From Sinorhizobium fredii (GTDB lineage: Bacteria; Pseudomonadota; Alphaproteobacteria; Rhizobiales; Rhizobiaceae): DNA of 64,000 bases. The notes under the pieces were generated by a model. The model was not told the DNA's origin. It ran no database searches and worked only from the letters and a program-made list of their open reading frames with translations. Positions 1 to 64,000 of this stretch are shown here, one piece after another. A program made the position numbers and the translations under genes. Location of the stretch: the NCBI RefSeq assembly GCF_002944405.1, contig NZ_CP024310.1, positions 1,426,001-1,490,000 of the forward strand, written 5' to 3'. Every line of letters starts with the position of its first letter. Position 1 is the stretch's first letter.

Positions 1-2
1 CC

Positions 3-788
3 TGGCTCGCCTTCATCGGCTATGTCGGCTATTTCCTGACGGTGACCGGATCCGCCATCTTTGCCGGTCCGGTGATTGCTCCCGCCTTTCTCGGACTGGT
101 CCCGATCGTTCTGGCAGTCATCGGCAACCAGCGGCAGAGATCCCTGCCCTGGCGATTCCTGATGATGCCGCTCATGCTGGTGCTGATCGGCCTTGTTCTC
201 GTCAATGGCACGGTATTTACGGCCGAAGGATTGAGCTCCGTCCGCTCGCTGTGGATCGGCATTCCGCTGGCACTCGCGGCCGTGGCCCTGTGGGTCTGGT
301 TCGCGATTGCCAACGAAGCTGCAATCGCCGCCCGACCCGACATGCCCGCAGCCGCGTGGTCGGCGCTCACACTGGTCGGCGGAGGCGTGTTGATGCTGGT
401 CCTTTACCCGATCGGTGCAGCGATGGACCTCTTCCAGCTTCCCAAGCTCGGTTTCGGGTGGAACGCTGCCGGCTCGCTCTATCTTTGGGGCACATCCCTC
501 GCGCTGCTGGCCACGGTCGGCGGAGTGTGGGCGTGGAATGTCGCCTCACGGAACTTGCCCGTCGCACTGACCGCGCAATTGATCGTGGCGGAAACCGCCT
601 TCGGCGTCATTGGCGGACTCATCGTTCATGCGCGGTGGCCAACTGCAATGGAATGCGCCGGGGTCGCCATCCTGATCGCCGGGGTTGTCCTGTCGATCCG
701 GGCTTTCCATGTAAAGGAGCGTCGATCGGGCAAACCTCCATCGCATGACTCCTGCGTTTCACCGCGGGGCCTGCCCGCAGCGTCCTAA
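3..788 (+). CDS. DMT (EamA-type) transporter, 5' end outside window
   Basis: The reading frame is already open at the window edge (W-L-A-F-I-G-Y...), so the visible part is the C-terminal portion of a longer protein; the GTG at 42 is probably internal. About 250 residues are almost entirely hydrophobic, with roughly seven to eight membrane spans separated by short basic loops, followed by a short hydrophilic tail (KERRSGKPP). This pattern fits drug/metabolite transporters of the EamA family, which are inner-membrane exporters with ten spans. The substrate cannot be read from the sequence. The next gene starts 364 bases downstream behind its own palindrome, so the two are probably separate transcripts. 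Confidence 0.7.
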   Translation, partial: WLAFIGYVGYFLTVTGSAIFAGPVIAPAFLGLVPIVLAVIGNQRQRSLPWRFLMMPLMLVLIGLVLVNGTVFTAEGLSSVRSLWIGIPLALAAVALWVWFAIANEAAIAARPDMPAAAWSALTLVGGGVLMLVLYPIGAAMDLFQLPKLGFGWNAAGSLYLWGTSLALLATVGGVWAWNVASRNLPVALTAQLIVAETAFGVIGGLIVHARWPTAMECAGVAILIAGVVLSIRAFHVKERRSGKPPSHDSCVSPRGLPAAS

Positions 789-1044
789 TTAGAAACGGCT
801 TGCCCTACGCTCGGGAACTATTGCGCCCGAGCGCGGCGGCCACGTCGCGGCCTTCGTGCCGCCAGCCATTGCCCTCAGCAATGTCTGTCGCCGGGCGTTC
901 CCGTACAAAGCCGCCCGCCGACCCGCGCGCCGCAGCGATGCACGCATTCTGCAGCGAATCATACGCGGGGACGTTCTGCAGCTCCCGTCTCCTGGGTGTT
1001 GACAATGCGTCTCCCAAAACCGGCCGCAATTTCCGTTGCCGATA

Positions 1045-1069
1045 AACTACGATCATATTAATCGTAGTT
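1045..1069. promoter_or_regulatory. Palindromic operator upstream of the cupin/AhpD pair
   Basis: The arms AACTACGAT (1045-1053) and ATCGTAGTT (1061-1069) are perfect 9-base inverted repeats around a 7-base AT-rich centre. The site lies about 85 bases before the cupin start in an otherwise featureless gap (789-1152). Spacing and symmetry fit a dimeric HTH repressor overlapping a promoter. The regulator is unknown; the nearest one in the window is the Rrf2 gene at 3948-4478. Confidence 0.6.
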
Positions 1070-1152
1070 AACGCGACACACAAACGATCGTCGCGGAACT
1101 GGTCTTCCTTTTGGAGACAACGAGCTGAAACGCCATAAGGAGAAATGCCGAC

Positions 1153-1569
1153 ATGAATGCACGATCCATCATCGGCGCAGCCGGCGCCGCCCTCGCCATC
1201 GTCACTGCCATGCCCGTCGCAGCGCACGATCCCGGCGATGTGGTTACCCCCCATTTCGAGCGGGCCATACCCAACATTCCCGGCAAGACGCTGACCGCGC
1301 TGATTGTCGACTATCCGCCGGGCGGTGTCTCGGCCGCGCACAGGCACGCAAAATCGTCTTTCATCTTCGCCTACGTCCTCTCGGGAGAAATCGAGTCGAA
1401 GGTGAATGACGGTCCGACGCAGACCTATCGCGCCGGCGAGAGCTGGCACGAGCCACCGGCGTCCGACCATTTCGTCAGCCGCAATGCGAGCAAGACCAAG
1501 CCCGCAAAACTACTCGCCGTATTCGTCGCCGATAGCGACGAAAGGGCCCTGACCACACCCATCGAGTAG
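1153..1569 (+). CDS. Secreted small cupin-domain protein
   Basis: 138 residues. Residues 1-24 look like a signal peptide (MNARSIIGAAGAALAIVTAM then PVAAH), so the protein is probably periplasmic. The rest is one cupin barrel: a first motif around the H-R-H of SAAHRHAKSS with G-E-I-E following, then a second motif near GESWHEPPASDHF, which supply the usual metal-binding His/Glu residues. The start is set by AAGGAG ten bases upstream. It is followed after 27 bases by an AhpD-like gene and both probably respond to the operator at 1045-1069. Cupin plus AhpD-like pairs often occur in oxidative or xenobiotic stress responses. The substrate is not known. Confidence 0.8.
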   Translation: MNARSIIGAAGAALAIVTAMPVAAHDPGDVVTPHFERAIPNIPGKTLTALIVDYPPGGVSAAHRHAKSSFIFAYVLSGEIESKVNDGPTQTYRAGESWHEPPASDHFVSRNASKTKPAKLLAVFVADSDERALTTPIE

Positions 1570-1596
1570 TGGAGCGACCTTTCAAGGAGCAAGCAA

Positions 1597-2052
1597 ATGA
1601 GCAAGCGTCTCGACTACAACCAGATCGCACCGGCCGGCGTCAAAGCCTTGGGCAACGTCTACGGCTACGTCATGCAGAGCAGCCTTCCTGCGGTGCTGGT
1701 CGATCTCGTCTATCTGCGTATCTCGCAGATCAACAACTGCGCCTACTGTCTCGACATGCACACCCGCGACCTTCTGAAGAAGGGGCAGACGATCGAGAAG
1801 ATCGCACTGGTGCAGGCATGGCCGGAGGCCGGCAATCTCTTCGACGAGCGTGAGCGGGCCGCCCTCGCCTGGGCCGAAACCGTGACGCGCGTCGCCGAGA
1901 CCGGCGTGCCGGACAAGGCCTACGAGGCCGCGCGTGCCTTCTTCGACGAGCGCGAACTCGTCGACCTGACGATCGCGATCGCCCTGATGAACAGCTACAA
2001 CCGCATGGCGATCAGTTTCCGCAACACGCCACTGGCTGCGATCGATAAATAA
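1597..2052 (+). CDS. Carboxymuconolactone decarboxylase/AhpD-like protein
   Basis: 151 residues with the AhpD-family signature NNCAYCLDMHTRD near residues 47-59: a C-X2-C pair followed by His, the redox centre of peroxidase-type AhpD proteins. Small cytoplasmic all-helical proteins of this family reduce peroxides or act as alkylhydroperoxidase adaptors; few are true decarboxylases. AAGGAG lies 8 bases before the ATG. It is co-directional with and closely follows the cupin gene. A role in oxidative stress is inferred from the CxxC motif and the pairing. Confidence 0.88.
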   Translation: MSKRLDYNQIAPAGVKALGNVYGYVMQSSLPAVLVDLVYLRISQINNCAYCLDMHTRDLLKKGQTIEKIALVQAWPEAGNLFDERERAALAWAETVTRVAETGVPDKAYEAARAFFDERELVDLTIAIALMNSYNRMAISFRNTPLAAIDK

Positions 2053-2170
2053 GGTGGCAGTGCGATAGCGGGCGCGTGGGTCTCGCGCGTCCGCAACTTT
2101 TCCCGCGTTGGGTACGACCAGAATTCTCTGGAGCTGTTCTGAACCTGGAGCGCTACGCGAGGCCAACAGC

Positions 2171-2653
2171 CTAGGAGATGGCGATAATCTCGAGCTCCTG
2201 ATCGCCCACACTCACGACATCTCCGACGGCCCTGCCCATCAGCATCCTTGCGACCGGCGATACGTAGGAAATCGATCCGGCCTTGGGGTCCGCTTCGTCC
2301 TCTCCCACGATGCGATATTTCTGCACCCGTCCATCGTCGCGGCTGAAAGTGACCGTGCTCCCGAAGGCGACGGTATCGGTTGAGGTCGGATCCGGGACAA
2401 GCTGAGCCGTGCGAAGTCTCTCGGCAAAGTAGCGCAGGTCCCGCAAGGGGCTTGCCGCGTGCCGGCGCCTTTCATTCACGTCTTCGATCGTGCTCGTGGC
2501 ATCATGGGCCTCGCGAGCGAGCTGGAGCGACACCTCCAGCGCCTTCAGACCCGCTTCCGTGACAAGGTTCGGGTGAGGTGAAACTGGACGGTCGGGCAGC
2601 AATGTTTCCGACGCAGTTTCGGCACTTTCTTCCTTGGTGAAGGCAACACTCAA
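2171..2653 (-). CDS. GreA/GreB C-terminal-domain protein
   Basis: 160 residues. The N-terminal half is charged and predicted helical, like the GreA/GreB coiled coil (about residues 30-85). The C-terminal half contains the FKBP-like Gre domain (GSTVTF..DG..YRIVGEDEADPKAGSISYVSPVARMLMG and VGD.V). Gre factors enter the RNA polymerase secondary channel and stimulate cleavage of backtracked RNA. The protein matches the GreA length, but the coiled-coil sequence is divergent, so it may be a specialised paralogue. The start appears to be TTG at 2653, preceded by GGAG. It stands alone, convergent with the AhpD-like gene. Confidence 0.82.
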   Translation of the reverse strand: MSVAFTKEESAETASETLLPDRPVSPHPNLVTEAGLKALEVSLQLAREAHDATSTIEDVNERRRHAASPLRDLRYFAERLRTAQLVPDPTSTDTVAFGSTVTFSRDDGRVQKYRIVGEDEADPKAGSISYVSPVARMLMGRAVGDVVSVGDQELEIIAIS

Positions 2654-2893
2654 TCTCAGTCTCCGTTTAGACGCGGGGCGCTGATGGCCCGTCCGCCCCG
2701 ACGCCGCGCGAGCCGATACTGCGCCGACCTGAAGTCAAACTCGGAACCTGCGTTCGGGGCGCCCGCGATCGTCGCTCCCTCGCCTGACAGAGCGACAGCC
2801 GAAGCGTGGCGCCTTCAATAATGGTATATAGAACATAGGGCCGGGGCTGAAGCGTCAAGTAATCATCATCACTCCCAATCGAGGAGGAGGTCG

Positions 2894-3622
2894 ATGCGTG
2901 GCAAATCGCACCCGCTGCTTGAAGAGGCTCTGGAAGCGCATGGTGGGCACGCCCGTTGGCGCGCGTTCAGGGGGATCGCCTCGACCATACGGACCGGTGG
3001 AAAGCTATGGGAGCTGAAAGGCGCTCCTTTGATTCCCGTGCCGCGGCGGGCAACAAGCGAGTTCCGTCGCCAGTGGACTCGCGTTACGCCCTTCGGCGAA
3101 CCCGATTGGACGATGACCTGGACTCCCGAGCATGTGGAGATCACCGCCGGAGACGGCTCGGTTATCGCCCATCGGGAAAACGGACGTGAGGCGTTCGATC
3201 GCAGCTTCAAGGGACAGTGGGACCCGCTGAACCTCGCCTACTTCAACGGCTACGCCATGTGGACGTATCACGCGGCGCCGTTCGTTTTCGGCGAGCCCGG
3301 CTACGAAGCGCGCGACGTTGCCCCGATCGACAATGAAGGCGTGAAACTTCGCGGCGTCGCCGTGCGGTTCCCCGAGGGCGTTCACAGCCATACGCGGGAA
3401 CAGCGCTTCTACTTCGATCCCCAAGGGCTGCTCCGCCGTCACGACTATACGGTCGATGTCTGGGCGGACACGCCGGCGGCGCATTTCATATCTGATTACG
3501 TTGACGTTGACGGGCTGAAATACCCGACCCGCCGCAGCGTGTTCACAATCAAGCCGGATGGCGCTCTCGACCGCGATTTCACCGCCGTCACGATCGAGCT
3601 GTCGGACTACGCGCTGTTCTGA
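2894..3622 (+). CDS. Conserved protein of unknown function
   Basis: 242 residues, preceded by a strong GAGGAGGAGG ribosome-binding site. No signal peptide or membrane span is visible. The sequence alternates short beta-type segments (VEITAGDGSVIAH, EQRFYFDPQGLLRRHDYTVDV, YPTRRSVFTI) and looks like one open beta-sheet or barrel domain of the kind seen in LolA-like lipid-binding folds, but I do not recognise a named family. It begins with an 'eALeAHGGharWra' helix often found at the start of such proteins. Its neighbours do not suggest a pathway. Confidence 0.75.
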   Translation: MRGKSHPLLEEALEAHGGHARWRAFRGIASTIRTGGKLWELKGAPLIPVPRRATSEFRRQWTRVTPFGEPDWTMTWTPEHVEITAGDGSVIAHRENGREAFDRSFKGQWDPLNLAYFNGYAMWTYHAAPFVFGEPGYEARDVAPIDNEGVKLRGVAVRFPEGVHSHTREQRFYFDPQGLLRRHDYTVDVWADTPAAHFISDYVDVDGLKYPTRRSVFTIKPDGALDRDFTAVTIELSDYALF

Positions 3623-3947
3623 GCTGCCGCGGTTACGGCTATGCGCGTCCGTGCGGACGCGACACTTGGAGGAAGATCGAGAGCGCGCGATGCGGGCGCC
3701 GTTCGCGATGCCTCCATCGATCACGCGATCCAGGATCACGAGCCTGACTTGGAAACTGTCGACCCGGTTCGCCCGAGACTCGTGAACCGGAGACGGTCGG
3801 CGTAACGGGCTAAGGATGCGCCGAACACTGCGAAGAGCGAGCTTCATGCGGTGGTGCGCGCTTCGGGCGGCCCGGGAGCACGAGCATTGGGACGGCTTGA
3901 TGCGCAAAAGCTGTACCGCGGGTTCGCTCCCTTGCCGCTAAAACCCA
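3623..3947. other. Intergenic region with one strong hairpin
   Basis: No convincing gene. CGCGTCCG (3644-3651) and CGGACGCG (3654-3661) form an 8-base perfect stem just after the stop at 3622. It lacks a T tract, so it could be a weak terminator or an mRNA-stabilising stem for the unknown gene. The rest looks like GC-rich, non-coding sequence up to the convergent Rrf2 gene. Confidence 0.4.
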
Positions 3948-4478
3948 TCAGGATGCCCGCGCACGGCGCCCACGCCTCGGAGTACGTGCGGCCAGCCATT
4001 CCTTTACGTGGCCGGCGTGTTCCTGGGGTGCCTTCGCCTCTACCCGGCCCTTGATGCTCGCCAGCGTATGCGCCGCCAGCGCCTCTCTTGTCCGCTTCTC
4101 GGCCTCGATCATGACCGCGTGGATGGCGCAGACGCCATCCACCGCCCAAGCGGGGGTGCGGTCGCCGAAAAGCGCGCATTGAGCGCGTATCTCCCTGCAT
4201 TCGAAGAGTGCCTTGCGTCCATCGACAGCTTCGACGACATCAAGCGCGGTGATTTCCGTCGCGGGGCGCGCCAGCGCAAAACCGCCGCCAATCCCCTCGC
4301 GTGCGACGACGATGCCGGCCTTTTGAAGCTTGGTGAAAAGCTTCGCCACGAAATCAGCAGGAACCTTCTGCAGCTCGGCAAGATCGCGCGCGCTTGCGGG
4401 CTGCCCCAACTCCTCCGCATCGGCGAGGAAAAGAAGACAGTGAAGAGCGTATTCAACGCCTGCGCTGACATGAGCCAT
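3948..4478 (-). CDS. Rrf2-family transcriptional regulator
   Basis: 176 residues from the ATG at 4478 (MAHVSAGVEYALHCLLFLAD), chosen because Rrf2 proteins begin immediately before this helix. The winged HTH covers residues 1-75, with the conserved GGGFALARP wing. Three cysteines follow in the effector region (ECREIRAQC then, 15 residues on, C in GVCAIHAVM), the place where IscR and NsrR bind an Fe-S cluster, although the C-X6-C-X15-C spacing is not the IscR pattern. A redox, NO or Fe-S signal is possible. The C-terminal tail is basic (RTPRRGRRARAS). It is transcribed away from nothing obvious; its targets may include nearby stress genes. Confidence 0.85.
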   Translation of the reverse strand: MAHVSAGVEYALHCLLFLADAEELGQPASARDLAELQKVPADFVAKLFTKLQKAGIVVAREGIGGGFALARPATEITALDVVEAVDGRKALFECREIRAQCALFGDRTPAWAVDGVCAIHAVMIEAEKRTREALAAHTLASIKGRVEAKAPQEHAGHVKEWLAARTPRRGRRARAS

Positions 4479-4675
4479 GGAATACTCAAAACCCAGACTA
4501 ATATTGTCGGAGATACCACCGAAGGCGCGCCTTCGCAATCCCTGTTCCGTCTTCAGATTGACGAGACGTTTCCGAAAGCGGCCGGAACTATCGTTGCCCG
4601 ACTACTCTCCATGGCAGCAAATAGATCGCGCCCTGGCCGTTGAAAATGCCCAGTTCGCCTCTAACGTTTGGCCAC

Positions 4676-5080
4676 TCAATACATAACCGTATTGAGCATG
4701 ACGCTGATAGGCGCCCCCTTATTGAACTGTGCGCTGCCGCGCGCCAGCAGCCAGCCGTCCGCACGTTCCAGGCGCGCAACGATCCGCAGCGTTGATGAAG
4801 CCGTCGAGCCTGCGGGCGGGGACAAGGAAAAGGTGATCGTCTTCGTCCCGCCGTCGCTTCTGATGCGCGTCTGCGCGGCGCGGCGTCGCGCAGTGTCCTG
4901 AATGGCAGGGTCCTCGAGATAAATCTCAAGATGACCTTCCGGGATAGCAGCGCCGCTCTCGAAGGTGACTGTGCCGCGAATATCCGTCGGTTGCGCGGCG
5001 ACGGGCACGGCGACCGCGGCGAAAGCCGCAGCTCCGACGGTCATCAACACTGTGCGGCGGCCGGTCGGGCGCTTCATCAC
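4676..5080 (-). CDS. YbaY/YscW-like secreted beta protein
   Basis: 134 residues with a clear Sec signal peptide (basic MMKRPTGRR, hydrophobic stretch, cleavage near VAAQ-P at about residue 30). The mature part starts with IRGTVTF.SGAAIPEGHLEIYLED and continues with a beta-rich pattern characteristic of the YbaY family (related to the YscW pilotin fold). No lipobox cysteine is present, so it is probably periplasmic rather than a lipoprotein. Family members are mostly uncharacterised envelope proteins linked to glycan or stress responses. It lies upstream of the Rrf2 gene on the same strand, with about 200 bases between them. Confidence 0.72.
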   Translation of the reverse strand: MMKRPTGRRTVLMTVGAAAFAAVAVPVAAQPTDIRGTVTFESGAAIPEGHLEIYLEDPAIQDTARRRAAQTRIRSDGGTKTITFSLSPPAGSTASSTLRIVARLERADGWLLARGSAQFNKGAPISVMLNTVMY

Positions 5081-5151
5081 ACACTCTCTCCATGGTCGCC
5101 CCGCTTAGATCCGTGCGATAGCAACATTGCAGCGACGCTGGTCTTTTGGAA

Positions 5152-5169
5152 GGGCGCCTGAAAGCGCCC
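5152..5169 (-). terminator. Hairpin downstream of the RTX protease gene
   Basis: GGGCGC-CTGAAA-GCGCCC, 14 bases past the protease stop codon on the minus strand. The stem is 6 bases and the T tract after it is poor, so termination may be inefficient. Confidence 0.45.
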
Positions 5170-5183
5170 CTCCCGCGGTCGAG

Positions 5184-8100
5184 TTAGACGATAACGAAGT
5201 CGTTCGCCGAAAGATTCAGATTTCTGCTCAATTGCGCATATTGAATGGCTGCGACCTCTCCGGCGCCATCGGCGTCATAGGACAGGATGCCGCTGTCGGT
5301 ATCGTAGATGATGCGGTCGTCGGCGTCATGAGCGACGCCCGCCGCACTCCCGTGGAATGCGCCGAGCGCGAGAGCGCCGTCGCCACCCACGCTCTCGAAG
5401 ACGAGGTTGTCCAGCAGGATCGTATCGTCGATCACCCTGAAGTCCCTGATCCAGTCGACATTGCCGTTCCCAAGCTCGGTTGAGAAGCGGAATGTATCCT
5501 CTCCCTCGCCGCCGGTGAGCGTGTCGGCCGCCAGACCTCCATCCAGCAGATCGCTGCCAGCGCCACCATCGAGCCTGTCGGATCCCGCAACGCCCGGCTG
5601 GGGCGGCGCAGGGGGGAATTCGACCGAAACGTTCAGTTCATAGGTCGAGCCTGCAGGCACGGCTTCCGCCCAGCCATCGCCCGGCGCCGTCGGCGACCAG
5701 CTGCCCTCCAGTATGTAATAGGTCCCCGTCTCCTGAGCGACGAATACCAGGCTTGAATCCCGGTTGCTTGCAGAGCCGGGGTCGCCGCCGCCATCATCGT
5801 TCTGAGCGACGATGTTGCCGGAGCTGTCGAGCAGCCTGACCCAGCTGTCATGGACATTCGGGTCGGCAATGCCGTCGATGTCGATCGTGATGACCGTACC
5901 GGCAGCCAGTTCGATCTTGTAGTATCCGCCCTGGCCGTTTCCGGTGGCGTTGACGGTCGTGTGAAGGACCGTCGTCGAATCGAAGATGTCGGGGTCGGCG
6001 GTCAGCGAGAAATTGTTGGAGATGTCGAAGGAGGCTGCGATCGAGTTGTTCGTCGCGTCCGGTCCGAGCGTCGCATAGCCGGTTCCGATGCCCGGGCGTG
6101 GCGGCGCGTCGCCCTGATAGGCGAAATCGCCGAGCAGCGTGTCATCGCCGTGGCCGCCGTCGATCCCGTCGTTGCCGCCCTGGCCGGTCAACACATTGGC
6201 TGCGTTGTCGCCGGCGAGGCGGTCGTTGAAGCCCGACCCCGCGAGATTTTCGATGGAGACATAGATATCTCCGCCGGACCTGCCACCCGTGAGGCTAAGC
6301 CGGACACCGCTCATTGCCTCGGCATAGTCTGCGGTGTCGCTGCCGGCACCGCCGTTCAACCGGTCGGCGCCGCCGCCGCCGGTCAGCGTGTCGTCGCCTG
6401 TGCCGCCGGAGAGCTCGTTGGCGAACGCATTGCCGATCAGATGGTCATCGAAGGATGAACCGACGGCGTTCTCGAACCCCTCGAGGATATCGTGCCGGAT
6501 CGCTGCGCCCCGGCCGACGATCTGCACCGGACCGTCACCGTCGCCGCCATTGGCCGTGCCGTTCTTGAGATCGATCGTCACACCGTCGGAGCTGCCGGCG
6601 TAGACCACCGTGTCGATACCCGAACCGCCGTCCAGATAGTCCTGTCCGGCGCCGCCGATGAGCGTGTCGTTGCCGCCTTCTCCATAGAGGATGTCGCCAT
6701 CATTGCCGCCATCCAGGATGTCATTGCCGTCGCCACCGTTGAAATAGTCACCGCCGCCCTGACCCCAGAAGTGGTTTGCGGCGGCCGTGCCGATGAAGCG
6801 GTCGATGCGGTCGTCGGAACCGATCAGGTTTTCGATGCTGTAGAAAGTGTCACCCGAGGCGGTGCCGCCGCTGGCGACATTGGTGGCAAGGTTGACGAGC
6901 AGCTGGAAAGGGCTCTCCTTGCTGAAATCGACCGTGTCGACCCCCGCGCCGCCCCTGAATATATCGATGCCGTCCTGGCCGCTCAGCGTATCGTCGCCCT
7001 CGCCGCCGTCGAGAATGTCGTTGCCCTGGCCTCCAAGAATGGTGTCGTTGCCGCCGCCGCCGTAGAGCGTGTCGTTGCCGTCGTCGCTTTCGGTCTGGTC
7101 TTCGAGGTCCTCCACATCGATCGTGTTGTTGATGTCGCGGCTGGCAAGCGAGTCGCGGCCGCCGATGATCAGGTCGTCACCGCCCTGGCCGAAGATCGTG
7201 TCGTCGCCGGCGCCGCCGTCAAGAGTATCGTTTGCATTGGTGCCGAAGATGATGCTCGCCATCGTGCTGTCGCCGATGCTGGGCGGGGTCTCGCCGCCGC
7301 CCCCGCCGGGTTGGATCGTCGACTCGTCGGCATAGATGATGTTTTCGACGTGGGCGATTTTCCTGATCTTCAAGTGCCTGGACAGGAGAATGACCGTGTC
7401 GTTGCCGCCGTTCGCCTCCTCGCGAACGATGTCCTGCCATGAATCGACGAAATAGATGTCGTCGCCGCCATTGCCAGCCATGCGGTCGCCGCCGGCGCGG
7501 CCGTCGAGCGTGTTGGCGCCGTCATTGCCGATCAGGATGTCCTTAAACCTGCTGCCGATGCCGTTCTCGACGTAATAGTCGGTTTGATCGGCGTTGTGTC
7601 CGGCGAAGATCGACACATTGTTGCTATGACCGTTGACGCTGGAGAACTGTCCGGCGCGCAGGTCGAGGATCGTGCCCGCCGTCGAGCCGGAGAAATCGAT
7701 CGTGTCGGTCCCGCCGGTATCATGGATCGAAAAGCCGATGTCATGCTGCATGCCCGACGAGGTCAGCTGGTAACCATATTGCGTGCTGCCGAAGCCGTAG
7801 ACATTGTCCCCGGTGTTGAGCTCGATCTGCTGATAGGTGCGCACGCCATTTTGGTCGACGGTCGAGAAAAAGCGGCGAATGATGGCCTCGATGTCGGCGA
7901 TCAGCGGCGTCGACGCCGACCAGCGGCTGGTTTCGCCGACATCGATCCCATCGAAATAGGACATGACGCTGTATTGCTGGCGGTCATAGGTCCAGGTCGC
8001 ATTGTTCAGATAGTTGATCTGCACGCCGCCGGGACCGCTGTAATTGTAGAGCCCCGGATGGTTCAGGCCGAATTCATGGCCGAATTCATGAATGAAGGAA

Positions 8101-8525
8101 TCGAAGACATAACCGCCGATATCGGTCTTGTTGGGTTCCGTGTCATGGAAACGCTGGCCGATGCTGACATAGCGATCGCTCGAATAGGCGCTGCCATCGT
8201 CCTCCTCGCCGAGTTCCGGGCTGACGACCTCCATCCAGTCCGTGGTGCTGTCGAACGGCGCGTCGTCGACGATCTCGAATTTCAAAGGGGTGACAGCCGC
8301 CCACATCTCCAAGGCGCCGATCGCGGCGGCCTTGTATTCCGGATGGTCGTTGAGCTCGAAAACGTTGATCCTCAGCGTTCCCGCCGCAATCTCCGGCGTC
8401 AGGCTGCGGGGCAATGCCCCAAGATAATCGAGAAAAGACTCGTAATCCTCGCTCTTGCCATAAGGGTTGTCGGGCGTCTGATCGTTGACCCACCATTCGT
8501 CGCTCGTCTCACTTGGATTGGGCAT
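5184..8525 (-). CDS. Serralysin-type RTX metalloprotease with PPC domain
   Basis: 1113 residues. Residues 146-156 are the zinc motif HEFGHEFGLNH, and the Met-turn methionine is in SVMSY at about residue 188, so this is an M10B (serralysin) peptidase with an intact active site. From about residue 340 there are blocks of RTX nonapeptide repeats (GGxGxDxLx variants), which bind calcium after export. A beta-sandwich segment at about residues 820-970 (ending GTYYILEGSW) resembles a bacterial pre-peptidase C-terminal (PPC) domain and splits the RTX array. The C-terminus (SANDFVIV, a negative residue then hydrophobics) fits a type I secretion signal; no N-terminal signal exists. No PrtDEF-type exporter genes are in the window. 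RBS GAGAGGGA supports the ATG. Confidence 0.9.
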   Translation of the reverse strand: MPNPSETSDEWWVNDQTPDNPYGKSEDYESFLDYLGALPRSLTPEIAAGTLRINVFELNDHPEYKAAAIGALEMWAAVTPLKFEIVDDAPFDSTTDWMEVVSPELGEEDDGSAYSSDRYVSIGQRFHDTEPNKTDIGGYVFDSFIHEFGHEFGLNHPGLYNYSGPGGVQINYLNNATWTYDRQQYSVMSYFDGIDVGETSRWSASTPLIADIEAIIRRFFSTVDQNGVRTYQQIELNTGDNVYGFGSTQYGYQLTSSGMQHDIGFSIHDTGGTDTIDFSGSTAGTILDLRAGQFSSVNGHSNNVSIFAGHNADQTDYYVENGIGSRFKDILIGNDGANTLDGRAGGDRMAGNGGDDIYFVDSWQDIVREEANGGNDTVILLSRHLKIRKIAHVENIIYADESTIQPGGGGGETPPSIGDSTMASIIFGTNANDTLDGGAGDDTIFGQGGDDLIIGGRDSLASRDINNTIDVEDLEDQTESDDGNDTLYGGGGNDTILGGQGNDILDGGEGDDTLSGQDGIDIFRGGAGVDTVDFSKESPFQLLVNLATNVASGGTASGDTFYSIENLIGSDDRIDRFIGTAAANHFWGQGGGDYFNGGDGNDILDGGNDGDILYGEGGNDTLIGGAGQDYLDGGSGIDTVVYAGSSDGVTIDLKNGTANGGDGDGPVQIVGRGAAIRHDILEGFENAVGSSFDDHLIGNAFANELSGGTGDDTLTGGGGADRLNGGAGSDTADYAEAMSGVRLSLTGGRSGGDIYVSIENLAGSGFNDRLAGDNAANVLTGQGGNDGIDGGHGDDTLLGDFAYQGDAPPRPGIGTGYATLGPDATNNSIAASFDISNNFSLTADPDIFDSTTVLHTTVNATGNGQGGYYKIELAAGTVITIDIDGIADPNVHDSWVRLLDSSGNIVAQNDDGGGDPGSASNRDSSLVFVAQETGTYYILEGSWSPTAPGDGWAEAVPAGSTYELNVSVEFPPAPPQPGVAGSDRLDGGAGSDLLDGGLAADTLTGGEGEDTFRFSTELGNGNVDWIRDFRVIDDTILLDNLVFESVGGDGALALGAFHGSAAGVAHDADDRIIYDTDSGILSYDADGAGEVAAIQYAQLSRNLNLSANDFVIV

Positions 8526-8670
8526 CGTGAGGTTCCCTCTCTGACGATTATGCGCAGTTACGGCTGTACCGTTCTGCAGCTAGCCAATTTTCCATCACAC
8601 GCGTGGCGTGCGCCTGCCTGCCAGCCCCGTCACCCGGCGCGAATAATGTTATTGCAGCCTTTGATTTGTC

Positions 8671-8690
8671 ACCCCCATAAAGACGGGGGT
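8671..8690 (-). terminator. Candidate terminator hairpin at the end of the eut operon
   Basis: ACCCCC (8671-8676) and GGGGGT (8685-8690) pair around an 8-base loop, in the gap between doeB/eutE and the protease gene. TTGTCAC and ATGTCAC flank it as near direct repeats. There is no T run on either side, so it could instead be a regulatory site for the protease gene. Confidence 0.35.
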
Positions 8691-8834
8691 AATGTCACAT
8701 TAGAAGTTGCAGCCACAGCAAGCGTCCCGGAGCGGCAAACGAGCTGCGAAACCATTGCTCCGACCGACCAGCTCTGAGTCGCCGCCGGTTGCTTTCAGTG
8801 TCGAGGAGGCGGGGAACCTCACCGGTGTAACGCT

Positions 8835-8960
8835 TCATCCTGGAATTTTGGGCTGTTCGGCTGGCTTGCCGAAATTCTCCCGGTAAGCGCGCGGCGTCAG
8901 GCCGAACCGGGTCGGTAGAAAGCGCAGGCTGGCTGACGCGGCGGTCAGCGACAATCTCGT
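8835..8960 (-). pseudogene. Relic of the C-terminus of an AraC-family regulator
   Basis: Immediately after the doeB/eutE stop, one minus-strand frame reads ASLRFLPTRFGLTPRAYREN followed by FG and a stop at 8835-8837. RFGLTPRAYRENFG matches the last recognition-helix region and tail of AraC/XylS regulators (typically RFGvsPxaYRxxF). There is no room for the other 200-plus residues, because doeB occupies the upstream DNA. I read this as the remaining 3' end of a regulator gene whose body was lost, perhaps when the eut genes were inserted or rearranged. Confidence 0.6.
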
Positions 8961-9965
8961 CTAAATCGCCACGGCCAATACGGCGCAGCAGTCGCCCGCC
9001 TTGATCAGTCCGGGAAAGTGGCGGGCGACCAGCATCCCGGCCATCTTCGCCTGAACTTCGATCGGCTCGGCGCCGGTGCGCGCAGTCGGATGGATCCGCG
9101 CGATGACTGAGCCGGATTCGACCGGCTCGCCGAGATCGACAAGGAACTCGACGAGCCCGCCATCTTCGGCAAAGGCGAAGCAATCGTCGCTCGGCATGTC
9201 CAGCCACTGCGTCGGTTGGGCATCGATCTCGCCCTTGATGATGCCGGCGTGGCGCAGCACATTCATCGCGCCGCGTTTAGCGATAGCAGCACTTTTCGCC
9301 GTCGCCGAGCCGCCGCCACCGAGTTCCGTAGTGATGAAGATCTTGCCCATCTCTTCGGCCGCCGTGTCGTACATGCCGACCGCGTCGATCTCGAGCATCT
9401 TCATGGAAAACGGCGCGCCGAAGGCTTTGACGAAGTCGAAGGCGCTCGCTTCCTGCTCCTTGTCGGGAAGGATGTGAGCGGCGCAGAAGGGCAAAAAGTC
9501 GAGCGTCTTGCCCCCGGAATGGAAGTCGAGCACGATGTCTGCCAGCGGCAGAAGAGCGCGCTGGAAATAGTCGGCGATCTTCTCGGTCACCGTCCCGTCC
9601 GGCCGGCCCGGGAAACTGCGGTTCATATTGCCCCTGTCGATCGGCGAGGTCCGCGTCGCAGCCTGAAACGCGGGATAATTCATCGCCGGGACGATGATCA
9701 CCCGGCCCTGAACTTCGGCGGCATCGAGCCTCCGCGCCAGATCCAAGAGCGCGATCGGGCCTTCATATTCGTCGCCGTGATTGCCGCCGGTGAAGAGGGC
9801 CGTCGGCCCTATCCCGTTCTTGATGACGGTGATCGGGATCATCACCGAGCCCCAGGCCGAATCGTCGCGGCTATAGGGCAGGCGCAGGAATCCGTGCTGG
9901 ACGCCGTCGGCGTCGAAGTCGACCGTGGCGCTGATCGGCGACGGCCGCAAATGCTGCTCCCTCAT
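8961..9965 (-). CDS. doeB: N-alpha-acetyl-diaminobutyrate deacetylase (DoeB/EutE)
   Basis: 334 residues of the succinylglutamate desuccinylase/aspartoacylase family. Zinc ligands are visible in GGNHGDEYEG (H-x2-E, about residues 61-70) and LDFHSGG (about 145-150), and FITTELGGGG supplies the later catalytic Glu. DoeB removes the acetyl group from N-alpha-acetyl-L-2,4-diaminobutyrate, the product of ectoine ring opening, giving diaminobutyrate and acetate in the cytoplasm. It is the last gene of the ehu-eut operon, starting 4 bases after doeA. In the S. meliloti naming this is eutE. The assignment rests on family, order and pairing with doeA. Confidence 0.92.
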   Translation of the reverse strand: MREQHLRPSPISATVDFDADGVQHGFLRLPYSRDDSAWGSVMIPITVIKNGIGPTALFTGGNHGDEYEGPIALLDLARRLDAAEVQGRVIIVPAMNYPAFQAATRTSPIDRGNMNRSFPGRPDGTVTEKIADYFQRALLPLADIVLDFHSGGKTLDFLPFCAAHILPDKEQEASAFDFVKAFGAPFSMKMLEIDAVGMYDTAAEEMGKIFITTELGGGGSATAKSAAIAKRGAMNVLRHAGIIKGEIDAQPTQWLDMPSDDCFAFAEDGGLVEFLVDLGEPVESGSVIARIHPTARTGAEPIEVQAKMAGMLVARHFPGLIKAGDCCAVLAVAI

Positions 9966-9969
9966 GTCC

Positions 9970-11151
9970 TCAGTCCTTGACCATCAGCTTGCGCGGCACG
10001 GAGGCGAGGCATTCGACGCCGCTTTCGGTGATCAGAATGCTCTCTGTGGTCTCGAAGCCCATGTCCTCGAGCCAGAGACCGGTCATGAAGTGGAAGGTCA
10101 TGCCCGGCTTCAGCTCCGTCTTGTCGCCCGGACGCAGGCTCATGGTGCGCTCGCCCCAGTCCGGCGGATAGGAAAGACCGATCGGATAGCCGGTGCGGTT
10201 GTCCTTCACGATCCCGTATTTCTTGAGCACGGCGAAGAAGGCGTTGGCGATGTCCTCGCAGGTGTTGCCCGGCTTGGCGACCGCGAGCCCCGCCTCCATG
10301 CCCTCGAGCGTCGCCTTCTCGGCGTCGAGGAAGGCCTGGGTCGGCTTGCCGAGGAACACCGTGCGCGACAGCGGCAGGTGATAGCGGTTGTAGCAGCCGG
10401 CGATCTCGAAAAAGGTCCCCTCGCCCCGCTTCATCGGCCGGTCGTCCCAGGTGAGATGCGGCGCGGAGGCTTCGACGCCCGAGGGAAGCAGCGGCACGAT
10501 CGCCGGATAGTCGCCGCCGATGCCGTCGACGCCGCGGGTGCCGGCGTCGTAAATTTCCGCGACCAGATCGCATTTGCGCATGCCGACCTCGATCTTGTCG
10601 AAGATGCGCGCGTGCATCGCTTCGACGATCCGGGCGGCGTTGCGCATGTACTTGATTTCCGTCTCGCTCTTGACGGCGCGCTGCCAGTTGACGAGCGCCG
10701 TCGCGTCGACGTAGCGGGCATTCGGCAGATGCTTCTGCAGCGAAGCGAAGGCTGCCGCCGAGAACCAGTAATTGTCCATCTCGACGCCGATCCGGAGCGA
10801 CCCCCAGCCGCGATCGGCGAGGATGCCGGAGAGGTAATCCATCGGGTGGCGCTCGGTCGACTGCACGTAGTGGTCGGGATAGCCGATGATGTTCTCGTGG
10901 TTGAGATAGGCGGTCAGCTTGGCGCCGTTGGCGTCCTGGCCGCGGCCGAACCAGATCGGCTCTCCTAAAGGCGGCACGATCACCGCCTGATGCACATAGA
11001 AGGACCAGCCGTCATAGCCTGTGAGCCATGCCATGTTGGACGGGTCGCTGACGATCAGGAGCTCGATGCCCTTGGCTTCCATCGCCTGGCGGGTCTTTCT
11101 GAGCCGCGCTTCATATTCCCCAAGGGAGAATTTGAGGTTGGGTTGGGTCAT
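9970..11151 (-). CDS. doeA: Ectoine hydrolase (DoeA/EutD)
   Basis: 393 residues with the two-domain creatinase/prolidase (M24) architecture: N-terminal domain about 1-155 (GYDGWSFYVHQAVIVPP), then the pita-bread domain (ERTMSLRPGDKTELKPGMTFHF, GFETTESILITESG). Ectoine hydrolase opens the tetrahydropyrimidine ring of ectoine to N-acetyl-diaminobutyrate; it is related to peptidases but acts on a cyclic amidine. Its length matches DoeA proteins (about 390-400). RBS GGGAAGAG precedes the ATG. It sits between eutC and doeB, as in the S. meliloti ehuABCD-eutABCDE operon, where it is eutD. Confidence 0.92.
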   Translation of the reverse strand: MTQPNLKFSLGEYEARLRKTRQAMEAKGIELLIVSDPSNMAWLTGYDGWSFYVHQAVIVPPLGEPIWFGRGQDANGAKLTAYLNHENIIGYPDHYVQSTERHPMDYLSGILADRGWGSLRIGVEMDNYWFSAAAFASLQKHLPNARYVDATALVNWQRAVKSETEIKYMRNAARIVEAMHARIFDKIEVGMRKCDLVAEIYDAGTRGVDGIGGDYPAIVPLLPSGVEASAPHLTWDDRPMKRGEGTFFEIAGCYNRYHLPLSRTVFLGKPTQAFLDAEKATLEGMEAGLAVAKPGNTCEDIANAFFAVLKKYGIVKDNRTGYPIGLSYPPDWGERTMSLRPGDKTELKPGMTFHFMTGLWLEDMGFETTESILITESGVECLASVPRKLMVKD

Positions 11152-11184
11152 GTCTCTTCCCTCGTTTTGCCGGAAATGCCGGCG

Positions 11185-12174
11185 TCAACTCTCGAACGTC
11201 GCTCCTGCGTTCGCGGCATTCGCCCGCGCGAAGGCGAGCGTGGCGATGGCGGTGTCCTGGATGCCGGTACCGGTCAGGTCGGCGATGGTGATCTCGTTCG
11301 CGCTCGTGCGTCCCGCCCTCAGACCGGCGATCACCTGGCCGAGCTCGGCGAACTCGGCATCCGGTGCCACGACGCCAGCAGCAACCGCGTGGTGCAGTTC
11401 ACCGAGACGGCGCGTCTGCTTCAGGCTGTCGGCGACATAGGTGGCGCGGGCGATCGCCCGCGGATCAAGCTCGTTCTTGTGCTCGGCATCGGAGCCCATG
11501 ACGGTGACATGCTGACCCGGCTCAAGCCAGCCGGCCATGAAGATCGGCTTCTCCGACGGGGTGGTGGTGACGACGATATCGGCGCCCGCGACGGCTGCCT
11601 CCGGCTCGATTGAGGCCTTGACCGGAAAGCCGAGCTTTCCGGCCAGTACGATCGCAACCGCTTCGGCCTTCGCCGCATCGCGGGCCCAGAGCCGCGCCTC
11701 GCGGATCGGGCGGACGAGGGTCAGTGCTTCAAGCTGCAGCCTGGCCTGCATGCCCGCACCGAAGATCGCGGCAACGGATGCACCTTCCCGCGACAAGTGC
11801 TTAGCCGCGATGGCACCAGCGGCAGCCGTGCGGACGTCCGTCAAGTATCCATTGTCGAGCAACAAGGCCTGCACCAGCCCGGTGCGGCTCGAAAGCAGCA
11901 CCATCATGCCGTTGGTGCTCGGCAGGCCGATCTTCGGATTGTCGAAGAAGCCGGGGCTGATCTTGATGGCGAAACCGTCGAGGCCGGACACATAGGCCGT
12001 CTTGACGTCGACCTCGCCGCGATGCTCAGGAATGTCGAGCCTCAGGATCGGCGGCATCGCCACCGCCCTGGTGGCGAGCGCATGGAAGGCATTCTCGACG
12101 CAGGCGACCGCTTCGCGATCGAGCGGCACGATGCGACGCAGCTCCGCCTCGGTGAGAATCGTTATCCTCGTCAT
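11185..12174 (-). CDS. eutC: Ornithine cyclodeaminase/mu-crystallin family protein EutC
   Basis: 329 residues from the ATG at 12174, which overlaps the eutB stop as ATGA. The Rossmann motif IFGAGMQARLQLEAL (about residues 130-145) binds NAD, and the flanking KISPGFFDNP and DVRTAAAGAIAAKHLS segments are typical of the family. Members convert or reduce cyclic imino acids. In ectoine loci EutC is thought to work with EutA and EutB in the conversion of hydroxyectoine to an ectoine-pathway intermediate; the exact reaction has not been firmly assigned. A 255-base upstream extension in the same frame is only eutB read in another frame. Confidence 0.9.
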   Translation of the reverse strand: MTRITILTEAELRRIVPLDREAVACVENAFHALATRAVAMPPILRLDIPEHRGEVDVKTAYVSGLDGFAIKISPGFFDNPKIGLPSTNGMMVLLSSRTGLVQALLLDNGYLTDVRTAAAGAIAAKHLSREGASVAAIFGAGMQARLQLEALTLVRPIREARLWARDAAKAEAVAIVLAGKLGFPVKASIEPEAAVAGADIVVTTTPSEKPIFMAGWLEPGQHVTVMGSDAEHKNELDPRAIARATYVADSLKQTRRLGELHHAVAAGVVAPDAEFAELGQVIAGLRAGRTSANEITIADLTGTGIQDTAIATLAFARANAANAGATFES

Positions 12175-13184
12175 GCCGCTGCCTCCTTGCGAAACGGATC
12201 CGTTTCGCCGTTCATCACGCTGAGATGCAGGCCCATATCGACATTGCGGCCGGAGAGAATGACTGCGATCGGACCGACGATCGTCTTGATCTTGCCGGCG
12301 AGAAGCGCCGCGATCCCGACCGCCCCGGCTCCCTCGACGATCTCGCGCTCCTCGGCATAGGCGTGGCGCATGCCGGCGGCGATTTCCGCCTCTGTCACAA
12401 GGATGATGTCGTCGAGGAGCTCCCGGCACATGCTAAATGTCACGCGATTGTCGAGCCCGATGCCGCCGCCAAGCGAATCGGCAAGGCTCGGCTGTTCCTC
12501 GACGAGCACGGGGGTGCCGGCGGCGAGGCTCGTCTTCATCGCGGCGCCGCGCTCCATGGTCAGCCCGATCACCCGCGTCGCCGGCCTGCGCGCCTTGACG
12601 GCTGCGGCCAACCCGGCCGCCAGCCCGCCACCCGAAACCGGCACCAGCACAACGGCGACCTCTGGCATCTGGTCGACGATTTCGAGCCCGAGCGTCCCCT
12701 GCCCTGCGACGACTGCCGGATGGTCGAAGGGCGGCACCATCACGAGACCTTTTTCCGCGATCAGCCGCTCGACCTCTTGCTGCGCCTCGTCCTGCGACCT
12801 GCCGACAATCCGGACATCCGCGCCAAGACGCCTGATTTCGGAGACCTTGTTTTCCGGCACGAGGTGCGACATGCAGATCGTCGCGAGCGAACCTTCCGCC
12901 TTTGCCGCATAGGCGAGTGCTCGGCCATGATTACCGGTCGAGGCCGCGACGACGCCGCGCGCACGCTCCGCGGCGGTGAGTGAAAGCACCGCATTGGTCG
13001 CGCCGCGCAGCTTGAAGCTGCCGGTCGTCTGATGATGCTCGAGCTTGAGGCCGACAGACACGCCGCAGAGCCGGCTCAGCGATGCCGAGGCAACCAGCGG
13101 CGTCGTCAGCACGCGTCCGGAAAAACGCCGCGCCGCGGCTTCGATATCCTCGATCGTCACGGGGAGAGACGCGTTCACGGCCAT
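12171..13184 (-). CDS. eutB: Threonine dehydratase-like PLP enzyme EutB
   Basis: 337 residues of fold-type II PLP enzymes. The cofactor lysine lies in GSFKLRGA (about residues 55-62), the substrate-binding ASTGNHGRA loop follows (about 81-89), and SGGGLAAGLA (about 180) is the phosphate-binding glycine loop. The family removes water or ammonia from hydroxy-amino acids; in ectoine loci EutB is proposed to act on the hydroxyl group derived from hydroxyectoine. It overlaps eutA by 10 bases and eutC by 4, so the three are translationally coupled. Confidence 0.9.
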   Translation of the reverse strand: MAVNASLPVTIEDIEAAARRFSGRVLTTPLVASASLSRLCGVSVGLKLEHHQTTGSFKLRGATNAVLSLTAAERARGVVAASTGNHGRALAYAAKAEGSLATICMSHLVPENKVSEIRRLGADVRIVGRSQDEAQQEVERLIAEKGLVMVPPFDHPAVVAGQGTLGLEIVDQMPEVAVVLVPVSGGGLAAGLAAAVKARRPATRVIGLTMERGAAMKTSLAAGTPVLVEEQPSLADSLGGGIGLDNRVTFSMCRELLDDIILVTEAEIAAGMRHAYAEEREIVEGAGAVGIAALLAGKIKTIVGPIAVILSGRNVDMGLHLSVMNGETDPFRKEAAA

Positions 13185-13960
13185 TCCCCCTTAAGTGGCA
13201 GCGCCATCAGTCGCCCGAGCCGCGGCCGAGCCTCCTGGTCGCTGCAGAGGCGCAGGCAGGCCCAGGCTGTAGCGTAATTGCTGCTGACGACCGGCTTGCC
13301 GATCGCCTCCTCGATTTCATCGATCACGCCGGCGGCGCGAACGGCGGTGCAGGAGATGAAGAGGGCATCGGATTCCGGGGCCATGGCCTCCTTCGCAAAC
13401 GCGACGATCTCCGAAGGCGCGATCCGCGCCATTTCCCGGTCGTCGGAAAGTCCCAGGCAGGTGAAGCGGTCGATCTCGAAGCCGAAGGCCGCAAAATAAT
13501 CCGCCATCGGCCGGCTGGTCTCGACCGTATAGGGGGTGAGCACGGAAATTCGCGTCGCGCCGAGCGTCCGCAAGCCTTCGACCGCCGCCGCCGTCGGCGT
13601 CACTACGGCAGCCCCGGGCTTGGCGGCCTTGACCGCTGCAGCGATCTCCTTATCGCCAATGACGACGGATGCCGAAGTGCAGGAATACATCACGACGTCA
13701 AGCGCCTCGTCGGGCAGGATCAGGCCTGCCGCCGCCGTCAGCGACGGCTGCATCGCCCGCAGGTTCTCCGGCGTCACCGGATTGGCATAAGGAATGCGCG
13801 TGACATAAACGCCGATCCGGTCCGAGGCCACCAGCCGATGAAAGTCCGCTTCGGTGGTGTGATCGGTGGCAAGGATGATGAGGCCGATGCGCTTTTCCAG
13901 CGGCCGGTCGTCGAGGCGCGGTGCGCGCGCTGCCAAAGAAAGAGCGACAGGCGTTTCCAT
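13175..13960 (-). CDS. eutA: Asp/Glu racemase-like (arylmalonate decarboxylase) protein EutA
   Basis: 261 residues from the ATG at 13960, which shares its A with the ehuD stop (TGATG). Two cysteines in equivalent places of the two half-domains (MYSCTSASVV near 95 and FISCTAVRAAG near 200) match the catalytic Cys pair of cofactor-independent racemases. In ectoine-catabolic operons EutA is thought to act with EutBC on hydroxyectoine, possibly as an epimerase. The longer open frame reaching upstream to 14617 is an ehuD shadow. Confidence 0.9.
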   Translation of the reverse strand: METPVALSLAARAPRLDDRPLEKRIGLIILATDHTTEADFHRLVASDRIGVYVTRIPYANPVTPENLRAMQPSLTAAAGLILPDEALDVVMYSCTSASVVIGDKEIAAAVKAAKPGAAVVTPTAAAVEGLRTLGATRISVLTPYTVETSRPMADYFAAFGFEIDRFTCLGLSDDREMARIAPSEIVAFAKEAMAPESDALFISCTAVRAAGVIDEIEEAIGKPVVSSNYATAWACLRLCSDQEARPRLGRLMALPLKGEWP

Positions 13961-14622
13961 CAGCGTTCGTCCACCCGTGCGTAGCGCTCTTCTAGCCAGC
14001 GCAGGAAGAAGACCGAGATGAGGCTCATGATCAGGAAGAAGACGCCGACCAGCGTCATCGGCTCGATATAGCGATAATTGCTGTTGGCGATGCTTTTCGC
14101 CTGGTTCATCAGTTCTAGCACCGTGATTGCCGAAAGCAGCGGCGTCTCCTTGAACATGGCGATCAGGTAATTGGCGAGCGCCGGGATCATCGGCGGGATC
14201 GCCTGCGGCAGGATCACGTGGACCCAGGTCTGGCGGGCGGTGAGGTTCGTCGCCTTGGCGGCTTCCCACTGGCCGCGCGGCACGTTCTCGATGCCGGCCC
14301 GGTAGACCTCGGCGGCGTAGGTGCCGTAATGGATGCCGAGACCGATGACGCCGGCGAGCAGCGCCGGCAGTCGGATGCCGATATCCGGCAGCACGTAGAA
14401 GATGAAATAGAGCTGCACCAGCAAAGGCGTGCCGCGGATGAACTCCACCGCGAAGCTCGTGGTGCGCGCGATCGGCGCCGTCGCCACCATGCGCAGGATC
14501 GCGAAGACGAGGCCGACCACGGCGGCGACCGCCGCACCGAGAATGGTGGCGAGAATGGTGATCTGCAGCCCCTCGATGAGGGTCGGCATGATTTGGCGGA
14601 CGAATTCCCAATCCCATTCCAT
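13960..14622 (-). CDS. ehuD: Ectoine/hydroxyectoine ABC permease EhuD
   Basis: 220 residues with about five membrane helices. The loop GIENVPRGQWEAAKATNLTA is the EAA motif that contacts the ATPase, placing it in the HisMQ/polar amino-acid permease subfamily. It forms a heterodimer with EhuC. It starts 2 bases from the ehuC stop and runs directly into eutA, so uptake and breakdown are one transcript. Confidence 0.93.
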   Translation of the reverse strand: MEWDWEFVRQIMPTLIEGLQITILATILGAAVAAVVGLVFAILRMVATAPIARTTSFAVEFIRGTPLLVQLYFIFYVLPDIGIRLPALLAGVIGLGIHYGTYAAEVYRAGIENVPRGQWEAAKATNLTARQTWVHVILPQAIPPMIPALANYLIAMFKETPLLSAITVLELMNQAKSIANSNYRYIEPMTLVGVFFLIMSLISVFFLRWLEERYARVDER

Positions 14623-14624
14623 GG

Positions 14625-15284
14625 TCAGGCCCTCACGCCGTCGAGGCCACGCGTCACCCGGCGCTCCAGCCAGCGCATGCCGAGCGAGATCAACCAGGCC
14701 ATGACGAAGTAGAGCACCAGGATCGTCGCGAAGGGGATCAGCGTGCTGCCCGTCTGCGCGCGCACCACCTGGGCCTGGAAGGTCATGTCGGTGAGCGAGA
14801 TCAGCGAGACGACCGCCGTCCCCTTGAGGAGCTCGATCGCATTGTTGCCGAAGGTCGGCAGCATCAGCGGCAGCGCCTGCGGCAGGATGATGTGGCGCAT
14901 CGCCTGGTAACGCGAGAGGTTGAGCGCGGTGCAGGCTTCGCGCTGCTCGCGGCCGATCGCTTTTACGGCACCGCGCACCACTTCCGCGCCATAGGCGCCG
15001 ACATTCAGGCCCAGCGCCAGCACGCCGGCTTGCAGCGGCGTCAGCGTGATGCCGGCAAAGGGCAGCACGAAATAGACCCAGAAGAGCTGGACGAAGATCG
15101 ATGTGCCGCGGAAGAACTCGATATAGGTCGTGGCAAGCGCGCGCACCACCATGAACCGGCTGACGCGCCCGAGCCCCGCCGCAAAGGCGACCACGACGGC
15201 CAGCGCCGAGCCCATCAGGGTGAGCTGGACGGTCACCCAGGCGCCTTCAAGGATCAATCCGATATAGCCGGACCAGTCGATCAT
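14625..15284 (-). CDS. ehuC: Ectoine/hydroxyectoine ABC permease EhuC
   Basis: 219 residues, HisMQ-type inner-membrane permease with about five spans and an EAA loop (AIGREQREACTALNLSRYQA, about residues 127-146). It pairs with EhuD. The ribosome-binding site is weak and the gene follows a strong stem-loop after ehuB, which would leave the permeases less expressed than the binding protein, as is usual for such transporters. Confidence 0.93.
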   Translation of the reverse strand: MIDWSGYIGLILEGAWVTVQLTLMGSALAVVVAFAAGLGRVSRFMVVRALATTYIEFFRGTSIFVQLFWVYFVLPFAGITLTPLQAGVLALGLNVGAYGAEVVRGAVKAIGREQREACTALNLSRYQAMRHIILPQALPLMLPTFGNNAIELLKGTAVVSLISLTDMTFQAQVVRAQTGSTLIPFATILVLYFVMAWLISLGMRWLERRVTRGLDGVRA

Positions 15285-15322
15285 CGTTCAATTGTTCCAG
15301 TCAGAGTGCGGCTCGGTTCAAC

Positions 15323-15382
15323 GGGGCCTTCCATGCCGCCTTCCCCCGGTGTCGCTCCGGTGAAAAGGCGGCGGGAAGCCCC
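15323..15382 (-). promoter_or_regulatory. Intercistronic stem-loop between ehuB and ehuC
   Basis: GCCGCCTT (15335-15342) and AAGGCGGC (15365-15372) are perfectly paired. The outer segments GGGGCCTTCC and GGGAAGCCCC extend the stem with one bulge, and a smaller CCGG hairpin sits inside. No T tract follows. It lies just 3' of the binding-protein gene, where such structures protect the upstream mRNA and raise binding-protein yield. Confidence 0.6.
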
Positions 15383-15391
15383 AGCCCAGGC

Positions 15392-16243
15392 TTATTGCGC
15401 GGCGCAGAGTTTCTCGCGCGTCGTCGACATCGCCGCCTTTGCCGAGAAGCCATAGGGCTCGATGATCTTGGCGAACTCGCCGGATTCCTTCATCTTGGCG
15501 AGTTCGACATCGAAGGCATCGCGCAACGCTTCGTCGCCCTTCCTGAAGGCGGCGCCGTCGCAATAGACCGGGGCGCCTTCGACCGGCGCGACCACTTCGA
15601 TATTGGGGTCGTTGGCCTTCGAGACGAGGTCGTTGATCGAAAGCACCGGCAGCGAGTAGACGTCGATGCGGCCGTCCTGCAGCATCTTCATGCCGCTCTG
15701 GCCGTCCGGCACGACGATAACGCGGTCACGCGGCACGCCGGCTTCGAGCGCCAGCTTCTCTTCCGTGCCGCCGCCCGGCGCACCGATCTTCGCATCCGGA
15801 TTGTCGGCGATGTCCTTGTAACTCTTCAATTTGAGCGGATTGCCCTTCTTCAGCGCGAAGGCCTCGGCGTCGCAGAGGATCGGCTGCGAATAGGCGACCG
15901 CGGCGCAGCGCTCCGGCTTCATGAAAAGCCCGGCGGTGATCGCGTCGTGACGGCCCGCCTGCAGGCCGGGGATCATCGCGCCATATTCGGAGATCGAGGC
16001 GACGATTTCCGGCACGCCGAGCCGCTTGAAGATCTCGCGGGCCACATCCGGCGCGGCACCGGAGACCTTGCCGTCGGCGCCGACGGCGGTAAAGGGCGGC
16101 TCGTTTGCGATGGCGACACGCGCGAAGCCCTGTTCCTTCAGTTCCTCGAGCTTGTTCTCATCCGCCGCGACGGGCGTCGCTGCGGCAATTGCCATCAACG
16201 CCGTCGCACCTGCCGCCATTGCCATCAAAGCTTTCAGTGTCAT
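15392..16243 (-). CDS. ehuB: Periplasmic ectoine/hydroxyectoine-binding protein EhuB
   Basis: 283 residues from the ATG at 16243, chosen because GAGGAG precedes it by about 10 bases and the signal peptide (MTLKALMAMAAG...TPVAADE) then has normal length. It is a family 3 solute-binding protein. Ligand residues I recall for the S. meliloti EhuB cage appear in place: Glu and Phe of NEPPF, Tyr of SEYGAM, and Phe and Arg of LFMKPER. It captures ectoines with high affinity and hands them to EhuCD. Confidence 0.93.
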   Translation of the reverse strand: MTLKALMAMAAGATALMAIAAATPVAADENKLEELKEQGFARVAIANEPPFTAVGADGKVSGAAPDVAREIFKRLGVPEIVASISEYGAMIPGLQAGRHDAITAGLFMKPERCAAVAYSQPILCDAEAFALKKGNPLKLKSYKDIADNPDAKIGAPGGGTEEKLALEAGVPRDRVIVVPDGQSGMKMLQDGRIDVYSLPVLSINDLVSKANDPNIEVVAPVEGAPVYCDGAAFRKGDEALRDAFDVELAKMKESGEFAKIIEPYGFSAKAAMSTTREKLCAAQ

Positions 16244-16305
16244 CGTTCCCAACTCCTCTGTTGTTCTCTTCACGTTGTTGCTTGAGGCAATGTCGGCCCG
16301 AGAGC

Positions 16306-17091
16306 TCAGACGCGGTGCCCTGCCGCTATGATCTTGCGCAGGAAGGTCTGCGTGCGTTCCTGTTTCGGGTGCCGGAAGATGTCTTCGGGCCTCCCCTCCT
16401 CGACAATCTTGCCGCGGTCGAAGAAGAGCACCCGATCGGCGAAATCATGGGCAAAGCCCATTTCGTGGGTGACGAGCAGCATCGTCATGTCCGTTTCGGC
16501 CGCCAGCTTGCGCATGACGTTCAGGACTTCCTCGACGAGCTCGGGATCGAGCGCGGAGGTCACCTCGTCGAACAGCATGATCTTCGGCGACAGCGCCAGC
16601 GCCCGGGCGATCGCGACGCGCTGCTTCTGGCCGCCGGAGAGCTGGGCCGGCATGCTCTTCGCCTTGTCGGCGAGCCCGACCATGTCAAGAAGCTCCATCG
16701 CCCGCTTTTCCGCCGCCGCACGCGGAACGCCCTTTGTCAGCATCGGCGCCAATGTGACGTTGTCGAGCACGCATTTATGGGGAAACAGGTTGAAGTGCTG
16801 GAAGACCATGCCGATCTTCTCGCGCATCTTATGGAGATGCCGCTCGTCGGCCGGAACGAGACTGCCCGCCTTCTTCATGTGATAGAGCTGCTCGCCGTCA
16901 ACCTGAATAAAGCCGTCGCTGATCGTTTCCAGCGTCATCAGGATGCGCAGGATCGTCGTCTTGCCCGAACCGGACGGGCCGATGAGGGCGAGCTTCTCGC
17001 CCGGCATTACCTCCATCGACAGACCATCGAGCACGGTCAGCGGACCGTATCTCTTGACGATGTTGTCGATGCGGATGATCGGCTCGGGCAT
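16306..17091 (-). CDS. ehuA: Ectoine/hydroxyectoine ABC transporter ATPase EhuA
   Basis: 261 residues with all ABC ATPase motifs: Walker [10 protein letters not shown] (about residue 38-46), Q-loop [11 protein letters not shown], signature [15 protein letters not shown], Walker [13 protein letters not shown] and the switch histidine in VTHEM. It drives uptake through EhuCD. First gene of the ehu-eut operon; RBS GGGAGAG precedes the ATG. The 118-base gap upstream holds the probable EnuR sites. Confidence 0.94.
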
Positions 17092-17145
17092 TCGCGTCTC
17101 TCCCTTTGAGAGCGGTAATGTCCTAACGATGATCCGGTTCCGAAA

Positions 17146-17179
17146 TCATGTCAATGTGAATAATAATCTCATGACAATT
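17146..17179 (-). promoter_or_regulatory. Probable EnuR operator upstream of ehuA
   Basis: Two direct copies of TCATGWCAAT (17146-17155 TCATGTCAAT and 17169-17178 TCATGACAAT) lie 23 bases apart, about two helical turns, upstream of ehuA. Direct repeats on one helix face are the usual target of MocR-type dimers. A further copy in the opposite orientation overlaps the enuR start (18587-18598). Confidence 0.5.
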
Positions 17180-17209
17180 ATTCGACGATGAGCAAGTTTT
17201 GCATCCACA

Positions 17210-18595
17210 TCAGATCGCGAGCAGCAATGCCTCCGGGTCGCCAAGCGCCAGCGAGGCGACGATGCCCAGCCCGGTTTTGAGCTCCTGTTCGCTGGTCGAG
17301 CCGAGCGAGATGCGCACGGCCGGGCGCCAGCCGCTGTCGGCGGTGCGGAAGGACGCGCCCGGCGCGATCGCCACACCGCGCAGGCGCGCCTGGGAGACGA
17401 AGGCCTCCTCCGCGTGGCCCTCGGGGAGCGGCAGCCAGACATGCAGGCTCTGCGGATGGCTGCGGTGGGGAAGTCGGCCGAACGTCTCGGTGGCGATGGC
17501 GTGGCGGGCGGCGAGAGCCCGGCGCTGCCAATTGACGAGGTCGATCGCCGTGCCGTCGCTCACCCAACGGGTGGCGATCTCGGCGATCGACGGCGTCGCC
17601 ATCCAGTTCGAGACGAGATGCCGGTTGGCGACCGCCGCGACGTAGCGGTCCGGCGCCACCAGATAGCCGATCCTGAGGCCCGGCACGGTGATCTTGGTGA
17701 AGCTCGTCACGTAAAGGGTGCGTTCCGGCGCCAGCGCCGCCACCGGCGGCAGACGCTCCTCGACCAGTGGCCCAAGAATATCGTTTTCGATGATGGCGAT
17801 GTCGTGCCGGCGCGCCACTTCCGCGAGCGCGGCTCGGCGCTCGCGGCTCATCAAGGTCGCCGTCGGATTGATCACTGAGGGCTGTAGGAAGATCGCGCGG
17901 ATGACCCCCTTGCGACAGGCTTCGTCGAGCGCTTCCGGCACCATCCCGTCGTCATCGATCGCGATGCCCTGGAGATGAATGCCGAGATAGGTCGACAGCG
18001 GCACCAGCGTGTGATGGCTGATCGCCTCCGTCGCGATGGTCGAACCGGGCGGAGCGACGCTCATCAAAGCGACGGTCATGGCGGGGGTCGCGCCGTTGGT
18101 GAGGCTGATATTGAGCGGCGAGACGTCGAGCCCGCAGCGCGAAAGCCATTCCGCCGCAATTGTGCGGTGGCGCGGGAACACCATGTTCGGCCGGAAGGAC
18201 AGCGCCGAGCTTGCCGGCAGGTTCTCGGCAAGCCACGCGAAGGCCTGTCGCATCTTTTCGAGATGTATCTGCTCGCAGACCGGCTTCAGGATCGAAAGGT
18301 CGATCAGTTCGCCGAGCCGCTCCGGCAGATAGGGCGGATCCGGCTCGCGCGGCCGCGTCTGAACGAAGCTGCCGCGCCCGACCTCGCCCGAAATCAGCCC
18401 GCGCCGGATGAGCTCGTCATAGGCCCGGCTCACCGTCTGCACCGACAGCTTCAAATCGTCGGCAAGCTTGCGATGCGTCGGCAGCCGCGTGCCGTTCTGC
18501 AACCGCCCCTCCTCGATCGCACGGGCAATTTGATCGGCCAGCGAGAGATAGGCCGGGCGGCGCAGAAGCGTTGTGTCGGGCATCCAATTTGTCAT
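17210..18595 (-). CDS. enuR: MocR-type ectoine regulator EnuR (GntR HTH plus aminotransferase domain)
   Basis: About 461 residues from ATG 18595; the next ATG (18583) is equally possible and neither has a good ribosome-binding site. Residues 10-80 are a GntR winged HTH (SLADQIARAIEEGRLQNGTR, LPTHRKLADDL). The rest is a fold-type I aminotransferase domain with the PLP lysine in SFTKITVPGLRIGY. EnuR represses ectoine uptake and catabolic genes and is relieved by an ectoine-derived diaminobutyrate compound bound to PLP. It lies directly upstream of ehuA on the same strand, as in other rhizobia. Confidence 0.9.
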   Translation of the reverse strand: MTNWMPDTTLLRRPAYLSLADQIARAIEEGRLQNGTRLPTHRKLADDLKLSVQTVSRAYDELIRRGLISGEVGRGSFVQTRPREPDPPYLPERLGELIDLSILKPVCEQIHLEKMRQAFAWLAENLPASSALSFRPNMVFPRHRTIAAEWLSRCGLDVSPLNISLTNGATPAMTVALMSVAPPGSTIATEAISHHTLVPLSTYLGIHLQGIAIDDDGMVPEALDEACRKGVIRAIFLQPSVINPTATLMSRERRAALAEVARRHDIAIIENDILGPLVEERLPPVAALAPERTLYVTSFTKITVPGLRIGYLVAPDRYVAAVANRHLVSNWMATPSIAEIATRWVSDGTAIDLVNWQRRALAARHAIATETFGRLPHRSHPQSLHVWLPLPEGHAEEAFVSQARLRGVAIAPGASFRTADSGWRPAVRISLGSTSEQELKTGLGIVASLALGDPEALLLAI

Positions 18596-18633
18596 GATTT
18601 GAACTGTGATTAAAATCAGCTCAATTGACAATG
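18587..18633. promoter_or_regulatory. EnuR-like motifs in the enuR/asnC divergent region
   Basis: AATTTGTCATGA (18587-18598) nearly matches the complement of the ehuA-proximal site (AATTGTCATGA), and ATTGACAATG (18624-18633) is a partial copy. The first overlaps the proposed enuR start codon, which suggests autoregulation. Confidence 0.4.
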
Positions 18634-18690
18634 CAAAAGTGAGAACCCAATGTCTTTTCCCGGATTTCGACTTCAGGAGGGGCGCCCCGC

Positions 18691-19185
18691 ATGAAACTTG
18701 ACGCGATCGATCTGCGCATCCTCGAGGCGATCCAGGCCGACGGGCGCATCACCAAGCTGGCGCTGGCCGAAAAGGCGGGGCTTTCGCCGACGCCGTGCTG
18801 GATGCGGCTCAGAAAACTGGAAAAGGCCGGCATCGTCGCCGGCTACCATGCGCGCGTGGCGCTGCGACGGGTGGCTCCGGTCGCAAGTGTGATGATGGAG
18901 GTGACCCTTGCCAATCACCGGCAGGCGGATTTCGACCGGTTCGAGCGCGCCATCGCCGTAATTCCCGAGATCGTCGCCTGCTGGTCGGTCGGCGGCGGGG
19001 TGGATTATATCCTCAAGGTGGTGACGGCCGACATCGACGCCTATCAGCGGCTGGTCGACGAGTTGCTCGGCCGCGAACTCGGCATCGATCGCTATTTCAC
19101 CTACATCGTCACCAAGACCGTCAAGGAAGAAACCGTCCTGCCGCTCGGTGCGTTGTTGCCACAGGCTTCGGCGGGGCAAGCCTAG
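18691..19185 (+). CDS. Lrp/AsnC-family regulator of the ectoine locus (DoeX-like)
   Basis: 164 residues, preceded by AGGAGG. The N-terminal HTH (LDAIDLRILEAIQADGRITK, LALAEKAGLSPTPCWMRLRKL) and the C-terminal RAM ligand-binding domain (VGGGVDYILKVVTADIDAYQ) give the full Lrp/AsnC architecture. It is divergent from enuR. Lrp-type regulators accompany many ectoine-degradation clusters and are considered activators responding to pathway intermediates. Confidence 0.9.
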   Translation: MKLDAIDLRILEAIQADGRITKLALAEKAGLSPTPCWMRLRKLEKAGIVAGYHARVALRRVAPVASVMMEVTLANHRQADFDRFERAIAVIPEIVACWSVGGGVDYILKVVTADIDAYQRLVDELLGRELGIDRYFTYIVTKTVKEETVLPLGALLPQASAGQA

Positions 19186-19248
19186 AGGCGGTGTCTTGAA
19201 ACCGAACGGTAGGAAAGGACGAGCGGAGGGATGGAAAGCCGTAACTCT

Positions 19249-20412
19249 CTACTCGTACTCCAACCAAACCCCGCCGGCATCGGCCGAACGGACGCAGTTC
19301 TCGACCCACCGCACGCCTTCCAAGCCGGCATCGATACCCGGGAAGGCCAGGTCTTCGATACCCTCGGGCGCAAGGCCACGATTGCCAGTAATGGCGAGAG
19401 CGAAGCGGCGGTAGAGATTGGCCCAGGCCTCGAACAGCCCCTCTGGATGGCCGCCGCCGATGCGGTCGTCGAGCCGGGCTTGCGGGTAGAGATAGTCCAT
19501 GCCGCGTTCCAGGATGCGGACCGGCTCGCCCTGGATCTCGTAGGAAAGCTGGTTCGGCCGCTCGTCCCACCATTCGATGCTCGCCTTCGAGCCGACGATC
19601 CGGACCTTCTGGCCGTGCATCGAGCCGGCATTGACGGCGCTCGACCAGACATTGGCGACGGCGCCGTTGTCGTATTCCATCAGGGTTATGGCATTATCCT
19701 CGAGCGGCGCGCGGCTCTTGACGAAGCTCTGGCGCACGCACATCAGCCGCCTGATCTTCAGGTGCGGCAGGATTACCTCCGAAATATAGAGCGGGTGGGT
19801 GCCGACGTCGCCGAGCACATAGCTGGGGCCGGCGAACTTCGGATCGACCCGCCAGCGTGTCGACGGGTTCTGCTCCTCGACGGCGGCGCTGTGGAAGCCA
19901 TGGGCAAATTGCAGGTTGACGATCCGGATCTCGCCGAGGTCGCCGTTCCTCACCATGGCGCGGGCCTGCTCGATCATCTGGTGACCGGCATAGCCATAGG
20001 TGACGCCGACGGTCAGCCCGCCCGCTTCGGCGAGCGACTTGAGCTCCTTCGCTTCCGCGACCGTGAAGCAGAGCGGCTTTTCGCAGATGACGTTGAGGCC
20101 GTGTTCGAGCGCCGCCCTACAGGTCGAGAAATGGGTGTTGTTCGGCGTGGCGATCGAGACCGCTTCGATCCCGTCGGCGCGCCTCGCCTCCTCGGCGAAC
20201 ATCGTCTCGTAGTCCGGATAGCTACGGGCCTCGTCGAGCCCGAGATCCACCCCGAAGGCGCGGCCGCGTTCCGGGTCAATGTCGAAGGCGCCGGCCACCA
20301 GTTCGAACGTGTCGTCGCGGAGCGCGGCCGAGCGATGGATGTAGCCGATCTGGCTGCCGCGTCCGCCGCCGACCATGCCCCAGCGGATCGGGTTTTTCTT
20401 CGTCTCTGGCAT
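19249..20412 (-). CDS. Gfo/Idh/MocA-family oxidoreductase
   Basis: 387 residues from the ATG at 20412; the upstream in-frame extension runs through a repeat element. The N-terminal Rossmann motif WGMVGGGRGSQIGYIH binds NAD(P). The EKPLC motif with catalytic Lys (about residue 113) and GDVGTHPLY...H further on are family hallmarks. Members oxidise sugar or inositol hydroxyls or reduce the ketones. It is followed upstream by two sugar isomerase genes on the same strand, so a sugar-acid or inositol-like substrate is probable; the precise one is unknown. Confidence 0.87.
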   Translation of the reverse strand: MPETKKNPIRWGMVGGGRGSQIGYIHRSAALRDDTFELVAGAFDIDPERGRAFGVDLGLDEARSYPDYETMFAEEARRADGIEAVSIATPNNTHFSTCRAALEHGLNVICEKPLCFTVAEAKELKSLAEAGGLTVGVTYGYAGHQMIEQARAMVRNGDLGEIRIVNLQFAHGFHSAAVEEQNPSTRWRVDPKFAGPSYVLGDVGTHPLYISEVILPHLKIRRLMCVRQSFVKSRAPLEDNAITLMEYDNGAVANVWSSAVNAGSMHGQKVRIVGSKASIEWWDERPNQLSYEIQGEPVRILERGMDYLYPQARLDDRIGGGHPEGLFEAWANLYRRFALAITGNRGLAPEGIEDLAFPGIDAGLEGVRWVENCVRSADAGGVWLEYE

Positions 20413-20462
20413 TATTCTGTCCCTCAAGTGTTTGGTGTCGCTTTCCGCTGGTGTCCGTTTCA

Positions 20463-20678
20463 CCCCCTCTGCCCTGCCGGGCATCTCCCCCGCAAGGGTG
20501 GAGATCGGCAAGACGCGGGCTCCCCAATCCGTCTTTTCGACAGCGTTCATCTCGGTGCGGGAGGCAGCCGGCACCGCAAAAATACGGCGCCCAATCTGCA
20601 ATGGCGGCCACCGGCGAAGGCATCAACACTGGCCGATCTCTACCCTTGCGGGGGAGATGCCCGGCAGGGCAGTGGGGG
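20463..20678. repeat. RIME-type palindromic intergenic repeat
   Basis: Arms of 47 bases (20463-20509 and 20632-20678) are inverted copies with only two mismatches, both reading CTGCCCTGCCGGGCATCTCC in the outer part. This matches the Rhizobium intergenic mosaic element consensus as I recall it. The 122-base middle is unique. It sits inside an apparent operon between the oxidoreductase and isomerase genes, where it would form a very large RNA hairpin. Confidence 0.85.
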
Positions 20679-20707
20679 CTGCGACACGTACCAGACCTCA
20701 ATCACCT

Positions 20708-21631
20708 CTAAAATCCGACCGAGCGCAGATAGTCGCGGCTTTCCCGCACATCCGCGAGGCTGCCGGCGACGCTTAAAGGGTCGCGCTCCTGCTCGACGGT
20801 GATAAAGCCGTGATAGCCGATCTCCTCGAGAGCCTGCTTGACCGGCCGATAGTCGATGACGCCGCGGCCGATCGGGCACATCACCCCTTGGGCGCAGGCC
20901 TCGAAGAACCTGATTTCCTGCCCAAGCACGCGGCGGAAGACCGTCTCGTCGATGTCCTTGAAGTGGACGTAGTCGAGCCGGTCGGCGTAGCGCTTCAGTG
21001 TCTCGACCGGATCCATGCCGGCGTAATAGCTGTGGCCGGTGTCGACGCAGAAGCCGGCAAGCTCCGCCGGCACGTCGCGAGCGATCCGCTCGATCTCGTC
21101 GGCGAATTCGATATAGCCGCCGGCATGCGGATGGATGACGGCGCGCACGCCGTATTTGCTCCTCGCAAGCTCGGCGATCGTCTTGATGGTGGCGACCATG
21201 CCGCGCCACGCCCCGTCGGAGAGCCGAGGCGCCCGGTCAGCATGGCCGGCGGCAAAATCGCGTTCGTCGTGGCCCCAGTCCATGACCGTCAGGTATGGCG
21301 TCCTGAAACGTTGGCCGAGGAGCTGTTCGGGCTGCGGCAGCCGGGTGATGACGGCGCAGATCTCGTCGGTCTGACGCAACAGATTCTCGCGGTTTTCGGC
21401 CGAGACAAGATCGTCGAAGATCGTTCCGGCGACGATGAAGAGGTTGCGGTCGGCGAGCGCCTTGGCGACCCGTTCGGAGTCGAGGGGCACGTAGCCATAG
21501 GGGCCGAGTTCGAGACCGCCATAGCCGGCGGCGGCCGCCTCGTCGAAGACGCGTTCCCAGGCGGGCAGGTTCGGGTTCTTGACGTCGTCTACGCCCCAGC
21601 AGCAGGGGGCGGTCGCGATGGTGATGGTCAC
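20708..21631 (-). CDS. Sugar phosphate isomerase/epimerase (IolE-like TIM barrel)
   Basis: 307 residues from the GTG at 21631, preferred because GAGGACAAC lies upstream and the first strand (TITIATAPCCWG) then begins the protein. The AP-endonuclease-2/xylose isomerase TIM barrel is indicated by GGLELGPYGY, VIHPHAGGYIE, FCVDTGHSYYAG and FKDID segments with His, Glu and Asp metal ligands. Resembles IolE (inosose dehydratase) in pattern, but the clustered genes are not a full iol set. It ends just before the RIME element. Confidence 0.82.
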   Translation of the reverse strand: MTITIATAPCCWGVDDVKNPNLPAWERVFDEAAAAGYGGLELGPYGYVPLDSERVAKALADRNLFIVAGTIFDDLVSAENRENLLRQTDEICAVITRLPQPEQLLGQRFRTPYLTVMDWGHDERDFAAGHADRAPRLSDGAWRGMVATIKTIAELARSKYGVRAVIHPHAGGYIEFADEIERIARDVPAELAGFCVDTGHSYYAGMDPVETLKRYADRLDYVHFKDIDETVFRRVLGQEIRFFEACAQGVMCPIGRGVIDYRPVKQALEEIGYHGFITVEQERDPLSVAGSLADVRESRDYLRSVGF

Positions 21632-21661
21632 GAATGTTGTCCTCGTTGTATAAGCTGGCAC

Positions 21662-22576
21662 TTACGCATCCTTGCCCGGCCAGTATTTGTCGACGTATTT
21701 CTGGATCTCCGCACGCATGAAGCGACCCGACTCGTCAGCGCGGTCTTCCCAGCCGAAAACGCAGGCGGTGACGATGCCGTCGAAGCCGACCGAGGCGAGC
21801 GAGGAGAAGAAGACGTCCCAGTTGATCTCGCCCTGATACATGTCCATGTGCTGGTGGATCGTCACCGGGGCGCCCGGCGGGTTGATGATGTAGCGAAGCC
21901 CCGATGACGCCTTGTGGTTATAGGTGTCGGCGACATGGACATGGGCGATCAGAGGCCCGGCATCGCGGATCATCTTCGCCATGTCATCGCCGAAGTAGAA
22001 GGTGTGCGGGGCGCAGTAGAGGAACTTGACGTTCTTCGAGCCGATCGCCTTCAGCATGTCGATCGCCGGATGCAAGGTCTCGCACCAGTCTTCCGGGTGC
22101 GGCTCCATGTTGAGCGTCACGCCTTCCTTCTCGAAGACCGGCACCAGCTCCTCCATCGAACGCCACCAGGCGGCTTCGCTGTGCTCGTGCGTGTGTATTC
22201 CGCCGCAGCAGTTGGAGCGATGGCTACGGTCGGGCGACGGGCCACGGCCGAACTCGGAATTCATCGTGTCGCAGCCCATCTCGACGGCGACCTCGATCGC
22301 TTGCTTCCAATAGCGCACCGCCGCCTGGCGCTCGTCCTCATGCGGGCTCGCCCAGCGATACATCGGCAGGATCGAGGCGAGCTTGACGCCGTGATCCTTC
22401 AGCGCTGCCTTGAACTCGGCGATCCGTTCCTTGTGGGCGCGCGGCCGCACCCACCAGGGGAGGAAATCCTCGCGCGGCGACAGCTCGATATGGTCGTAGC
22501 CAAGCTCCGCCGCCTTGCGGCACAGATCATTGAGGCCAAGATGGCGATGCATGTAAGGGTCGAGTGCGATCTTCAT
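21662..22576 (-). CDS. Sugar phosphate isomerase/epimerase
   Basis: 304 residues from ATG 22576 with RBS AGGAGGAG. TIM-barrel family as above: YDHIELSPRED at the N-terminus, LNMEPHPEDW in the middle (metal-ligand Glu/His), HVHVADTYNHK towards the C-terminus. First gene of a three-gene catabolic operon, divergent from the LacI regulator, with the operator in between. Such pairs of isomerases with a Gfo/Idh/MocA enzyme act in keto-sugar or inositol-type pathways; the substrate is not identifiable here. Confidence 0.82.
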   Translation of the reverse strand: MKIALDPYMHRHLGLNDLCRKAAELGYDHIELSPREDFLPWWVRPRAHKERIAEFKAALKDHGVKLASILPMYRWASPHEDERQAAVRYWKQAIEVAVEMGCDTMNSEFGRGPSPDRSHRSNCCGGIHTHEHSEAAWWRSMEELVPVFEKEGVTLNMEPHPEDWCETLHPAIDMLKAIGSKNVKFLYCAPHTFYFGDDMAKMIRDAGPLIAHVHVADTYNHKASSGLRYIINPPGAPVTIHQHMDMYQGEINWDVFFSSLASVGFDGIVTACVFGWEDRADESGRFMRAEIQKYVDKYWPGKDA

Positions 22577-22635
22577 GGGTGCTCCTCCTGATGCGCGAAG
22601 GATACCGAGCACCACCGCTGCCCGCTAAATCTTCC

Positions 22636-22653
22636 TTGATCAAATTTGATCAA
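22636..22653. promoter_or_regulatory. LacI-type operator between isomerase and regulator genes
   Basis: TTGATCAAATTTGATCAA is a perfect 18-base palindrome, located in the 120-base divergent region. It is 60 bases upstream of the isomerase start and 43 bases upstream of the LacI start, in position to control both. Confidence 0.72.
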
Positions 22654-22696
22654 TCCTCGATGCTGAACGGGAGGGAATTTCCCGGGAGAAAGCGCA

Positions 22697-23698
22697 TTGA
22701 CGAAAGTGACCTTGAAGGATGTGGCGCAGGAGGCGGGCGTCGGCACCGCGACCGTCGAGCGTGTCGTCAACGGCCGCGGCGGCGTCAGGCCTGAAACGAT
22801 CGAGCGGGTGTTCCTCGCGGTCCGAAAGCTCGACTACCGGCATAGGCTGCCGGAGGCGCATCGGGGGCTGATCCGGATCGAAGTCATTCTGGTCCGGCCC
22901 GAGACGAGCTTCTACTCGCGCATGAATCAGGCCTTTGAGCGGATCGCCGCCCTGCTCGACAAGAGCGTCACCGTTCACCGCACCTTCGCGCGCGAGAATG
23001 ATCCGGTCGAATTCGCCCACCACATCGCCAATCCGGGGGTCCGCCGCTCGGCGCTCATCGTCGTGGCGCCGGACCATCCGAGCGTGGTGAAAAGCCTGAG
23101 GACGGCGGCGCGCCATGGCACGCCGGTGGTGCAGATCATGACACGACCGGCGCCGGAACTCCCCTATGTCGGCATCGACAATTATGCGGCGGGGCGGACG
23201 GCCGCCTATTACATGTCGAGGATGCTTGCCGGACGGTCAGGGTCCTTCGTGGCGCTCTGCCACAGCGGCGCATACGAGAACCACAAGGAACGCATCCGCG
23301 GCTTCTCCGCCTATCTCACCAACCATCCTGGCGACCACCTCTTCCGGCAGGTGATGTTCGATTGCGACGACGACCTCAACTCGATGGAGCTGCTGCGCGG
23401 GGCACTGTGCGACGATTCGGGGATCATCGGCCTCTACACCGCCGGCGGCGACAACCGCTCCGTCGCCGCGGTGCTGAAGGAGCATGCGTCGCGCCGCGTT
23501 TTCTGGGTCGGTCACGAGCTCTCCGACCAGTCGCGCGGCGCTCTCCGCGACGGCGTCATGTCGATCGTCCTCGACCAGGCTCCGGAGATCCAGGCGCGCC
23601 GCGCAATCGACCTGACATTGCGGTCGCTTGGACTGATCGACGTCGAGGTGAGCCCCGAGCCGGTGCGGTTTCTGACGATCACGCCGGAGAACGTCTGA
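22697..23698 (+). CDS. LacI-family transcriptional regulator
   Basis: 333 residues, starting at TTG 22697 behind GGGAGAA. The LacI HTH is at residues 3-50 (VTLKDVAQEAGVGTATVERV then VNGRGGVRPET). The remainder is a periplasmic-binding-like sugar domain (YVGIDNYAAGRTAAYYMSRM, GLYTAGGDNRSV). Probably represses the divergent isomerase/oxidoreductase operon and itself through the 22636-22653 palindrome. Confidence 0.9.
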   Translation: MTKVTLKDVAQEAGVGTATVERVVNGRGGVRPETIERVFLAVRKLDYRHRLPEAHRGLIRIEVILVRPETSFYSRMNQAFERIAALLDKSVTVHRTFARENDPVEFAHHIANPGVRRSALIVVAPDHPSVVKSLRTAARHGTPVVQIMTRPAPELPYVGIDNYAAGRTAAYYMSRMLAGRSGSFVALCHSGAYENHKERIRGFSAYLTNHPGDHLFRQVMFDCDDDLNSMELLRGALCDDSGIIGLYTAGGDNRSVAAVLKEHASRRVFWVGHELSDQSRGALRDGVMSIVLDQAPEIQARRAIDLTLRSLGLIDVEVSPEPVRFLTITPENV

Positions 23699-23751
23699 CG
23701 GATTGCGGGCGAGCCAAGTGGGGTGCCAGCAGTGGATTCCGCCAATCTCTC

Positions 23752-24906
23752 TCACGCCCGAACCGGCTGCGGTCTTCTCCGATTGATCAGGCGCTTGGCG
23801 AGTTTTTGCCCCGGTCGTTCAATGGCAAGGAATGTCGCGCAGGCAGCCGCATAGACCAAAGGCACAAGGATCAGGGTGACGGCCGCAAAGCGCGCGGCCG
23901 GCGAGATCGTTTCGCCGAAAGTGCCAATGAAATAGGCGGCGATCGGCTGCAGAAAGATCAGGTGCCAGAGATAGGCCCCGAACGACAGTTCCCCCAGCCA
24001 GTGGAAGAACCTGTTTCCGAGGGACGATGACACGGCGCGAAGCCTCTCGCCTAGCGCCCCTCCGGCCAGGCGGTGATGGAGCAGGGCGAAAAACACCCCG
24101 ACAAGCGTGACTCGCATCAGCATTTTTATTGTGGTCATGTCGCCGCCGATCGGCAGCAGCACGAGCGCCAGGGCGGCGCCGCCGTAGAGAAAAGCCTTAG
24201 ATTTCTCCGCGTCAAGGCCGAGCGCCAAGAGCATTCCGCAAAGGAAGACATGCATCTTCAACGGCAGGAAGGCGGGCATCGGGAAATGCACCCCCAACAG
24301 ACCGGCCGTCGAGACGATCGCGACGGCGATAGCGGCGGTGACGAGCGCGCCCCTCAGCCAGCCGCATCTCTTCAGCAGAAGCATGACGAAGGGAAAGGCG
24401 GCGTAGAACTGCATTTCAAGGCCGATGCTCCAGTCGGGCAGCGGCGTCCTGTAGGCATAATCTGGGGAGAGGCCGAACAGAAAGCTCAAATGCATCAGCC
24501 CGTTCGTCAGACCGTTGTCGAGGTAGCGCGCCGGCGACTGCGGCGCCTTGTCTAGGAAGCCGTCGATGATCATCCTCGATTCGAACAGCCAGGGACCGAG
24601 CGCAAAAGCCACGGCCAGAAGAAGATAGTAAAGCGGCGCAATTCTCAGGAAGCGGCGGATCCAGAAGCTCGCCCAGGTCGAGGTCAGTTCCCACGGCTCT
24701 TTTGCGGCCCGCAGCTCATAGTGAAATACCATCAGGAAGCCGGAAAGCATGATGAAGAGATCGACGCCGAGATCGGGCTCCGACAGAACAGGCAGGCGCC
24801 AGCCCGTGAGCAACAGCGCATGGCCGACCATCACCCAGAGGGATGCCAAGCCTCGCAGTCCGTCCAGGCAATCGATACGGGTCTCGCGGAGGGTATAGCC
24901 GGCCAT
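23752..24906 (-). CDS. Acyltransferase family 3 (OafA/YrhL-like) membrane protein
   Basis: 384 residues with about ten membrane helices. CLDGLRGLASLWVMVGHALL at the N-terminus carries the essential family histidine; RRFLRIAPLYY and the mid-protein SIGLEMQFYAAFP match the family pattern. These inner-membrane enzymes O-acetylate or succinylate surface polysaccharides or lipids. There is no SGNH domain. The gene stands alone, so the acceptor is unknown. In rhizobia, surface-polysaccharide modification affects symbiosis. Confidence 0.85.
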   Translation of the reverse strand: MAGYTLRETRIDCLDGLRGLASLWVMVGHALLLTGWRLPVLSEPDLGVDLFIMLSGFLMVFHYELRAAKEPWELTSTWASFWIRRFLRIAPLYYLLLAVAFALGPWLFESRMIIDGFLDKAPQSPARYLDNGLTNGLMHLSFLFGLSPDYAYRTPLPDWSIGLEMQFYAAFPFVMLLLKRCGWLRGALVTAAIAVAIVSTAGLLGVHFPMPAFLPLKMHVFLCGMLLALGLDAEKSKAFLYGGAALALVLLPIGGDMTTIKMLMRVTLVGVFFALLHHRLAGGALGERLRAVSSSLGNRFFHWLGELSFGAYLWHLIFLQPIAAYFIGTFGETISPAARFAAVTLILVPLVYAAACATFLAIERPGQKLAKRLINRRRPQPVRA

Positions 24907-25064
24907 CAGTACACTTCGTCCTTGTTTGCAACCAAAGGTTACTGCAGCGCGCTATGTTGCGACGCACAAGGGCATGCCTAGAGGCGGACTAAGGCGATAC
25001 TAAGTAAAGATTGAGGCCGCCCCGTCGCCGGGGCGACGACGAGAAGCGGGTCGGATCCTTCCGA

Positions 25065-25469
25065 TCAGGTGCGGCCGGCCCTTGCGTCAAGGCTGAACCC
25101 GCCCGCGCCGAATGCGGCGACCTGCAGAAAACCGCCGACAATCGCGATATTCTTCATGAAGTGGATCAGCTGGTTCTGATCGTCGAATTCCATATGAAAA
25201 CCGAGCGCAGAGGCGAGCGTGAAGACGGCCAGGACCAATGCTGCCAGCCTCGTCTGATAACCCAGGACGAGCAGGATGCCGCCGCCGAGTTCGACGACGA
25301 GCGCGCCGGCATAGGCGACGGCTGGAAGCGGCAGGTTGGCCGCCGATATATAGGCGATGGTGCCGGAGGGATCGGCCAGTTTCTCTATGCCGGAAACGAC
25401 GAAAATGACGGCGAGGAACAGGCGGCCAACAAAGGCAAGCGAACTCTGAAGTGCGGCATTGTTGCTCAT
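25065..25469 (-). CDS. DoxX-family membrane protein
   Basis: 134 residues from ATG 25469, chosen for AAAGGAACAG upstream and because the earlier in-frame starts give a non-family extension. Four membrane helices with the DoxX motifs RLFLAVIFVVSGIEKL, ELGGGILLVLGY and FMKNIAIVGGFLQ. DoxX proteins are small quinone-linked or redox-associated membrane proteins, many of unknown function. Divergent from the ferritin-like gene 151 bases away. Confidence 0.85.
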   Translation of the reverse strand: MSNNAALQSSLAFVGRLFLAVIFVVSGIEKLADPSGTIAYISAANLPLPAVAYAGALVVELGGGILLVLGYQTRLAALVLAVFTLASALGFHMEFDDQNQLIHFMKNIAIVGGFLQVAAFGAGGFSLDARAGRT

Positions 25470-25620
25470 GTCTGTTCCTTTCCCAGCAATGGCGGCCGCC
25501 ATATTACACGGATGAGGAGTTCGGGCCCGGAACTTTTCGCGCTTGATGCTGTTGGACCCTGATTGGCCCGCCTGATCCAGGGTGCCAAAAACTGACGCCG
25601 GGCGGGCTTCGGAGGAAGCC

Positions 25621-26493
25621 ATGATCCGCGCATTACCCCCACTCTATCTGCCGCGCCGCCGCCTGTTGCAATTGGGACTTGGAGCAACGCTCGCCTCGAC
25701 CGCTGGCTTCGCCCGCGTTTCGCGCGCGGATGAACCAGCTGAACCGATGGACGAGGATGTCTTCCAGTTCGCGCTGAACCTCGAATATATGGAGGCCGAG
25801 TATTACCTGCGCGGCACGACCGGCAAAGGGATCGACGATGCCGACGCGGGTGCCGACGCTGGGCCGGTGACCGGCGGCAAGCAGGTTTCGTTCGAGACGC
25901 CCGCGATCAGCGAGTTCATGAGCGAGGTGGCGGAAAACGAACTTGCTCACGTCCGGTTCTATCGCAAGACCCTTGGCGCCGATGCCGTGTCGCGGCCGGC
26001 CATCGATTTCGATGCCGGCTTCGCCGCCGTCGCGAAGGCCGCGGGCCTCGGGGAGAATTTCGATCCCTTCGGCAACGAGATGAACTTTGTGCTCGGCGGT
26101 ATGCTGTTCGAGGATGTCGGCGTGACCGCCTATGCCGGCGCCGCGACGGTCCTGAAGAACGAGGAGTTTCTCGCCGCCGCCGCCGGGATCCTCGCCGTCG
26201 AGGCCTATCACATGGGCATGGCCCGCTCGACGCTCTATCGGATGGGCGAGGAGGCCTGGAAGGCCGCCGCCGCGGTTTCCGATGCCCGCGACAAGATCGA
26301 TGGATCGGACGACAAGGACCAGCCGCTCCAGGTGGACGGCAAGGCGAACATCGTTCCCTCGACGCCGGATGCAATTGCTTTTACCCGAACGCCGCAGGAA
26401 GTCCTGCGCATCGTCTATCTTACCGATCAGGAGGGCGCCACCAAAGGTGGCTTTTACCCGAACGGCATGAATGGAACGATCACCAGCACCTGA
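25621..26493 (+). CDS. Tat-exported ferritin-like domain protein
   Basis: 290 residues from ATG 25621 with RBS GGAGGAAG. The N-terminus PRRRLLQLGLGATLASTAGF has a twin-arginine followed by L-L and a mild hydrophobic stretch ending near VSRADE, so a Tat signal is likely. The mature part is a ferritin-like four-helix bundle (Ferritin_2 type) with candidate metal ligands NLEYMEAEYY, ENELAHVRFY, and EAYHMG. Export folded with its metal would fit the Tat route. The role (oxidative or desiccation stress) is inferred from the family only. Confidence 0.8.
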   Translation: MIRALPPLYLPRRRLLQLGLGATLASTAGFARVSRADEPAEPMDEDVFQFALNLEYMEAEYYLRGTTGKGIDDADAGADAGPVTGGKQVSFETPAISEFMSEVAENELAHVRFYRKTLGADAVSRPAIDFDAGFAAVAKAAGLGENFDPFGNEMNFVLGGMLFEDVGVTAYAGAATVLKNEEFLAAAAGILAVEAYHMGMARSTLYRMGEEAWKAAAAVSDARDKIDGSDDKDQPLQVDGKANIVPSTPDAIAFTRTPQEVLRIVYLTDQEGATKGGFYPNGMNGTITST

Positions 26494-26799
26494 ACGGATC
26501 GCCAGGGCCGGCACGGCGCGGCTTCGTTTTTCCCGCCTGGTCCGGCCTCGCCGGCTTTGCCACACACGGCAGCAATTCTCCCCGTCTGAAACAGAAATTG
26601 AACGGCGTTACCCTGCAGTGCGGTGTCCGTGTCGAAGGCCTGGAAATCCTCGAGAGAGCGGCCGGAAAGACGCGTCGAAAGTGCGCTCGTGTGGGCAGCG
26701 AGATACCATCCGGCGGCGCCGTTGGAAGGGAGTTGTTAACCTTCATTTCCTATTCGCTAGGGACAGCCCTTTCGATGATGAAATTTCGAGTTTCAGGCC
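26494..26799. other. Intergenic region upstream of ftsK
   Basis: No convincing gene. The segment GTTGTTAACC (about 26732-26741) contains a TTAACC core resembling half of an alphaproteobacterial CtrA site, which would suit a cell-cycle gene, but the second half-site is not clear. A stop codon at 26779-26781 limits any upstream extension of ftsK. Confidence 0.35.
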
Positions 26800-29586
26800 A
26801 TGCGTATTCCCCGGACAAATTTCTCGACGGCAGCTTTGCATGATGCACATGAGGCGGATGGTTTCGAGCATCCGCATCCGGGAGCACCGGACGTTTCGCA
26901 TGCCCAGACAACCCTCGCCTCGCCGCAGGATCATCTGTTCGAGGCGCCGGAAGCGCCCCGCCGGGGTACGGGTCATCCGGGCGACGATATGGGCTATGCC
27001 GGGCGCGCCGCGCGCCTCTACGGCCACTGCTCGCCCTATGCGCCGGCCCAGGTCACCGCCTGGACGCGCGATCCGCTGCCGACCCTTGCCGAGATCACCG
27101 GCCAGTCGGACGGACCGAGCTGGGAGAGCCATTTCTTCCTGTCGCCCAATGTCCGCTTCACCCGCACGCCCGAACGCGAATTCATGAAGCGCCGCGCGCC
27201 CGCGGCCGATGAGGGCGAGGTAGAGGTCGAGGCGACTGCCGCCGAGGTGGTCGAAGCAGAGATCGTCGCCGAAACGGGGCCCGTCGACGCAGTCCCCGCT
27301 GCTGTCGAACCCCAAACGCCGGCCCATAGCCCCTCCGAACTCCTGCGGGTGCTGATGCAGCAGCTTCCCTCCTGGCGTCCCGCACAGTCGCGCGATGCTG
27401 CCACCGCAGAACCGGCGCTCAATGCGGCACCGATCGTGAAAGGGGAGGTGCCGGAGTTGGAAGAAGCGGGCGGAACACTGGCGCCGGCGGTCCATGCAGC
27501 GGACGTCGCCGAGATGATCCCGGCCGGCCGCGAACCCGCATCAGATTCGGCCGCCAGGGTTGTGACCGGTGAAAGAGAAGCCCGTCTCTCCTACCTCTCC
27601 GATCACGCATTCTTCGAATTCATGCCGCTCGAAATGGCGGCTGCCATGCAGGTCGCCGCCGAACCGGTGGAGGAACCGGCAATGGTGCCGCAGCAGATTG
27701 CGGCGGCACCGACGCCTGTCGCCGCGCCGGTGGAAATCCAGCCGCAGCCGCCAACGGCGATCACCTCGATGTTCCGGGTGGTCGAATGCCGCCCGGCGAC
27801 GACAGTTATCGCCGCGCCGGTTCCCGTACCGCCCCCAAGCGCCCCCGATAAGCCTGAAGCCGTGGCCGTGGCGGCCGCGCCGGCGCTGGTCGAGCCTGTC
27901 GTCAAAGCCGAGGAAAAGACGCCGGTTTCCAACGTTCCGGTCACCAAGGCGGCGATCACCATGCCGGCCGTGGTGCAGCGTTCCGCTTCACCCTTTCCGC
28001 CGATCGGCGGCAGCGAGCGCCAGCAGGCTGACGCCGCCTACGAGTTTCCGGCCAAGGAGCTGCTGCAGGAGCCGCCGCAGGGCCAGGGCTTCTTCATGAC
28101 GCAGGAGCAGCTCGAGCAGAATGCCGGGCTTCTCGAAAGCGTTCTCGAGGATTTCGGCGTCAAGGGCGAGATCATCCATGTCCGTCCGGGCCCCGTCGTC
28201 ACCCTCTACGAATTCGAGCCGGCGCCCGGCGTCAAGTCCTCGCGCGTCATCGGCCTTGCCGACGATATCGCTCGGTCGATGTCGGCGCTTTCGGCCCGCG
28301 TCGCAGTGGTGCCCGGCCGCAACGTCATCGGCATCGAACTGCCGAACGCGACGCGCGAGACGGTTTATTTCCGCGAGCTGATCGAATCCAATGATTTCCA
28401 AAGGACCGGCTGCAAGCTGGCGCTCTGCCTCGGCAAGACGATCGGCGGCGAGCCGGTGATCGCCGAACTCGCGAAGATGCCGCATCTGCTCGTCGCCGGC
28501 ACCACCGGCTCGGGCAAATCGGTGGCGATCAACACGATGATCCTGTCGCTGCTCTACCGGCTGAAGCCGGAGGAATGCCGGCTGATCATGGTCGACCCGA
28601 AGATGCTCGAACTCTCCGTCTATGACGGCATCCCGCATCTTCTCACGCCGGTCGTCACCGATCCGAAGAAGGCGGTGATGGCGCTCAAATGGGCGGTGCG
28701 TGAGATGGAAGACCGCTATCGCAAGATGTCGCGGCTCGGCGTCCGCAACATCGACGGCTACAACCAGCGCGCCGCCGCCGCCCGAGAGAAGGGCGAGCCG
28801 ATCCTGGCAACCGTGCAGACCGGCTTCGAGAAGGGCACCGGCGAGCCGCTCTTCGAGCAGCAGGAGATGGATCTGGCGCCGATGCCCTATATCGTCGTCA
28901 TCGTCGACGAGATGGCCGACCTGATGATGGTCGCCGGCAAGGAGATCGAAGGGGCGATCCAGCGCCTCGCCCAGATGGCGCGCGCCGCCGGCATCCACCT
29001 GATCATGGCGACGCAGCGCCCGTCGGTCGACGTCATCACCGGCACGATCAAGGCGAACTTCCCGACCCGCATCTCCTTCCAGGTGACCTCGAAGATCGAC
29101 AGCCGCACCATCCTCGGCGAGCAGGGTGCCGAGCAGCTGCTGGGCCAGGGCGACATGCTCTACATGGCCGGCGGGGGGCGCATCCAGCGCGTTCATGGCC
29201 CCTTCGTCTCCGACCTCGAGGTCGAGCATGTGGTGGCGCATCTGAAAACGCAGGGGCGCCCGGAATATCTGGAGACCGTGACGGCGGACGAGGAGGAAGA
29301 GGAGCCGGAAGAAGATCAGGGCGCCGTTTTCGACAAGAGCGCGATTGCTGCGGAAGACGGCAACGAGCTCTACGAGCAGGCGGTGAAAGTGGTGCTGCGC
29401 GACAAGAAATGCTCGACCTCCTATATCCAGCGCCGGCTCGGCATCGGCTACAACCGCGCTGCTTCCCTCGTCGAACGAATGGAGAAGGAAGGCCTCGTCG
29501 GCCCGGCCAATCATGTCGGCAAGCGCGAGATCATCCATGGCAACCGCGACCACGCGGCCAAGGCGGACGACGCCGAGATGGAGTGA
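26800..29586 (+). CDS. FtsK/SpoIIIE-type DNA translocase without membrane domain
   Basis: 928 residues. No hydrophobic segment is present in the first 440 residues, which are Pro/Ala/Glu-rich and probably disordered; standard FtsK has four membrane spans there. The alpha/beta motor begins about residue 430 ([20 protein letters not shown]), with Walker A GTTGSGKS at residues 567-574 and Walker [15 protein letters not shown]. The C-terminal gamma winged helix ([20 protein letters not shown] to the end) would read KOPS-type polar sequences. It resolves and pumps chromosome ends at division; lacking an anchor, this one may work in the cytosol or through a partner. The ATG at 26800 is the first start after a stop. 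Confidence 0.85.
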
Positions 29587-29695
29587 GCGAAGGGCGAGCA
29601 GGGAACAGATGCGCGCGACGTCGGCAGCCACCAACCCCCTCTGGCCCGGCGGCCCTCTCCCCCAGAGAGACTTTGCACTTGCAGCACCGGTCGCT

Positions 29696-29791
29696 TGCAC
29701 CTTGAAGCTGGTGTGACGGTGAAGACGCCAAAGAAGGTGCAGCCCGGCTAGCACCTCTCCCCTGTGGCCCCTGTGGCACCTCCTGGGGAGG
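29696..29791. terminator. Hairpins between convergent ftsK and repB
   Basis: TGCACCTT (29696-29703) pairs with AAGGTGCA (29734-29741), and ACCTCC-TGG-GGAGGT (29777-29791) forms a tight second hairpin. Neither has a T tract. The preceding segment (29634-29675) resembles a degenerate RIME arm. These may end both transcripts. Confidence 0.4.
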
Positions 29792-29818
29792 TTCTGCGGC
29801 CGCGCGCCGAAACAAGGA

Positions 29819-30877
29819 CTACGGCTTCTGGTTCTTCACGAATGTCGCATGCCATTTCGCCAGCATCGACACTGCCTCCTTGAGGAAAGCCGGGTGGGTG
29901 CCTGGAAGAAACTCGATCTTCGGCGCTTTCCCGTCGAGCCTCAGCCGCGCGAAGACTCGACCCGCCTCGTCCTTCAGTTCCTCCGGCTTTTCCGGTTCCG
30001 GCTTGTCGCTCTGAGACAGGCGGTTGAAGAGGAATTGGAAGCGCTGGTCCGTATCGGCGCTACGGAAGCGCGGCGCGCCTATCTCCTCTTCGGCCAGCTC
30101 CCTCGCCTCGTTGTTTTCCAGCAAGGTGCCGATCGCCATCCAGCGCTCGCGACCGGCCTTCGGCGCCGGGCCGATGGCACGGGCGAGTGCGTGGGGCACG
30201 CTGTCGGCGACTTGCAGCAGGCGCGACAATTCGCTTTTCTGCACGGCAAGCGCGTCGCCGATCACCTTGCGGTCGAAGCCGCGGGCGGCAAGTGCGGCGG
30301 CAAAAAGCGCCCGCTCGATGAAGGAGAGGTTGCGTCGCTCGGCATTCTCCTTGCCTTGGGCCAGCACCAGCTCGTCATCCGTCAACGGCCGGACGATCGC
30401 CTTCACCTGCAGTTCGAGCCGGCGCACGGCCTTCAGGCGGCGGTGGCCGTAGGCGGTCTGGTAGTAGCCCTGCTTTTCCGGATGCGGGCGCACGAGGATC
30501 GGCGATTGCTGGCCGTTCTCGCGAATGCTTTCGACGAGCGCGAGGAAATCCGGGTCGTCGACCTCGCCGTCAGTCATCCGGTCCTCGATGAAGGAGGCCT
30601 CGACAAGCGCCGGATCGAGCGCGACGACGCGCTCGCCCTGGGTCAGGGCCTCGCGGAGCACCCGCGCCTCTTCCGCCTCGCGGGTGATGCTGCCGAGCGA
30701 AAGGCCCATGGCCTTGACGGCGCCGGACGCGGCGCGCGGGGCGGCGGGCTGGGTGTTGACAGGTGTCAACTCACTCGGCCCGGCCGGCGGCTGGTCGGTC
30801 GGGGGCTGCAGAGCGGCAGCGGGCGCACCGCCCATGAACAGCGCCCGCAATTCGTTCTTCCGGTTGTTGCCAGCCAT
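29819..30877 (-). CDS. repB: RepB-type (ParB-like) plasmid partition protein
   Basis: 352 residues. The basic N-terminus MAGNNRKNELRALFMGG is the usual RepB start. The ParB nuclease-like domain contains LVESIRENGQQSPILVRPHP and YGHRRLKAVRRL (Arg-rich CTP-binding motif), followed by an HTH around FDRKVIGDALAVQKSELSRL. RepB binds parS sites and loads partition complexes. It follows repA by 3 bases. The expected repC does not follow it; the next gene is the convergent ftsK. Confidence 0.88.
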   Translation of the reverse strand: MAGNNRKNELRALFMGGAPAAALQPPTDQPPAGPSELTPVNTQPAAPRAASGAVKAMGLSLGSITREAEEARVLREALTQGERVVALDPALVEASFIEDRMTDGEVDDPDFLALVESIRENGQQSPILVRPHPEKQGYYQTAYGHRRLKAVRRLELQVKAIVRPLTDDELVLAQGKENAERRNLSFIERALFAAALAARGFDRKVIGDALAVQKSELSRLLQVADSVPHALARAIGPAPKAGRERWMAIGTLLENNEARELAEEEIGAPRFRSADTDQRFQFLFNRLSQSDKPEPEKPEELKDEAGRVFARLRLDGKAPKIEFLPGTHPAFLKEAVSMLAKWHATFVKNQKP

Positions 30878-30880
30878 GAC

Positions 30881-32161
30881 TTAGCGCCCCCAGGCCGCGT
30901 GAATGAGAGCCTCGATCTCGCCGTTGACGGCGTTCAGCGACTCGATCGCCCGGTCATAGGTGGCGCGGGTGAAGTTCTCGCGGCCGACCTCGTAGAGCGT
31001 TTGCTTGGTCAATCCCGCATCCGAGATCGCCGTCGACTTCACCATCGCCGAGGTCAGCACCCGGTCACCGAAGAGCGAGCGCATAAAGCCGACGATCTGT
31101 GCCTGCGGCCCGTCATTTGGCTCGAAGCGGGTGACGAGATAGCGCAGGAAGTCGAAATTGAGCTCGCCGCCCGCCTCGCGCACGACGCTCAAGAGATCGG
31201 AGGTCATGTAGAGGAACTGGTTCATCGAGGCGACGTCGAGCATCTGCGGATGCACGGTGACGATGACCGAGGTCGAGGCGCAGAGCGCCGAGAGCGTCAG
31301 ATAGCCGAGCTGCGGCGGGCAGTCGATGACGACGACGTCGTAGTCATCGGCGACGCTGGCGAGTGCCGCCTGCACGCGAGCGAAGAACAGCGGCCCGGCA
31401 TCGGCGCCGTTCTGCCGCGCACTCAACGCCTGCGGCGTCGTGTGCTCGAATTCCTGTAGTTCGAGATTGCCCGGCACCAGGTCGAGGCCGTCGAAATAGG
31501 TCTTGCGGATGATCTCTTTCAGCGGCCGCGCCTCGGCGTCATAGCGGATCGAGCCATAGAGGGTGTCGTTGCCGGTGAGATCGAGCTCCGGCTGATAGCC
31601 GAACAGCGCCGAAAGCGAGGCCTGCGGGTCGAGATCCACCGCCAGCACCCGATGGCCGGTCAAGGCCAGATATTGCGCCAGATGGACGGACGAGGTCGTC
31701 TTGCCGGAGCCGCCCTTGAAATTGGTGACGGAGATGACCTGCAGATGCTCGCCGCGCGTTTCGTCGCGCCAGTTCACATAGGCACGCGCCTTGGCGGCAT
31801 TGCCCTTGGCGAGCGCCTGTTCGGCGAGGTGGCGGCGCAGCGCATTGATGTCGGCAAGCGAATAGGAGCGCCGTCCGCCGATTCCGGTATCGGGCTGCGG
31901 CCCCTCGCCGGCAAGCGACAATTGCCGGAGATAGCCGTCGGAGACGCCGATCAGCTTGGCGGCCTCGCCGGAGGTGAAGCTCCGGAGCGTCTTCATCGCT
32001 GTCGGCGCGAACAGCCGGTCGCGCATCGCCTTCAGCTGCTCGGAAAGCGCCCGCGCATCAGCCGCGATCGCCTCGTCCGCCGGCCTGCGAGATCCGGTGC
32101 CGGCGGCCGCCGCCTTGCCCACTGCGCTTGCGGCGTCCACGGCCGATCCTGTCATGTCCAT
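30881..32161 (-). CDS. repA: RepA-type (ParA-like) partition ATPase
   Basis: 426 residues. A MerR-like N-terminal HTH (TSGEAAKLIGVSDGYLRQLS, about residues 64-83) precedes the ParA domain with deviant Walker A FKGGSGKTTSS (about 150), VLAVDLDPQASLSALFGY and VVIDCPPQLGYLTL. This is the rhizobial RepA form, which both segregates the replicon and represses its own operon. RBS AGGGG precedes the ATG. With repB it makes a two-gene partition cassette. Confidence 0.9.
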   Translation of the reverse strand: MDMTGSAVDAASAVGKAAAAGTGSRRPADEAIAADARALSEQLKAMRDRLFAPTAMKTLRSFTSGEAAKLIGVSDGYLRQLSLAGEGPQPDTGIGGRRSYSLADINALRRHLAEQALAKGNAAKARAYVNWRDETRGEHLQVISVTNFKGGSGKTTSSVHLAQYLALTGHRVLAVDLDPQASLSALFGYQPELDLTGNDTLYGSIRYDAEARPLKEIIRKTYFDGLDLVPGNLELQEFEHTTPQALSARQNGADAGPLFFARVQAALASVADDYDVVVIDCPPQLGYLTLSALCASTSVIVTVHPQMLDVASMNQFLYMTSDLLSVVREAGGELNFDFLRYLVTRFEPNDGPQAQIVGFMRSLFGDRVLTSAMVKSTAISDAGLTKQTLYEVGRENFTRATYDRAIESLNAVNGEIEALIHAAWGR

Positions 32162-32293
32162 CGTGACAACCCCTCGTGCTTATTCACCATCCCGCGGCGG
32201 ACGAAAAAATGGCAACGGCCATCCGTTCGCCGGCCGCACAGATGCGCCCGCCGCATTCCCTAACAGAGCAATCGCTGAACTACGCTGAAATAT

Positions 32294-32323
32294 GGAATAT
32301 GCGATCTATTCCGTTACAGGAAT
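32294..32323. promoter_or_regulatory. Iterated GGAAT/ATTCC motifs upstream of repA
   Basis: GGAATA (32294-32299), TATTCC (32307-32312) and GGAAT (32319-32323) form two overlapping inverted repeats with 7- and 6-base spacers, in an AT-rich patch 130 bases before repA. Candidate RepA operator or centromere site; it is not a match to the parS consensus I know. Confidence 0.4.
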
Positions 32324-32363
32324 GATTCATCTGCTGATTCGCGTCAAGCCATTTCTCCCGCCC

Positions 32364-33356
32364 TCAGCGGCTCGGAGGCGCGCGGCCGTAAAGCAACAGC
32401 ATGACGATGACGACGATGCCGTAGACGATCTGGCGGCCCGCTTCCGGCATCTGCATGACCGAGAGGATGGATTGCAGCAGCGTGATCAGGATGACGCCGG
32501 CGACCGTGCCGAAATAGGAGCCGCGGCCGCCGAGAATCGAGGTGCCGCCGAGCACGACCGCGGCGATCGACGGCAGCAGATAGGCGTCGCCCATCGCCTG
32601 CGCCGCCTTCGAGGCATAGCCTGCAAGCAGCACGCCGCCGAAGGCGCTCAAGCCACCGGAGACGACGAAGGCGATCATCACGACGCGACGCGTGCCGACG
32701 CCGGAGAGGAAGGCGGCGCGCTCGCTGTTGCCGATGCCGTAGACGGCGCGGCCAAAGGCCGTGCGGGTGAGCAGGAACACCATCGCCGCACTGACGGCGA
32801 TCCAGACGAGGATGGCGTTCGGAACGCCCGGCACGAGGGCGCCTGTGGCAAGCCAGCGGATGGCATGCGGGGCCGAATCCTGCGGCGAGAAGCCGCCGGT
32901 ATAGACGACCATCAGCCCCTGAGCCACGACATTCGAGGCGAGCGTCACGATCATCGAAGGAATACGCAGAAAGGCGACGCCGATGCCGTTCAGGAGGCCG
33001 AAGGCCATGCCGGAGAGGACCCCCACCGGGATGGCGATAAAGGCGCCTGCAGATCCGAATCCGGCCGCGGCGCAGGCCATCATCGCACCCATCGTCATCA
33101 CCCAGGGCACCGAAAGGTCAATATGGCCGAGCAGGATGACGACCATCATTCCGGCGGCCACCACGCCGAGGAAAGACGCGACCTTGAGCTGCTGCAGCAG
33201 GTAATCGGGCGAGAGGAAATTGCTTGAATAGAGGCTGCCGAGAAGAAGAAGCAGCAGAATGCAGCCGAAAGCGGTGACGACGGCCGGATCTGCGCGGCGG
33301 AGGAAGCCCGGCAGGCGTGCCCTGACGGACAAGCGGCTTTCGGACGTCTCGCTCAT
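32364..33356 (-). CDS. CUT2 sugar ABC transporter permease 2
   Basis: 330 residues from ATG 33356, overlapping the upstream permease stop by four bases (ATGA). About nine to ten membrane helices of the RbsC type; the motif LLGHIDLSVPWVMTMGAM and the GGTSILGGRGSYFGT cytoplasmic loop are diagnostic. Pairs with the next permease to form the channel. A longer open frame running to 34325 is a shadow of the other permease. Confidence 0.88.
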   Translation of the reverse strand: MSETSESRLSVRARLPGFLRRADPAVVTAFGCILLLLLLGSLYSSNFLSPDYLLQQLKVASFLGVVAAGMMVVILLGHIDLSVPWVMTMGAMMACAAAGFGSAGAFIAIPVGVLSGMAFGLLNGIGVAFLRIPSMIVTLASNVVAQGLMVVYTGGFSPQDSAPHAIRWLATGALVPGVPNAILVWIAVSAAMVFLLTRTAFGRAVYGIGNSERAAFLSGVGTRRVVMIAFVVSGGLSAFGGVLLAGYASKAAQAMGDAYLLPSIAAVVLGGTSILGGRGSYFGTVAGVILITLLQSILSVMQMPEAGRQIVYGIVVIVMLLLYGRAPPSR

Positions 33357-34333
33357 TGGAACCAGTCCAGACGGTTTCGCACGCGCAGCAGCGCCAGCGA
33401 CCCGAGGCTGACGGCGATCATCAGCACGATGCCCTGGAGGAGCGGCTGCCAGAGCGGCTCGACATCGAAGGCAAACAGCATGTCGCCGGTGGTGCGCGCG
33501 GCAAAGGCGCCGAAGATCGCCCCGACGGCGCTGCCGCGGCCGCCATAGAGCGACACGCCGCCGAGCACGACGGCGGCAATCGACCAGAGCGTATAGGCGC
33601 TGCCGCTCGCATAGGCCGCCTCGCCGGTATAGGTGAAGAAGGTGAGAAACAATCCGCCCATTCCGGCGAGCAGCCCTCCCAGCAGGTAGGCCGCGAACTT
33701 GCCGCGCCGGATCGGCACACCAGACATGAAGGCGGCCGGCTCGGAAGAACCCGCCGCATAGGCGGCCCGCCCGGCGACCGATCGTCGAAACGGCAGCCAG
33801 ACGAGCAGGACGACGGCGGCAAGCGCCACGAGGCTCGACGGCACGACGCCGAAGAGGCGGCCGGTCAGCGCGTCGGCGAGATCCTCGTTGACGGAGCCGC
33901 CGGGAAAGGGCCGGAGTAACAACGCCAGGCCGAAATAGACGGCACCTGTCGCGATGGTCGCGACGATCGGCTGCAGGCGGCCGTAGATCACCAGCAGGCC
34001 GTTGATCGCGCCGCAGAGCGTTCCGGTCGCCAGCACGGCGACCACGCCAAGGCTCGTCGGCACGGCGCCGCCGACGACGATCCAGGAGGCCAGACAATTG
34101 GTGAGCACCAGGATCATGCCGACCGAAAGGTCGATCCCGGCGGTGATCACCACCAGCGCCTGGGCCATGGCGACGAAGGCGAGCAGCACGCCCTTGTTGG
34201 CGGCCGTGTGCACGACATTGGCGGTGAAGCCGGCCGGATGGTTGGCGACATAGACGACGAACATCACCAGGAAGATCGCCAGCCCCGTCAGCGTGCCGCG
34301 CTGTTCGTTCAGCCAGTAGCGCCATTCGCTCAT
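33353..34333 (-). CDS. CUT2 sugar ABC transporter permease 1
   Basis: 326 residues, RbsC-type with about nine membrane spans; VITAGIDLSVGMILVLTNCL and GGVSLYGGRGSAVG are the matching family motifs. Its start overlaps the ATPase stop by four bases. Two distinct permeases, rather than one homodimer, occur in a subset of CUT2 systems (for example rhamnose or autoinducer-2 type). Confidence 0.88.
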   Translation of the reverse strand: MSEWRYWLNEQRGTLTGLAIFLVMFVVYVANHPAGFTANVVHTAANKGVLLAFVAMAQALVVITAGIDLSVGMILVLTNCLASWIVVGGAVPTSLGVVAVLATGTLCGAINGLLVIYGRLQPIVATIATGAVYFGLALLLRPFPGGSVNEDLADALTGRLFGVVPSSLVALAAVVLLVWLPFRRSVAGRAAYAAGSSEPAAFMSGVPIRRGKFAAYLLGGLLAGMGGLFLTFFTYTGEAAYASGSAYTLWSIAAVVLGGVSLYGGRGSAVGAIFGAFAARTTGDMLFAFDVEPLWQPLLQGIVLMIAVSLGSLALLRVRNRLDWFQ

Positions 34334-35874
34334 GCGGCCGTTCCCTCCTGCCCTGTCTCGACGTTGAGGGCGCTGGCGATCAATGCCCGCTCGCTGATCG
34401 CGCCGCCCTGAAGTTCGCGGACGATGCGACCGTCAAAGAGGACCAGGACCCGGTCGCAGCAGCCGATCAACTCGTCATAGTCGGTCGAATAGAAGACAAT
34501 CGCCGCACCGGCCTCCGCCAGCCGCCGCAGCAATTGGTAAAGCTCCTGCTTGGTGCCGACATCGATGCCGCGCGTCGGATCGTTGAGCAATATGATCCGC
34601 GGTTTGCGCATCAGCCATTTGGCGATGACCACCTTTTGCTGGTTACCGCCCGAAAGCGTGCCGACGGGCACGTCGAGGCCGGCGGTCTTGATTTCCAGCA
34701 GCCGCACCATGTCGTCGATCGACTGCTCCTCCTTCGTCCGGTCGATGACTCCGCTGCGCGAGACCCGGTCGAGGGCGGCGAAGGAGAGATTTTCCCGGAC
34801 CGTCATCGGCAGCATCAAGCCTTCGGTCTTGCGGTCCTCCGGGATGAGCGCCATGGAGAGCGGCGCTTTTCGCGCCGCTGCCGGCCCGCTAATCGAAACC
34901 GGCGATCCGTCGACGAGCACCGAGCCGGTCGTGCCGCGCAATACGCCGAAGAGCGCCAGGAGAAGCAGCCGCTGACCCTGGCCCTCGAGACCGCCGAGGC
35001 CCACGACCTCTCCCTCGCCCACCGAAAAGGAGATTTCGCGCAGCCGATCGCTCCAGCCGAGATCGCGGCATTCGAGCACGGGCGCTCTCGCCGGCCTCGC
35101 TACCGCGTGGCGCGGCGGAAAGACGTTGCTGTATTCGCGGCCGATCATCATCTCGACGATCTCGCTATTGCTGCGGCTGCCGGCGGCAAAGCTCGCGACA
35201 TTGCGACCATTGCGAAAAACCGTGCAGGTATCGGCGAGTTCGGCGATCTCATGCATGCGATGCGAGATGTAGAGCAGCGCCAGACCATCTTCCCGCAGCC
35301 GTTTCAGCACCGCAAAGACCTTGGCGACGTCGCCGGCAGTCAGCGCCGAGGTCGCCTCGTCGAGGATCAGCGCGCGCGGCTTCGAGGCGAGCGCCTTGGC
35401 GATCTCGACCATCTGCCGGCGCGACAGAGGCAAATCCCTCACGGCGGCGCGCGGGTGGATATCCTCGGCTCCGGCTCGGGCGAGCGCTTCCTCGGCGAGC
35501 GTCCGCTGGGCGCGCCGGTCGATCATGCCGAAACGGCGGGGCGGATTGGCAAGGGCGATATTGTCGGCGACGCTCAGGTCCGGGATCAGCGACAGTTCCT
35601 GGAAGACGCAGGCAATGCCTGCCGCCGCGGCCTCGGCCGGTGATCGAAAGGCAACCTCGCGGCCGTCGAGCAGGAGACGTCCTTCGTCCGGCGCGACCAC
35701 GCCGGCCATGATCTTGATCAGCGTCGACTTGCCGGCGCCGTTCTCGCCGAGGATCGCATGAATTCGGCCCGGCACCACTTCGAGCCGGGCCTTCTCCAAT
35801 GCGCGGACACCGCCATAGCGCTTCGATACACCTTCCATCTGGAAGAGCGGCGGCGGTGTCTCGGCTGCGGTCAT
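34330..35874 (-). CDS. CUT2 sugar ABC transporter ATPase, two-domain
   Basis: 514 residues from ATG 35874; ATG 35907 is an alternative. Tandem ABC domains: the first has GENGAGKSTLIKIMAGV, LSRRQMVEIAKAL and LILDEATSAL; the second has a degenerate Walker A (GLEGQGQRLLLLAL), LSGGNQQKVVIAKWL and LLNDPTRGIDVGTK. This asymmetric RbsA/XylG layout is typical of CUT2 importers. A perfect GAGGCGCCTC palindrome follows the binding-protein gene just before this start. Confidence 0.9.
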   Translation of the reverse strand: MTAAETPPPLFQMEGVSKRYGGVRALEKARLEVVPGRIHAILGENGAGKSTLIKIMAGVVAPDEGRLLLDGREVAFRSPAEAAAAGIACVFQELSLIPDLSVADNIALANPPRRFGMIDRRAQRTLAEEALARAGAEDIHPRAAVRDLPLSRRQMVEIAKALASKPRALILDEATSALTAGDVAKVFAVLKRLREDGLALLYISHRMHEIAELADTCTVFRNGRNVASFAAGSRSNSEIVEMMIGREYSNVFPPRHAVARPARAPVLECRDLGWSDRLREISFSVGEGEVVGLGGLEGQGQRLLLLALFGVLRGTTGSVLVDGSPVSISGPAAARKAPLSMALIPEDRKTEGLMLPMTVRENLSFAALDRVSRSGVIDRTKEEQSIDDMVRLLEIKTAGLDVPVGTLSGGNQQKVVIAKWLMRKPRIILLNDPTRGIDVGTKQELYQLLRRLAEAGAAIVFYSTDYDELIGCCDRVLVLFDGRIVRELQGGAISERALIASALNVETGQEGTAA

Positions 35875-35953
35875 GAGGCGCCTCGGATCAGGGTTCGTCA
35901 CGGGCATGCCGCGCACGCGAGGCGCGCGACATTTTCAGTGCTTGAGGAAGAAC

Positions 35954-37078
35954 CTACTGGTTCTCCTTGGTCTGACCCATGATCTCCTGGGCCGTGAAGT
36001 TGATGCCGCAGGTGGGGAAAGCATTGCCGACGAAGAAGTTATCCGACTGGTCGGGATAGAAGTCCTGACCTTCCTTGAAGTTCGGATCCTCGACGATCGC
36101 CAGCGGCAGCTTGATCGATTGCGGCACCACTTGGCCCTCGAGCGCTGCGATCGCCGTCTTGATGGCGACCGCGACCTGCGCCGGACCGGTGCCCGCCGAC
36201 GAGCATTTCAGGCCCTCGCCGGCATGCTTGGCGCAGAACTTGCGGAAGCCGTTCTCCGTCTCGCCGCCGAAGGGCACGAAGGGATGCCCGGCATCGATCA
36301 TCGCCTGCACGACGCCGGTATCGCCGCCCTGCGCGGTGATCCCGTCGAATTTCTTGTGCACGGCGATCGCATCCGCCGTCGCCTTCTGGGCGGTCGGGTC
36401 GTCCCACTTGCCGATCACCTCGACGACGTCCCATTTCTTGCCGGTCGCCGCGAAGGTTTCATGAATGCCGTTGTGGCGGTCGGTGTCAACGGACGTGCCG
36501 GCGACGCCACGCACCTCGAGGATCTTGCCGCCCTCCGGAAGATGCTTGGCGAGCCAATTGGCCCAGAGCACGCCAAGACCCTTCTGGTCGACATTGACGT
36601 TGATCGCATCCTCGGTATCGAGAATGTTGTCGAAGGCGACGAGGACGATGCCGGCTTCCTTGGCGCGCTTGATGACCGGGCCGAAGGCAGTCGGGTTCTG
36701 GGCGTTGACGATGATCGCGTCATAGCCGGAATCGATAAAGTTGTTGATCGCCGAGATCTGCGCCGGCACGTCCTCGCCGGTCGAGACGACCTTGAACTCC
36801 TTGAGCTTCGCCGCGACATCCGGCTGCGCGGCATAGGCCTTGGCCGTCTGGATCATCTGGATGCGCCAGGTGTTGGCAATGAAGCCGTTGGCGAGCGCGA
36901 TACGATAGGGACCGTCCTTCTTAGGGAACTTGAAGAATTTGGTTTCGGCCGTCCACGGCACGAAGCAATCCGGTTCGGCCGCGGGACCGCTGACGATTTC
37001 AGGTTCTGCGGCGGCGGTGGTCGATAGAAGTGCGAATGCAGCGGCGGTGAGAATGCCGCTGACAAATGATGTGGTCAT
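35954..37078 (-). CDS. CUT2 sugar-binding periplasmic protein
   Basis: 374 residues from ATG 37078 with RBS GGGAGGGAA; signal peptide MTTSFVSGILTAAAFALLST cleaved near AAAEPE. A periplasmic-binding domain similar to RbsB (YRIALANGFIANTWRIQMIQ, NNFIDSGYDAIIVNAQNPTA, AFDNILDTEDAINVNVDQ). Four cysteines in the mature protein could form two disulfides. First gene of the transporter operon. The sugar cannot be named from the sequence. Confidence 0.9.
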   Translation of the reverse strand: MTTSFVSGILTAAAFALLSTTAAAEPEIVSGPAAEPDCFVPWTAETKFFKFPKKDGPYRIALANGFIANTWRIQMIQTAKAYAAQPDVAAKLKEFKVVSTGEDVPAQISAINNFIDSGYDAIIVNAQNPTAFGPVIKRAKEAGIVLVAFDNILDTEDAINVNVDQKGLGVLWANWLAKHLPEGGKILEVRGVAGTSVDTDRHNGIHETFAATGKKWDVVEVIGKWDDPTAQKATADAIAVHKKFDGITAQGGDTGVVQAMIDAGHPFVPFGGETENGFRKFCAKHAGEGLKCSSAGTGPAQVAVAIKTAIAALEGQVVPQSIKLPLAIVEDPNFKEGQDFYPDQSDNFFVGNAFPTCGINFTAQEIMGQTKENQ

Positions 37079-37142
37079 CGAATTCCCTCCCATTAACAGG
37101 CGGGACTGGGCATCGAGCGAGCGGGCGCCGCCATCGATGTTC

Positions 37143-37162
37143 GCCGCAGACATGTCTGCGGC
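37143..37162 (-). promoter_or_regulatory. Perfect 20-base palindrome in the transporter mRNA leader
   Basis: GCCGCAGACATGTCTGCGGC sits within a leader of about 250 bases between the predicted promoter and the binding-protein start. GTGACCG (37171-37177) and CGGTCAC (37229-37235) could form an additional 7-base-pair long-range stem. It could be an RNA stem-loop or a second protein site. Confidence 0.5.
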
Positions 37163-37330
37163 CTGGAGCAGTGACCGTTGAACGCAGTCGAAATTGCTCC
37201 AGAACACAACGAAGCTCACTTCCGGTTTCGGTCACCCGATCCCAAGTGCTTCAGAGGCCGATCCGGCACGACTTGTCGATACGCGAGTCCAGTGACGCCA
37301 GACAGGCTCCTCCCGAGGCGTCCGAACGAA

Positions 37331-37359
37331 ATGGTAGCGTTACCAATATCCTGTGTAAA
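37331..37359 (-). promoter_or_regulatory. Promoter with overlapping LacI-type operator for the CUT2 operon
   Basis: On the minus strand, TTTACA (37359-37354) and TACCAT (37336-37331) are separated by 17 bases, a good -35/-10 pair. The -10 overlaps TGGTAGCGTTACCA (37332-37345), palindromic apart from one symmetric pair and with the central CG typical of LacI-family operators. Binding would block RNA polymerase. The cognate regulator is not adjacent. Confidence 0.65.
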
Positions 37360-37437
37360 GCGGCGGCTTCGACAAGGCCGGAGGGGCTGCCTGCGAAACA
37401 GCGCTGCCGTCGGCAACGCCGCTTCGAAGGTGTCGGT

Positions 37438-37830
37438 TCAACCCTGTTGGCTGGGGCGCAGGGGCTGGTTGAAACGGTCGGCGAAGGCCTCGATCGAGCC
37501 GCGGCCGAAGCGTCTGACGCGTCGCTTGACGAGGACGGACATGACGCGGGCGGCGGTCGAGATGGTCATCTCGTCGAGCGGGCCCGAACCGCTCCAGGGC
37601 TTCGTCAGCCGGTCGGTGACGATGCCCAGCATGTTGGCGGGCATGATGTCGGTGCAGGGTTTCATCCAATCGAATACGGCGCTGATCGGCACCACCTTGC
37701 CTTCAAAGGCAACGATCGGTTCGGGCATGTCTTCGTCCCAATCGTCATAGGCTTCGAGCGCATCCCTGAAGAGGGTCTGCAGCGTGATTGGGGCATGCCC
37801 TTCGTAAAGGGCGGGCAGGAAATTCGTCAT
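37438..37830 (-). CDS. Small protein of unknown function
   Basis: 130 residues from ATG 37830, fixed by RBS GGAGGAGACC. The sequence is acidic in the first half (FRDALEAYDDWDEDMPEPIV) and basic near the C-terminus (VLVKRRVRRFGRGSIEAFAD). No signal peptide, membrane span or recognised domain. It lies alone between the CUT2 leader and urtE. I do not recognise the family. Confidence 0.6.
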   Translation of the reverse strand: MTNFLPALYEGHAPITLQTLFRDALEAYDDWDEDMPEPIVAFEGKVVPISAVFDWMKPCTDIMPANMLGIVTDRLTKPWSGSGPLDEMTISTAARVMSVLVKRRVRRFGRGSIEAFADRFNQPLRPSQQG

Positions 37831-38066
37831 TAGGGTCTCCTCCGAGTGGTTAGGCCGGAAACGCGAAATGGCCAATTCTGTCAGCGGTAACGGTTTGTGA
37901 TGCTCCTTCATAAAGCGTGCGGCGGCAGTATGGTTCAAAGCACAGGAGCGCGCAAACACAATCGATTAAAATGGTGGGATTTCTGACGCAATCCCAACAC
38001 TCGATATCGTCAACGCAGACTCAAGTTGCTGATTTGCCGGGGGGAATTTGCGCCTGTGGAAAACAG

Positions 38067-38762
38067 CTAAACCGTCAGATGCCGACGCGCTTCCGGCGTG
38101 TCCAGCGTCTCCGCCGGCCCCTCATGAACGAATGCGCCGCGATCCATGATGTAGACCTGGTCCGCAAGCTCGCGGCAGAAATCGAGATACTGCTCGACGA
38201 GCAGGATGGCCATGCCGGTCGAATCCCTCAGATAACGGATCGCCCGGCCGATGTCCTTGATGATCGACGGCTGGATGCCCTCGGTCGGCTCGTCGAGCAC
38301 GAGGATCTTGGGTCGGGTGACAAGCGCCCGGGCGATGGCGAGCTGTTGCTGCTGGCCGCCGGAAAGATCGCCGCCGCGCCGGCCGAGCATGGTCTGCAGA
38401 ACCGGAAAGAGGCTGAAGATGTCTTCCGGGATCGAGCGCTCGGCCCGCTTCAGCGGCGCATAGCCTGTCTCGAGATTCTCCTTAACCGTCAGCAGCGGAA
38501 AGATCTCGCGGCCCTGCGGCACGTAGCCGATCCCCTGCTTCGCCCGCCGGAACGGCGCCAGTCCATCGAGCGCCGTGCCGTTGAAGGCGATTGCCCCGGA
38601 ACTCACGGGATGCTGGCCGGTAATTGCCCGCAAGAGGCTGGACTTGCCGACGCCATTGCGGCCGAGCACGCAGGTGATCTTGCCCATCTCGGCCTTGAAC
38701 GAGACATTGCGAAGCGCCTGGGCAGCGCCGTAGTGCAGATTGACGTTGTCGACGCTCAACAT
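38067..38762 (-). CDS. urtE: Urea ABC transporter ATPase UrtE
   Basis: 231 residues, LivF-type ATPase: Walker A GRNGVGKSS, signature LSGGQQQQLAIARAL, Walker B ILVLDEPTEGIQPSII. The QPSIIKDIGRAI tail after Walker B is characteristic of UrtE. Last gene of the urtABCDE operon, which imports urea at low concentration for use as nitrogen through urease. Confidence 0.93.
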   Translation of the reverse strand: MLSVDNVNLHYGAAQALRNVSFKAEMGKITCVLGRNGVGKSSLLRAITGQHPVSSGAIAFNGTALDGLAPFRRAKQGIGYVPQGREIFPLLTVKENLETGYAPLKRAERSIPEDIFSLFPVLQTMLGRRGGDLSGGQQQQLAIARALVTRPKILVLDEPTEGIQPSIIKDIGRAIRYLRDSTGMAILLVEQYLDFCRELADQVYIMDRGAFVHEGPAETLDTPEARRHLTV

Positions 38763-38779
38763 GGTTTGCCCCTCACGCG

Positions 38780-39532
38780 CTACCGGCCGAGATAGTTCTC
38801 GATCACCTTCGGATCGTTGCTGACGAAATCGATCGAGCCTTCCGCCAGCACCGAACCTTCGGCGAGACAGGTGACCTTGACGCCGAGCTCGCGGATGAAA
38901 CCCATGTCGTGCTCGACGACGACGACCGAGCGGGTCTTGGCAATCTCCTTAAGGAGGATCGCCGTTTCCGCGGTCTCCGCATCCGTCATGCCGGCGACCG
39001 GCTCGTCGACGAGCAGCAATTCCGGCTCCTGGGCGAGCAGCATGCCGATTTCCAGCCACTGCTTCTGGCCGTGCGAGAGATTGGCGGCGAGATCATCGCG
39101 GCGCGCCGTCAGCCGCACCGTCTCAAGAATCTCCTCGATGCGCGCCTTGTCCTCGCGCGTCAGCCGGTAGAACAGCGTCGCGAAGACGCCGCGGCTGCGG
39201 TTGAGCGCCAGTTCGAGATTATCCCAGACCGTGTGGCTCTCGAAGACCGTCGGCTTCTGGAACTTCCGGCCGATGCCGAGCTGGGCGATCTCCGCCTCAT
39301 CCCTTCTGGTGAGATCGATGTCGCCCTTGAAGAACACCTCGCCCTCGTTGGGCCGCGTCTTGCCGGTAATGATGTCCATCATCGTCGTCTTGCCGGCGCC
39401 GTTCGGCCCGATGATGGCACGCAGTTCCCCCGGCTCGATGATGAAGGAGAGCGAATTCAGCGCCTTGAAGCCGTCGAAGGAGACGGAGACGCCGTCGAGA
39501 TAGAGCAGGCTTTTCGGTTTCTTCTCGGTCAT
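38780..39532 (-). CDS. urtD: Urea ABC transporter ATPase UrtD
   Basis: 250 residues from ATG 39532, preceded by GGAG; an earlier in-frame GTG overlaps the urtC stop. LivG-type ATPase with GPNGAGKTTMMDIITGKTRP, LSHGQKQWLEIGMLL and LLLVDEPVAGMTD. The LSHGQKQWLEIGM signature variant is typical of UrtD and separates it from amino-acid LivG. Confidence 0.94.
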   Translation of the reverse strand: MTEKKPKSLLYLDGVSVSFDGFKALNSLSFIIEPGELRAIIGPNGAGKTTMMDIITGKTRPNEGEVFFKGDIDLTRRDEAEIAQLGIGRKFQKPTVFESHTVWDNLELALNRSRGVFATLFYRLTREDKARIEEILETVRLTARRDDLAANLSHGQKQWLEIGMLLAQEPELLLVDEPVAGMTDAETAETAILLKEIAKTRSVVVVEHDMGFIRELGVKVTCLAEGSVLAEGSIDFVSNDPKVIENYLGR

Positions 39533-39537
39533 GGCGA

Positions 39538-40701
39538 TCACTCCGCGGCCATCGGTTCGGCGTCGGGCAAGCCGGTCCCGTTCTCGGATCGGCTGGCGGC
39601 ACGATAGGCGCGGCGCCGGGCTAGATAGTGCTGGGCCGTGCCGACGACGCCCTTCGGCAGGAACAGCGTGACGAGGACGAAGAGCCCGCCGAGCGCAAAG
39701 AGCCAGAATTCCGGGAAGGCGGCGGTGAAGATACTCTTGCCACCGTTGACGAGGATGGCGCCGATGATTGGCCCGATGAGCGTGCCGCGGCCGCCGACGG
39801 CCGTCCAGATGACCACCTCGATCGAGTTGCCCGGCTCGAACTCGCCCGGATTGATGATGCCAACCTGCGGCACGTAGAGGGCGCCGGCGACACCCGCCAT
39901 CATCGCCGAGACGGTGAAGGCGAAAAGCTTCATGTGCTCGACCCGGTAGCCAAGGAAGCGGGTGCGGCTTTCGGCATCGCGCAGCGCCACCAGCACCTTG
40001 CCAAATTTCGAGCGCACGATACCCGAGGTCACGACCAGCGAGAGGGCGAGCGCCAGTGCCGAGGCCGCAAAGAGCGCGGCCCGCGTACCGTCCGCCTGGA
40101 TGTTGAAGCCGAGTATGTCCTTGAAATCGGTCAGCCCGTTATTGCCGCCGAAGCCCATGTCGTTGCGGAAGAAGGCGAGCAGCAGCGCATAGGTCATCGC
40201 CTGAGTGATGATCGACAGATAGACGCCGTTGACGCGCGAGCGGAAGGCGAACCAACCGAAGACGAAGGCCAGCAGCCCCGGCACGAGGACGACCATCAGG
40301 GCCGCGAACCAGAACATGTCGAAGCCGTGCCAGAACCAGGGCAGTTCCTTCCAGTTGAGAAACACCATGAAATCCGGAAGCAGCGGGTTGCCGTAGGAGC
40401 CGCGCGCACCGATCTGGCGCATCAGATACATGCCGATCGCATAGCCGCCGAGCGCGAAGAAGGCGGCATGCCCGAGCGAAAGAATGCCACAGAAGCCCCA
40501 GACGAGATCGAGCGCCAGGGCGAGCAGCGCATAGGTCAGGTACTTGCCGAACAGCGAGACCAGATAGGTCGGCACGTGCAATGGATGGTCCGGCGCAGTC
40601 AGGAGGTTGAGCGCCGGCACGAGCGCCGCGAGCGCGAGCAGGAGTGCCACGGCGACGACGATCGTTCGATCCAGCGATTTGATGAGAAACGAGGTGATCA
40701 T
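39538..40701 (-). CDS. urtC: Urea ABC transporter permease UrtC
   Basis: 387 residues, LivM-like permease with about ten membrane helices. The segment LVWGFCGILSLGHAAFFALG and the loop GLTDFKDILGFNIQ match UrtC. Overlaps the urtB stop by four bases. Its cytoplasmic C-terminus is charged (ARRRAYRAASRSENG). Works with UrtB to form the pore. Confidence 0.93.
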   Translation of the reverse strand: MITSFLIKSLDRTIVVAVALLLALAALVPALNLLTAPDHPLHVPTYLVSLFGKYLTYALLALALDLVWGFCGILSLGHAAFFALGGYAIGMYLMRQIGARGSYGNPLLPDFMVFLNWKELPWFWHGFDMFWFAALMVVLVPGLLAFVFGWFAFRSRVNGVYLSIITQAMTYALLLAFFRNDMGFGGNNGLTDFKDILGFNIQADGTRAALFAASALALALSLVVTSGIVRSKFGKVLVALRDAESRTRFLGYRVEHMKLFAFTVSAMMAGVAGALYVPQVGIINPGEFEPGNSIEVVIWTAVGGRGTLIGPIIGAILVNGGKSIFTAAFPEFWLFALGGLFVLVTLFLPKGVVGTAQHYLARRRAYRAASRSENGTGLPDAEPMAAE

Positions 40702-42314
40702 GCTTCCACCGCCCGGCCCTTGAGTGCGAACAGCCCGCGCGGCCGCTTCTGAATGAAGAGAATGATCAGCACGAGCACGAGGATCTTGCCGAGCACGGCG
40801 CCGGCATAGGGCTCCAGGAACTTGTTGAGGATGCCGAGCGAGAAGGCCCCGACGAGCGTGCCCCAGAGATTGCCGACCCCGCCGAAGACCACGACCATGA
40901 AGCTGTCGATGATGTAGCCCTGGCCGAGATTCGGCGAGACGTTGTCGATCTGCGAGAGTGCCACGCCCGCCATGCCGGCAATGCCAGAGCCGAGCGCGAA
41001 GGTCAGCGCATCCACCCAGGGCGTGCGGATGCCCATGGAGGAGGCCATGCGGCGGTTCTGCGTCACCGCCCGCATCTGCAGGCCCATCGGCGTCTTCTTC
41101 AGGAGGAAGAGCAGCGCGGCAAAGACGGCGAGTGCGAAGAGAATGATCCAGAGGCGGTTCCAGGTGATCGTCAACCCGCCGAGCTCGAAGGCGCCGGACA
41201 TCCAGGAGGGGTTGCCGACCTCGCGATTGGTCGGGCCGAAGATCGTGCGGACCGACTGCTGTAGGATCAGCGATATGCCCCAGGTGGCAAGCAGCGTCTC
41301 GAGCGGCCGGCCGTAGAGAAAGCGGATGACGCCGCGTTCCATCGCCAGGCCGACGGCGCCGGTGACCAGGAAGGCGAGCGGCAGGGCGATCGCCAGCGAC
41401 CAGTCGAAGAGACCCGGATAGGAATTGCGCAGGACCTCCTGCACCAGGAAGGTCGTGTAGGCGCCGAGCATCACCATCTCGCCATGCGCCATGTTGATGA
41501 TACCCATGACGCCGAAGGTGATCGCCAGGCCGATCGCCGCGAGCAGCAGCACAGAGCCGAGCGACAGGCCGTACCAGACGTTCTGGCCGGCCGCCCAGAG
41601 CGCCTGTGTCTGCTCGATGCTGGCGAGCGCCGCTTCGATTTCAGGCTTCAGCGTCTCGTCGGCCGCGCCGAGCGCCGATGAGAGAATGGGAAGCGCCTCA
41701 CGGCCGCCCTTTTCCCTGAGCAGCCGCACCGCCTCCTTCTTCTCCGCGACGGGTCGGTCGGACATCAACAGCGTCGTGGCGCGCGCCTGTTCGAGCAGTG
41801 CGCGAACCTCCGCATCCTTCTCGGCGGCGAGCGCGCTCTCGACGGCACCGAGCGCATCGGCGTTCGGAGACTGCAGCACGGATTGCGCGGCCTTGAGGCG
41901 TGCGGTCCGGTCGGGACTCAAGAGTGTCAGGCTGCCGAGCGCGGTTCGCACGGCGCGGCGCACGCCGTTGTTGACCTTGACCTTGGAAAGCGCCGCCTTT
42001 GGCGCCTCGCCGGCGCTTTCGCCGGTGACCGGGTCGGTCAGCGTCAGCGTCGAACCGCTCTCCTTCGTCAGGAACACCTGGCCGTCGGCCTTGCGGGCGT
42101 AGAGATTGCCTTCGCCGAGCGCCTCGAGGATGGGCACGACATTGGGATCCCCGGTCTTTGCGAGGGCTGCGATGTGCTCGTCCATGTCGGAGAGTTTCGC
42201 CTCGCCGAGCGCGTTCACCATATCGCGCAGTCCCTCCTCCGCCCGAAGCCCCAGCGTCGCGAGCGCGTTGAAGAGAACCAGGGTAAAAAGCACGGTTTGA
42301 AGGATGCGGTACAT
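40698..42314 (-). CDS. urtB: Urea ABC transporter permease UrtB
   Basis: 538 residues from ATG 42314 (GAGGGG upstream). Besides the LivH-type permease (residues about 250-530; GVMGIINMAHGEMVMLGAYT), UrtB carries a long N-terminal periplasmic extension of about 220 residues following a signal-like helix, with alpha-helical repeats (RLKAAQSVLQSPNADALGAV, VRLLREKGGREALPILSSAL). This extension is a hallmark of UrtB and separates it from branched-chain amino-acid permeases. Confidence 0.94.
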   Translation of the reverse strand: MYRILQTVLFTLVLFNALATLGLRAEEGLRDMVNALGEAKLSDMDEHIAALAKTGDPNVVPILEALGEGNLYARKADGQVFLTKESGSTLTLTDPVTGESAGEAPKAALSKVKVNNGVRRAVRTALGSLTLLSPDRTARLKAAQSVLQSPNADALGAVESALAAEKDAEVRALLEQARATTLLMSDRPVAEKKEAVRLLREKGGREALPILSSALGAADETLKPEIEAALASIEQTQALWAAGQNVWYGLSLGSVLLLAAIGLAITFGVMGIINMAHGEMVMLGAYTTFLVQEVLRNSYPGLFDWSLAIALPLAFLVTGAVGLAMERGVIRFLYGRPLETLLATWGISLILQQSVRTIFGPTNREVGNPSWMSGAFELGGLTITWNRLWIILFALAVFAALLFLLKKTPMGLQMRAVTQNRRMASSMGIRTPWVDALTFALGSGIAGMAGVALSQIDNVSPNLGQGYIIDSFMVVVFGGVGNLWGTLVGAFSLGILNKFLEPYAGAVLGKILVLVLIILFIQKRPRGLFALKGRAVEA

Positions 42315-42343
42315 TCGCCCCTCGCTTGGCATCTGCAGCAAAT

Positions 42344-42373
42344 CCTCCGCCCGAACGGGCGTTCGGACGGAGG
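42344..42373 (-). promoter_or_regulatory. Strong intercistronic stem-loop after urtA
   Basis: Arms 42344-42356 and 42361-42373 pair over 13 positions (one G-U wobble in the minus-strand RNA) around a four-base loop. It lies in the 85-base gap between urtA and urtB without a T tract. Like the ehuB-ehuC hairpin, it should stabilise the binding-protein part of the message. Confidence 0.68.
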
Positions 42374-42399
42374 GAGTTTCGAGCTATCGCGTCACGAAA

Positions 42400-43692
42400 T
42401 CACGAACCCTTGCCGCCGCACTTGCCCGTGGCGACGTTGAAGTTGCCGCAGGACATCGGCGCCCGCCAATCGGAGATCAGATCCTTGGAATCCGGCAGGT
42501 AATCCGACCACTCGTCGCCGACCACCAGGCCGGGCGTTTCCCAGACTGTCTCGAATTGGCCGTCCGACTGGATCTCGCCGATCAGCACCGGCTTGGTGAT
42601 GTGGTGGTTCGGCATCATCGTCGAATAGCCGCCCGAGAGGTTCGGCACCGAGACGCCAATCATCGCGTCGAGCACCGCGTCGGTGTCGGTGGTGCCGGCT
42701 TTTTCGACGGCCTTCAGCCACATGTTGAAGCCGATATAATGGGCCTCCATGGGGTCGTTGGTGACCCGCTTGTCATTCTTGGTATAGGCCTTCCAGGTCT
42801 TGATGAATTCGGCATTGGCCGGATTGTCGACCGACTGGAAATAGTTCCAGGCAGCGAGATGGCCGACAAGCGGGCCTGTGTCGAGGCCGGCAAGCTCTTC
42901 CTCGCCGACGGAGAAGGCGACGACCGGGATGTCCTCGGCCTTGACGCCCTGGTTGGCGAGTTCCTTGTAGAAGGGCACGTTGGCGTCGCCGTTGATCGTC
43001 GAGACGACGGCGGTCTTCTTGCCGGCCGCGCCGAACTTCTTGATGTCGGAGACGATCGTCTGCCAGTCGGAGTGACCGAAAGGCGTGTAGTTGATCATGA
43101 TGTCCTCGGGCTTGACGCCCTTGGAAATGAGGTAGGCCTCGAGGATCTTGTTCGTCGTGCGCGGATAGACGTAGTCCGTGCCGGCAAGCACCCAGCGCTC
43201 GACCTCCTCGTTCTCCATCAGATAGTCGACTGCGGGGATCGCCTGCTGGTTCGGGGCCGCACCGGTGTAGAAGACGTTGCGCTGGCTTTCCTCGCCCTCG
43301 TACTGAACCGGGTAGAAGAGGATCGAGTTCAGCTCTTCAAAGACCGGCAGCACGGATTTGCGCGACACGGAGGTCCAGCAGCCGAAGACGGCCGAGACCT
43401 TGTCGACCGAGATCAGTTCACGCGCCTTTTCGGCAAAGAGCGGCCAGTCGGAGGCCGGGTCGACGACGACCGCTTCGAGCTTCTTGCCGAGCAGGCCGCC
43501 CTTCTTGTTCTGCTCGTCGATCAGCATCAGCATGGCATCCTTCAGCGTCGTCTCGGAGATCGCCATGGTGCCGGAAAGCGAATGAAGAATGCCGACCTTG
43601 ATCGTGTCGTCGGCGGCAAAGGCGCCGTTGAACGCGGTCGTCGAAAGAACGGCAGCGAGAAATGCGCCGGTGACGCGTGCCCTGTAAGTCAT
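42400..43692 (-). CDS. urtA: Urea-binding periplasmic protein UrtA
   Basis: 430 residues from ATG 43692, with AGAGGGG upstream. Signal peptide MTYRARVTGAFLAAVLSTTA ending near GAFAADD. The mature protein starts TIKVGILHSLSGTMAISETT, with VDPASDWPLFAEKARELI, FGCWTSVSRKSVLPVFEE and YPVQYEGEE, the UrtA/FmdD form of the Leu/Ile/Val-binding fold. The upstream region is short (146 bases to the next gene); I could not find a convincing NtrC/sigma-54 signal there. Confidence 0.94.
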   Translation of the reverse strand: MTYRARVTGAFLAAVLSTTAFNGAFAADDTIKVGILHSLSGTMAISETTLKDAMLMLIDEQNKKGGLLGKKLEAVVVDPASDWPLFAEKARELISVDKVSAVFGCWTSVSRKSVLPVFEELNSILFYPVQYEGEESQRNVFYTGAAPNQQAIPAVDYLMENEEVERWVLAGTDYVYPRTTNKILEAYLISKGVKPEDIMINYTPFGHSDWQTIVSDIKKFGAAGKKTAVVSTINGDANVPFYKELANQGVKAEDIPVVAFSVGEEELAGLDTGPLVGHLAAWNYFQSVDNPANAEFIKTWKAYTKNDKRVTNDPMEAHYIGFNMWLKAVEKAGTTDTDAVLDAMIGVSVPNLSGGYSTMMPNHHITKPVLIGEIQSDGQFETVWETPGLVVGDEWSDYLPDSKDLISDWRAPMSCGNFNVATGKCGGKGS

Positions 43693-43839
43693 CTGGTTGA
43701 ACCCCTCTAGCTCTGGTCGCCGCAACGGAGTGTTGGTTCTCCTTGGCCGTTGCTTGAGGGATATTCCGCCAGGCCCACTGCACTGCACATACGACATTCT
43801 ACGTAGGCGAATGGGGGAAGAAGGAAGTTCGATCGGATC

Positions 43840-44349
43840 TCACGCCTTCGCCGAATCCGGATCGAGCCACCGGTCGATCGACAGCTTGCCCGGCCCGGCC
43901 TTGAGGATGGCCAATGCCATCGCCGCCCAGGTCAGATGAATGGGCCATCCGTCCGGTACGGTCAGTTGAATGACGATCGTCATCGCCAGCAGCGCCAGCG
44001 CGGCAAGACGCGTCGCCAGTCCCAGGACAAGAAGGACGGGAAACAGGACTTCCGCCGATGCGGCAGCGAAAGCCGTCACCGCCGGTGCCGGAAAGGCATA
44101 GGGGCCGCCCGGCAGGTGCAATCGGAACTCCGACGTAAAGAGCAGCAGCGCGACATCGTTCAATTGCAGGAAGCCGTCCCACTTGCCGATACCCGAGCGC
44201 CAGAAGGGGACGGCGAGTCCTAGGCGCAGCAGAAGCTGGGCAAGCCATGCCGGCGCCAAGGCGGCGATCAGGCCATCGACCCGGCCGAACCAGCCTGCCC
44301 TCCCGGTGGCCGCGTGCCTCTTGAAGAAATTCCGCACCGACGTGACCAT
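43840..44349 (-). CDS. bufD: DoxX-family protein of the bufferin operon (BufD-like)
   Basis: 169 residues from ATG 44349. Four to five hydrophobic helices of the DoxX family: LLLRLGLAVPFWRSGIGKWD, AEVLFPVLLVLGLATRLAAL, AALALLAMTIVIQLTV. The ending KLSIDRWLDPD is the form found beside DUF2063/DUF692 genes. It starts one base after the bufC stop. In bufferin operons the DoxX member is proposed to supply redox function at the membrane, though its exact role is unsettled. Confidence 0.8.
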   Translation of the reverse strand: MVTSVRNFFKRHAATGRAGWFGRVDGLIAALAPAWLAQLLLRLGLAVPFWRSGIGKWDGFLQLNDVALLLFTSEFRLHLPGGPYAFPAPAVTAFAAASAEVLFPVLLVLGLATRLAALALLAMTIVIQLTVPDGWPIHLTWAAMALAILKAGPGKLSIDRWLDPDSAKA

Positions 44350-44350
44350 C

Positions 44351-45142
44351 TCATCCTCCCTGGCGAATGCCCGCAAAGGCACCGCCCTCCAGCATCGTCG
44401 CGATCGCCGCTGCCAAATCGAAGTCCGGGCAGCACATGGTCGCCGCCGCGGCGGCGCTCACAAGCGGCTCGCCGGCCATCAGCCTGCCCAGAAAAACATC
44501 GTCGCCCGGCGCGAGGCGGCGAACCTCGACCTCGAACAGCGGCCTTGTCACCAGCGCGCTTTCGGCGGCCGTCGTTTCGATGCGCCCGACAGCACCGCTT
44601 GCCCGATTGACCGAGAAGATCGTCACCGCCGGATAGGCGGAGCGAAGAATGTGGCTCGCCGGATGCTGCTCGAAGACGAGTTCGCCGAGCCGTTCCGGTG
44701 GGACCGCGGCGAGCTCATCCGGGCGGAGCACTGCCGCGTCGGCCGCATGATAGGCATGGAGCCAGGCGCGCTCGATGCGTGCGACGTCGGCGAGCCATGG
44801 CATGGATCTCGCATGTTCGTAGCGCTCGATGAAATCGGGGAAATCCCGGCCGTACTCGAAGAGGAGCGGCGACGTCGGCGGGGTTTCACGGACGTGGAAG
44901 CGGGCCATCGCTCGAAAGAATGTTTCGCCGGTGATGCGCTTCGTCGCCGGAAAGACCGCGGCAAGCGATTCGATAAGGCTGACGGTCACATTGTTGCGAT
45001 AGACAGCGAAGCGCTTGCCGACGGCCTTGCCGTTCGGGCCGGCGACAAGCGCGGGCGTCGCGCGGCCGGGATCGAGCAGTCCGGGCACGAAACCCTCCGG
45101 GTAGTCGAGCCCGCCGGCCGAACTTTCCCTAAGCGCGCGCAT
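44351..45142 (-). CDS. bufC: DUF2063/HvfC-family partner of the MNIO enzyme (BufC-like)
   Basis: 263 residues. The N-terminal domain (GNGKAV-type [19 protein letters not shown] then [20 protein letters not shown]) is the DUF2063 putative nucleic-acid/peptide-binding fold. The C-terminal half ([40 protein letters not shown]) resembles the HvfC tail. These proteins bind MNIO enzymes and guide the precursor peptide. It overlaps bufB by 14 bases, which signals translational coupling. Confidence 0.85.
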
Positions 45143-46052
45143 GCATCTTTTCCCGTGGCAGTGCGACCGCGTGGCGATCGAGAATCACCTGGGCCGCCAT
45201 CGCTTCGGCTTTGAGAACCGGCCAGTCGGGTATGGCGCTGTCCCATTCGACGAGCGTCGGGATCGGACCGCGCCGGCCAATGACGATTTCGAAAAGCTTC
45301 CAAACGGCATGGGACACCGGTCCGTCATGGCTGTCGATCAGCAGCCGGTCGCCTTCGTCGTCGCGCTGCTCCGCATGGCCGGCCAGATGGATCTCGCCGA
45401 CATGCTCGAGCGGGTAGTCCGAGAGATATTCGAGAGCGGAAAAGGCGTGGTTGGTGGCCGAGACGAAGACGTTGTTGACGTCGAGCAGCAGGCCGCAACC
45501 GGTGCGTTTGACGAGTTCCCGGATGAATGTGGTCTCGCTCATCGTCGATTCCTTGAACAGCAGGTACGTCGACGGGTTCTCCAGGAGCAGCGGTCGTCGG
45601 ATCGCCTCCTGCACCTCGTCGATATGTTCGGCGACGCGCTGCAAGGTGGCTTCGGTATAGGGCAGCGGCAGAAGGTCGTTGTAATAGGTCGTGCTGTGTG
45701 TCGACCAGGCCAGGTGCTCGGAGACGAGCGCCGGCTCGTAGCGTTCGACGAGGCTTGCGAAGCGGCCGAGGTGGTCCTTGTCGAGCGGCTGCGGCCCGCC
45801 GATCGACATGCAGACGCCATGGAGCGAGACCGGGTAATCCTCGCGTATCCGCGACAGCGCCGCGTGCGGCGGCCCGCCCAGCCCCATGTAGTTTTCCGCG
45901 TGGACCTCGAAGAAGCCGCCCTGCCGATCCAGAAGAATGGACGGCAGGTGCTGGTGCTTGAAGCTGGTCCCGGCCAGCCCGGCGATCGTATGCACCGGAA
46001 AGCAGAGAGCCTGCGGCGCACCGCGATCTGCTGGAATTGTCGATACAGGCAT
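45129..46052 (-). CDS. bufB: MNIO (DUF692) RiPP-modifying enzyme (BufB-like)
   Basis: 307 residues from ATG 46052, preceded by GGAGG. TIM-barrel DUF692 family with the multinuclear iron ligands visible as [46 protein letters not shown] and [13 protein letters not shown] enzymes oxidise cysteines in ribosomal peptides, in bufferins giving thiooxazole-type heterocycles that bind copper. Precursor (bufA) lies 32 bases upstream. An open frame reaching back to 46457 is only bufA in another frame. Confidence 0.92.
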
Positions 46053-46084
46053 AGTCGCCTCCACCTTCCGGCCGCTTGGTCGGC

Positions 46085-46408
46085 TTACGAGGGAATGTCG
46101 CGGGTGAGCGGCTCGGGCGAACCCTTCCTGCCGCCCGGGAGTTCCATCGTCGTGCAGGTGCCGCCGTCGACGAATTTCCAGGCATTGCCCTGATAGTCGA
46201 CCGTCGACGTGGCCTGGCAGGTCGTACCCGGACCGGCGGCGCAATCGTTCTGCCCCTTGAGCGCGACGCCGAAGCATTTCTCCTTGCCGGCATCCATCGC
46301 CGCCTTGACCTGTTCCTGTGAAAGCGGCGCGGCCATCGCAAGCGACGACACCGCGGCTGCCACGGCACCTGCCAATACGGCCACATTGATCGTGGATTTG
46401 GAAGTCAT
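46085..46408 (-). CDS. bufA: Bufferin-type RiPP precursor (DUF2282, BufA1-like)
   Basis: 107 residues from ATG 46408 (GGAGAG upstream). Residues 1-27 are a Sec-type signal peptide ending AMA-AP; unusually for a RiPP, the leader doubles as an export signal. The core has four cysteines (45, 56, 64, 85) in the DUF2282 pattern: [38 protein letters not shown]. BufB is expected to modify the cysteines, and the product is exported to the periplasm where it chelates copper or other metals. Promoter of sigma-F type 54 bases upstream (see 46469-46493). Confidence 0.9.
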
Positions 46409-46468
46409 GACATCTCTCCATTTGAGGGTCCCGTGCGGCCTCCGTTTCCAGGGCCACACAGAGCCTCG

Positions 46469-46493
46469 TTCGCCGAAAACGGGGATATGTTAC
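46469..46493 (-). promoter_or_regulatory. Predicted SigF-type promoter of bufABCD
   Basis: On the minus strand GTAACA (46493-46488), 15 bases, then CGAA (46472-46469). The same elements with identical spacing precede the sigma gene on the other strand. This agrees with the GTAACC-N16-CGAA-type signature I recall for Caulobacter SigF. Confidence 0.75.
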
Positions 46494-46614
46494 ATTTGCC
46501 GCCTACACGCTTTCGTGAGTGCGATGGACGCCGGACTCACGAGGATTTTGGATTGACTGGATCCGCAATCAGAACAGTGATCGGCACAACGCCGACAGAA
46601 TCGCGAGCGGACCT

Positions 46615-46639
46615 GTAACAATCGGCGAAAACCGGCGAA
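46615..46639 (+). promoter_or_regulatory. Predicted SigF-type autoregulatory promoter
   Basis: GTAACA (46615-46620), 15-base spacer, CGAA (46636-46639). Transcription would start a few bases on, leaving a very short leader that includes the AGGAAG ribosome-binding site for the GTG at 46657. Confidence 0.72.
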
Positions 46640-46656
46640 TGGGGAGGAAGCGCAGG

Positions 46657-47193
46657 GTGGACGGCGCAAGCGACCGAGATCTCGCACGGCTCTTCCGCAC
46701 TGCGCTTGAAGGCGACGAGCGGGCCTATGGCGACTTCCTGCACGAAGCGGCGCGTCTTGTCCGGGCCTGGGCACGGCGGCGAACGGGGTTCGCCGGCCTC
46801 GATCCGGAAGACATCGTTCAGGAGACGTTGCTGGCGATCCATGTGAAGCGCCACACCTGGAGAAGCGATGGTCCGGTGGCGCCATGGCTCTATGCGATCG
46901 CCAAGCACAAGCTTGTCGATGCGATGCGCAGGCAGGGCCGCCATCCGCGGATCGACATCAGCGAGGTGGAAGGCCGGCTCGCAGCCGAGGAGGCGGAAAC
47001 AGCCAGGGATTGGGAGATCGGCCGCGCACTGGAGACGTTGACGCCGGGCCAGCGCTCGGTGGTGACCGCGATATCGGTCGAGGGGCGCACGATCGCCGAG
47101 GCGGCCAGAATCCTCGAGATGAATGAAACCGCAGTTCGCGTGGCATTACACCGTGGCCTTGCCGCGATAGCCAGGCGATTTGGAAGAGATTGA
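46657..47193 (+). CDS. sigF: ECF sigma factor of the ECF16/SigF type
   Basis: 178 residues from GTG 46657, chosen over ATG 46639 because GGGGAGGAAG lies 6 bases before it and because the -10 element overlaps the ATG. Region 2 includes LDPEDIVQETLLAIHVKRHT with the core-binding and -10-melting helices (about residues 50-69); region 4 is LTPGQRSVVTAISVEGRTIA EAARILEMNETAVRVALHRG. The DIVQETLLAIHxKRHTW signature is characteristic of the NrsF-associated sigma factors. Followed one base later by the anti-sigma gene. Confidence 0.9.
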   Translation: MDGASDRDLARLFRTALEGDERAYGDFLHEAARLVRAWARRRTGFAGLDPEDIVQETLLAIHVKRHTWRSDGPVAPWLYAIAKHKLVDAMRRQGRHPRIDISEVEGRLAAEEAETARDWEIGRALETLTPGQRSVVTAISVEGRTIAEAARILEMNETAVRVALHRGLAAIARRFGRD

Positions 47194-47194
47194 C

Positions 47195-47833
47195 ATGGAA
47201 ACAGATGACCTCATCAGGGCCTTGGCGGCAGACACGCGACGAGGCCGCATATCGATGGCCGGTGCCTGGTCGGCGGCCGGCGCCGCCGCCGTCGCGCTGG
47301 CGGCCATCGTCTTCTTCGGCGTGCTCGGCGCGCGGTCGGACATCGCCGCCGCTGCTGAAACCTTCCGCTTCCTCTTCAAATTCGTGGTGACCGTGGCGCT
47401 CGCCGCCAGCGCCTTCGGTCTCCTTAAAATGCTGTCGCGGCCGGATGCAGAGCCGCACCGGACCCTGCTCGGCCTCGCCGTCGCACCGATGCTGCTGGCC
47501 GCCGGGATTGTAGCGGAACTTGCCGTCTCGCCGCTGGGCACTTGGTCCGCCAGGCTCGTCGGCACGAACAGTCTCGTCTGTCTCACCTTCATCCCGCTGA
47601 TCGGGATAGGGCCGCTTGCGCTGCTGCTATTGGCGCTGCGCCATGGCGCTCCGTCTCACCCCATGCTCGCGGGCGCAATGGCCGGGCTTGCGGCCGGCGG
47701 CATCGCCGCGACCTTCTATGCCGCCCATTGCACGGATGATTCACCGCTCTTCGTGGCGACATGGTATACCATCGCGATTGCCATGCTCACGCTCGCCGGC
47801 GCGCTCGCGGCGCCCCGTATCGCCCGCTGGTAA
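47195..47833 (+). CDS. nrsF: NrsF-type (DUF1109) membrane anti-sigma factor
   Basis: 212 residues from ATG 47195. A cytoplasmic N-terminus of about 25 residues (METDDLIRALAADTRRGRIS) is followed by six membrane helices, the DUF1109 architecture. The only two cysteines, C129 (SLVCLTF) and C179 (AAHCTDD), lie where the Caulobacter NrsF protein has its two signal-sensing cysteines (131 and 181 there). NrsF holds the sigma factor at the membrane until heavy metal or oxidant reacts with these cysteines. It starts one base after the sigma stop. Confidence 0.9.
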   Translation: METDDLIRALAADTRRGRISMAGAWSAAGAAAVALAAIVFFGVLGARSDIAAAAETFRFLFKFVVTVALAASAFGLLKMLSRPDAEPHRTLLGLAVAPMLLAAGIVAELAVSPLGTWSARLVGTNSLVCLTFIPLIGIGPLALLLLALRHGAPSHPMLAGAMAGLAAGGIAATFYAAHCTDDSPLFVATWYTIAIAMLTLAGALAAPRIARW

Positions 47834-47937
47834 TGACCTCCCAAGCGAACATCGGGTTTAGCGGATACGCCTCTGCCCTCATCCCTCTGCTCGCCACAAG
47901 AATGAGGATCAAGGAGAGGAGAGCCACGCTGATCATA

Positions 47938-48627
47938 TCAGGCCGCGCGCTTCCCGGCTCGTGCAATGCTTGGCTGCAGCAGCCATGTCATCAGCAAGAG
48001 CGCGGAAATCGCACCGATCAACTCGGCCACGATAAAGCCGGGAAGATCGGCGGGGCGAATGCCGGAGAACGTGTCGGTCAGCGATCGGGCGACTGCCACG
48101 GCTGGGTTGGCAAACGAGGTGGAAGCGGTGAACCAATAGGCGGCGGTGATATAAAGGCCGACCAGCCAGGGTACGGATTTCTGCTCGAAGCGGATGCCGG
48201 CGAGGATGGTCGCGACGAGGCCGAAAGTCGCCACCCATTCAGCGAGCCATTGCGCTTGCCCGGTGCGCATCTTCGTCGACCATTCGAGGATCGGATGATC
48301 GAACATCAGATGCGCAACGATTGTGCCGATGATGCCGCCGGTGACCTGGGCAAGGACGTAACCGGCGAGATCGCGTCGCGGCAGGGAGCGCGACAGTACA
48401 AAGATCAGCGATACGGCGGGGTTGAAATGCGCCCCGGAGATCGGTCCGAGGATGGTGATCAGCACCACCAGGATTGCGCCGGTTGCGAGCGTGTTTGCGA
48501 GCAAGGCGAGCGCCGTATCCGCTGTCAGCGACGCGGCCATGATGCCCGAGCCGACGACGGTTCCGACAAGCAGTGCCGTGCCTAGTCCTTCCGCGACGAG
48601 GCGGCGGGAGAGATCGTACGACGACAT
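47938..48627 (-). CDS. aqpS: Aquaglyceroporin AqpS, arsenite channel
   Basis: 229 residues with six membrane spans and two NPA boxes (GAHFNPAVSL and SFANPAVAVAR). In S. meliloti aqpS replaces an arsenite pump in the ars operon and lets arsenite made by ArsC leave the cell down its gradient. Its start shares a base with the arsC stop (TGATG). No arsH follows; the next gene is nrsF, convergent. Confidence 0.92.
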   Translation of the reverse strand: MSSYDLSRRLVAEGLGTALLVGTVVGSGIMAASLTADTALALLANTLATGAILVVLITILGPISGAHFNPAVSLIFVLSRSLPRRDLAGYVLAQVTGGIIGTIVAHLMFDHPILEWSTKMRTGQAQWLAEWVATFGLVATILAGIRFEQKSVPWLVGLYITAAYWFTASTSFANPAVAVARSLTDTFSGIRPADLPGFIVAELIGAISALLLMTWLLQPSIARAGKRAA

Positions 48628-49154
48628 CAGCGCGCCTCGGGCCGGGACGTGGAGCCTTCGAGCCGGCCGATTTCGTGGAGCTTCGTCTCAAGCGCGAGCT
48701 TGTCGATCGAGGCGAACGGCAGGGCTGCGAAGACCGATATACGGTTCTTGAGGTATTTCGCTGCAAGCGCAAAGGCGCGGCCCTTCTCCACATCCGAACC
48801 CTCGACGGCGGCGGGATCCTGGATGCCCCAATGCGCGGTTGCCGGATGGCCGATCCAGACCGGACAAGCCTCGCCGGCAGCATCGTCGCAGACGGTGAAG
48901 ATGAAGTCCATCTGCGGAGCGCTTGGCCCGCCAAAGGCGTCCCAGCTCTTCGACGAGAACCCGGTGGTGCGATAGCCGAGCGCCTCGAGCGTCTTCAGCG
49001 CCCAGGGGTTGACCTCACCCTTCGGCTGGCTTCCGGCCGAGAAGGCGCGGAAGCGCCCTTTCCCCTCCGCCTCGAGTATGGCTTCCGCCATGATCGAGCG
49101 CGCGGAATTGCCGGTGCAAAGAAAGAGGACGTTGTAGACCCGATCGTCGTTCAT
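48627..49154 (-). CDS. arsC: Arsenate reductase ArsC (low-molecular-weight phosphatase fold)
   Basis: 175 residues from ATG 49154, better spaced from AGGGG than the earlier ATG at 49160 and overlapping the arsR stop. LFLCTGNSARSIMAEAI has the C-X5-R catalytic loop, and PQMDFIFTVCDDAAGEACPV contains the further cysteines needed for the disulfide relay. It reduces arsenate to arsenite, thioredoxin-dependent in this family. Confidence 0.92.
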   Translation of the reverse strand: MNDDRVYNVLFLCTGNSARSIMAEAILEAEGKGRFRAFSAGSQPKGEVNPWALKTLEALGYRTTGFSSKSWDAFGGPSAPQMDFIFTVCDDAAGEACPVWIGHPATAHWGIQDPAAVEGSDVEKGRAFALAAKYLKNRISVFAALPFASIDKLALETKLHEIGRLEGSTSRPEAR

Positions 49155-49507
49155 TGGCATTTCCCCTCTACGGTTGGCGCACAGCAGGCCGCGATCGCGG
49201 CGGCCGGTGCGCAGATTTCAGGATGGCCGCCACAGCAGTCTTCCATCAGGAAGCGAACGAGGCTGCCGAGCGCATCATAATTGGCCGAGTAGATGATCGA
49301 CCGCGACGCGCGCTGCTGGGTGATCAACCCCGCCCGTTCCAGTTCCTTGAGGTGGAACGAAACATTGGAGGGCGAGACTTCAACCTTCTCGGCAATTGCG
49401 CCCGCCGGCATGCCGTTGGGACCTGCAATGACCAACATGCGGACGATCTGCAGGCGCGTTTCCTGGGAAAGCGCGCCGAACGAGGCGAGCGCTTGACGTT
49501 CATTCAT
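49151..49507 (-). CDS. arsR: Arsenic-responsive repressor ArsR
   Basis: 118 residues. Winged HTH (SQETRLQIVRMLVIAGPNGM, VSPSNVSFHLKELERAGLIT). Metal-binding thiols lie at the C-terminus: MEDCCGGHPEIC and AACCAPTVEGKC, a type 2-like arrangement where arsenite binds in the C-terminal region and not in the DNA-binding helix. First gene of arsR-arsC-aqpS; the operator directly abuts its start. Confidence 0.92.
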   Translation of the reverse strand: MNERQALASFGALSQETRLQIVRMLVIAGPNGMPAGAIAEKVEVSPSNVSFHLKELERAGLITQQRASRSIIYSANYDALGSLVRFLMEDCCGGHPEICAPAAAIAACCAPTVEGKCQ

Positions 49508-49535
49508 ATTTCAATAATCCTTGAATCGTTGAAAT
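49508..49535. promoter_or_regulatory. ArsR operator between arsR and the DUF6428 gene
   Basis: ATTTCAA (49508-49514) and TTGAAAT (49529-49535) are perfect 7-base inverted repeats with a 14-base spacer; an inner TCAA/TTGA pair adds symmetry. It touches the arsR start codon and is 14 bases from the DUF6428 start, so one bound repressor could shut both transcripts. Confidence 0.68.
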
Positions 49536-49548
49536 AGGAATAACGCAG

Positions 49549-50073
49549 ATGATTTCGCTCGACAACTCGGAAATTCCGCGTGACGAAATCTCCCTCGGAC
49601 TTCTGCTTGAAACACTTGCCGAAGCCAGCGACCTGCCGCTCGTCTTTCACTACGAAGGGCGGCCGATCAAAACCGGATACCACGTGACGGAGGTCAAGGC
49701 GGGACAGTTCGCGGCGCTCGACTGCGGCGCCAATCCGGAATCCTGGACCGAAATCTTTGTGCAGCTCTGGGATGTGGACGGAGCCGAATGCGCACATATG
49801 CCGGCCGGCAAATTCTCTGCAATCCTCCGCAAGGTGTCGGACCACGTGGAGCTTGATGGATCGGCAAAGCTCACCTTCGAGGTCAGCGACGGCGTGCGGC
49901 CGATGCAACTCTATCGTGCGTCGCTCCCGCGCCTGCGCGACAACGCAATGCATGTGCAACTCGTTCCCAGGCCGGCGAGCTGCAAGCCGCGGGATCGATG
50001 GCTCGCCGAGGAGAAGCGCACGTCGGCTGCCTGTTGCGGCCCCGCCACATCGACGAGCGCCTGCTGCCCGTGA
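49549..50073 (+). CDS. DUF6428-family protein with cysteine-rich tail
   Basis: 174 residues. The N-terminal 140 residues (LDNSEIPRDEISLGLLLETL, GRPIKTGYHVTEVKAGQFAA, SWTEIFVQLWDVDGAECAHM) match the DUF6428 pattern often found next to arsenic genes. The C-terminus ends SAACCGPATSTSACCP, two CC pairs like those of ArsR, so it may bind arsenite or another soft metal. Divergent from arsR and likely under the same operator. Its function is unknown. Confidence 0.75.
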   Translation: MISLDNSEIPRDEISLGLLLETLAEASDLPLVFHYEGRPIKTGYHVTEVKAGQFAALDCGANPESWTEIFVQLWDVDGAECAHMPAGKFSAILRKVSDHVELDGSAKLTFEVSDGVRPMQLYRASLPRLRDNAMHVQLVPRPASCKPRDRWLAEEKRTSAACCGPATSTSACCP

Positions 50074-50081
50074 TCGGCAGG

Positions 50082-50531
50082 TCACAAATACCCGGTCACC
50101 GCCGGTGCCCGGTCCCAGGCATCGTGCCGACCATCCTCGTAGACGATCGGCGCATTCGCCAGCTCCTCGTCGGTCGCATCGTCGAGGCAGGCGATGTTCA
50201 CCGCATGAAACGGTCCGCCCAGCATCTCAAAATCGGCGCTGGCAAAGGGACGGACGCCGCAATGCTTGCAAAAGACATGGCGGATCGAGCGCTCGCCGAA
50301 GCGGTATTCGGCGAGTGCCTCCTCACCGGAAAGCAGGGAGAAATCCTTAGGGGTCACGAAAATTTTCCAGAAGCGCGCCTTGAGGCAAGAGGAGCAGTTG
50401 CAGCGGAAAGTCGTCGTCCACCAGACGCCCGGCCGCGACGGCTCCGATCGCTCGCCTTCCGGCGCAAGGTCGAGATTTGCGGAAAAGCGAACCGCCCGGC
50501 AATGGCAGCTGCCGTGGTAGGCCTTCTTCAT
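50082..50531 (-). CDS. GFA-family zinc protein
   Basis: 149 residues from ATG 50531 (GGAGG upstream). Zinc ligands appear as HGSCHCRAVRF, RCNCSSCLKARFW and FCKHCGVRPFAS. GFA proteins are related to the glutathione-dependent formaldehyde-activating enzyme, but most members have undefined substrates. It overlaps the SRPBCC gene stop by one base. Confidence 0.87.
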   Translation of the reverse strand: MKKAYHGSCHCRAVRFSANLDLAPEGERSEPSRPGVWWTTTFRCNCSSCLKARFWKIFVTPKDFSLLSGEEALAEYRFGERSIRHVFCKHCGVRPFASADFEMLGGPFHAVNIACLDDATDEELANAPIVYEDGRHDAWDRAPAVTGYL

Positions 50532-50992
50532 TACACAGCCTCCTTCCAGGCAACGACATAGGCATCGAGACGATCCATGCATTCGCCCCAACCTTCCGCG
50601 TGCGAATCGCGGCTCTCGACTGTCGCGAAGGGCGCTTGTTGGAAAGTGAGCCTTGTGCCGCCCGCCACCTCCTCGAAGGTGACGGTGATCAGTGTATCGA
50701 TCGCGTCCTCTTCTTCCCAGGTGAACGTAAAGACGAGGCGGCTCGGCGGCACGATTTCGCGATAGGTGCCCTGGGCCCAGTAGTCCTGCCCTTCGGCCGA
50801 GCGGATGCAGCTGCGCCAGGCGCCGCCCTCACGGAAATCGGCCGTCATGCTTGGCACCGTGAAGTCCTTCGGTCCCCACCAGCGCGCGAGGTGCTCTGGC
50901 GTGGTCCAGACTTTGAAGACGATGTCGCGAGGCGCGGCAAGGACGCGCGTGATGGTGAGGGCGATCTCCTCCTTGAGAGATGGAGCATTCAT
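50531..50992 (-). CDS. SRPBCC (AHSA1) domain protein
   Basis: 153 residues from ATG 50992 with GGGAGAAG upstream. Whole-length AHSA1/Bet v1-like fold (LAAPRDIVFKVWTTPEHLAR, WWGPKDFTVPSM, FTWEEEDAIDTLITVTFEEV and a C-terminal helix SHAEGWGECMDRLDAYVVAW). Typically paired with an ArsR-like regulator, as here. These proteins bind small hydrophobic ligands; substrate not known. Confidence 0.88.
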   Translation of the reverse strand: MNAPSLKEEIALTITRVLAAPRDIVFKVWTTPEHLARWWGPKDFTVPSMTADFREGGAWRSCIRSAEGQDYWAQGTYREIVPPSRLVFTFTWEEEDAIDTLITVTFEEVAGGTRLTFQQAPFATVESRDSHAEGWGECMDRLDAYVVAWKEAV

Positions 50993-51021
50993 TGGCTTCT
51001 CCCTTCTCAGACAGGTTCGGT

Positions 51022-51363
51022 TCAATTCTGATCCGACTTGTCGTTGCGCTGCAGTTCATCAAGATAGCTGTCGAGCCGGTCGAAACTGGCCTCCCAGAAC
51101 GGGCGATAGCGCCCGACCCAATCGGCAATCTCCTTCAGCGGCTCCGCCTGCAGCCGGCAAGGCCGCCACTGCGCGTTGCGGCCGCGCGCGATGAGGCCGG
51201 CGCGCTCCAGAACCTTCAGGTGCTTGGAGACGGCCGGCAGGCTCATGTCGAACGGGGCCGCCAGCTCGTTCACAGTCGCCTCGCCCGCGGCAAGACGCGC
51301 GATGATGGCCCGACGGGTCGGGTCGGCCAAGGCCGACAGGGTGCTGCTCAACGGATCATCCAT
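51022..51363 (-). CDS. ArsR-superfamily HTH regulator (non-metal type)
   Basis: 113 residues: winged HTH (LADPTRRAIIARLAAGEATV, FDMSLPAVSKHLKVLERAGL). There is only one cysteine (WRPCRLQ), so metal sensing by the ELCVCDL type is unlikely. Co-transcribed with the SRPBCC and GFA genes downstream. An AT-rich patch (CTAATTAACTAG, 51383-51394) upstream is the probable operator region. Confidence 0.87.
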   Translation of the reverse strand: MDDPLSSTLSALADPTRRAIIARLAAGEATVNELAAPFDMSLPAVSKHLKVLERAGLIARGRNAQWRPCRLQAEPLKEIADWVGRYRPFWEASFDRLDSYLDELQRNDKSDQN

Positions 51364-51567
51364 GCCTGCATTTAACCTGTAAGCTAATTAACTAGTCGGT
51401 TTATTACAGATCAGCACGCGTCTGTCAAGCCAATTGCCCGCGCTACGAGCGACTGAGCGTTTCGAGCCTTGCTTTCCCGCTTCTGGCGTTGCATAAATTT
51501 CATGCGTCGCTTTATCTTGCCGGGAAAATAGGCAGAGGCCGGCGGAATACCCTAACGACGAGGCAAC

Positions 51568-54500
51568 ATGGCGGCACGCCAGCGCATCATTCCCGTTCGG
51601 CGAGAATACAATCGCTGGGTCGCCAACCAGACGCTGGAAGACTATGCGCTGCGCTTCACCGCCAAGAGCGCGCGGCGCTTTTCCTCAGAACGTATCTCGC
51701 AGACGGCGATCGGCGCGATCTCCTTCCTGGCGCTGGAAGCAATCGGCGGCGCCATCACCATGTCCTACGGCACCACCAATGCGATCATCGCGATCCTCGT
51801 GGCGAGCGTCATGATCCTCGTCGTCGGGCTGCCGATCAGCCGCTGTGCGATCCGCCACGGCGTCGACATCGACCTTCTGACGCGAGGCGCCAGCTTCGGC
51901 TATATCGGCTCGACGATCACTTCTCTTATCTATGCGAGCTTCACCTTCATCCTCTTCGCGATCGAAGCGTCGATCATGTCGGGCGCTTTGGAGTTGGCGC
52001 TCGGCATACCGCTCTGGATCGGCTACATCGTCAGCTCCGTCATGGTCATTCCGCTGGTGACCTACGGCGTCCGGCTGATCAGCAAGTTCCAGCTCGTCAC
52101 CCAGCCCTTCTGGATCGTCTTGAACATCCTGCCCTTCGCCTTCATCGCGCTTGCCGACTGGGAGAAGGTGGGCCTGTGGCTCGCCTATGCCGGCATTCAC
52201 CACGCTTCCGGCCCGGCCGGCACTGTCGCCCCCTTCGGTCTCGTCGAATTCGGTGCGGCTTCTGCGGTGATCTTCGCGCTGATGGCGCAGATCGGCGAAC
52301 AGGTCGACTTCCTGCGATTCCTGCCGCCGGACGGCCAGAAGAAGCTGCATCACCGCATCGCCGTCTTCCTCGCCGGCTCCGGCTGGGTGATCGTCGGCGC
52401 GCCGAAGCTGCTTGCCGGCTCGTTCCTGGTCGTCCTGGCGCTGAGTGCCGGCGTGCCCTCGACTCGCGCCGCCGATCCGGCGCAGATGTATTACACCGCC
52501 TTCGGCTACATCGTCCCCTCTGAGACGGCCGCGCTCATACTGATGGTCGCCTTCGTCGTCGTCTCCCAGCTGAAGATCAATGTGATGAATGCCTATGCGG
52601 GGTCGCTTGCCTGGTCGAACTTCTTTTCGCGGCTGACCCACAGCCATCCGGGCCGCGTCATCTGGCTGGTCTTCAACGTGGCGATCGCGCTGCTCCTGAT
52701 GGAGCTCGGCATCTACCGGCTGCTCGAGGAGACGCTCGGCATCTTCTCGGTCATCGCCATGGCCTGGCTCTCGACGATCTCTGCCGATCTCTTCGTCAAC
52801 AAGCCGCTCGGCCTCTCGCCGCCTGGCATCGAATTCAAGCGCGCCCATCTCTACGACGTCAATCCTGTCGGCCTCGGCACCATGAGCGTCTCGGCGCTTC
52901 TGGCGCTCGCCGCACATTTCGGCGTCATGGGTGACATCGCCGCCTCGCTGGCGCCCTATATCGCCCTCGTCACCGCCTTTATCGTCTCGCCGCTCCTTGC
53001 CTGGTGGACAGAGGGAAAGTTCTATCTCGCCCGCAAGCCGCGCAAGAGCTGGATAAGCGAAAGCGAGATCACCTGTTCGATCTGCGAGCATCCGTTCGAG
53101 CCCGAAGACATGGCCTGGTGCCCGGCCTATGCCGCGCCGATCTGCTCGCTCTGCTGCTCACTCGACAGCCGCTGCCACGACATGTGCAAGCCGAAGGCGC
53201 GGTTAAATGCCCAAATCGCCGCGGTGGCCAAGGCCGTGCTGCCGGAGACGGTCGTCGCAAAGCTCGCCACGAGGCTGGGGCGCTACGCGATTTCGGCGGT
53301 GATCTCGATCTCCGGCATCGGGGTTATCCTGGCGATGATTGCCCACCAGACGACCGCCGCCTCGCCGGAGACCGCCGCGGTCGTCGAACGCACGATCGCC
53401 ATCGTCTTCTTCGTCTTCGCCATCCTCGCCGGCGTCGTCTCCTGGTTCTATGTGCTCGCCCATGACAGCCGCGTCGTGGCCGAGGAGGAATCCTCCCGCC
53501 AGAACACCCTGCTTCTGAAGGAGATCGCCGCCCACAAGAAGACCGACGCGGCGCTGCAGAATGCCAAGGAAGCGGCCGAATCCGCCAACCGCGCCAAGAG
53601 CCGGTATGTCGTGGGCTTAAGTCACGAGCTGCGCACGCCGCTCAACGCCGTGCTCGGCTATGCGCAGATCCTCGAGCGCGATGAGACGATCCCGCAATCG
53701 CGGCAGGGCGCAATCAAGGTGATCAAGCGCAGCGCCGATCATCTTTCCGGCCTGATCGACGGGCTGCTCGACATTTCCAAGATCGAGGCCGGCAAGCTGC
53801 AGGTCTATTCGAACGAGATCAACGTTCACGATTTCCTCGACCAGATCGTCGACATGTTCCGCCCGCAGGCGCAGGCCAAGGGTATCGGCTTCGAGCACAA
53901 CCGGAGCCCTACGCTGCCGCAATATGTGAAGACCGACGAGAAGCGGCTCAGGCAGATCCTCGTCAACCTACTGTCGAACGCGGTGAAATTCACCGATCAG
54001 GGCCAAATCCGCTTCCACATCGTCTATCGCAGCCAGGTGGCGACCTTCACCATCGAAGACAGCGGCCGCGGCATCAGTGACAAGGACCTGCCCAAGATCT
54101 TCGATCCCTTCCAGCGAGGCGACGCCGAGTATCGCATGCCGGGGCTCGGTCTTGGCTTGACGATCACCCGCCTGCTGACCCAGACGCTCGGCGGCGAGAT
54201 CTCGGTGACGAGCGAGAAGGACAAGGGCACCGCCTTCAAGGTGCGGCTGATGCTTTCGGCCGTCGACCGTCCGGTGGCGCTCATCGACCCGGTGCGCAGG
54301 ATCAGGTCCTACAGGGGCGCGCACCGCACCATCCTCGTCGTCGACGATAATGCCGACCACCGCGAACTGATGCGCGAGGTACTCGCTCCGCTCGACTTCA
54401 CCGTTCTCTCGGCGGCGAGCGGCGCCGACTGCCTGGCGCTCATCGAGGGGACGCGGCCGGACCTCTTCCTGATCGATATCTCGATGCCCGGCATGAACGG

Positions 54501-54945
54501 CTGGGAACTGGTGACAAAGCTCCGCGAGGGCGGCCAGACGGCGCCGGCGATCATGCTGTCTGCCAATATCGGCGACGGCTCGGCGGCCGGCGCCATCGGC
54601 CACAACGACACGCTCGCCAAACCTTTCGGCGTGCGCCAGCTCACCGACAAGCTGGCGATCCATCTCGGCCTCGAATGGCTCCACGAGGGCGACGTCAAAG
54701 ATGCGCCCGCCAACGGCAAAGCCACTGTCACCAGCCCCGGCGAGCAGCATGTGAGGGAATTGATAGCACTCGGCGAAATCGGCTACGTGAGAGGTATAGA
54801 GGCGAAACTGACGGAGATTGCCCTGAACCCCGAGAACAAGCCCTTTGCCGAGGCGGCCACTGCCTATGTCCGGGCCTTCGACCTTGCCGGCTACGATGCC
54901 TTTCTGAAACGGCTGCTTCCCGAGGAGGCGAACGCCCGTGCCTGA
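51568..54945 (+). CDS. NCS1 permease-hybrid histidine kinase fusion
   Basis: 1125 residues. About 1-490 resembles an NCS1 (purine/cytosine/hydantoin) permease with some twelve spans (AIGAISFLALEAIGGAITMS, FGYIGSTITSLIYASFTFIL). A cluster of eight Cys follows at 503, 506, 518, 526, 529, 530, 536 and 540, probably a zinc or redox module. Two further helices (about 575-640) lead into a coiled coil, then the kinase with phospho-His 686 (SHELRTPLNAVLGY), N-box LVNLLSNAVKF and G-boxes DSGRGIS and GLGLGLT. The receiver has Asp-Asp 926-927 and phospho-Asp 970. A further helical tail of 100 residues is unidentified. It overlaps the LuxR-type regulator gene by 8 bases. The permease part probably serves as ligand sensor. 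Confidence 0.85.
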   Translation: MAARQRIIPVRREYNRWVANQTLEDYALRFTAKSARRFSSERISQTAIGAISFLALEAIGGAITMSYGTTNAIIAILVASVMILVVGLPISRCAIRHGVDIDLLTRGASFGYIGSTITSLIYASFTFILFAIEASIMSGALELALGIPLWIGYIVSSVMVIPLVTYGVRLISKFQLVTQPFWIVLNILPFAFIALADWEKVGLWLAYAGIHHASGPAGTVAPFGLVEFGAASAVIFALMAQIGEQVDFLRFLPPDGQKKLHHRIAVFLAGSGWVIVGAPKLLAGSFLVVLALSAGVPSTRAADPAQMYYTAFGYIVPSETAALILMVAFVVVSQLKINVMNAYAGSLAWSNFFSRLTHSHPGRVIWLVFNVAIALLLMELGIYRLLEETLGIFSVIAMAWLSTISADLFVNKPLGLSPPGIEFKRAHLYDVNPVGLGTMSVSALLALAAHFGVMGDIAASLAPYIALVTAFIVSPLLAWWTEGKFYLARKPRKSWISESEITCSICEHPFEPEDMAWCPAYAAPICSLCCSLDSRCHDMCKPKARLNAQIAAVAKAVLPETVVAKLATRLGRYAISAVISISGIGVILAMIAHQTTAASPETAAVVERTIAIVFFVFAILAGVVSWFYVLAHDSRVVAEEESSRQNTLLLKEIAAHKKTDAALQNAKEAAESANRAKSRYVVGLSHELRTPLNAVLGYAQILERDETIPQSRQGAIKVIKRSADHLSGLIDGLLDISKIEAGKLQVYSNEINVHDFLDQIVDMFRPQAQAKGIGFEHNRSPTLPQYVKTDEKRLRQILVNLLSNAVKFTDQGQIRFHIVYRSQVATFTIEDSGRGISDKDLPKIFDPFQRGDAEYRMPGLGLGLTITRLLTQTLGGEISVTSEKDKGTAFKVRLMLSAVDRPVALIDPVRRIRSYRGAHRTILVVDDNADHRELMREVLAPLDFTVLSAASGADCLALIEGTRPDLFLIDISMPGMNGWELVTKLREGGQTAPAIMLSANIGDGSAAGAIGHNDTLAKPFGVRQLTDKLAIHLGLEWLHEGDVKDAPANGKATVTSPGEQHVRELIALGEIGYVRGIEAKLTEIALNPENKPFAEAATAYVRAFDLAGYDAFLKRLLPEEANARA

Positions 54946-55861
54946 AACCGCCAACCCGCGCGACATGGTGCTGCTCGTCGACGATTCTCCCGAGGCGCTC
55001 GGCTTCCTCACCGAGGCGCTGGAACAGTCCGGCTTTTCCGTGCTGATCGCCACCTCCGGCCATGCGGCGCTCAACATCGCCGACCGCATCACCCCCGACC
55101 TCATCCTGCTCGACGCGGTGATGCCCGGCATGGACGGCTTCGACACCTGTACGCGATTGAAGGCCAATGCCTCGGTCGCCCAGGTGCCGGTCGTCTTCAT
55201 GACGGGGCTGACGGAGACGGAACATGTGGTGCGGGCACTAGAGGCCGGCGGCGTCGACTACCTGACGAAGCCGATCAACATCGACGAGCTGCGTGCCCGC
55301 ATCCGCGTCCACCTTTCCAATGCCCGCTCGGCCCAGAGCGCCCGCGTCGCACTCGATGCCGCCGGCCGGCACCTGCTGGCCGTGCGCGGCGATGGCACCG
55401 TGCGCTGGTCGACGCCGCAGGCGACCCGCCTCGTCAACGCCGCCACCGGCAGCGATGAAGGCCTTGCGGTGGTGGCCGCCCGCATCGCCGTCTGGATGCG
55501 GGAGCGGGAGAAGCAGGGGAGCGACAAGCAGGGCAGCCTGACGCTGCACCAGGCCGGCCAGACGGGGCTGCAGATTTCCTATCTCGGCGCCATTGGCGCC
55601 AACGAATTTCTCTTCCGCCTGACCGCCGAGAACGGCGTCAGCGACGACGAGACGCTGCGCCAGCATTTCCATCTCACTCAGCGCGAGTCCGAGGTTCTGC
55701 TCTGGATCGCCAAGGGCAAATCCAACCGCGACATCGGCGAGATCCTGGGCTTGAGCGCCCGCACCGTCACCAAGCACCTCGAACAGATCTATGTGAAGCT
55801 CGGCGTCGAGAACCGCGCTTCGGCGGCGGTCAAGGCGACGCAGGTGCTGCACGGGATTTAG
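54938..55861 (+). CDS. LuxR-type two-domain response regulator
   Basis: 307 residues, starting with GTG 54938 inside the kinase gene, behind GAGGAGG. Receiver domain residues 10-125 with phospho-Asp 59 (DLILLDAVMPGMDGF). A middle segment of about 100 residues (AAGRHLLAVRGDGTVRW, LQISYLGAIGANEFLFRL) resembles a degenerate PAS fold, unusual for this class. LuxR HTH at about 240-300 (LTQRESEVLLWIAKGKSNRD, IGEILGLSARTVTKHLEQIY). Forms a two-component system with the permease-kinase; targets unknown. Confidence 0.88.
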   Translation: MPETANPRDMVLLVDDSPEALGFLTEALEQSGFSVLIATSGHAALNIADRITPDLILLDAVMPGMDGFDTCTRLKANASVAQVPVVFMTGLTETEHVVRALEAGGVDYLTKPINIDELRARIRVHLSNARSAQSARVALDAAGRHLLAVRGDGTVRWSTPQATRLVNAATGSDEGLAVVAARIAVWMREREKQGSDKQGSLTLHQAGQTGLQISYLGAIGANEFLFRLTAENGVSDDETLRQHFHLTQRESEVLLWIAKGKSNRDIGEILGLSARTVTKHLEQIYVKLGVENRASAAVKATQVLHGI

Positions 55862-55989
55862 TTTTCACCACACGCAGTGGCTCAGATAGGCTCGCGGCGT
55901 ATGCGGACGCGATACCCCCCTCTGGCCTGCCGGCCACAGGGGAGTGTCGCCATCCGCTGACGTTGCAACTGTCGCCACCCCTCGCGCCC

Positions 55990-56023
55990 AAAAAAAGGAC
56001 GCGGCCTGGAAAACCAGACCGCG
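55990..56023 (-). terminator. Rho-independent terminator of dctA
   Basis: Stem arms 56000-56009 and 56014-56023 pair over ten positions (one G-U wobble on the minus strand) around a four-base loop, followed on the minus strand by seven T residues (55996-55990). It lies 38 bases past the dctA stop. A weak RIME-like fragment is present at about 55911-55935. Confidence 0.82.
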
Positions 56024-56061
56024 CCAGTTTGCACTCATCGTGCGTTGCCCTGGGAGGCAAG

Positions 56062-57390
56062 TTATTCGGCGGGCTGAACCGCCACCGCCGGGATAGTCTC
56101 GACCGGCTGGTTGCCGCCAAGCGCCGCCGAGAGCTGCGCCTGGTCCAGTTCGCCTTCCCACTTCGCCACCACCAGCGTCGCAACCGCATTGCCGACGAAG
56201 TTGGTGAGTGCCCGGCACTCGGACATGAAGCGGTCGATGCCGAGGATCAGCGCCATGCCGGCGACCGGCACGGAGGGGACGACCGAGAGCGTCGCGGCGA
56301 GCGTGATGAAGCCGGCGCCGGTGATGCCTGCCGCACCCTTCGAGCTCAGCATGGCGACGAGCAGCAGCAGGATCTGGTCGCCGTACGAGAGCGGCGTGTC
56401 GGTCGCCTGGGCGATGAACAGCGCCGCCAGCGTCATGTAGATATTCGTGCCGTCGAGATTGAAGGAATAGCCGGTCGGAATGACGAGGCCGACGACCGAG
56501 CGCTTGCAACCGGCCTTTTCCATCTTGTTCATCAGGCCCGGCAGTGCGGCTTCCGAGGAAGACGTTCCCAGCACCAGCAGAAGTTCCTCCTTGATGTAGC
56601 GGATCAGCGCCACGATCGAGAAGCCGTTGTAGCGGGCCACCGCGCCAAGCACGACGAAGACGAACAGGAAGGAGGTCAGGTAGAAGGTGCCGATGAGCAT
56701 GGCGAGGTTGGCGATCGAGGCGACGCCGTATTTGCCGATGGTGAACGCCATCGCGCCGAAGGCGCCGATCGGAGCGGCCTTCATCAGGATCGCCACCAGC
56801 CGGAAGATCGGCAGCGTCAGCGCCTGCAGGAAGTCGACGACCGGCTCGGCCTTCTTGCCGACCATGGCGAGCGAGAGGCCGAAGAGCACCGAGATGAACA
56901 GCACCTGCAGGATGTCGCCCTCGGCAAAGGCGCCGACCAGCGTCGTCGGGATGATGTTCATCAGGAAGCCGGTGATCGACTGCTCATGCGCCTTCGCCGC
57001 ATAGGAGGCGACCGCCTTCGCGTCGAGCGAGGCCGGGTCGATATGCATGCCCGCACCCGGCTGCACGACATTGGCGACGATGAGGCCGACGACGAGCGCA
57101 AGCGTGGAGAAGGTCAGGAAGTAGATCATTGCCTTGCCGGCGACGCGGCCGACCTTGGCGAGATCGGTCATCCCCGCAATGCCGGTAGCGACAGTCAGGA
57201 AGATCACCGGCGCGATGATCATTTTAACGAGCTTGATGAAGGCGTCGCCGAGCGGCTTCAGCTCAGTGCCGAGCTCGGGATAGAAATGGCCGAGCAGGAT
57301 GCCCGCGGCGATCGCCGCCAGAACCTGGACATAGAGATGGCGGTAAAAGGGTGTCTTGCCGCGGACCTCCGCGGAATGCTCGATGATCAT
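56062..57390 (-). CDS. dctA: C4-dicarboxylate transporter DctA
   Basis: 442 residues from ATG 57390 (GGAGG upstream), close to the usual 441-444. Glutamate/dicarboxylate:cation symporter family: serine-rich loop [40 protein letters not shown] and the C-terminal [20 protein letters not shown] all match DctA. It imports succinate, malate and fumarate and in rhizobia feeds the nitrogen-fixing bacteroid. Expression needs DctBD and sigma-54; both signals are visible upstream. Confidence 0.95.
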
Positions 57391-57492
57391 GTGATATCCT
57401 CCACTTGGGACGCGCCCAGTCCGGCAACGCGCCGGGCCTCCCGGGCCACTCTTCCGAAGATCGACAGCAGCGGCTGCCTTGTGGAGCTTGTT

Positions 57493-57508
57493 TGCAACGG
57501 GCGTGCCA
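57493..57508 (-). promoter_or_regulatory. Sigma-54 promoter of dctA
   Basis: TGGCAC (57508-57503), 5-base spacer, TTGCA (57497-57493): an exact -24/-12 element on the minus strand, about 103 bases before the dctA ATG. Confidence 0.92.
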
Positions 57509-57582
57509 GTTTGTTGCTGGCTCTGCACAGGCTTGAAAACACTTGATGTTTTCTGGAGAGAGTGAAGAACGGGCAATCGGCC

Positions 57583-57600
57583 TGTGCGGATTTCCGCACA
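57583..57600. promoter_or_regulatory. DctD-type upstream activator palindrome
   Basis: TGTGCGGATTTCCGCACA is an 18-base interrupted palindrome centred about 85 bases upstream of the -24 element of dctA and just before the dctB start. DctD sites in rhizobia have this TGTGCGG-type arm. A GAAAAC-N7-GTTTTC repeat (57535-57553) lies between it and the promoter and may mark a second or auxiliary site. Confidence 0.78.
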
Positions 57601-57626
57601 AACCGGCTGGCACGCCGGGCGAAAAC

Positions 57627-59501
57627 ATGCACAATATCGCTATGATCAAATACCCGCCAGGCACGGACGATCTGGGCGCGCTCCGCCGCCGGTCGCGGCA
57701 ATCATGGCTGCTGTTTGCGGCCGTGGCGCTCGCTCTTCTGGTCGCGGGCCTCCTCCTGGCCGGGGCATATGGACGGTCGCAGGCGCTCGCCGAGCTTGCC
57801 GAACAGAGCCGGCTCGATGCCAGCCTGAAAGCCTCGCTGTTACGGGCGGTGGTCGAGCGGCAACGGGCCCTGCCGCTCGTTCTTTCCGACGATACCGCCA
57901 TTCGCCAGGCGCTGACCTCGCCGAGCCCGCAGTCGGTGGAGCCGATCAATCGCAAGCTCGAAAGCCTTGCGGCAAGCGCCGAGGCGGCGGTCGTCTATCT
58001 GATCGGCCGCGACGGCGTCGCCGTCGCGGCCAGCAACTGGCGGGAGCCGACGAGTTTTGTCGGCAACGACTATGCCTTCCGCGACTATTTCCGCCTGGCG
58101 ATGCGCGACGGCAAGGGCGAACATTTCGCCATGGGAACGGTGAGCCGGCGGCCTGGCCTCTACATCTCGCACCGCGTCGACGGGCCGGGCGGCCCACTCG
58201 GTGTCATCGTTGCCAAGCTCGAATTCGATGGGGTCGAGGCCGATTGGCGGGTGACGGACAAGCCGACCTATGTCACCGACCGGCGCGGCATCGTGCTGAT
58301 CACCAGCCTGCCCTCCTGGCGCTTCATGACGACGCGGCCGATCCCCGACGACCGGCTTGCCGACATCCGCGAAAGCCTGCAGTTCGGCGACGCGCCGCTA
58401 CTGCCGCTGCCTTTTCATCGGACAGAGGCCCGGCCGGACGGCTCCTCGACGTTGGAGGCGCTGCTGCCCGGCGACGGCACCGAGGCCTTCCTGCGCGTCG
58501 AGACGCCGGTGCCATCCACCGCCTGGCGGCTTGAGCAACTGTCGCCGCTGAAGGTGGCGCTGGCGGCCGGGGCGCGGGAGATGCGGCTCCTCATGCTTGC
58601 CGCATTGATGCCGCTCCTGGCGATGGCCGCATTTCTGCTGCGGCGGCGGCAGGTGGTGGTGATGCGATCGGCCACGGAGCGGCTGGCGCGCACCGAGCTG
58701 GAAGAAAAGGTCGAGGCGCGCACACGTGACCTCAGCAGGGCCCGCGACCGCCTTGAAACCGAGATCGCCGACCACCGGCAGACGGCCGAGAAGCTGCAGG
58801 CGGTCCAGCAGGATCTGGTGCAGGCCAACCGGCTGGCGATCCTCGGACAGGTCGCCGCCGGCGTCGCCCACGAAATCAACCAGCCGGTTGCGACCATCCG
58901 CGCCTATGCCGACAATGCCCGCGCCTTCCTCGACCGCGGCCAGAGCGCGATCGCCGCCGAGAACATGGAGACCATCGCCGAGCTTACCGAACGCGTCGGC
59001 GCGATCACCGACGAGTTGCGGCGCTTCGCCCGCAAGGGCCATTTCGCCGCCGAACCGACGCCGATGAAGGATGTCGTCGAGGGCGCGCTTCTGCTCTTAC
59101 GCAGCCGCTTTGCCGGCCGCATGGACGCGATCTGCATCGAGCTGCCGCCGGATGGCCTCAAGGCGCACGGCAATCGCATCCGGCTGGAACAGGTGCTGAT
59201 CAACCTGCTGCAGAATGCGCTGGAAGCGATCGGCGATCGCCCCGACGCGCTGATCCGGGTGAGTTGCGAGGAGACCGCGGCCGGCATCGCCCTCACCGTC
59301 GCCGACAACGGACCGGGCATCCCGCGCGAAATCCTGGACGAGCTCTTCACCCCCTTCAATACCTCGAAGGAGGAAGGGCTCGGCCTCGGTCTCGCAATCT
59401 CCAAGGAGATCGTGAACGACTATGGCGGCACGATCGAGGTCGACAGCAGCCCGTCCGGAACGACATTCACCGTGCAACTGAAGAAGGCCGACGCGCCATG
59501 A
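57627..59501 (+). CDS. dctB: C4-dicarboxylate sensor histidine kinase DctB
   Basis: About 624 residues from ATG 57627; ATG 57642 is also possible. Two membrane helices (about 25-45 and 335-355) enclose a periplasmic double-PAS (PASC) sensor, with [11 protein letters not shown] and [14 protein letters not shown] motifs. Then a coiled coil and the kinase: phospho-His 415 in [21 protein letters not shown]-box [12 protein letters not shown]-boxes DNGPGIP and [12 protein letters not shown]. Senses periplasmic C4-dicarboxylates and phosphorylates DctD. Overlaps dctD by ATGA. Confidence 0.95.
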
Positions 59502-60856
59502 ACCGCGCACCCTCCGTATTCCTGGTCGATGACGATCGCGACCTGCGCAAGGCGATGCAGCAGACCCTGGAACTTGCCGGCTTCGCTGTATCGCCCTTCC
59601 CCAGCGCGGCCGAGGCGCTCGCAAAACTCGACCCCGGTTTCGAGGGCGTCGTCGTCAGCGATATTCGCATGCCGGGCATGGACGGGCTCGCATTCTTCCG
59701 GCGGATCGCCGAGCTCGACGCCGATCTTCCGGTGATCCTGGTGACCGGCCATGGCGACATACCGATGGCGGTCCAGGCCATCCAGGACGGAGTCTATGAT
59801 TTCATCGCCAAGCCCTTTGCAGCCGACCGGCTCGTGCAGAGCGCCCGGCGGGCTGAAGAGAAGCGCCGCCTGGTGATGGAGAACCGCGCCCTTCGCCAGG
59901 CAGCGGAAGCGGCGTCGGAAAGCCTGCCGCTGATCGGCCAGACGCCGGTGATGGAACGGCTGCGCCAGACGCTGAGGCATATCGCCGACACGGATGTCGA
60001 CGTGCTGGTCGCCGGCGAGACCGGCAGCGGCAAGGAGGTCGTCGCGACGCTTCTGCACCAGTGGAGCCGGCGCCGGAGCGGCAATTTCGTCGCGCTGAAT
60101 TGCGGCGCGCTGCCCGAAACGGTGATCGAAAGCGAGCTTTTCGGCCACGAGCCCGGCGCCTTCACCGGCGCCGTCAAAAAGCGCATCGGCCGGATCGAGC
60201 ATGCGAGCGGCGGCACGCTGTTCCTCGACGAGATCGAGGCGATGCCGCCGGCAACGCAGGTGAAGATGCTGCGCGTGCTCGAAGCTCGCGAGATCACGCC
60301 GCTCGGCACCAATATTGTTCGCCCGGTCGATATCCGCGTCGTCGCGGCGGCCAAGATCGACCTCGGCGACCCGGCCGAACGCGGCGAATTCCGCGAGGAT
60401 CTCTACTACCGCCTGAACGTCGTGACGCTGTCGATTCCGCCGCTGCGCGAACGCCGCGAGGACATCCCGCTGCTCTTCTCGCATTTCCTGAAACGCGCCT
60501 CGGAGCGTTTCGGACGGGAGGTGCCGGAGATCTCCGCTATGGTTCGCGACCATCTGATGACGCATGGCTGGCCGGGCAATGTGCGCGAACTCTCGCATTT
60601 TGCCGAACGTGTGGCACTCGGGGTCGAGGCCAATCCCGGCAAGTCCGCCGCCCCGCCGGTGCCGAGCAACGGCACCCTGCCCGAGCGGCTGGAGCGCTAC
60701 GAGGCCGATATTTTAAAAGAGGCGCTGACCGCCCATCGCGGCGATGTCAGGGAAACCCTGCAGGCGCTCGGCATCCCGCGCAAGACCTTTTACGACAAGC
60801 TGCAGCGCCACGGGATCAACCGGGCGGACTATGGGCGTGGTGCCGAGGAATCCTGA
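59498..60856 (+). CDS. dctD: Sigma-54-dependent response regulator DctD
   Basis: 452 residues from ATG 59498. Receiver with phospho-Asp 55 ([14 protein letters not shown]). AAA+ domain with Walker A GETGSGKE, the sigma-54-contacting GAFTGA loop and [12 protein letters not shown], and a Fis-type HTH at the C-terminus ([19 protein letters not shown]). Activates dctA from the UAS palindrome. The longer open frame starting at 59264 is dctB in another frame. Confidence 0.95.
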
Positions 60857-60922
60857 GATCGACCAGGGCATGCGCGGACCGCAAGTGCTTGACGGCGAAC
60901 GTCGCGAGCCTATCTCCAGCCC

Positions 60923-61723
60923 ATGGATATGACCGAGCGCAGGCGATCCGCCTCCACCAATGTCCGATCGTTTCGGATCGCATTGCAGCGCATTGAACGC
61001 GGCCGCGATCCGTCGGCGCTGCGGTGGCAAGCGCTTCTCGCTTTCATCGATCTCAGCATCCTCGCCTTCTTCATCTTGGGCCCCTATCTCCGGGAAGGCC
61101 CCACCTATCTCATCATCGACTACACGATCGCCGCCTGGATCGGCGCCGAACTGCTGGCGCGCGCGCTTTCGGCTCCGTCGCTGCGTGTCTTTCTCAGAAG
61201 GCCGATGACCTGGATCGACCTGGTCATCCTCGCCACCCTTCTGTTCCCGGACCTCCTGTTCAATTTCGCATTCCTGAGAGCCATGCGGATCTGGGCGATT
61301 GGCAGAAGCCCGCTGCTGCGCGAAGGCTTGCGGCGTATCGGCGGCGCGCATCTTCAGGACGTGGTGCGCGCCTGCCTGAACTTTCTCGTCTTCCTGTTCA
61401 TGATGACGGGCTTCGTCTACACCACCTTCTTCTACGCGCAGGAGGGCGGCGAAGGCTTCGTCGACGCGCTCTACTTCACCGTCGCGACGGTCACCACCAC
61501 CGGCTTTGGCGACATTACGCTGCCCGGCACATTGGGCAAGCTCACCTCCGTCGTGACGATGATCATCGGCATCTCGCTCTTCGTCCGGCTCGCCCAGGCG
61601 GTGGTTCGGCCGCACAAGGTGAACTTCCCTTGCCCGCAATGCGGCCTGCAGCGGCACGACCTCGACGCCGTGCATTGCAAGGCCTGCGGCCACCTGCTCA
61701 ATATCCCCGACGAGGGTGATTGA
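60923..61723 (+). CDS. Ion (potassium) channel with C-terminal zinc ribbon
   Basis: 266 residues. Hydrophobic helices from residue 36 to 230, with the pore helix and filter TVTTTGFGDITLPGT (about 195-209); TGFGD is a potassium-type filter variant. A basic segment before the pore (FLRAMRIWAIGRSPLLREGL) resembles a short S4. The last 35 residues hold CPQCGL and CKACGH, a four-cysteine zinc ribbon, unusual for a channel and perhaps a cytoplasmic regulatory or assembly domain. It follows dctD by 66 bases on the same strand. Confidence 0.82.
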   Translation: MDMTERRRSASTNVRSFRIALQRIERGRDPSALRWQALLAFIDLSILAFFILGPYLREGPTYLIIDYTIAAWIGAELLARALSAPSLRVFLRRPMTWIDLVILATLLFPDLLFNFAFLRAMRIWAIGRSPLLREGLRRIGGAHLQDVVRACLNFLVFLFMMTGFVYTTFFYAQEGGEGFVDALYFTVATVTTTGFGDITLPGTLGKLTSVVTMIIGISLFVRLAQAVVRPHKVNFPCPQCGLQRHDLDAVHCKACGHLLNIPDEGD

Positions 61724-61727
61724 GCGC

Positions 61728-62471
61728 CTATTTGCGCGCGAAGCTGAAGGTGAAATGGCTGCCGCGGTGATAGTCGATGGCGTGGATGACGGGCGCGCCG
61801 GCCGTGCTGAAGCAGGTCTCGCGAATGAGCAGCGCCGGCCCGAAGTCCCTGAGGTCGTGCCGTTCGATCACGTCCGCAGGCAGCATCACTGCGGAGACGG
61901 TGGCCGATGACATGCGCGGCCGCTGTCGATAGCGGTCGAGCAGATCGAGCAGCGAGCCGGTCCAGTCGATGTCGTAGAGACGGTTCGGGATGATGCCGCG
62001 CGGGATGTAATCGACGCAATAGAGGATCGGCTCGTCCTTCTGCAGCCGCAGCCTTTCGAGGCGGATGACGCGCTCGCCCTCACCCAGCTTCAGTTGTTCG
62101 GCGGTTAGCGCGTCGGGGATTTCTTCGGCAATCGAAAGCACCTTGTTGATGGTCTGGTAGCCGTAGTGCCGCGTCATGTCGGTGACGCTCTCGAACACCG
62201 TGATCGGCCTGTCCACCTGGACGGCCGACATGGCCGAAACGAACCGGCCGCGCCCATGCTCCACATAGATGGCGCCATCCTGTTCGAGCAGTTTCAGGGC
62301 CTCGCGCAGGGCCGGCCGCGAGATCTTGAAGCGCTGCGTCAGTTGCGCCTCGGTCGGCAGTTTGTCGCCGGGCTTCAGCCCCTCGTCGCGAATCAAATCG
62401 GCGATGCGGTCGCGAAGCTGGATGACCAGTGTGCGCGTATCGCGAAGCGGCTCGTCCAATTCTCTCTCCAA
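61728..62471 (-). CDS. GntR/HutC-type regulator of the Amadori-compound locus
   Basis: 247 residues. GntR winged HTH (LRDRIADLIRDEGLKPGDKL, PTEAQLTQRFKISRPALREA) and a UTRA effector domain (ILYCVDYIPRGIIPN, ALLIRETCFSTAGAPVIHAI). Divergent from the SIS-domain gene; both gene starts are flanked by TTGTCT-type palindromes that it probably binds. Functionally comparable with FrlR, which senses fructoselysine 6-phosphate; effector here inferred from neighbours. Confidence 0.86.
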   Translation of the reverse strand: MERELDEPLRDTRTLVIQLRDRIADLIRDEGLKPGDKLPTEAQLTQRFKISRPALREALKLLEQDGAIYVEHGRGRFVSAMSAVQVDRPITVFESVTDMTRHYGYQTINKVLSIAEEIPDALTAEQLKLGEGERVIRLERLRLQKDEPILYCVDYIPRGIIPNRLYDIDWTGSLLDLLDRYRQRPRMSSATVSAVMLPADVIERHDLRDFGPALLIRETCFSTAGAPVIHAIDYHRGSHFTFSFARK

Positions 62472-62494
62472 AGCGCCCGTAGACTAAGTCTTTC

Positions 62495-62505
62495 TTGTCT
62501 GACAA
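62495..62505. promoter_or_regulatory. Operator copy 1 for the GntR regulator
   Basis: TTGTCTGACAA is a perfect 11-base palindrome 24 bases before the GntR start codon; autoregulation is likely. Confidence 0.6.
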
Positions 62506-62617
62506 ATCCGCCGTGGTCAAGGCCAGGCAATTTCAGCCGGAAGACACGAACCCGAGCAGGGACGATCTACTTTTCTCCGTCACGGCGGCCCTTGACACAA
62601 GCTCTCATTGTTGTCAG

Positions 62618-62628
62618 TTGTCTTACAA
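62618..62628. promoter_or_regulatory. Operator copy 2, before the SIS-domain gene
   Basis: TTGTCTTACAA matches copy 1 at ten of eleven positions and lies 45 bases before the deglycase start. Confidence 0.58.
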
Positions 62629-62672
62629 CATCGCCGCTGCGATGATCGTGGGTGCTTTATCGAGAGAGAACC

Positions 62673-63686
62673 ATGTTGAATTTCGACGAACAGAGATTTC
62701 TTCGCATCCAGTCCGGCGCCGCCGCCCTCGGGCCGCGCCTCGACGCGGTCATCGGGTCCTGCCTCAACAAGGGCGCCGAGAATATCTTCTTTCTGGGTAC
62801 CGGCGGCGCAGCCATCTTGATGCAGCCGGCGGTGCAATTGCTGCAGCGAAAATCGCGCTTCCCGGTCTTCAGCGATCTTGCCGCAGAGTTGGTGGTCACC
62901 GGCTCGGCCAACCTGACGAAAAAATCGATCGTCGTGATCCCCTCCCTCTCCGGCACGACCAAGGAAAGCGTGGCGCTGCTCGCCAAGGTGAAGGAGATCG
63001 GCGCCACGGTGTTGACGCTCGTCGGCCACGAGGAGACGCCGCTCGGCAAAGGCGGCGACCATGCCTTCGTCAATTTCGCCGAGGACGACACGTCCTGCGA
63101 ATCCTTCTATCTGCAATCGCTCTTCATTGCGCTTTCGATCCTGCGCCACCGCGGCGAGATCGACAATTACGATGAGATCGTCGCGGAACTGCAACAACTC
63201 CCGCAGTTGCTCCTCGGGGTGAAGCGCACCTACGAGGACATGGCGGAGGCCTTTGCCAGGATCCTCGCCGGCTCGGACTATCACATCGTCACCGGCGCGG
63301 GGAACGTCTGGCCCGAGGCCTTCTATTACGGCATGTGCATCCTCGAAGAGATGCAGTGGATCCGCACCCGTCCGGTGCATGCCTCGGACTTCTTCCATGG
63401 CACACTGGAACTCGTCGAAAAGGGCGTCAGCGTCATTCTCTTCAAAGGCGAGGACAGCCTGCGGCCGCTCGCCGACCGCGTCGAGAAATTCGCGCCGGGC
63501 TACACCGACAAGCTGACGGTACTCGATACGGCGCAATTCGACCTGCCCGGCATTTCGCCGGAGGTGCGCGGTCTCGTCTCGCCGATCGTCCTTGCCACGG
63601 TGCTCGAACGGATCAGCGCCCATCTCGAAGTCCTGCGCAACCATCCGCTGACCACGCGGCGCTACTACAAACGCGTTGCCTATTGA
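62673..63686 (+). CDS. SIS-domain deglycase, FrlB-like (fructosamine 6-phosphate type)
   Basis: 337 residues from ATG 62673 with GAGAGAG upstream. Double SIS domain; FFLGTGGAAILMQPAVQLLQ and VVIPSLSGTTKESVAL hold the sugar-phosphate-binding Gly/Ser residues, and ASDFFHGTLELVEKG carries the catalytic Glu/His typical of FrlB/GfrF deglycases. These split a 6-phosphorylated Amadori product into glucose 6-phosphate and an amino acid. The kinase gene following supports this pathway. Which amino acid is attached (lysine, glutamine or other) is not apparent. Confidence 0.82.
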   Translation: MLNFDEQRFLRIQSGAAALGPRLDAVIGSCLNKGAENIFFLGTGGAAILMQPAVQLLQRKSRFPVFSDLAAELVVTGSANLTKKSIVVIPSLSGTTKESVALLAKVKEIGATVLTLVGHEETPLGKGGDHAFVNFAEDDTSCESFYLQSLFIALSILRHRGEIDNYDEIVAELQQLPQLLLGVKRTYEDMAEAFARILAGSDYHIVTGAGNVWPEAFYYGMCILEEMQWIRTRPVHASDFFHGTLELVEKGVSVILFKGEDSLRPLADRVEKFAPGYTDKLTVLDTAQFDLPGISPEVRGLVSPIVLATVLERISAHLEVLRNHPLTTRRYYKRVAY

Positions 63687-63759
63687 GCGGGCAAGCGGCA
63701 CGAGGGGTCGCGCCTGCAACAGCACTCGCACGCCCCTTGCGTGAATCTTAGGGACAGTC

Positions 63760-64000
63760 ATGACCTCCTTCCGCCTTGCCGCCATCGGCGACAACTGCAT
63801 CGATCGGTTTCGTCCGCCGCTGTCCCGGTCCTATGTCGGCGGCAATGCGGTCAATGTTGCCGTGCAGCTCGCGCGGCTCGGTCATCAGTCCTTCTATTTC
63901 GGCGCCGTCGGCCGTGATGGCGACGGCGCAAAGGTGCGCCGCCTGCTCGAGGAACATGCGGTAAGGCTGGATCACCTGCAGGAACGCGACGGCAACACCG
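63760..64000 (+). CDS. PfkB-family kinase, FrlD-like, 3' end outside window
   Basis: The first 80 residues are visible from ATG 63760 (AGGGACAG upstream): FRLAAIGDNCIDRFRPP, then GGNAVNVAVQLARLG and GAVGRDGDGAKVRRLLEE, the N-terminal PfkB signature with G-G-N-A-x-N-V. FrlD phosphorylates the Amadori compound on C6 before FrlB acts. It is 73 bases downstream of the deglycase on the same strand. The frame is open at the window end. Confidence 0.82.
   Translation, partial: MTSFRLAAIGDNCIDRFRPPLSRSYVGGNAVNVAVQLARLGHQSFYFGAVGRDGDGAKVRRLLEEHAVRLDHLQERDGNT

Follow-up and report, generated by a model that had tools for sequence, protein, structure and literature searches.

A bufferin operon divergent from a sigma/anti-sigma pair

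Does the gene cluster at positions 43840-47833 of the 64,000-nucleotide window of Sinorhizobium fredii DNA analysed here form a self-contained metal-defence circuit, as a preliminary description had proposed? In this cluster bufA, bufB, bufC and doxX lie on the minus strand, divergent from the genes for an ECF sigma factor and an NrsF-family anti-sigma factor on the plus strand. The bufA gene (46085-46408) encodes a 107-residue precursor of the Buf1 type, matching Pfam DUF2282 (78.6 bits, cut-off 22.4), and bufB (45129-46052) a 307-residue MNIO bufferin maturase, matching the Pfam family MbnB_TglH_ChrH, formerly DUF692 (342.5 bits, cut-off 25), and passing the NCBIfam model MNIO_BufB (370.3 bits, cut-off 310). 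The partner of this enzyme, the 263-residue BufC (44351-45142), matches DUF2063 (83.1 bits, cut-off 27.2), and doxX, or bufD (43840-44349), encodes a 169-residue DoxX-family membrane protein with an ATG start (Pfam DoxX 60.3 bits, cut-off 23.6, scored on a frame from 44352, one codon ahead of the ATG). On the opposite strand the sigma factor (46657-47193) matches Sigma70_r2 (46.6 bits, cut-off 24) and Sigma70_r4_2 (50.4 bits, cut-off 25.7) and passes the NCBIfam equivalog PRK12512.1 (228.6 bits, cut-off 198), all scored on the frame from 46639, and nrsF (47195-47833) encodes 212 residues with six predicted membrane helices (Pfam NrsF 181.8 bits, cut-off 26.8).

All six genes therefore scored above the curated Pfam cut-offs. 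The bufB and bufC genes overlap by 14 nt and a gap of 1 nt separates bufC from doxX, as it does sigma from nrsF; from strand and spacing, bufC and doxX are predicted to belong to one operon with bufA and bufB. The six genes and their overlaps were thus as first described, the expected DUF2282 and DUF692 matches were found, and the linked pair is assigned to the ECF16 and NrsF types by its Pfam matches and by orthology to RpoE7. On profile and orthology grounds we regard a Buf1-type bufferin operon adjoining an ECF16-type sigma/NrsF pair as confirmed. A scan of 43200-48600 found no sigma-70 promoter (0.9 expected in shuffles), and Rfam returned nothing at the gathering score over the window.

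The amino-terminus of BufA appears Sec-like by eye, and four cysteines are conserved, Cys45, Cys56 and Cys64 each in 59 of 59 sequences and Cys85 in 58 of 59, with one gap. BufB retains the DVNN (N194) and DxH (D240, H242) motifs in an alignment to 3bww; by eye these residues map onto N175, D242 and H244 of HvfB, which are described as essential in the accessible part of PMC13419390. The NCBIfam models HvfC (37.1 bits of 142) and HvfX (61.1 of 80) gave matches below their cut-offs. BufA scored 21.2 bits against the BufA2 equivalog (cut-off 60); we did not use that Buf2-type name, as the protein belongs to DUF2282/Buf1, a different bufferin subfamily.

Twin promoters and the start of the sigma gene

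Two ECF16-type motifs, GTAAC-N16-CGAA, lie between the operons, at 46469-46493 on the minus strand ahead of bufABCD and at 46615-46639 on the plus strand ahead of sigma-nrsF. They carry the same motif as the published SMb20530 and rpoE7 promoters, and begin 85 nt ahead of the bufA ATG and 42 nt ahead of the sigma GTG, so that, as expected for an ECF16 factor, GTAAC...CGAA precedes both its own and its target operon. The window contains no further exact copy, the 6.56-Mb genome has just 8 in total, and these two share one 248-bp intergenic stretch (binomial probability of two such copies by chance, 4e-8). Because the promoters are paired, a dedicated sigma circuit is very likely on this sequence evidence.

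Of the six exact N16 copies outside the locus, four fall within ORFs of 100 aa or longer (L001, L002, L004, L006) and two between them (L003, L005). The variant TGTAAC-N17-CGAA has three copies, all between ORFs of at least 100 aa, with L052 about 50 nt upstream of an ORF start. The motif itself was outnumbered by the reversed control patterns (8 versus 79 for N16, 6 versus 17 in the N17 search), and we claim no further regulon members from these copies.

The first ATG of the sigma ORF, at 46639, overlaps the -10 element, and an in-frame GTG at 46657 follows GGGGAGGAA. For these reasons translation probably starts at the GTG, giving 178 residues rather than the 184 expected from the ATG. A GTG or TTG stands at about the same place in 26 of 26 aligned relatives, judged by eye with the frames not individually checked.

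The anti-sigma factor

NrsF is a family member by Pfam only, the NCBIfam equivalog AntiSigF_NrsF giving 93.9 bits against a cut-off of 300. An AlphaFold2 model (mean pLDDT 87.9) predicts six helices of 16-28 residues; C129 opens the fourth, and C179 lies in the segment that links the fifth to the sixth. A Foldseek search of the PDB with this model returned 58 matches with a best E value of 1.2, and we claim no structural relative. Cys129 and the His178-Cys179 pair are conserved. The genus set, collected by whole-protein search, is a fair test of the cysteines and retains C129 in 30 of 30 sequences and C179 in 29 of 30, the exception being the remote homologue L038. H178 is present in 76 of the 83 sequences of the broader set; that all 83 also have both cysteines is partly built in, because the two peptide patterns used in that search contain C179 and C129. 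By analogy with the topology of the Caulobacter protein, both cysteines would sit on the periplasmic side. Caulobacter NrsF likewise has two conserved cysteines, C131 and C181, and their substitution deregulates the regulon (PMC3511200).

Conservation of the divergon

Within the genus, 26 of 33 genomes carry a BufB orthologue of at least 78% identity, and these are the genomes with a close NrsF, one fragmentary assembly excepted; six of the 33 are missing both. Identity among the close NrsF orthologues is 65-78%. Intactness was followed per locus for NrsF and BufB: all 26 close NrsF frames are free of internal stops, as are 25 of BufB, the 26th being cut by a contig end. Every one of the 26 close orthologues retains both promoters, a count that excludes three remote NrsF homologues (L036-L038). 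Even in the one orthologue with an insertion of about 2 kb between the promoters (G024, L045), each remains beside its own operon. These sequence comparisons show that Sinorhizobium/Ensifer conserves the bufferin-plus-sigma divergon as a unit, and the genus-wide conservation of gene content, order and promoters places it far beyond chance.

Among the best 80 named of 553 confirmed NrsF loci, a sample that overlaps the genus set and is not independent of it, bufA occurs at 55 and the complete set of four buf genes at 53. Both strict promoters are present at 39 of these 55, the buf promoter alone at 15 and neither at one. Motif copies numbered 110 in 46.7 kb, against 11 in 860 kb of flanks. A relaxed pattern matched 5 of the 15 loci that had no strict sigma promoter and not the other 10, and we counted none of these as a promoter. 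Because of these 15 loci, control of the sigma gene by its own product may be less than universal in other genera.

No buf genes were found at 19 of the best 80 loci, despite at least 5.4 kb searched upstream of sigma/nrsF. Five of the 24 bufless loci had upstream DNA too short for a verdict. At L155 the only trace is a doxX-like fragment. Eight genomes were chosen from the 24 bufless loci (L103 among them, which gave no sigma match). Four have DUF2282 genes elsewhere, with a strict motif ahead of four of the six genes, one in each genome; in the other four, whose assembly completeness was not given, no DUF2282 gene was seen. Given the bufless loci and the genomes where no DUF2282 gene was seen, the link of the sigma pair to bufferins is not an exclusive one.

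Relation to known systems

The locus is already known: it is the orthologue of S. meliloti rpoE7-ecfR7/SMb20530-SMb20527, published in 2018 (PMC6180224). On pSymB of strain 1021, rpoE7-ecfR7 (SMb20531-SMb20532) belongs to the same six genes in the same divergent order with two GTAAC...CGAA promoters, identified here by sequence comparison as the pSymB record has no gene table. Identities are 86% for BufA, 79% for BufB, 68% for BufC, 73% for DoxX, 79% for sigma and 64% for NrsF. The sigma factor is assigned to ECF16 through its identity to RpoE7, which PMC6180224 placed in that group. The spacer of the bufA promoter is 17 nt in S. meliloti and 16 nt here, and the flanks differ: urtA lies on one side here and aqpS-arsC-arsR on the other, whereas tblastn found none of these four genes in a 12.9-kb pSymB stretch of S. 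meliloti. Overexpression of RpoE7 raised ecfR7 and all four buf genes, the latter its strongest targets, then termed conserved hypothetical and not bufferin (PMC6180224). We rejected the RpoE1/RpoE4 sulfite system as a counterpart; it belongs to ECF26, recognises GGAAT/CGTC promoters and has a different set of targets.

In general, Buf1 clusters combine a DUF2282, MNIO, DUF2063 and DoxX core, and genes for sigma and NrsF occur in Buf1 but not Buf2 clusters (PMC12452194); we found nothing to distinguish the present locus from them. In Caulobacter the SigF-NrsF/CC3254-CC3257 (bufferin 1) locus has the same layout and promoter type (PMC3511200 and the available part of PMC8224329), and thiooxazoles and copper binding have been demonstrated for the bufferin. 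SigF there also governs a second buf operon and CC2748 (PMC3511200). A second buf operon exists here as well, 54 kb away (C4:1524463-1527060), where we found no strict SigF-type promoter. Downstream of it lie two kinds of gene, one NADH-dehydrogenase-like and the other cyclase-like.

A further relative, gigPABT/rpoQ-rsqA of Cupriavidus metallidurans, is a divergon of genes for a small periplasmic protein, GigA, a DUF2063 protein and a DoxX-like protein with an ECF sigma/membrane anti-sigma pair. The gig cluster is induced by Cu and Au. Sigma control of gig was not demonstrated there, the effect on Cu resistance was small, and a deletion confined to gig left copper resistance unchanged (PMC10304878).

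A model for the switch and its alternatives

Sigma control of both promoters has been shown in S. meliloti (PMC6180224) and Caulobacter (PMC3511200). We consider it likely, with good confidence, that the locus is a Buf1 bufferin operon under its own ECF16 sigma/NrsF switch, with copper as the probable signal and target. BufA would be made with a Sec-type signal sequence, and in the cytoplasm BufB, an iron enzyme, together with BufC would oxidise some of its cysteines to thiooxazoles; the modified peptide would then be exported and bind excess copper in the periplasm. NrsF in the inner membrane would hold sigma inactive until a soft metal, most likely copper, acted at its Cys129/His178-Cys179 side, and the released sigma would transcribe bufABCD and its own operon from the twin promoters. 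For this strain we infer the modification and export of BufA and the role of copper. By analogy with copper in Caulobacter, metal defence is the likely function: the accessible part of PMC8224329 reports a copper-sensitive sigF mutant and induction of the operon by copper, and there the mutant showed no extra sensitivity to chromate or Cd. Cu, Cr and Cd all raised the Caulobacter operon (PMC3511200, and PMC8224329 as available).

By the refuting condition set at the outset, a lack of response to metals or oxidants, S. meliloti provides a partial negative. Reporters of its orthologous promoters stayed silent under 1 mM H2O2, 50-100 uM CdCl2 or 50-100 uM K2CrO4, and copper is not among the inducers named (PMC6180224); our literature searches turned up no experiment with copper on this locus in rhizobia. 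The bufless NrsF loci call for caution over the term self-contained. The lack of response to Cd, chromate and H2O2 would fit a switch that senses a sulfur, thiol or envelope-redox signal, with the bufferin and DoxX protecting and copper binding secondary. We judge this unlikely. It draws on the SigF regulon, whose members DoxX and CC2748 (sulfite-oxidase-like) suggested sulfur metabolism to the Caulobacter authors (PMC3511200), on the impaired stationary-phase oxidative-stress resistance of the sigF mutant described in the available part of PMC8224329, and on an apparent molybdopterin oxidoreductase gene, seen by eye, adjoining the bufless NrsF locus L113. However, H2O2, tBOOH, paraquat and diamide raised Caulobacter SigF targets at most twofold, where Cr, Cd and Cu did more (PMC3511200, and PMC8224329 as far as available), and the sulfite response of S. 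meliloti belongs to RpoE1/RpoE4, of another ECF group (PMC6180224).

Another reading, which strikes us as quite improbable, is that Sinorhizobium seldom if ever switches on an intact locus that gene flow maintains as accessory cargo. It is missing from S. meliloti Rm41 and S. medicae (PMC6180224) as well as from the six genus genomes that have neither close gene, and in S. meliloti the deletion of every ECF sigma gene reportedly caused no major stress defect or other major laboratory phenotype. The intact NrsF and BufB frames and the retention of both promoters at 65-78% NrsF identity point instead to selection. Least credible of all, and already very unlikely from the profile scores and the conserved BufA cysteines, is a chance family match of DUF692/DUF2063 genes with unrelated functions: the HvfC, HvfX and BufA2 scores below cut-off would allow it, but BufB and DUF2282 score above theirs and the full core gene set is present in order.

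Implications

The locus is a confirmation of a known gene set whose sister-species divergon, promoters and regulon were published in 2018. The analysis connects those rpoE7 data, whose targets were at the time labelled conserved hypothetical, with an established metallophore pathway, and the promoter signature of the bufferin-plus-sigma divergon can be scanned for. It also sharpens one point, that the Sinorhizobium switch, unlike that of Caulobacter, did not respond to Cd or chromate, with copper as a possible missing inducer. A more speculative idea, which we hold only tentatively, is that the input of the Sinorhizobium NrsF has shifted, away from Cd, chromate and peroxide and to Cu(I) only or to a plant- or nodule-derived sulfur/redox cue, with the second buf operon controlled separately. 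If so, each of the two bufferins in this genome would answer to a signal of its own.

A divergent bufferin operon with twin promoters

All six genes named in the preliminary description of window 43840-47833 were borne out, with open frames at the positions it gave. Each scored above its Pfam cut-off, including bufA against DUF2282 and bufB against DUF692. BufB also exceeded the NCBIfam bufferin-maturase cut-off, while four models (HvfC, HvfX, the NrsF equivalog and BufA2) fell below their own NCBIfam cut-offs at the locus. On the minus strand bufA and bufB are 32 nt apart, bufB and bufC overlap by 14 nt, and bufC and doxX are spaced by 1 nt, as are the divergent sigma and nrsF genes on the plus strand. 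The sigma ATG at 46639 shares sequence with the -10 element; a GTG start at 46657, behind GGGGAGGAA, fits better when the sequence is matched to relatives. We consider the locus observation confirmed and its identity supported.

The 248 bp between bufA and the sigma gene hold two copies of the ECF16-type motif GTAAC-N16-CGAA, each directed away from the genes of the other, one before bufA (46493-46469, minus strand) and one before sigma (46615-46639, plus strand). The window has no further exact copy, and the two are among eight in the 6.56 Mb genome, where the reversed control pattern occurs 79 times; the probability that two or more of the eight land in the 248-bp stretch is about 4e-8. With one mismatch allowed, a scan of the window found four copies against 6.5 expected, showing no excess, so the argument for promoters depends on the exact matches, their position and their conservation. 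Elsewhere in the same genome (C1:3648576-3648602) a GTAAC-N17-CGAA sequence lies about 50 nt ahead of a 243-aa open reading frame, possibly an extra sigma target or a chance occurrence.

Both promoters were present at 26 of 26 close orthologous loci, the window's own locus excluded. Counting the window's own genome, a close NrsF (at least 65% identity) occurs in 27 of 33 genus genomes and a close BufB (at least 78%) in 26; the genome with NrsF and no close BufB has a 70%-complete assembly in which the contig breaks off within bufA, and six genomes have neither. At the locus in genome G024 (C24:340000-352000) an insert of about 2 kb (approximately 2454-4476 of the fetched stretch), including a 455-aa open reading frame, separates the bufA and sigma halves; both promoters are intact, each still beside its own operon.

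Published relatives and conserved residues

The locus is not novel, as its relatives are already in print. The original bufferin paper reportedly dates from 2024, and a GIG operon of Legionella is reportedly the subject of a further paper. Sinorhizobium meliloti RpoE7 (ECF16), EcfR7 and SMb20530-SMb20527 are described with both promoters, and the SMb20530-SMb20527 and EcfR7 genes were the most raised on RpoE7 overexpression (PMC6180224, which appears in the reference list of PMC13097082). Our direct comparison with this pSymB stretch showed the same gene order and promoters, with protein identities of 64-86%. Caulobacter SigF/NrsF was established as an equivalent system by promoter fusions and cysteine mutants (PMC3511200). 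Buf1 clusters, stated to include sigma and NrsF genes, are described in PMC12452194, which also summarises the copper-binding thiooxazoles of bufferins, and the gigPABT / rpoQ-rsqA divergon in PMC10304878. A separate sulfite system is the subject of PMC3511301 and PMC6527743.

All 59 BufA sequences compared have Cys45, Cys56 and Cys64; Cys85 is found in 58, the remaining one having a gap there. In BufB the DVNN and DxH motifs of 3bww are preserved; by eye, these match residues reported as essential in HvfB (PMC13419390). NrsF retains C129 in 30 of 30 genus sequences and C179 in 29, the exception being a remote homologue. A wider set has both cysteines in 83 of 83, a count that is partly circular since the gathering patterns contain them, and H178 in 76 of 83. 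In an AlphaFold2 model of NrsF (30 sequences, mean pLDDT 87.9) there are six helices, each 16-28 residues long; C129 sits where the fourth begins, and C179 falls in the loop that joins helices five and six. These positions in a six-span protein would put both cysteines on one membrane face, which we infer to be periplasmic by analogy with the topology published for the Caulobacter protein (PMC3511200).

Genomic setting

The contig that carries the window measures 1.70 Mb. Among the plasmid records found, pSS05631b of Sinorhizobium sp. CCBAU 05631 comes closest, with 99.4% identity over the 7.0 kb compared. The locus is flanked by urtA on one side and an aqpS-arsC-arsR cluster on the other. Here genes for a MIP-family channel (which we take, under our own name, to be aqpS), an ArsC-like protein and an ArsR-family protein (47938-49507, minus strand) adjoin nrsF and converge on it; no link between this arsenic resistance cluster and the sigma pair was seen at the locus.

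A second, diverged bufABC-doxX operon lies 54 kb away on the same contig, outside the window (C4:1521218-1527060 with its downstream genes; 3219-9061 of fetched locus L044). It encodes a four-cysteine DUF2282 precursor, an MNIO 48% identical to BufB, a DUF2063 protein and DoxX, followed by NADH-dehydrogenase-like and cyclase-like genes (named by eye). No strict sigma promoter was found at this operon.

Probable metal defence and the reach of the sigma factor

The preliminary description proposed a self-contained metal-defence circuit. In Caulobacter the regulon is copper-induced and a sigF mutant is copper-sensitive (PMC8224329). Two results count against metal defence here: H2O2, CdCl2 and K2CrO4 each failed to induce the orthologous promoters in S. 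meliloti, and a strain deleted for all ECF sigma factors had no major stress defects (PMC6180224). Searches of the open-licence literature, and for 'copper' within PMC6180224, found no copper test of the locus in rhizobia. Copper is thus still the most likely candidate signal, and a metal-defence function is likely by analogy.

A wider sample comprised the best 80 of 553 confirmed NrsF loci, from named genomes. bufA was present at 55 and all four buf genes at 53. Both strict promoters were found at 39 of the 55 bufA-bearing loci, the buf promoter only at 15 and neither at one; the sigma promoter occurred alone at 16 loci without buf genes. The 46.7 kb surrounding the expected position held 110 copies of the motif, and 860 kb elsewhere held 11.

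Five loci from Mesorhizobium and related genomes (L103, L104, L111, L112 and L149, the last with only 36 bases upstream) matched NrsF, and the sequence retrieved for each gave no match to an ECF16-like sigma factor. The buf genes of Ancylobacter dichloromethanicus (L164) are not divergent from sigma-nrsF but precede it and read the same way, with no strict promoters and a stop codon inside the matched bufA range. A remote ECF/NrsF pair (27-35% identity; G007 C3:1660000-1670000) has two divergent GTAAC...CGAA copies at 4719-4823 and no matched buf genes.

The proposed self-contained character has its limits: no buf gene was found at 24 of the 80 best loci, 19 of them with at least 5.4 kb upstream searched. 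Among eight examined genomes of such loci, four (assembly completeness not given) had no DUF2282 gene, and the other four held six, with the strict motif upstream of four, one per genome. From this pattern, the sigma factor is probably able to serve a bufferin operon that is not linked to it, and can occur without one.
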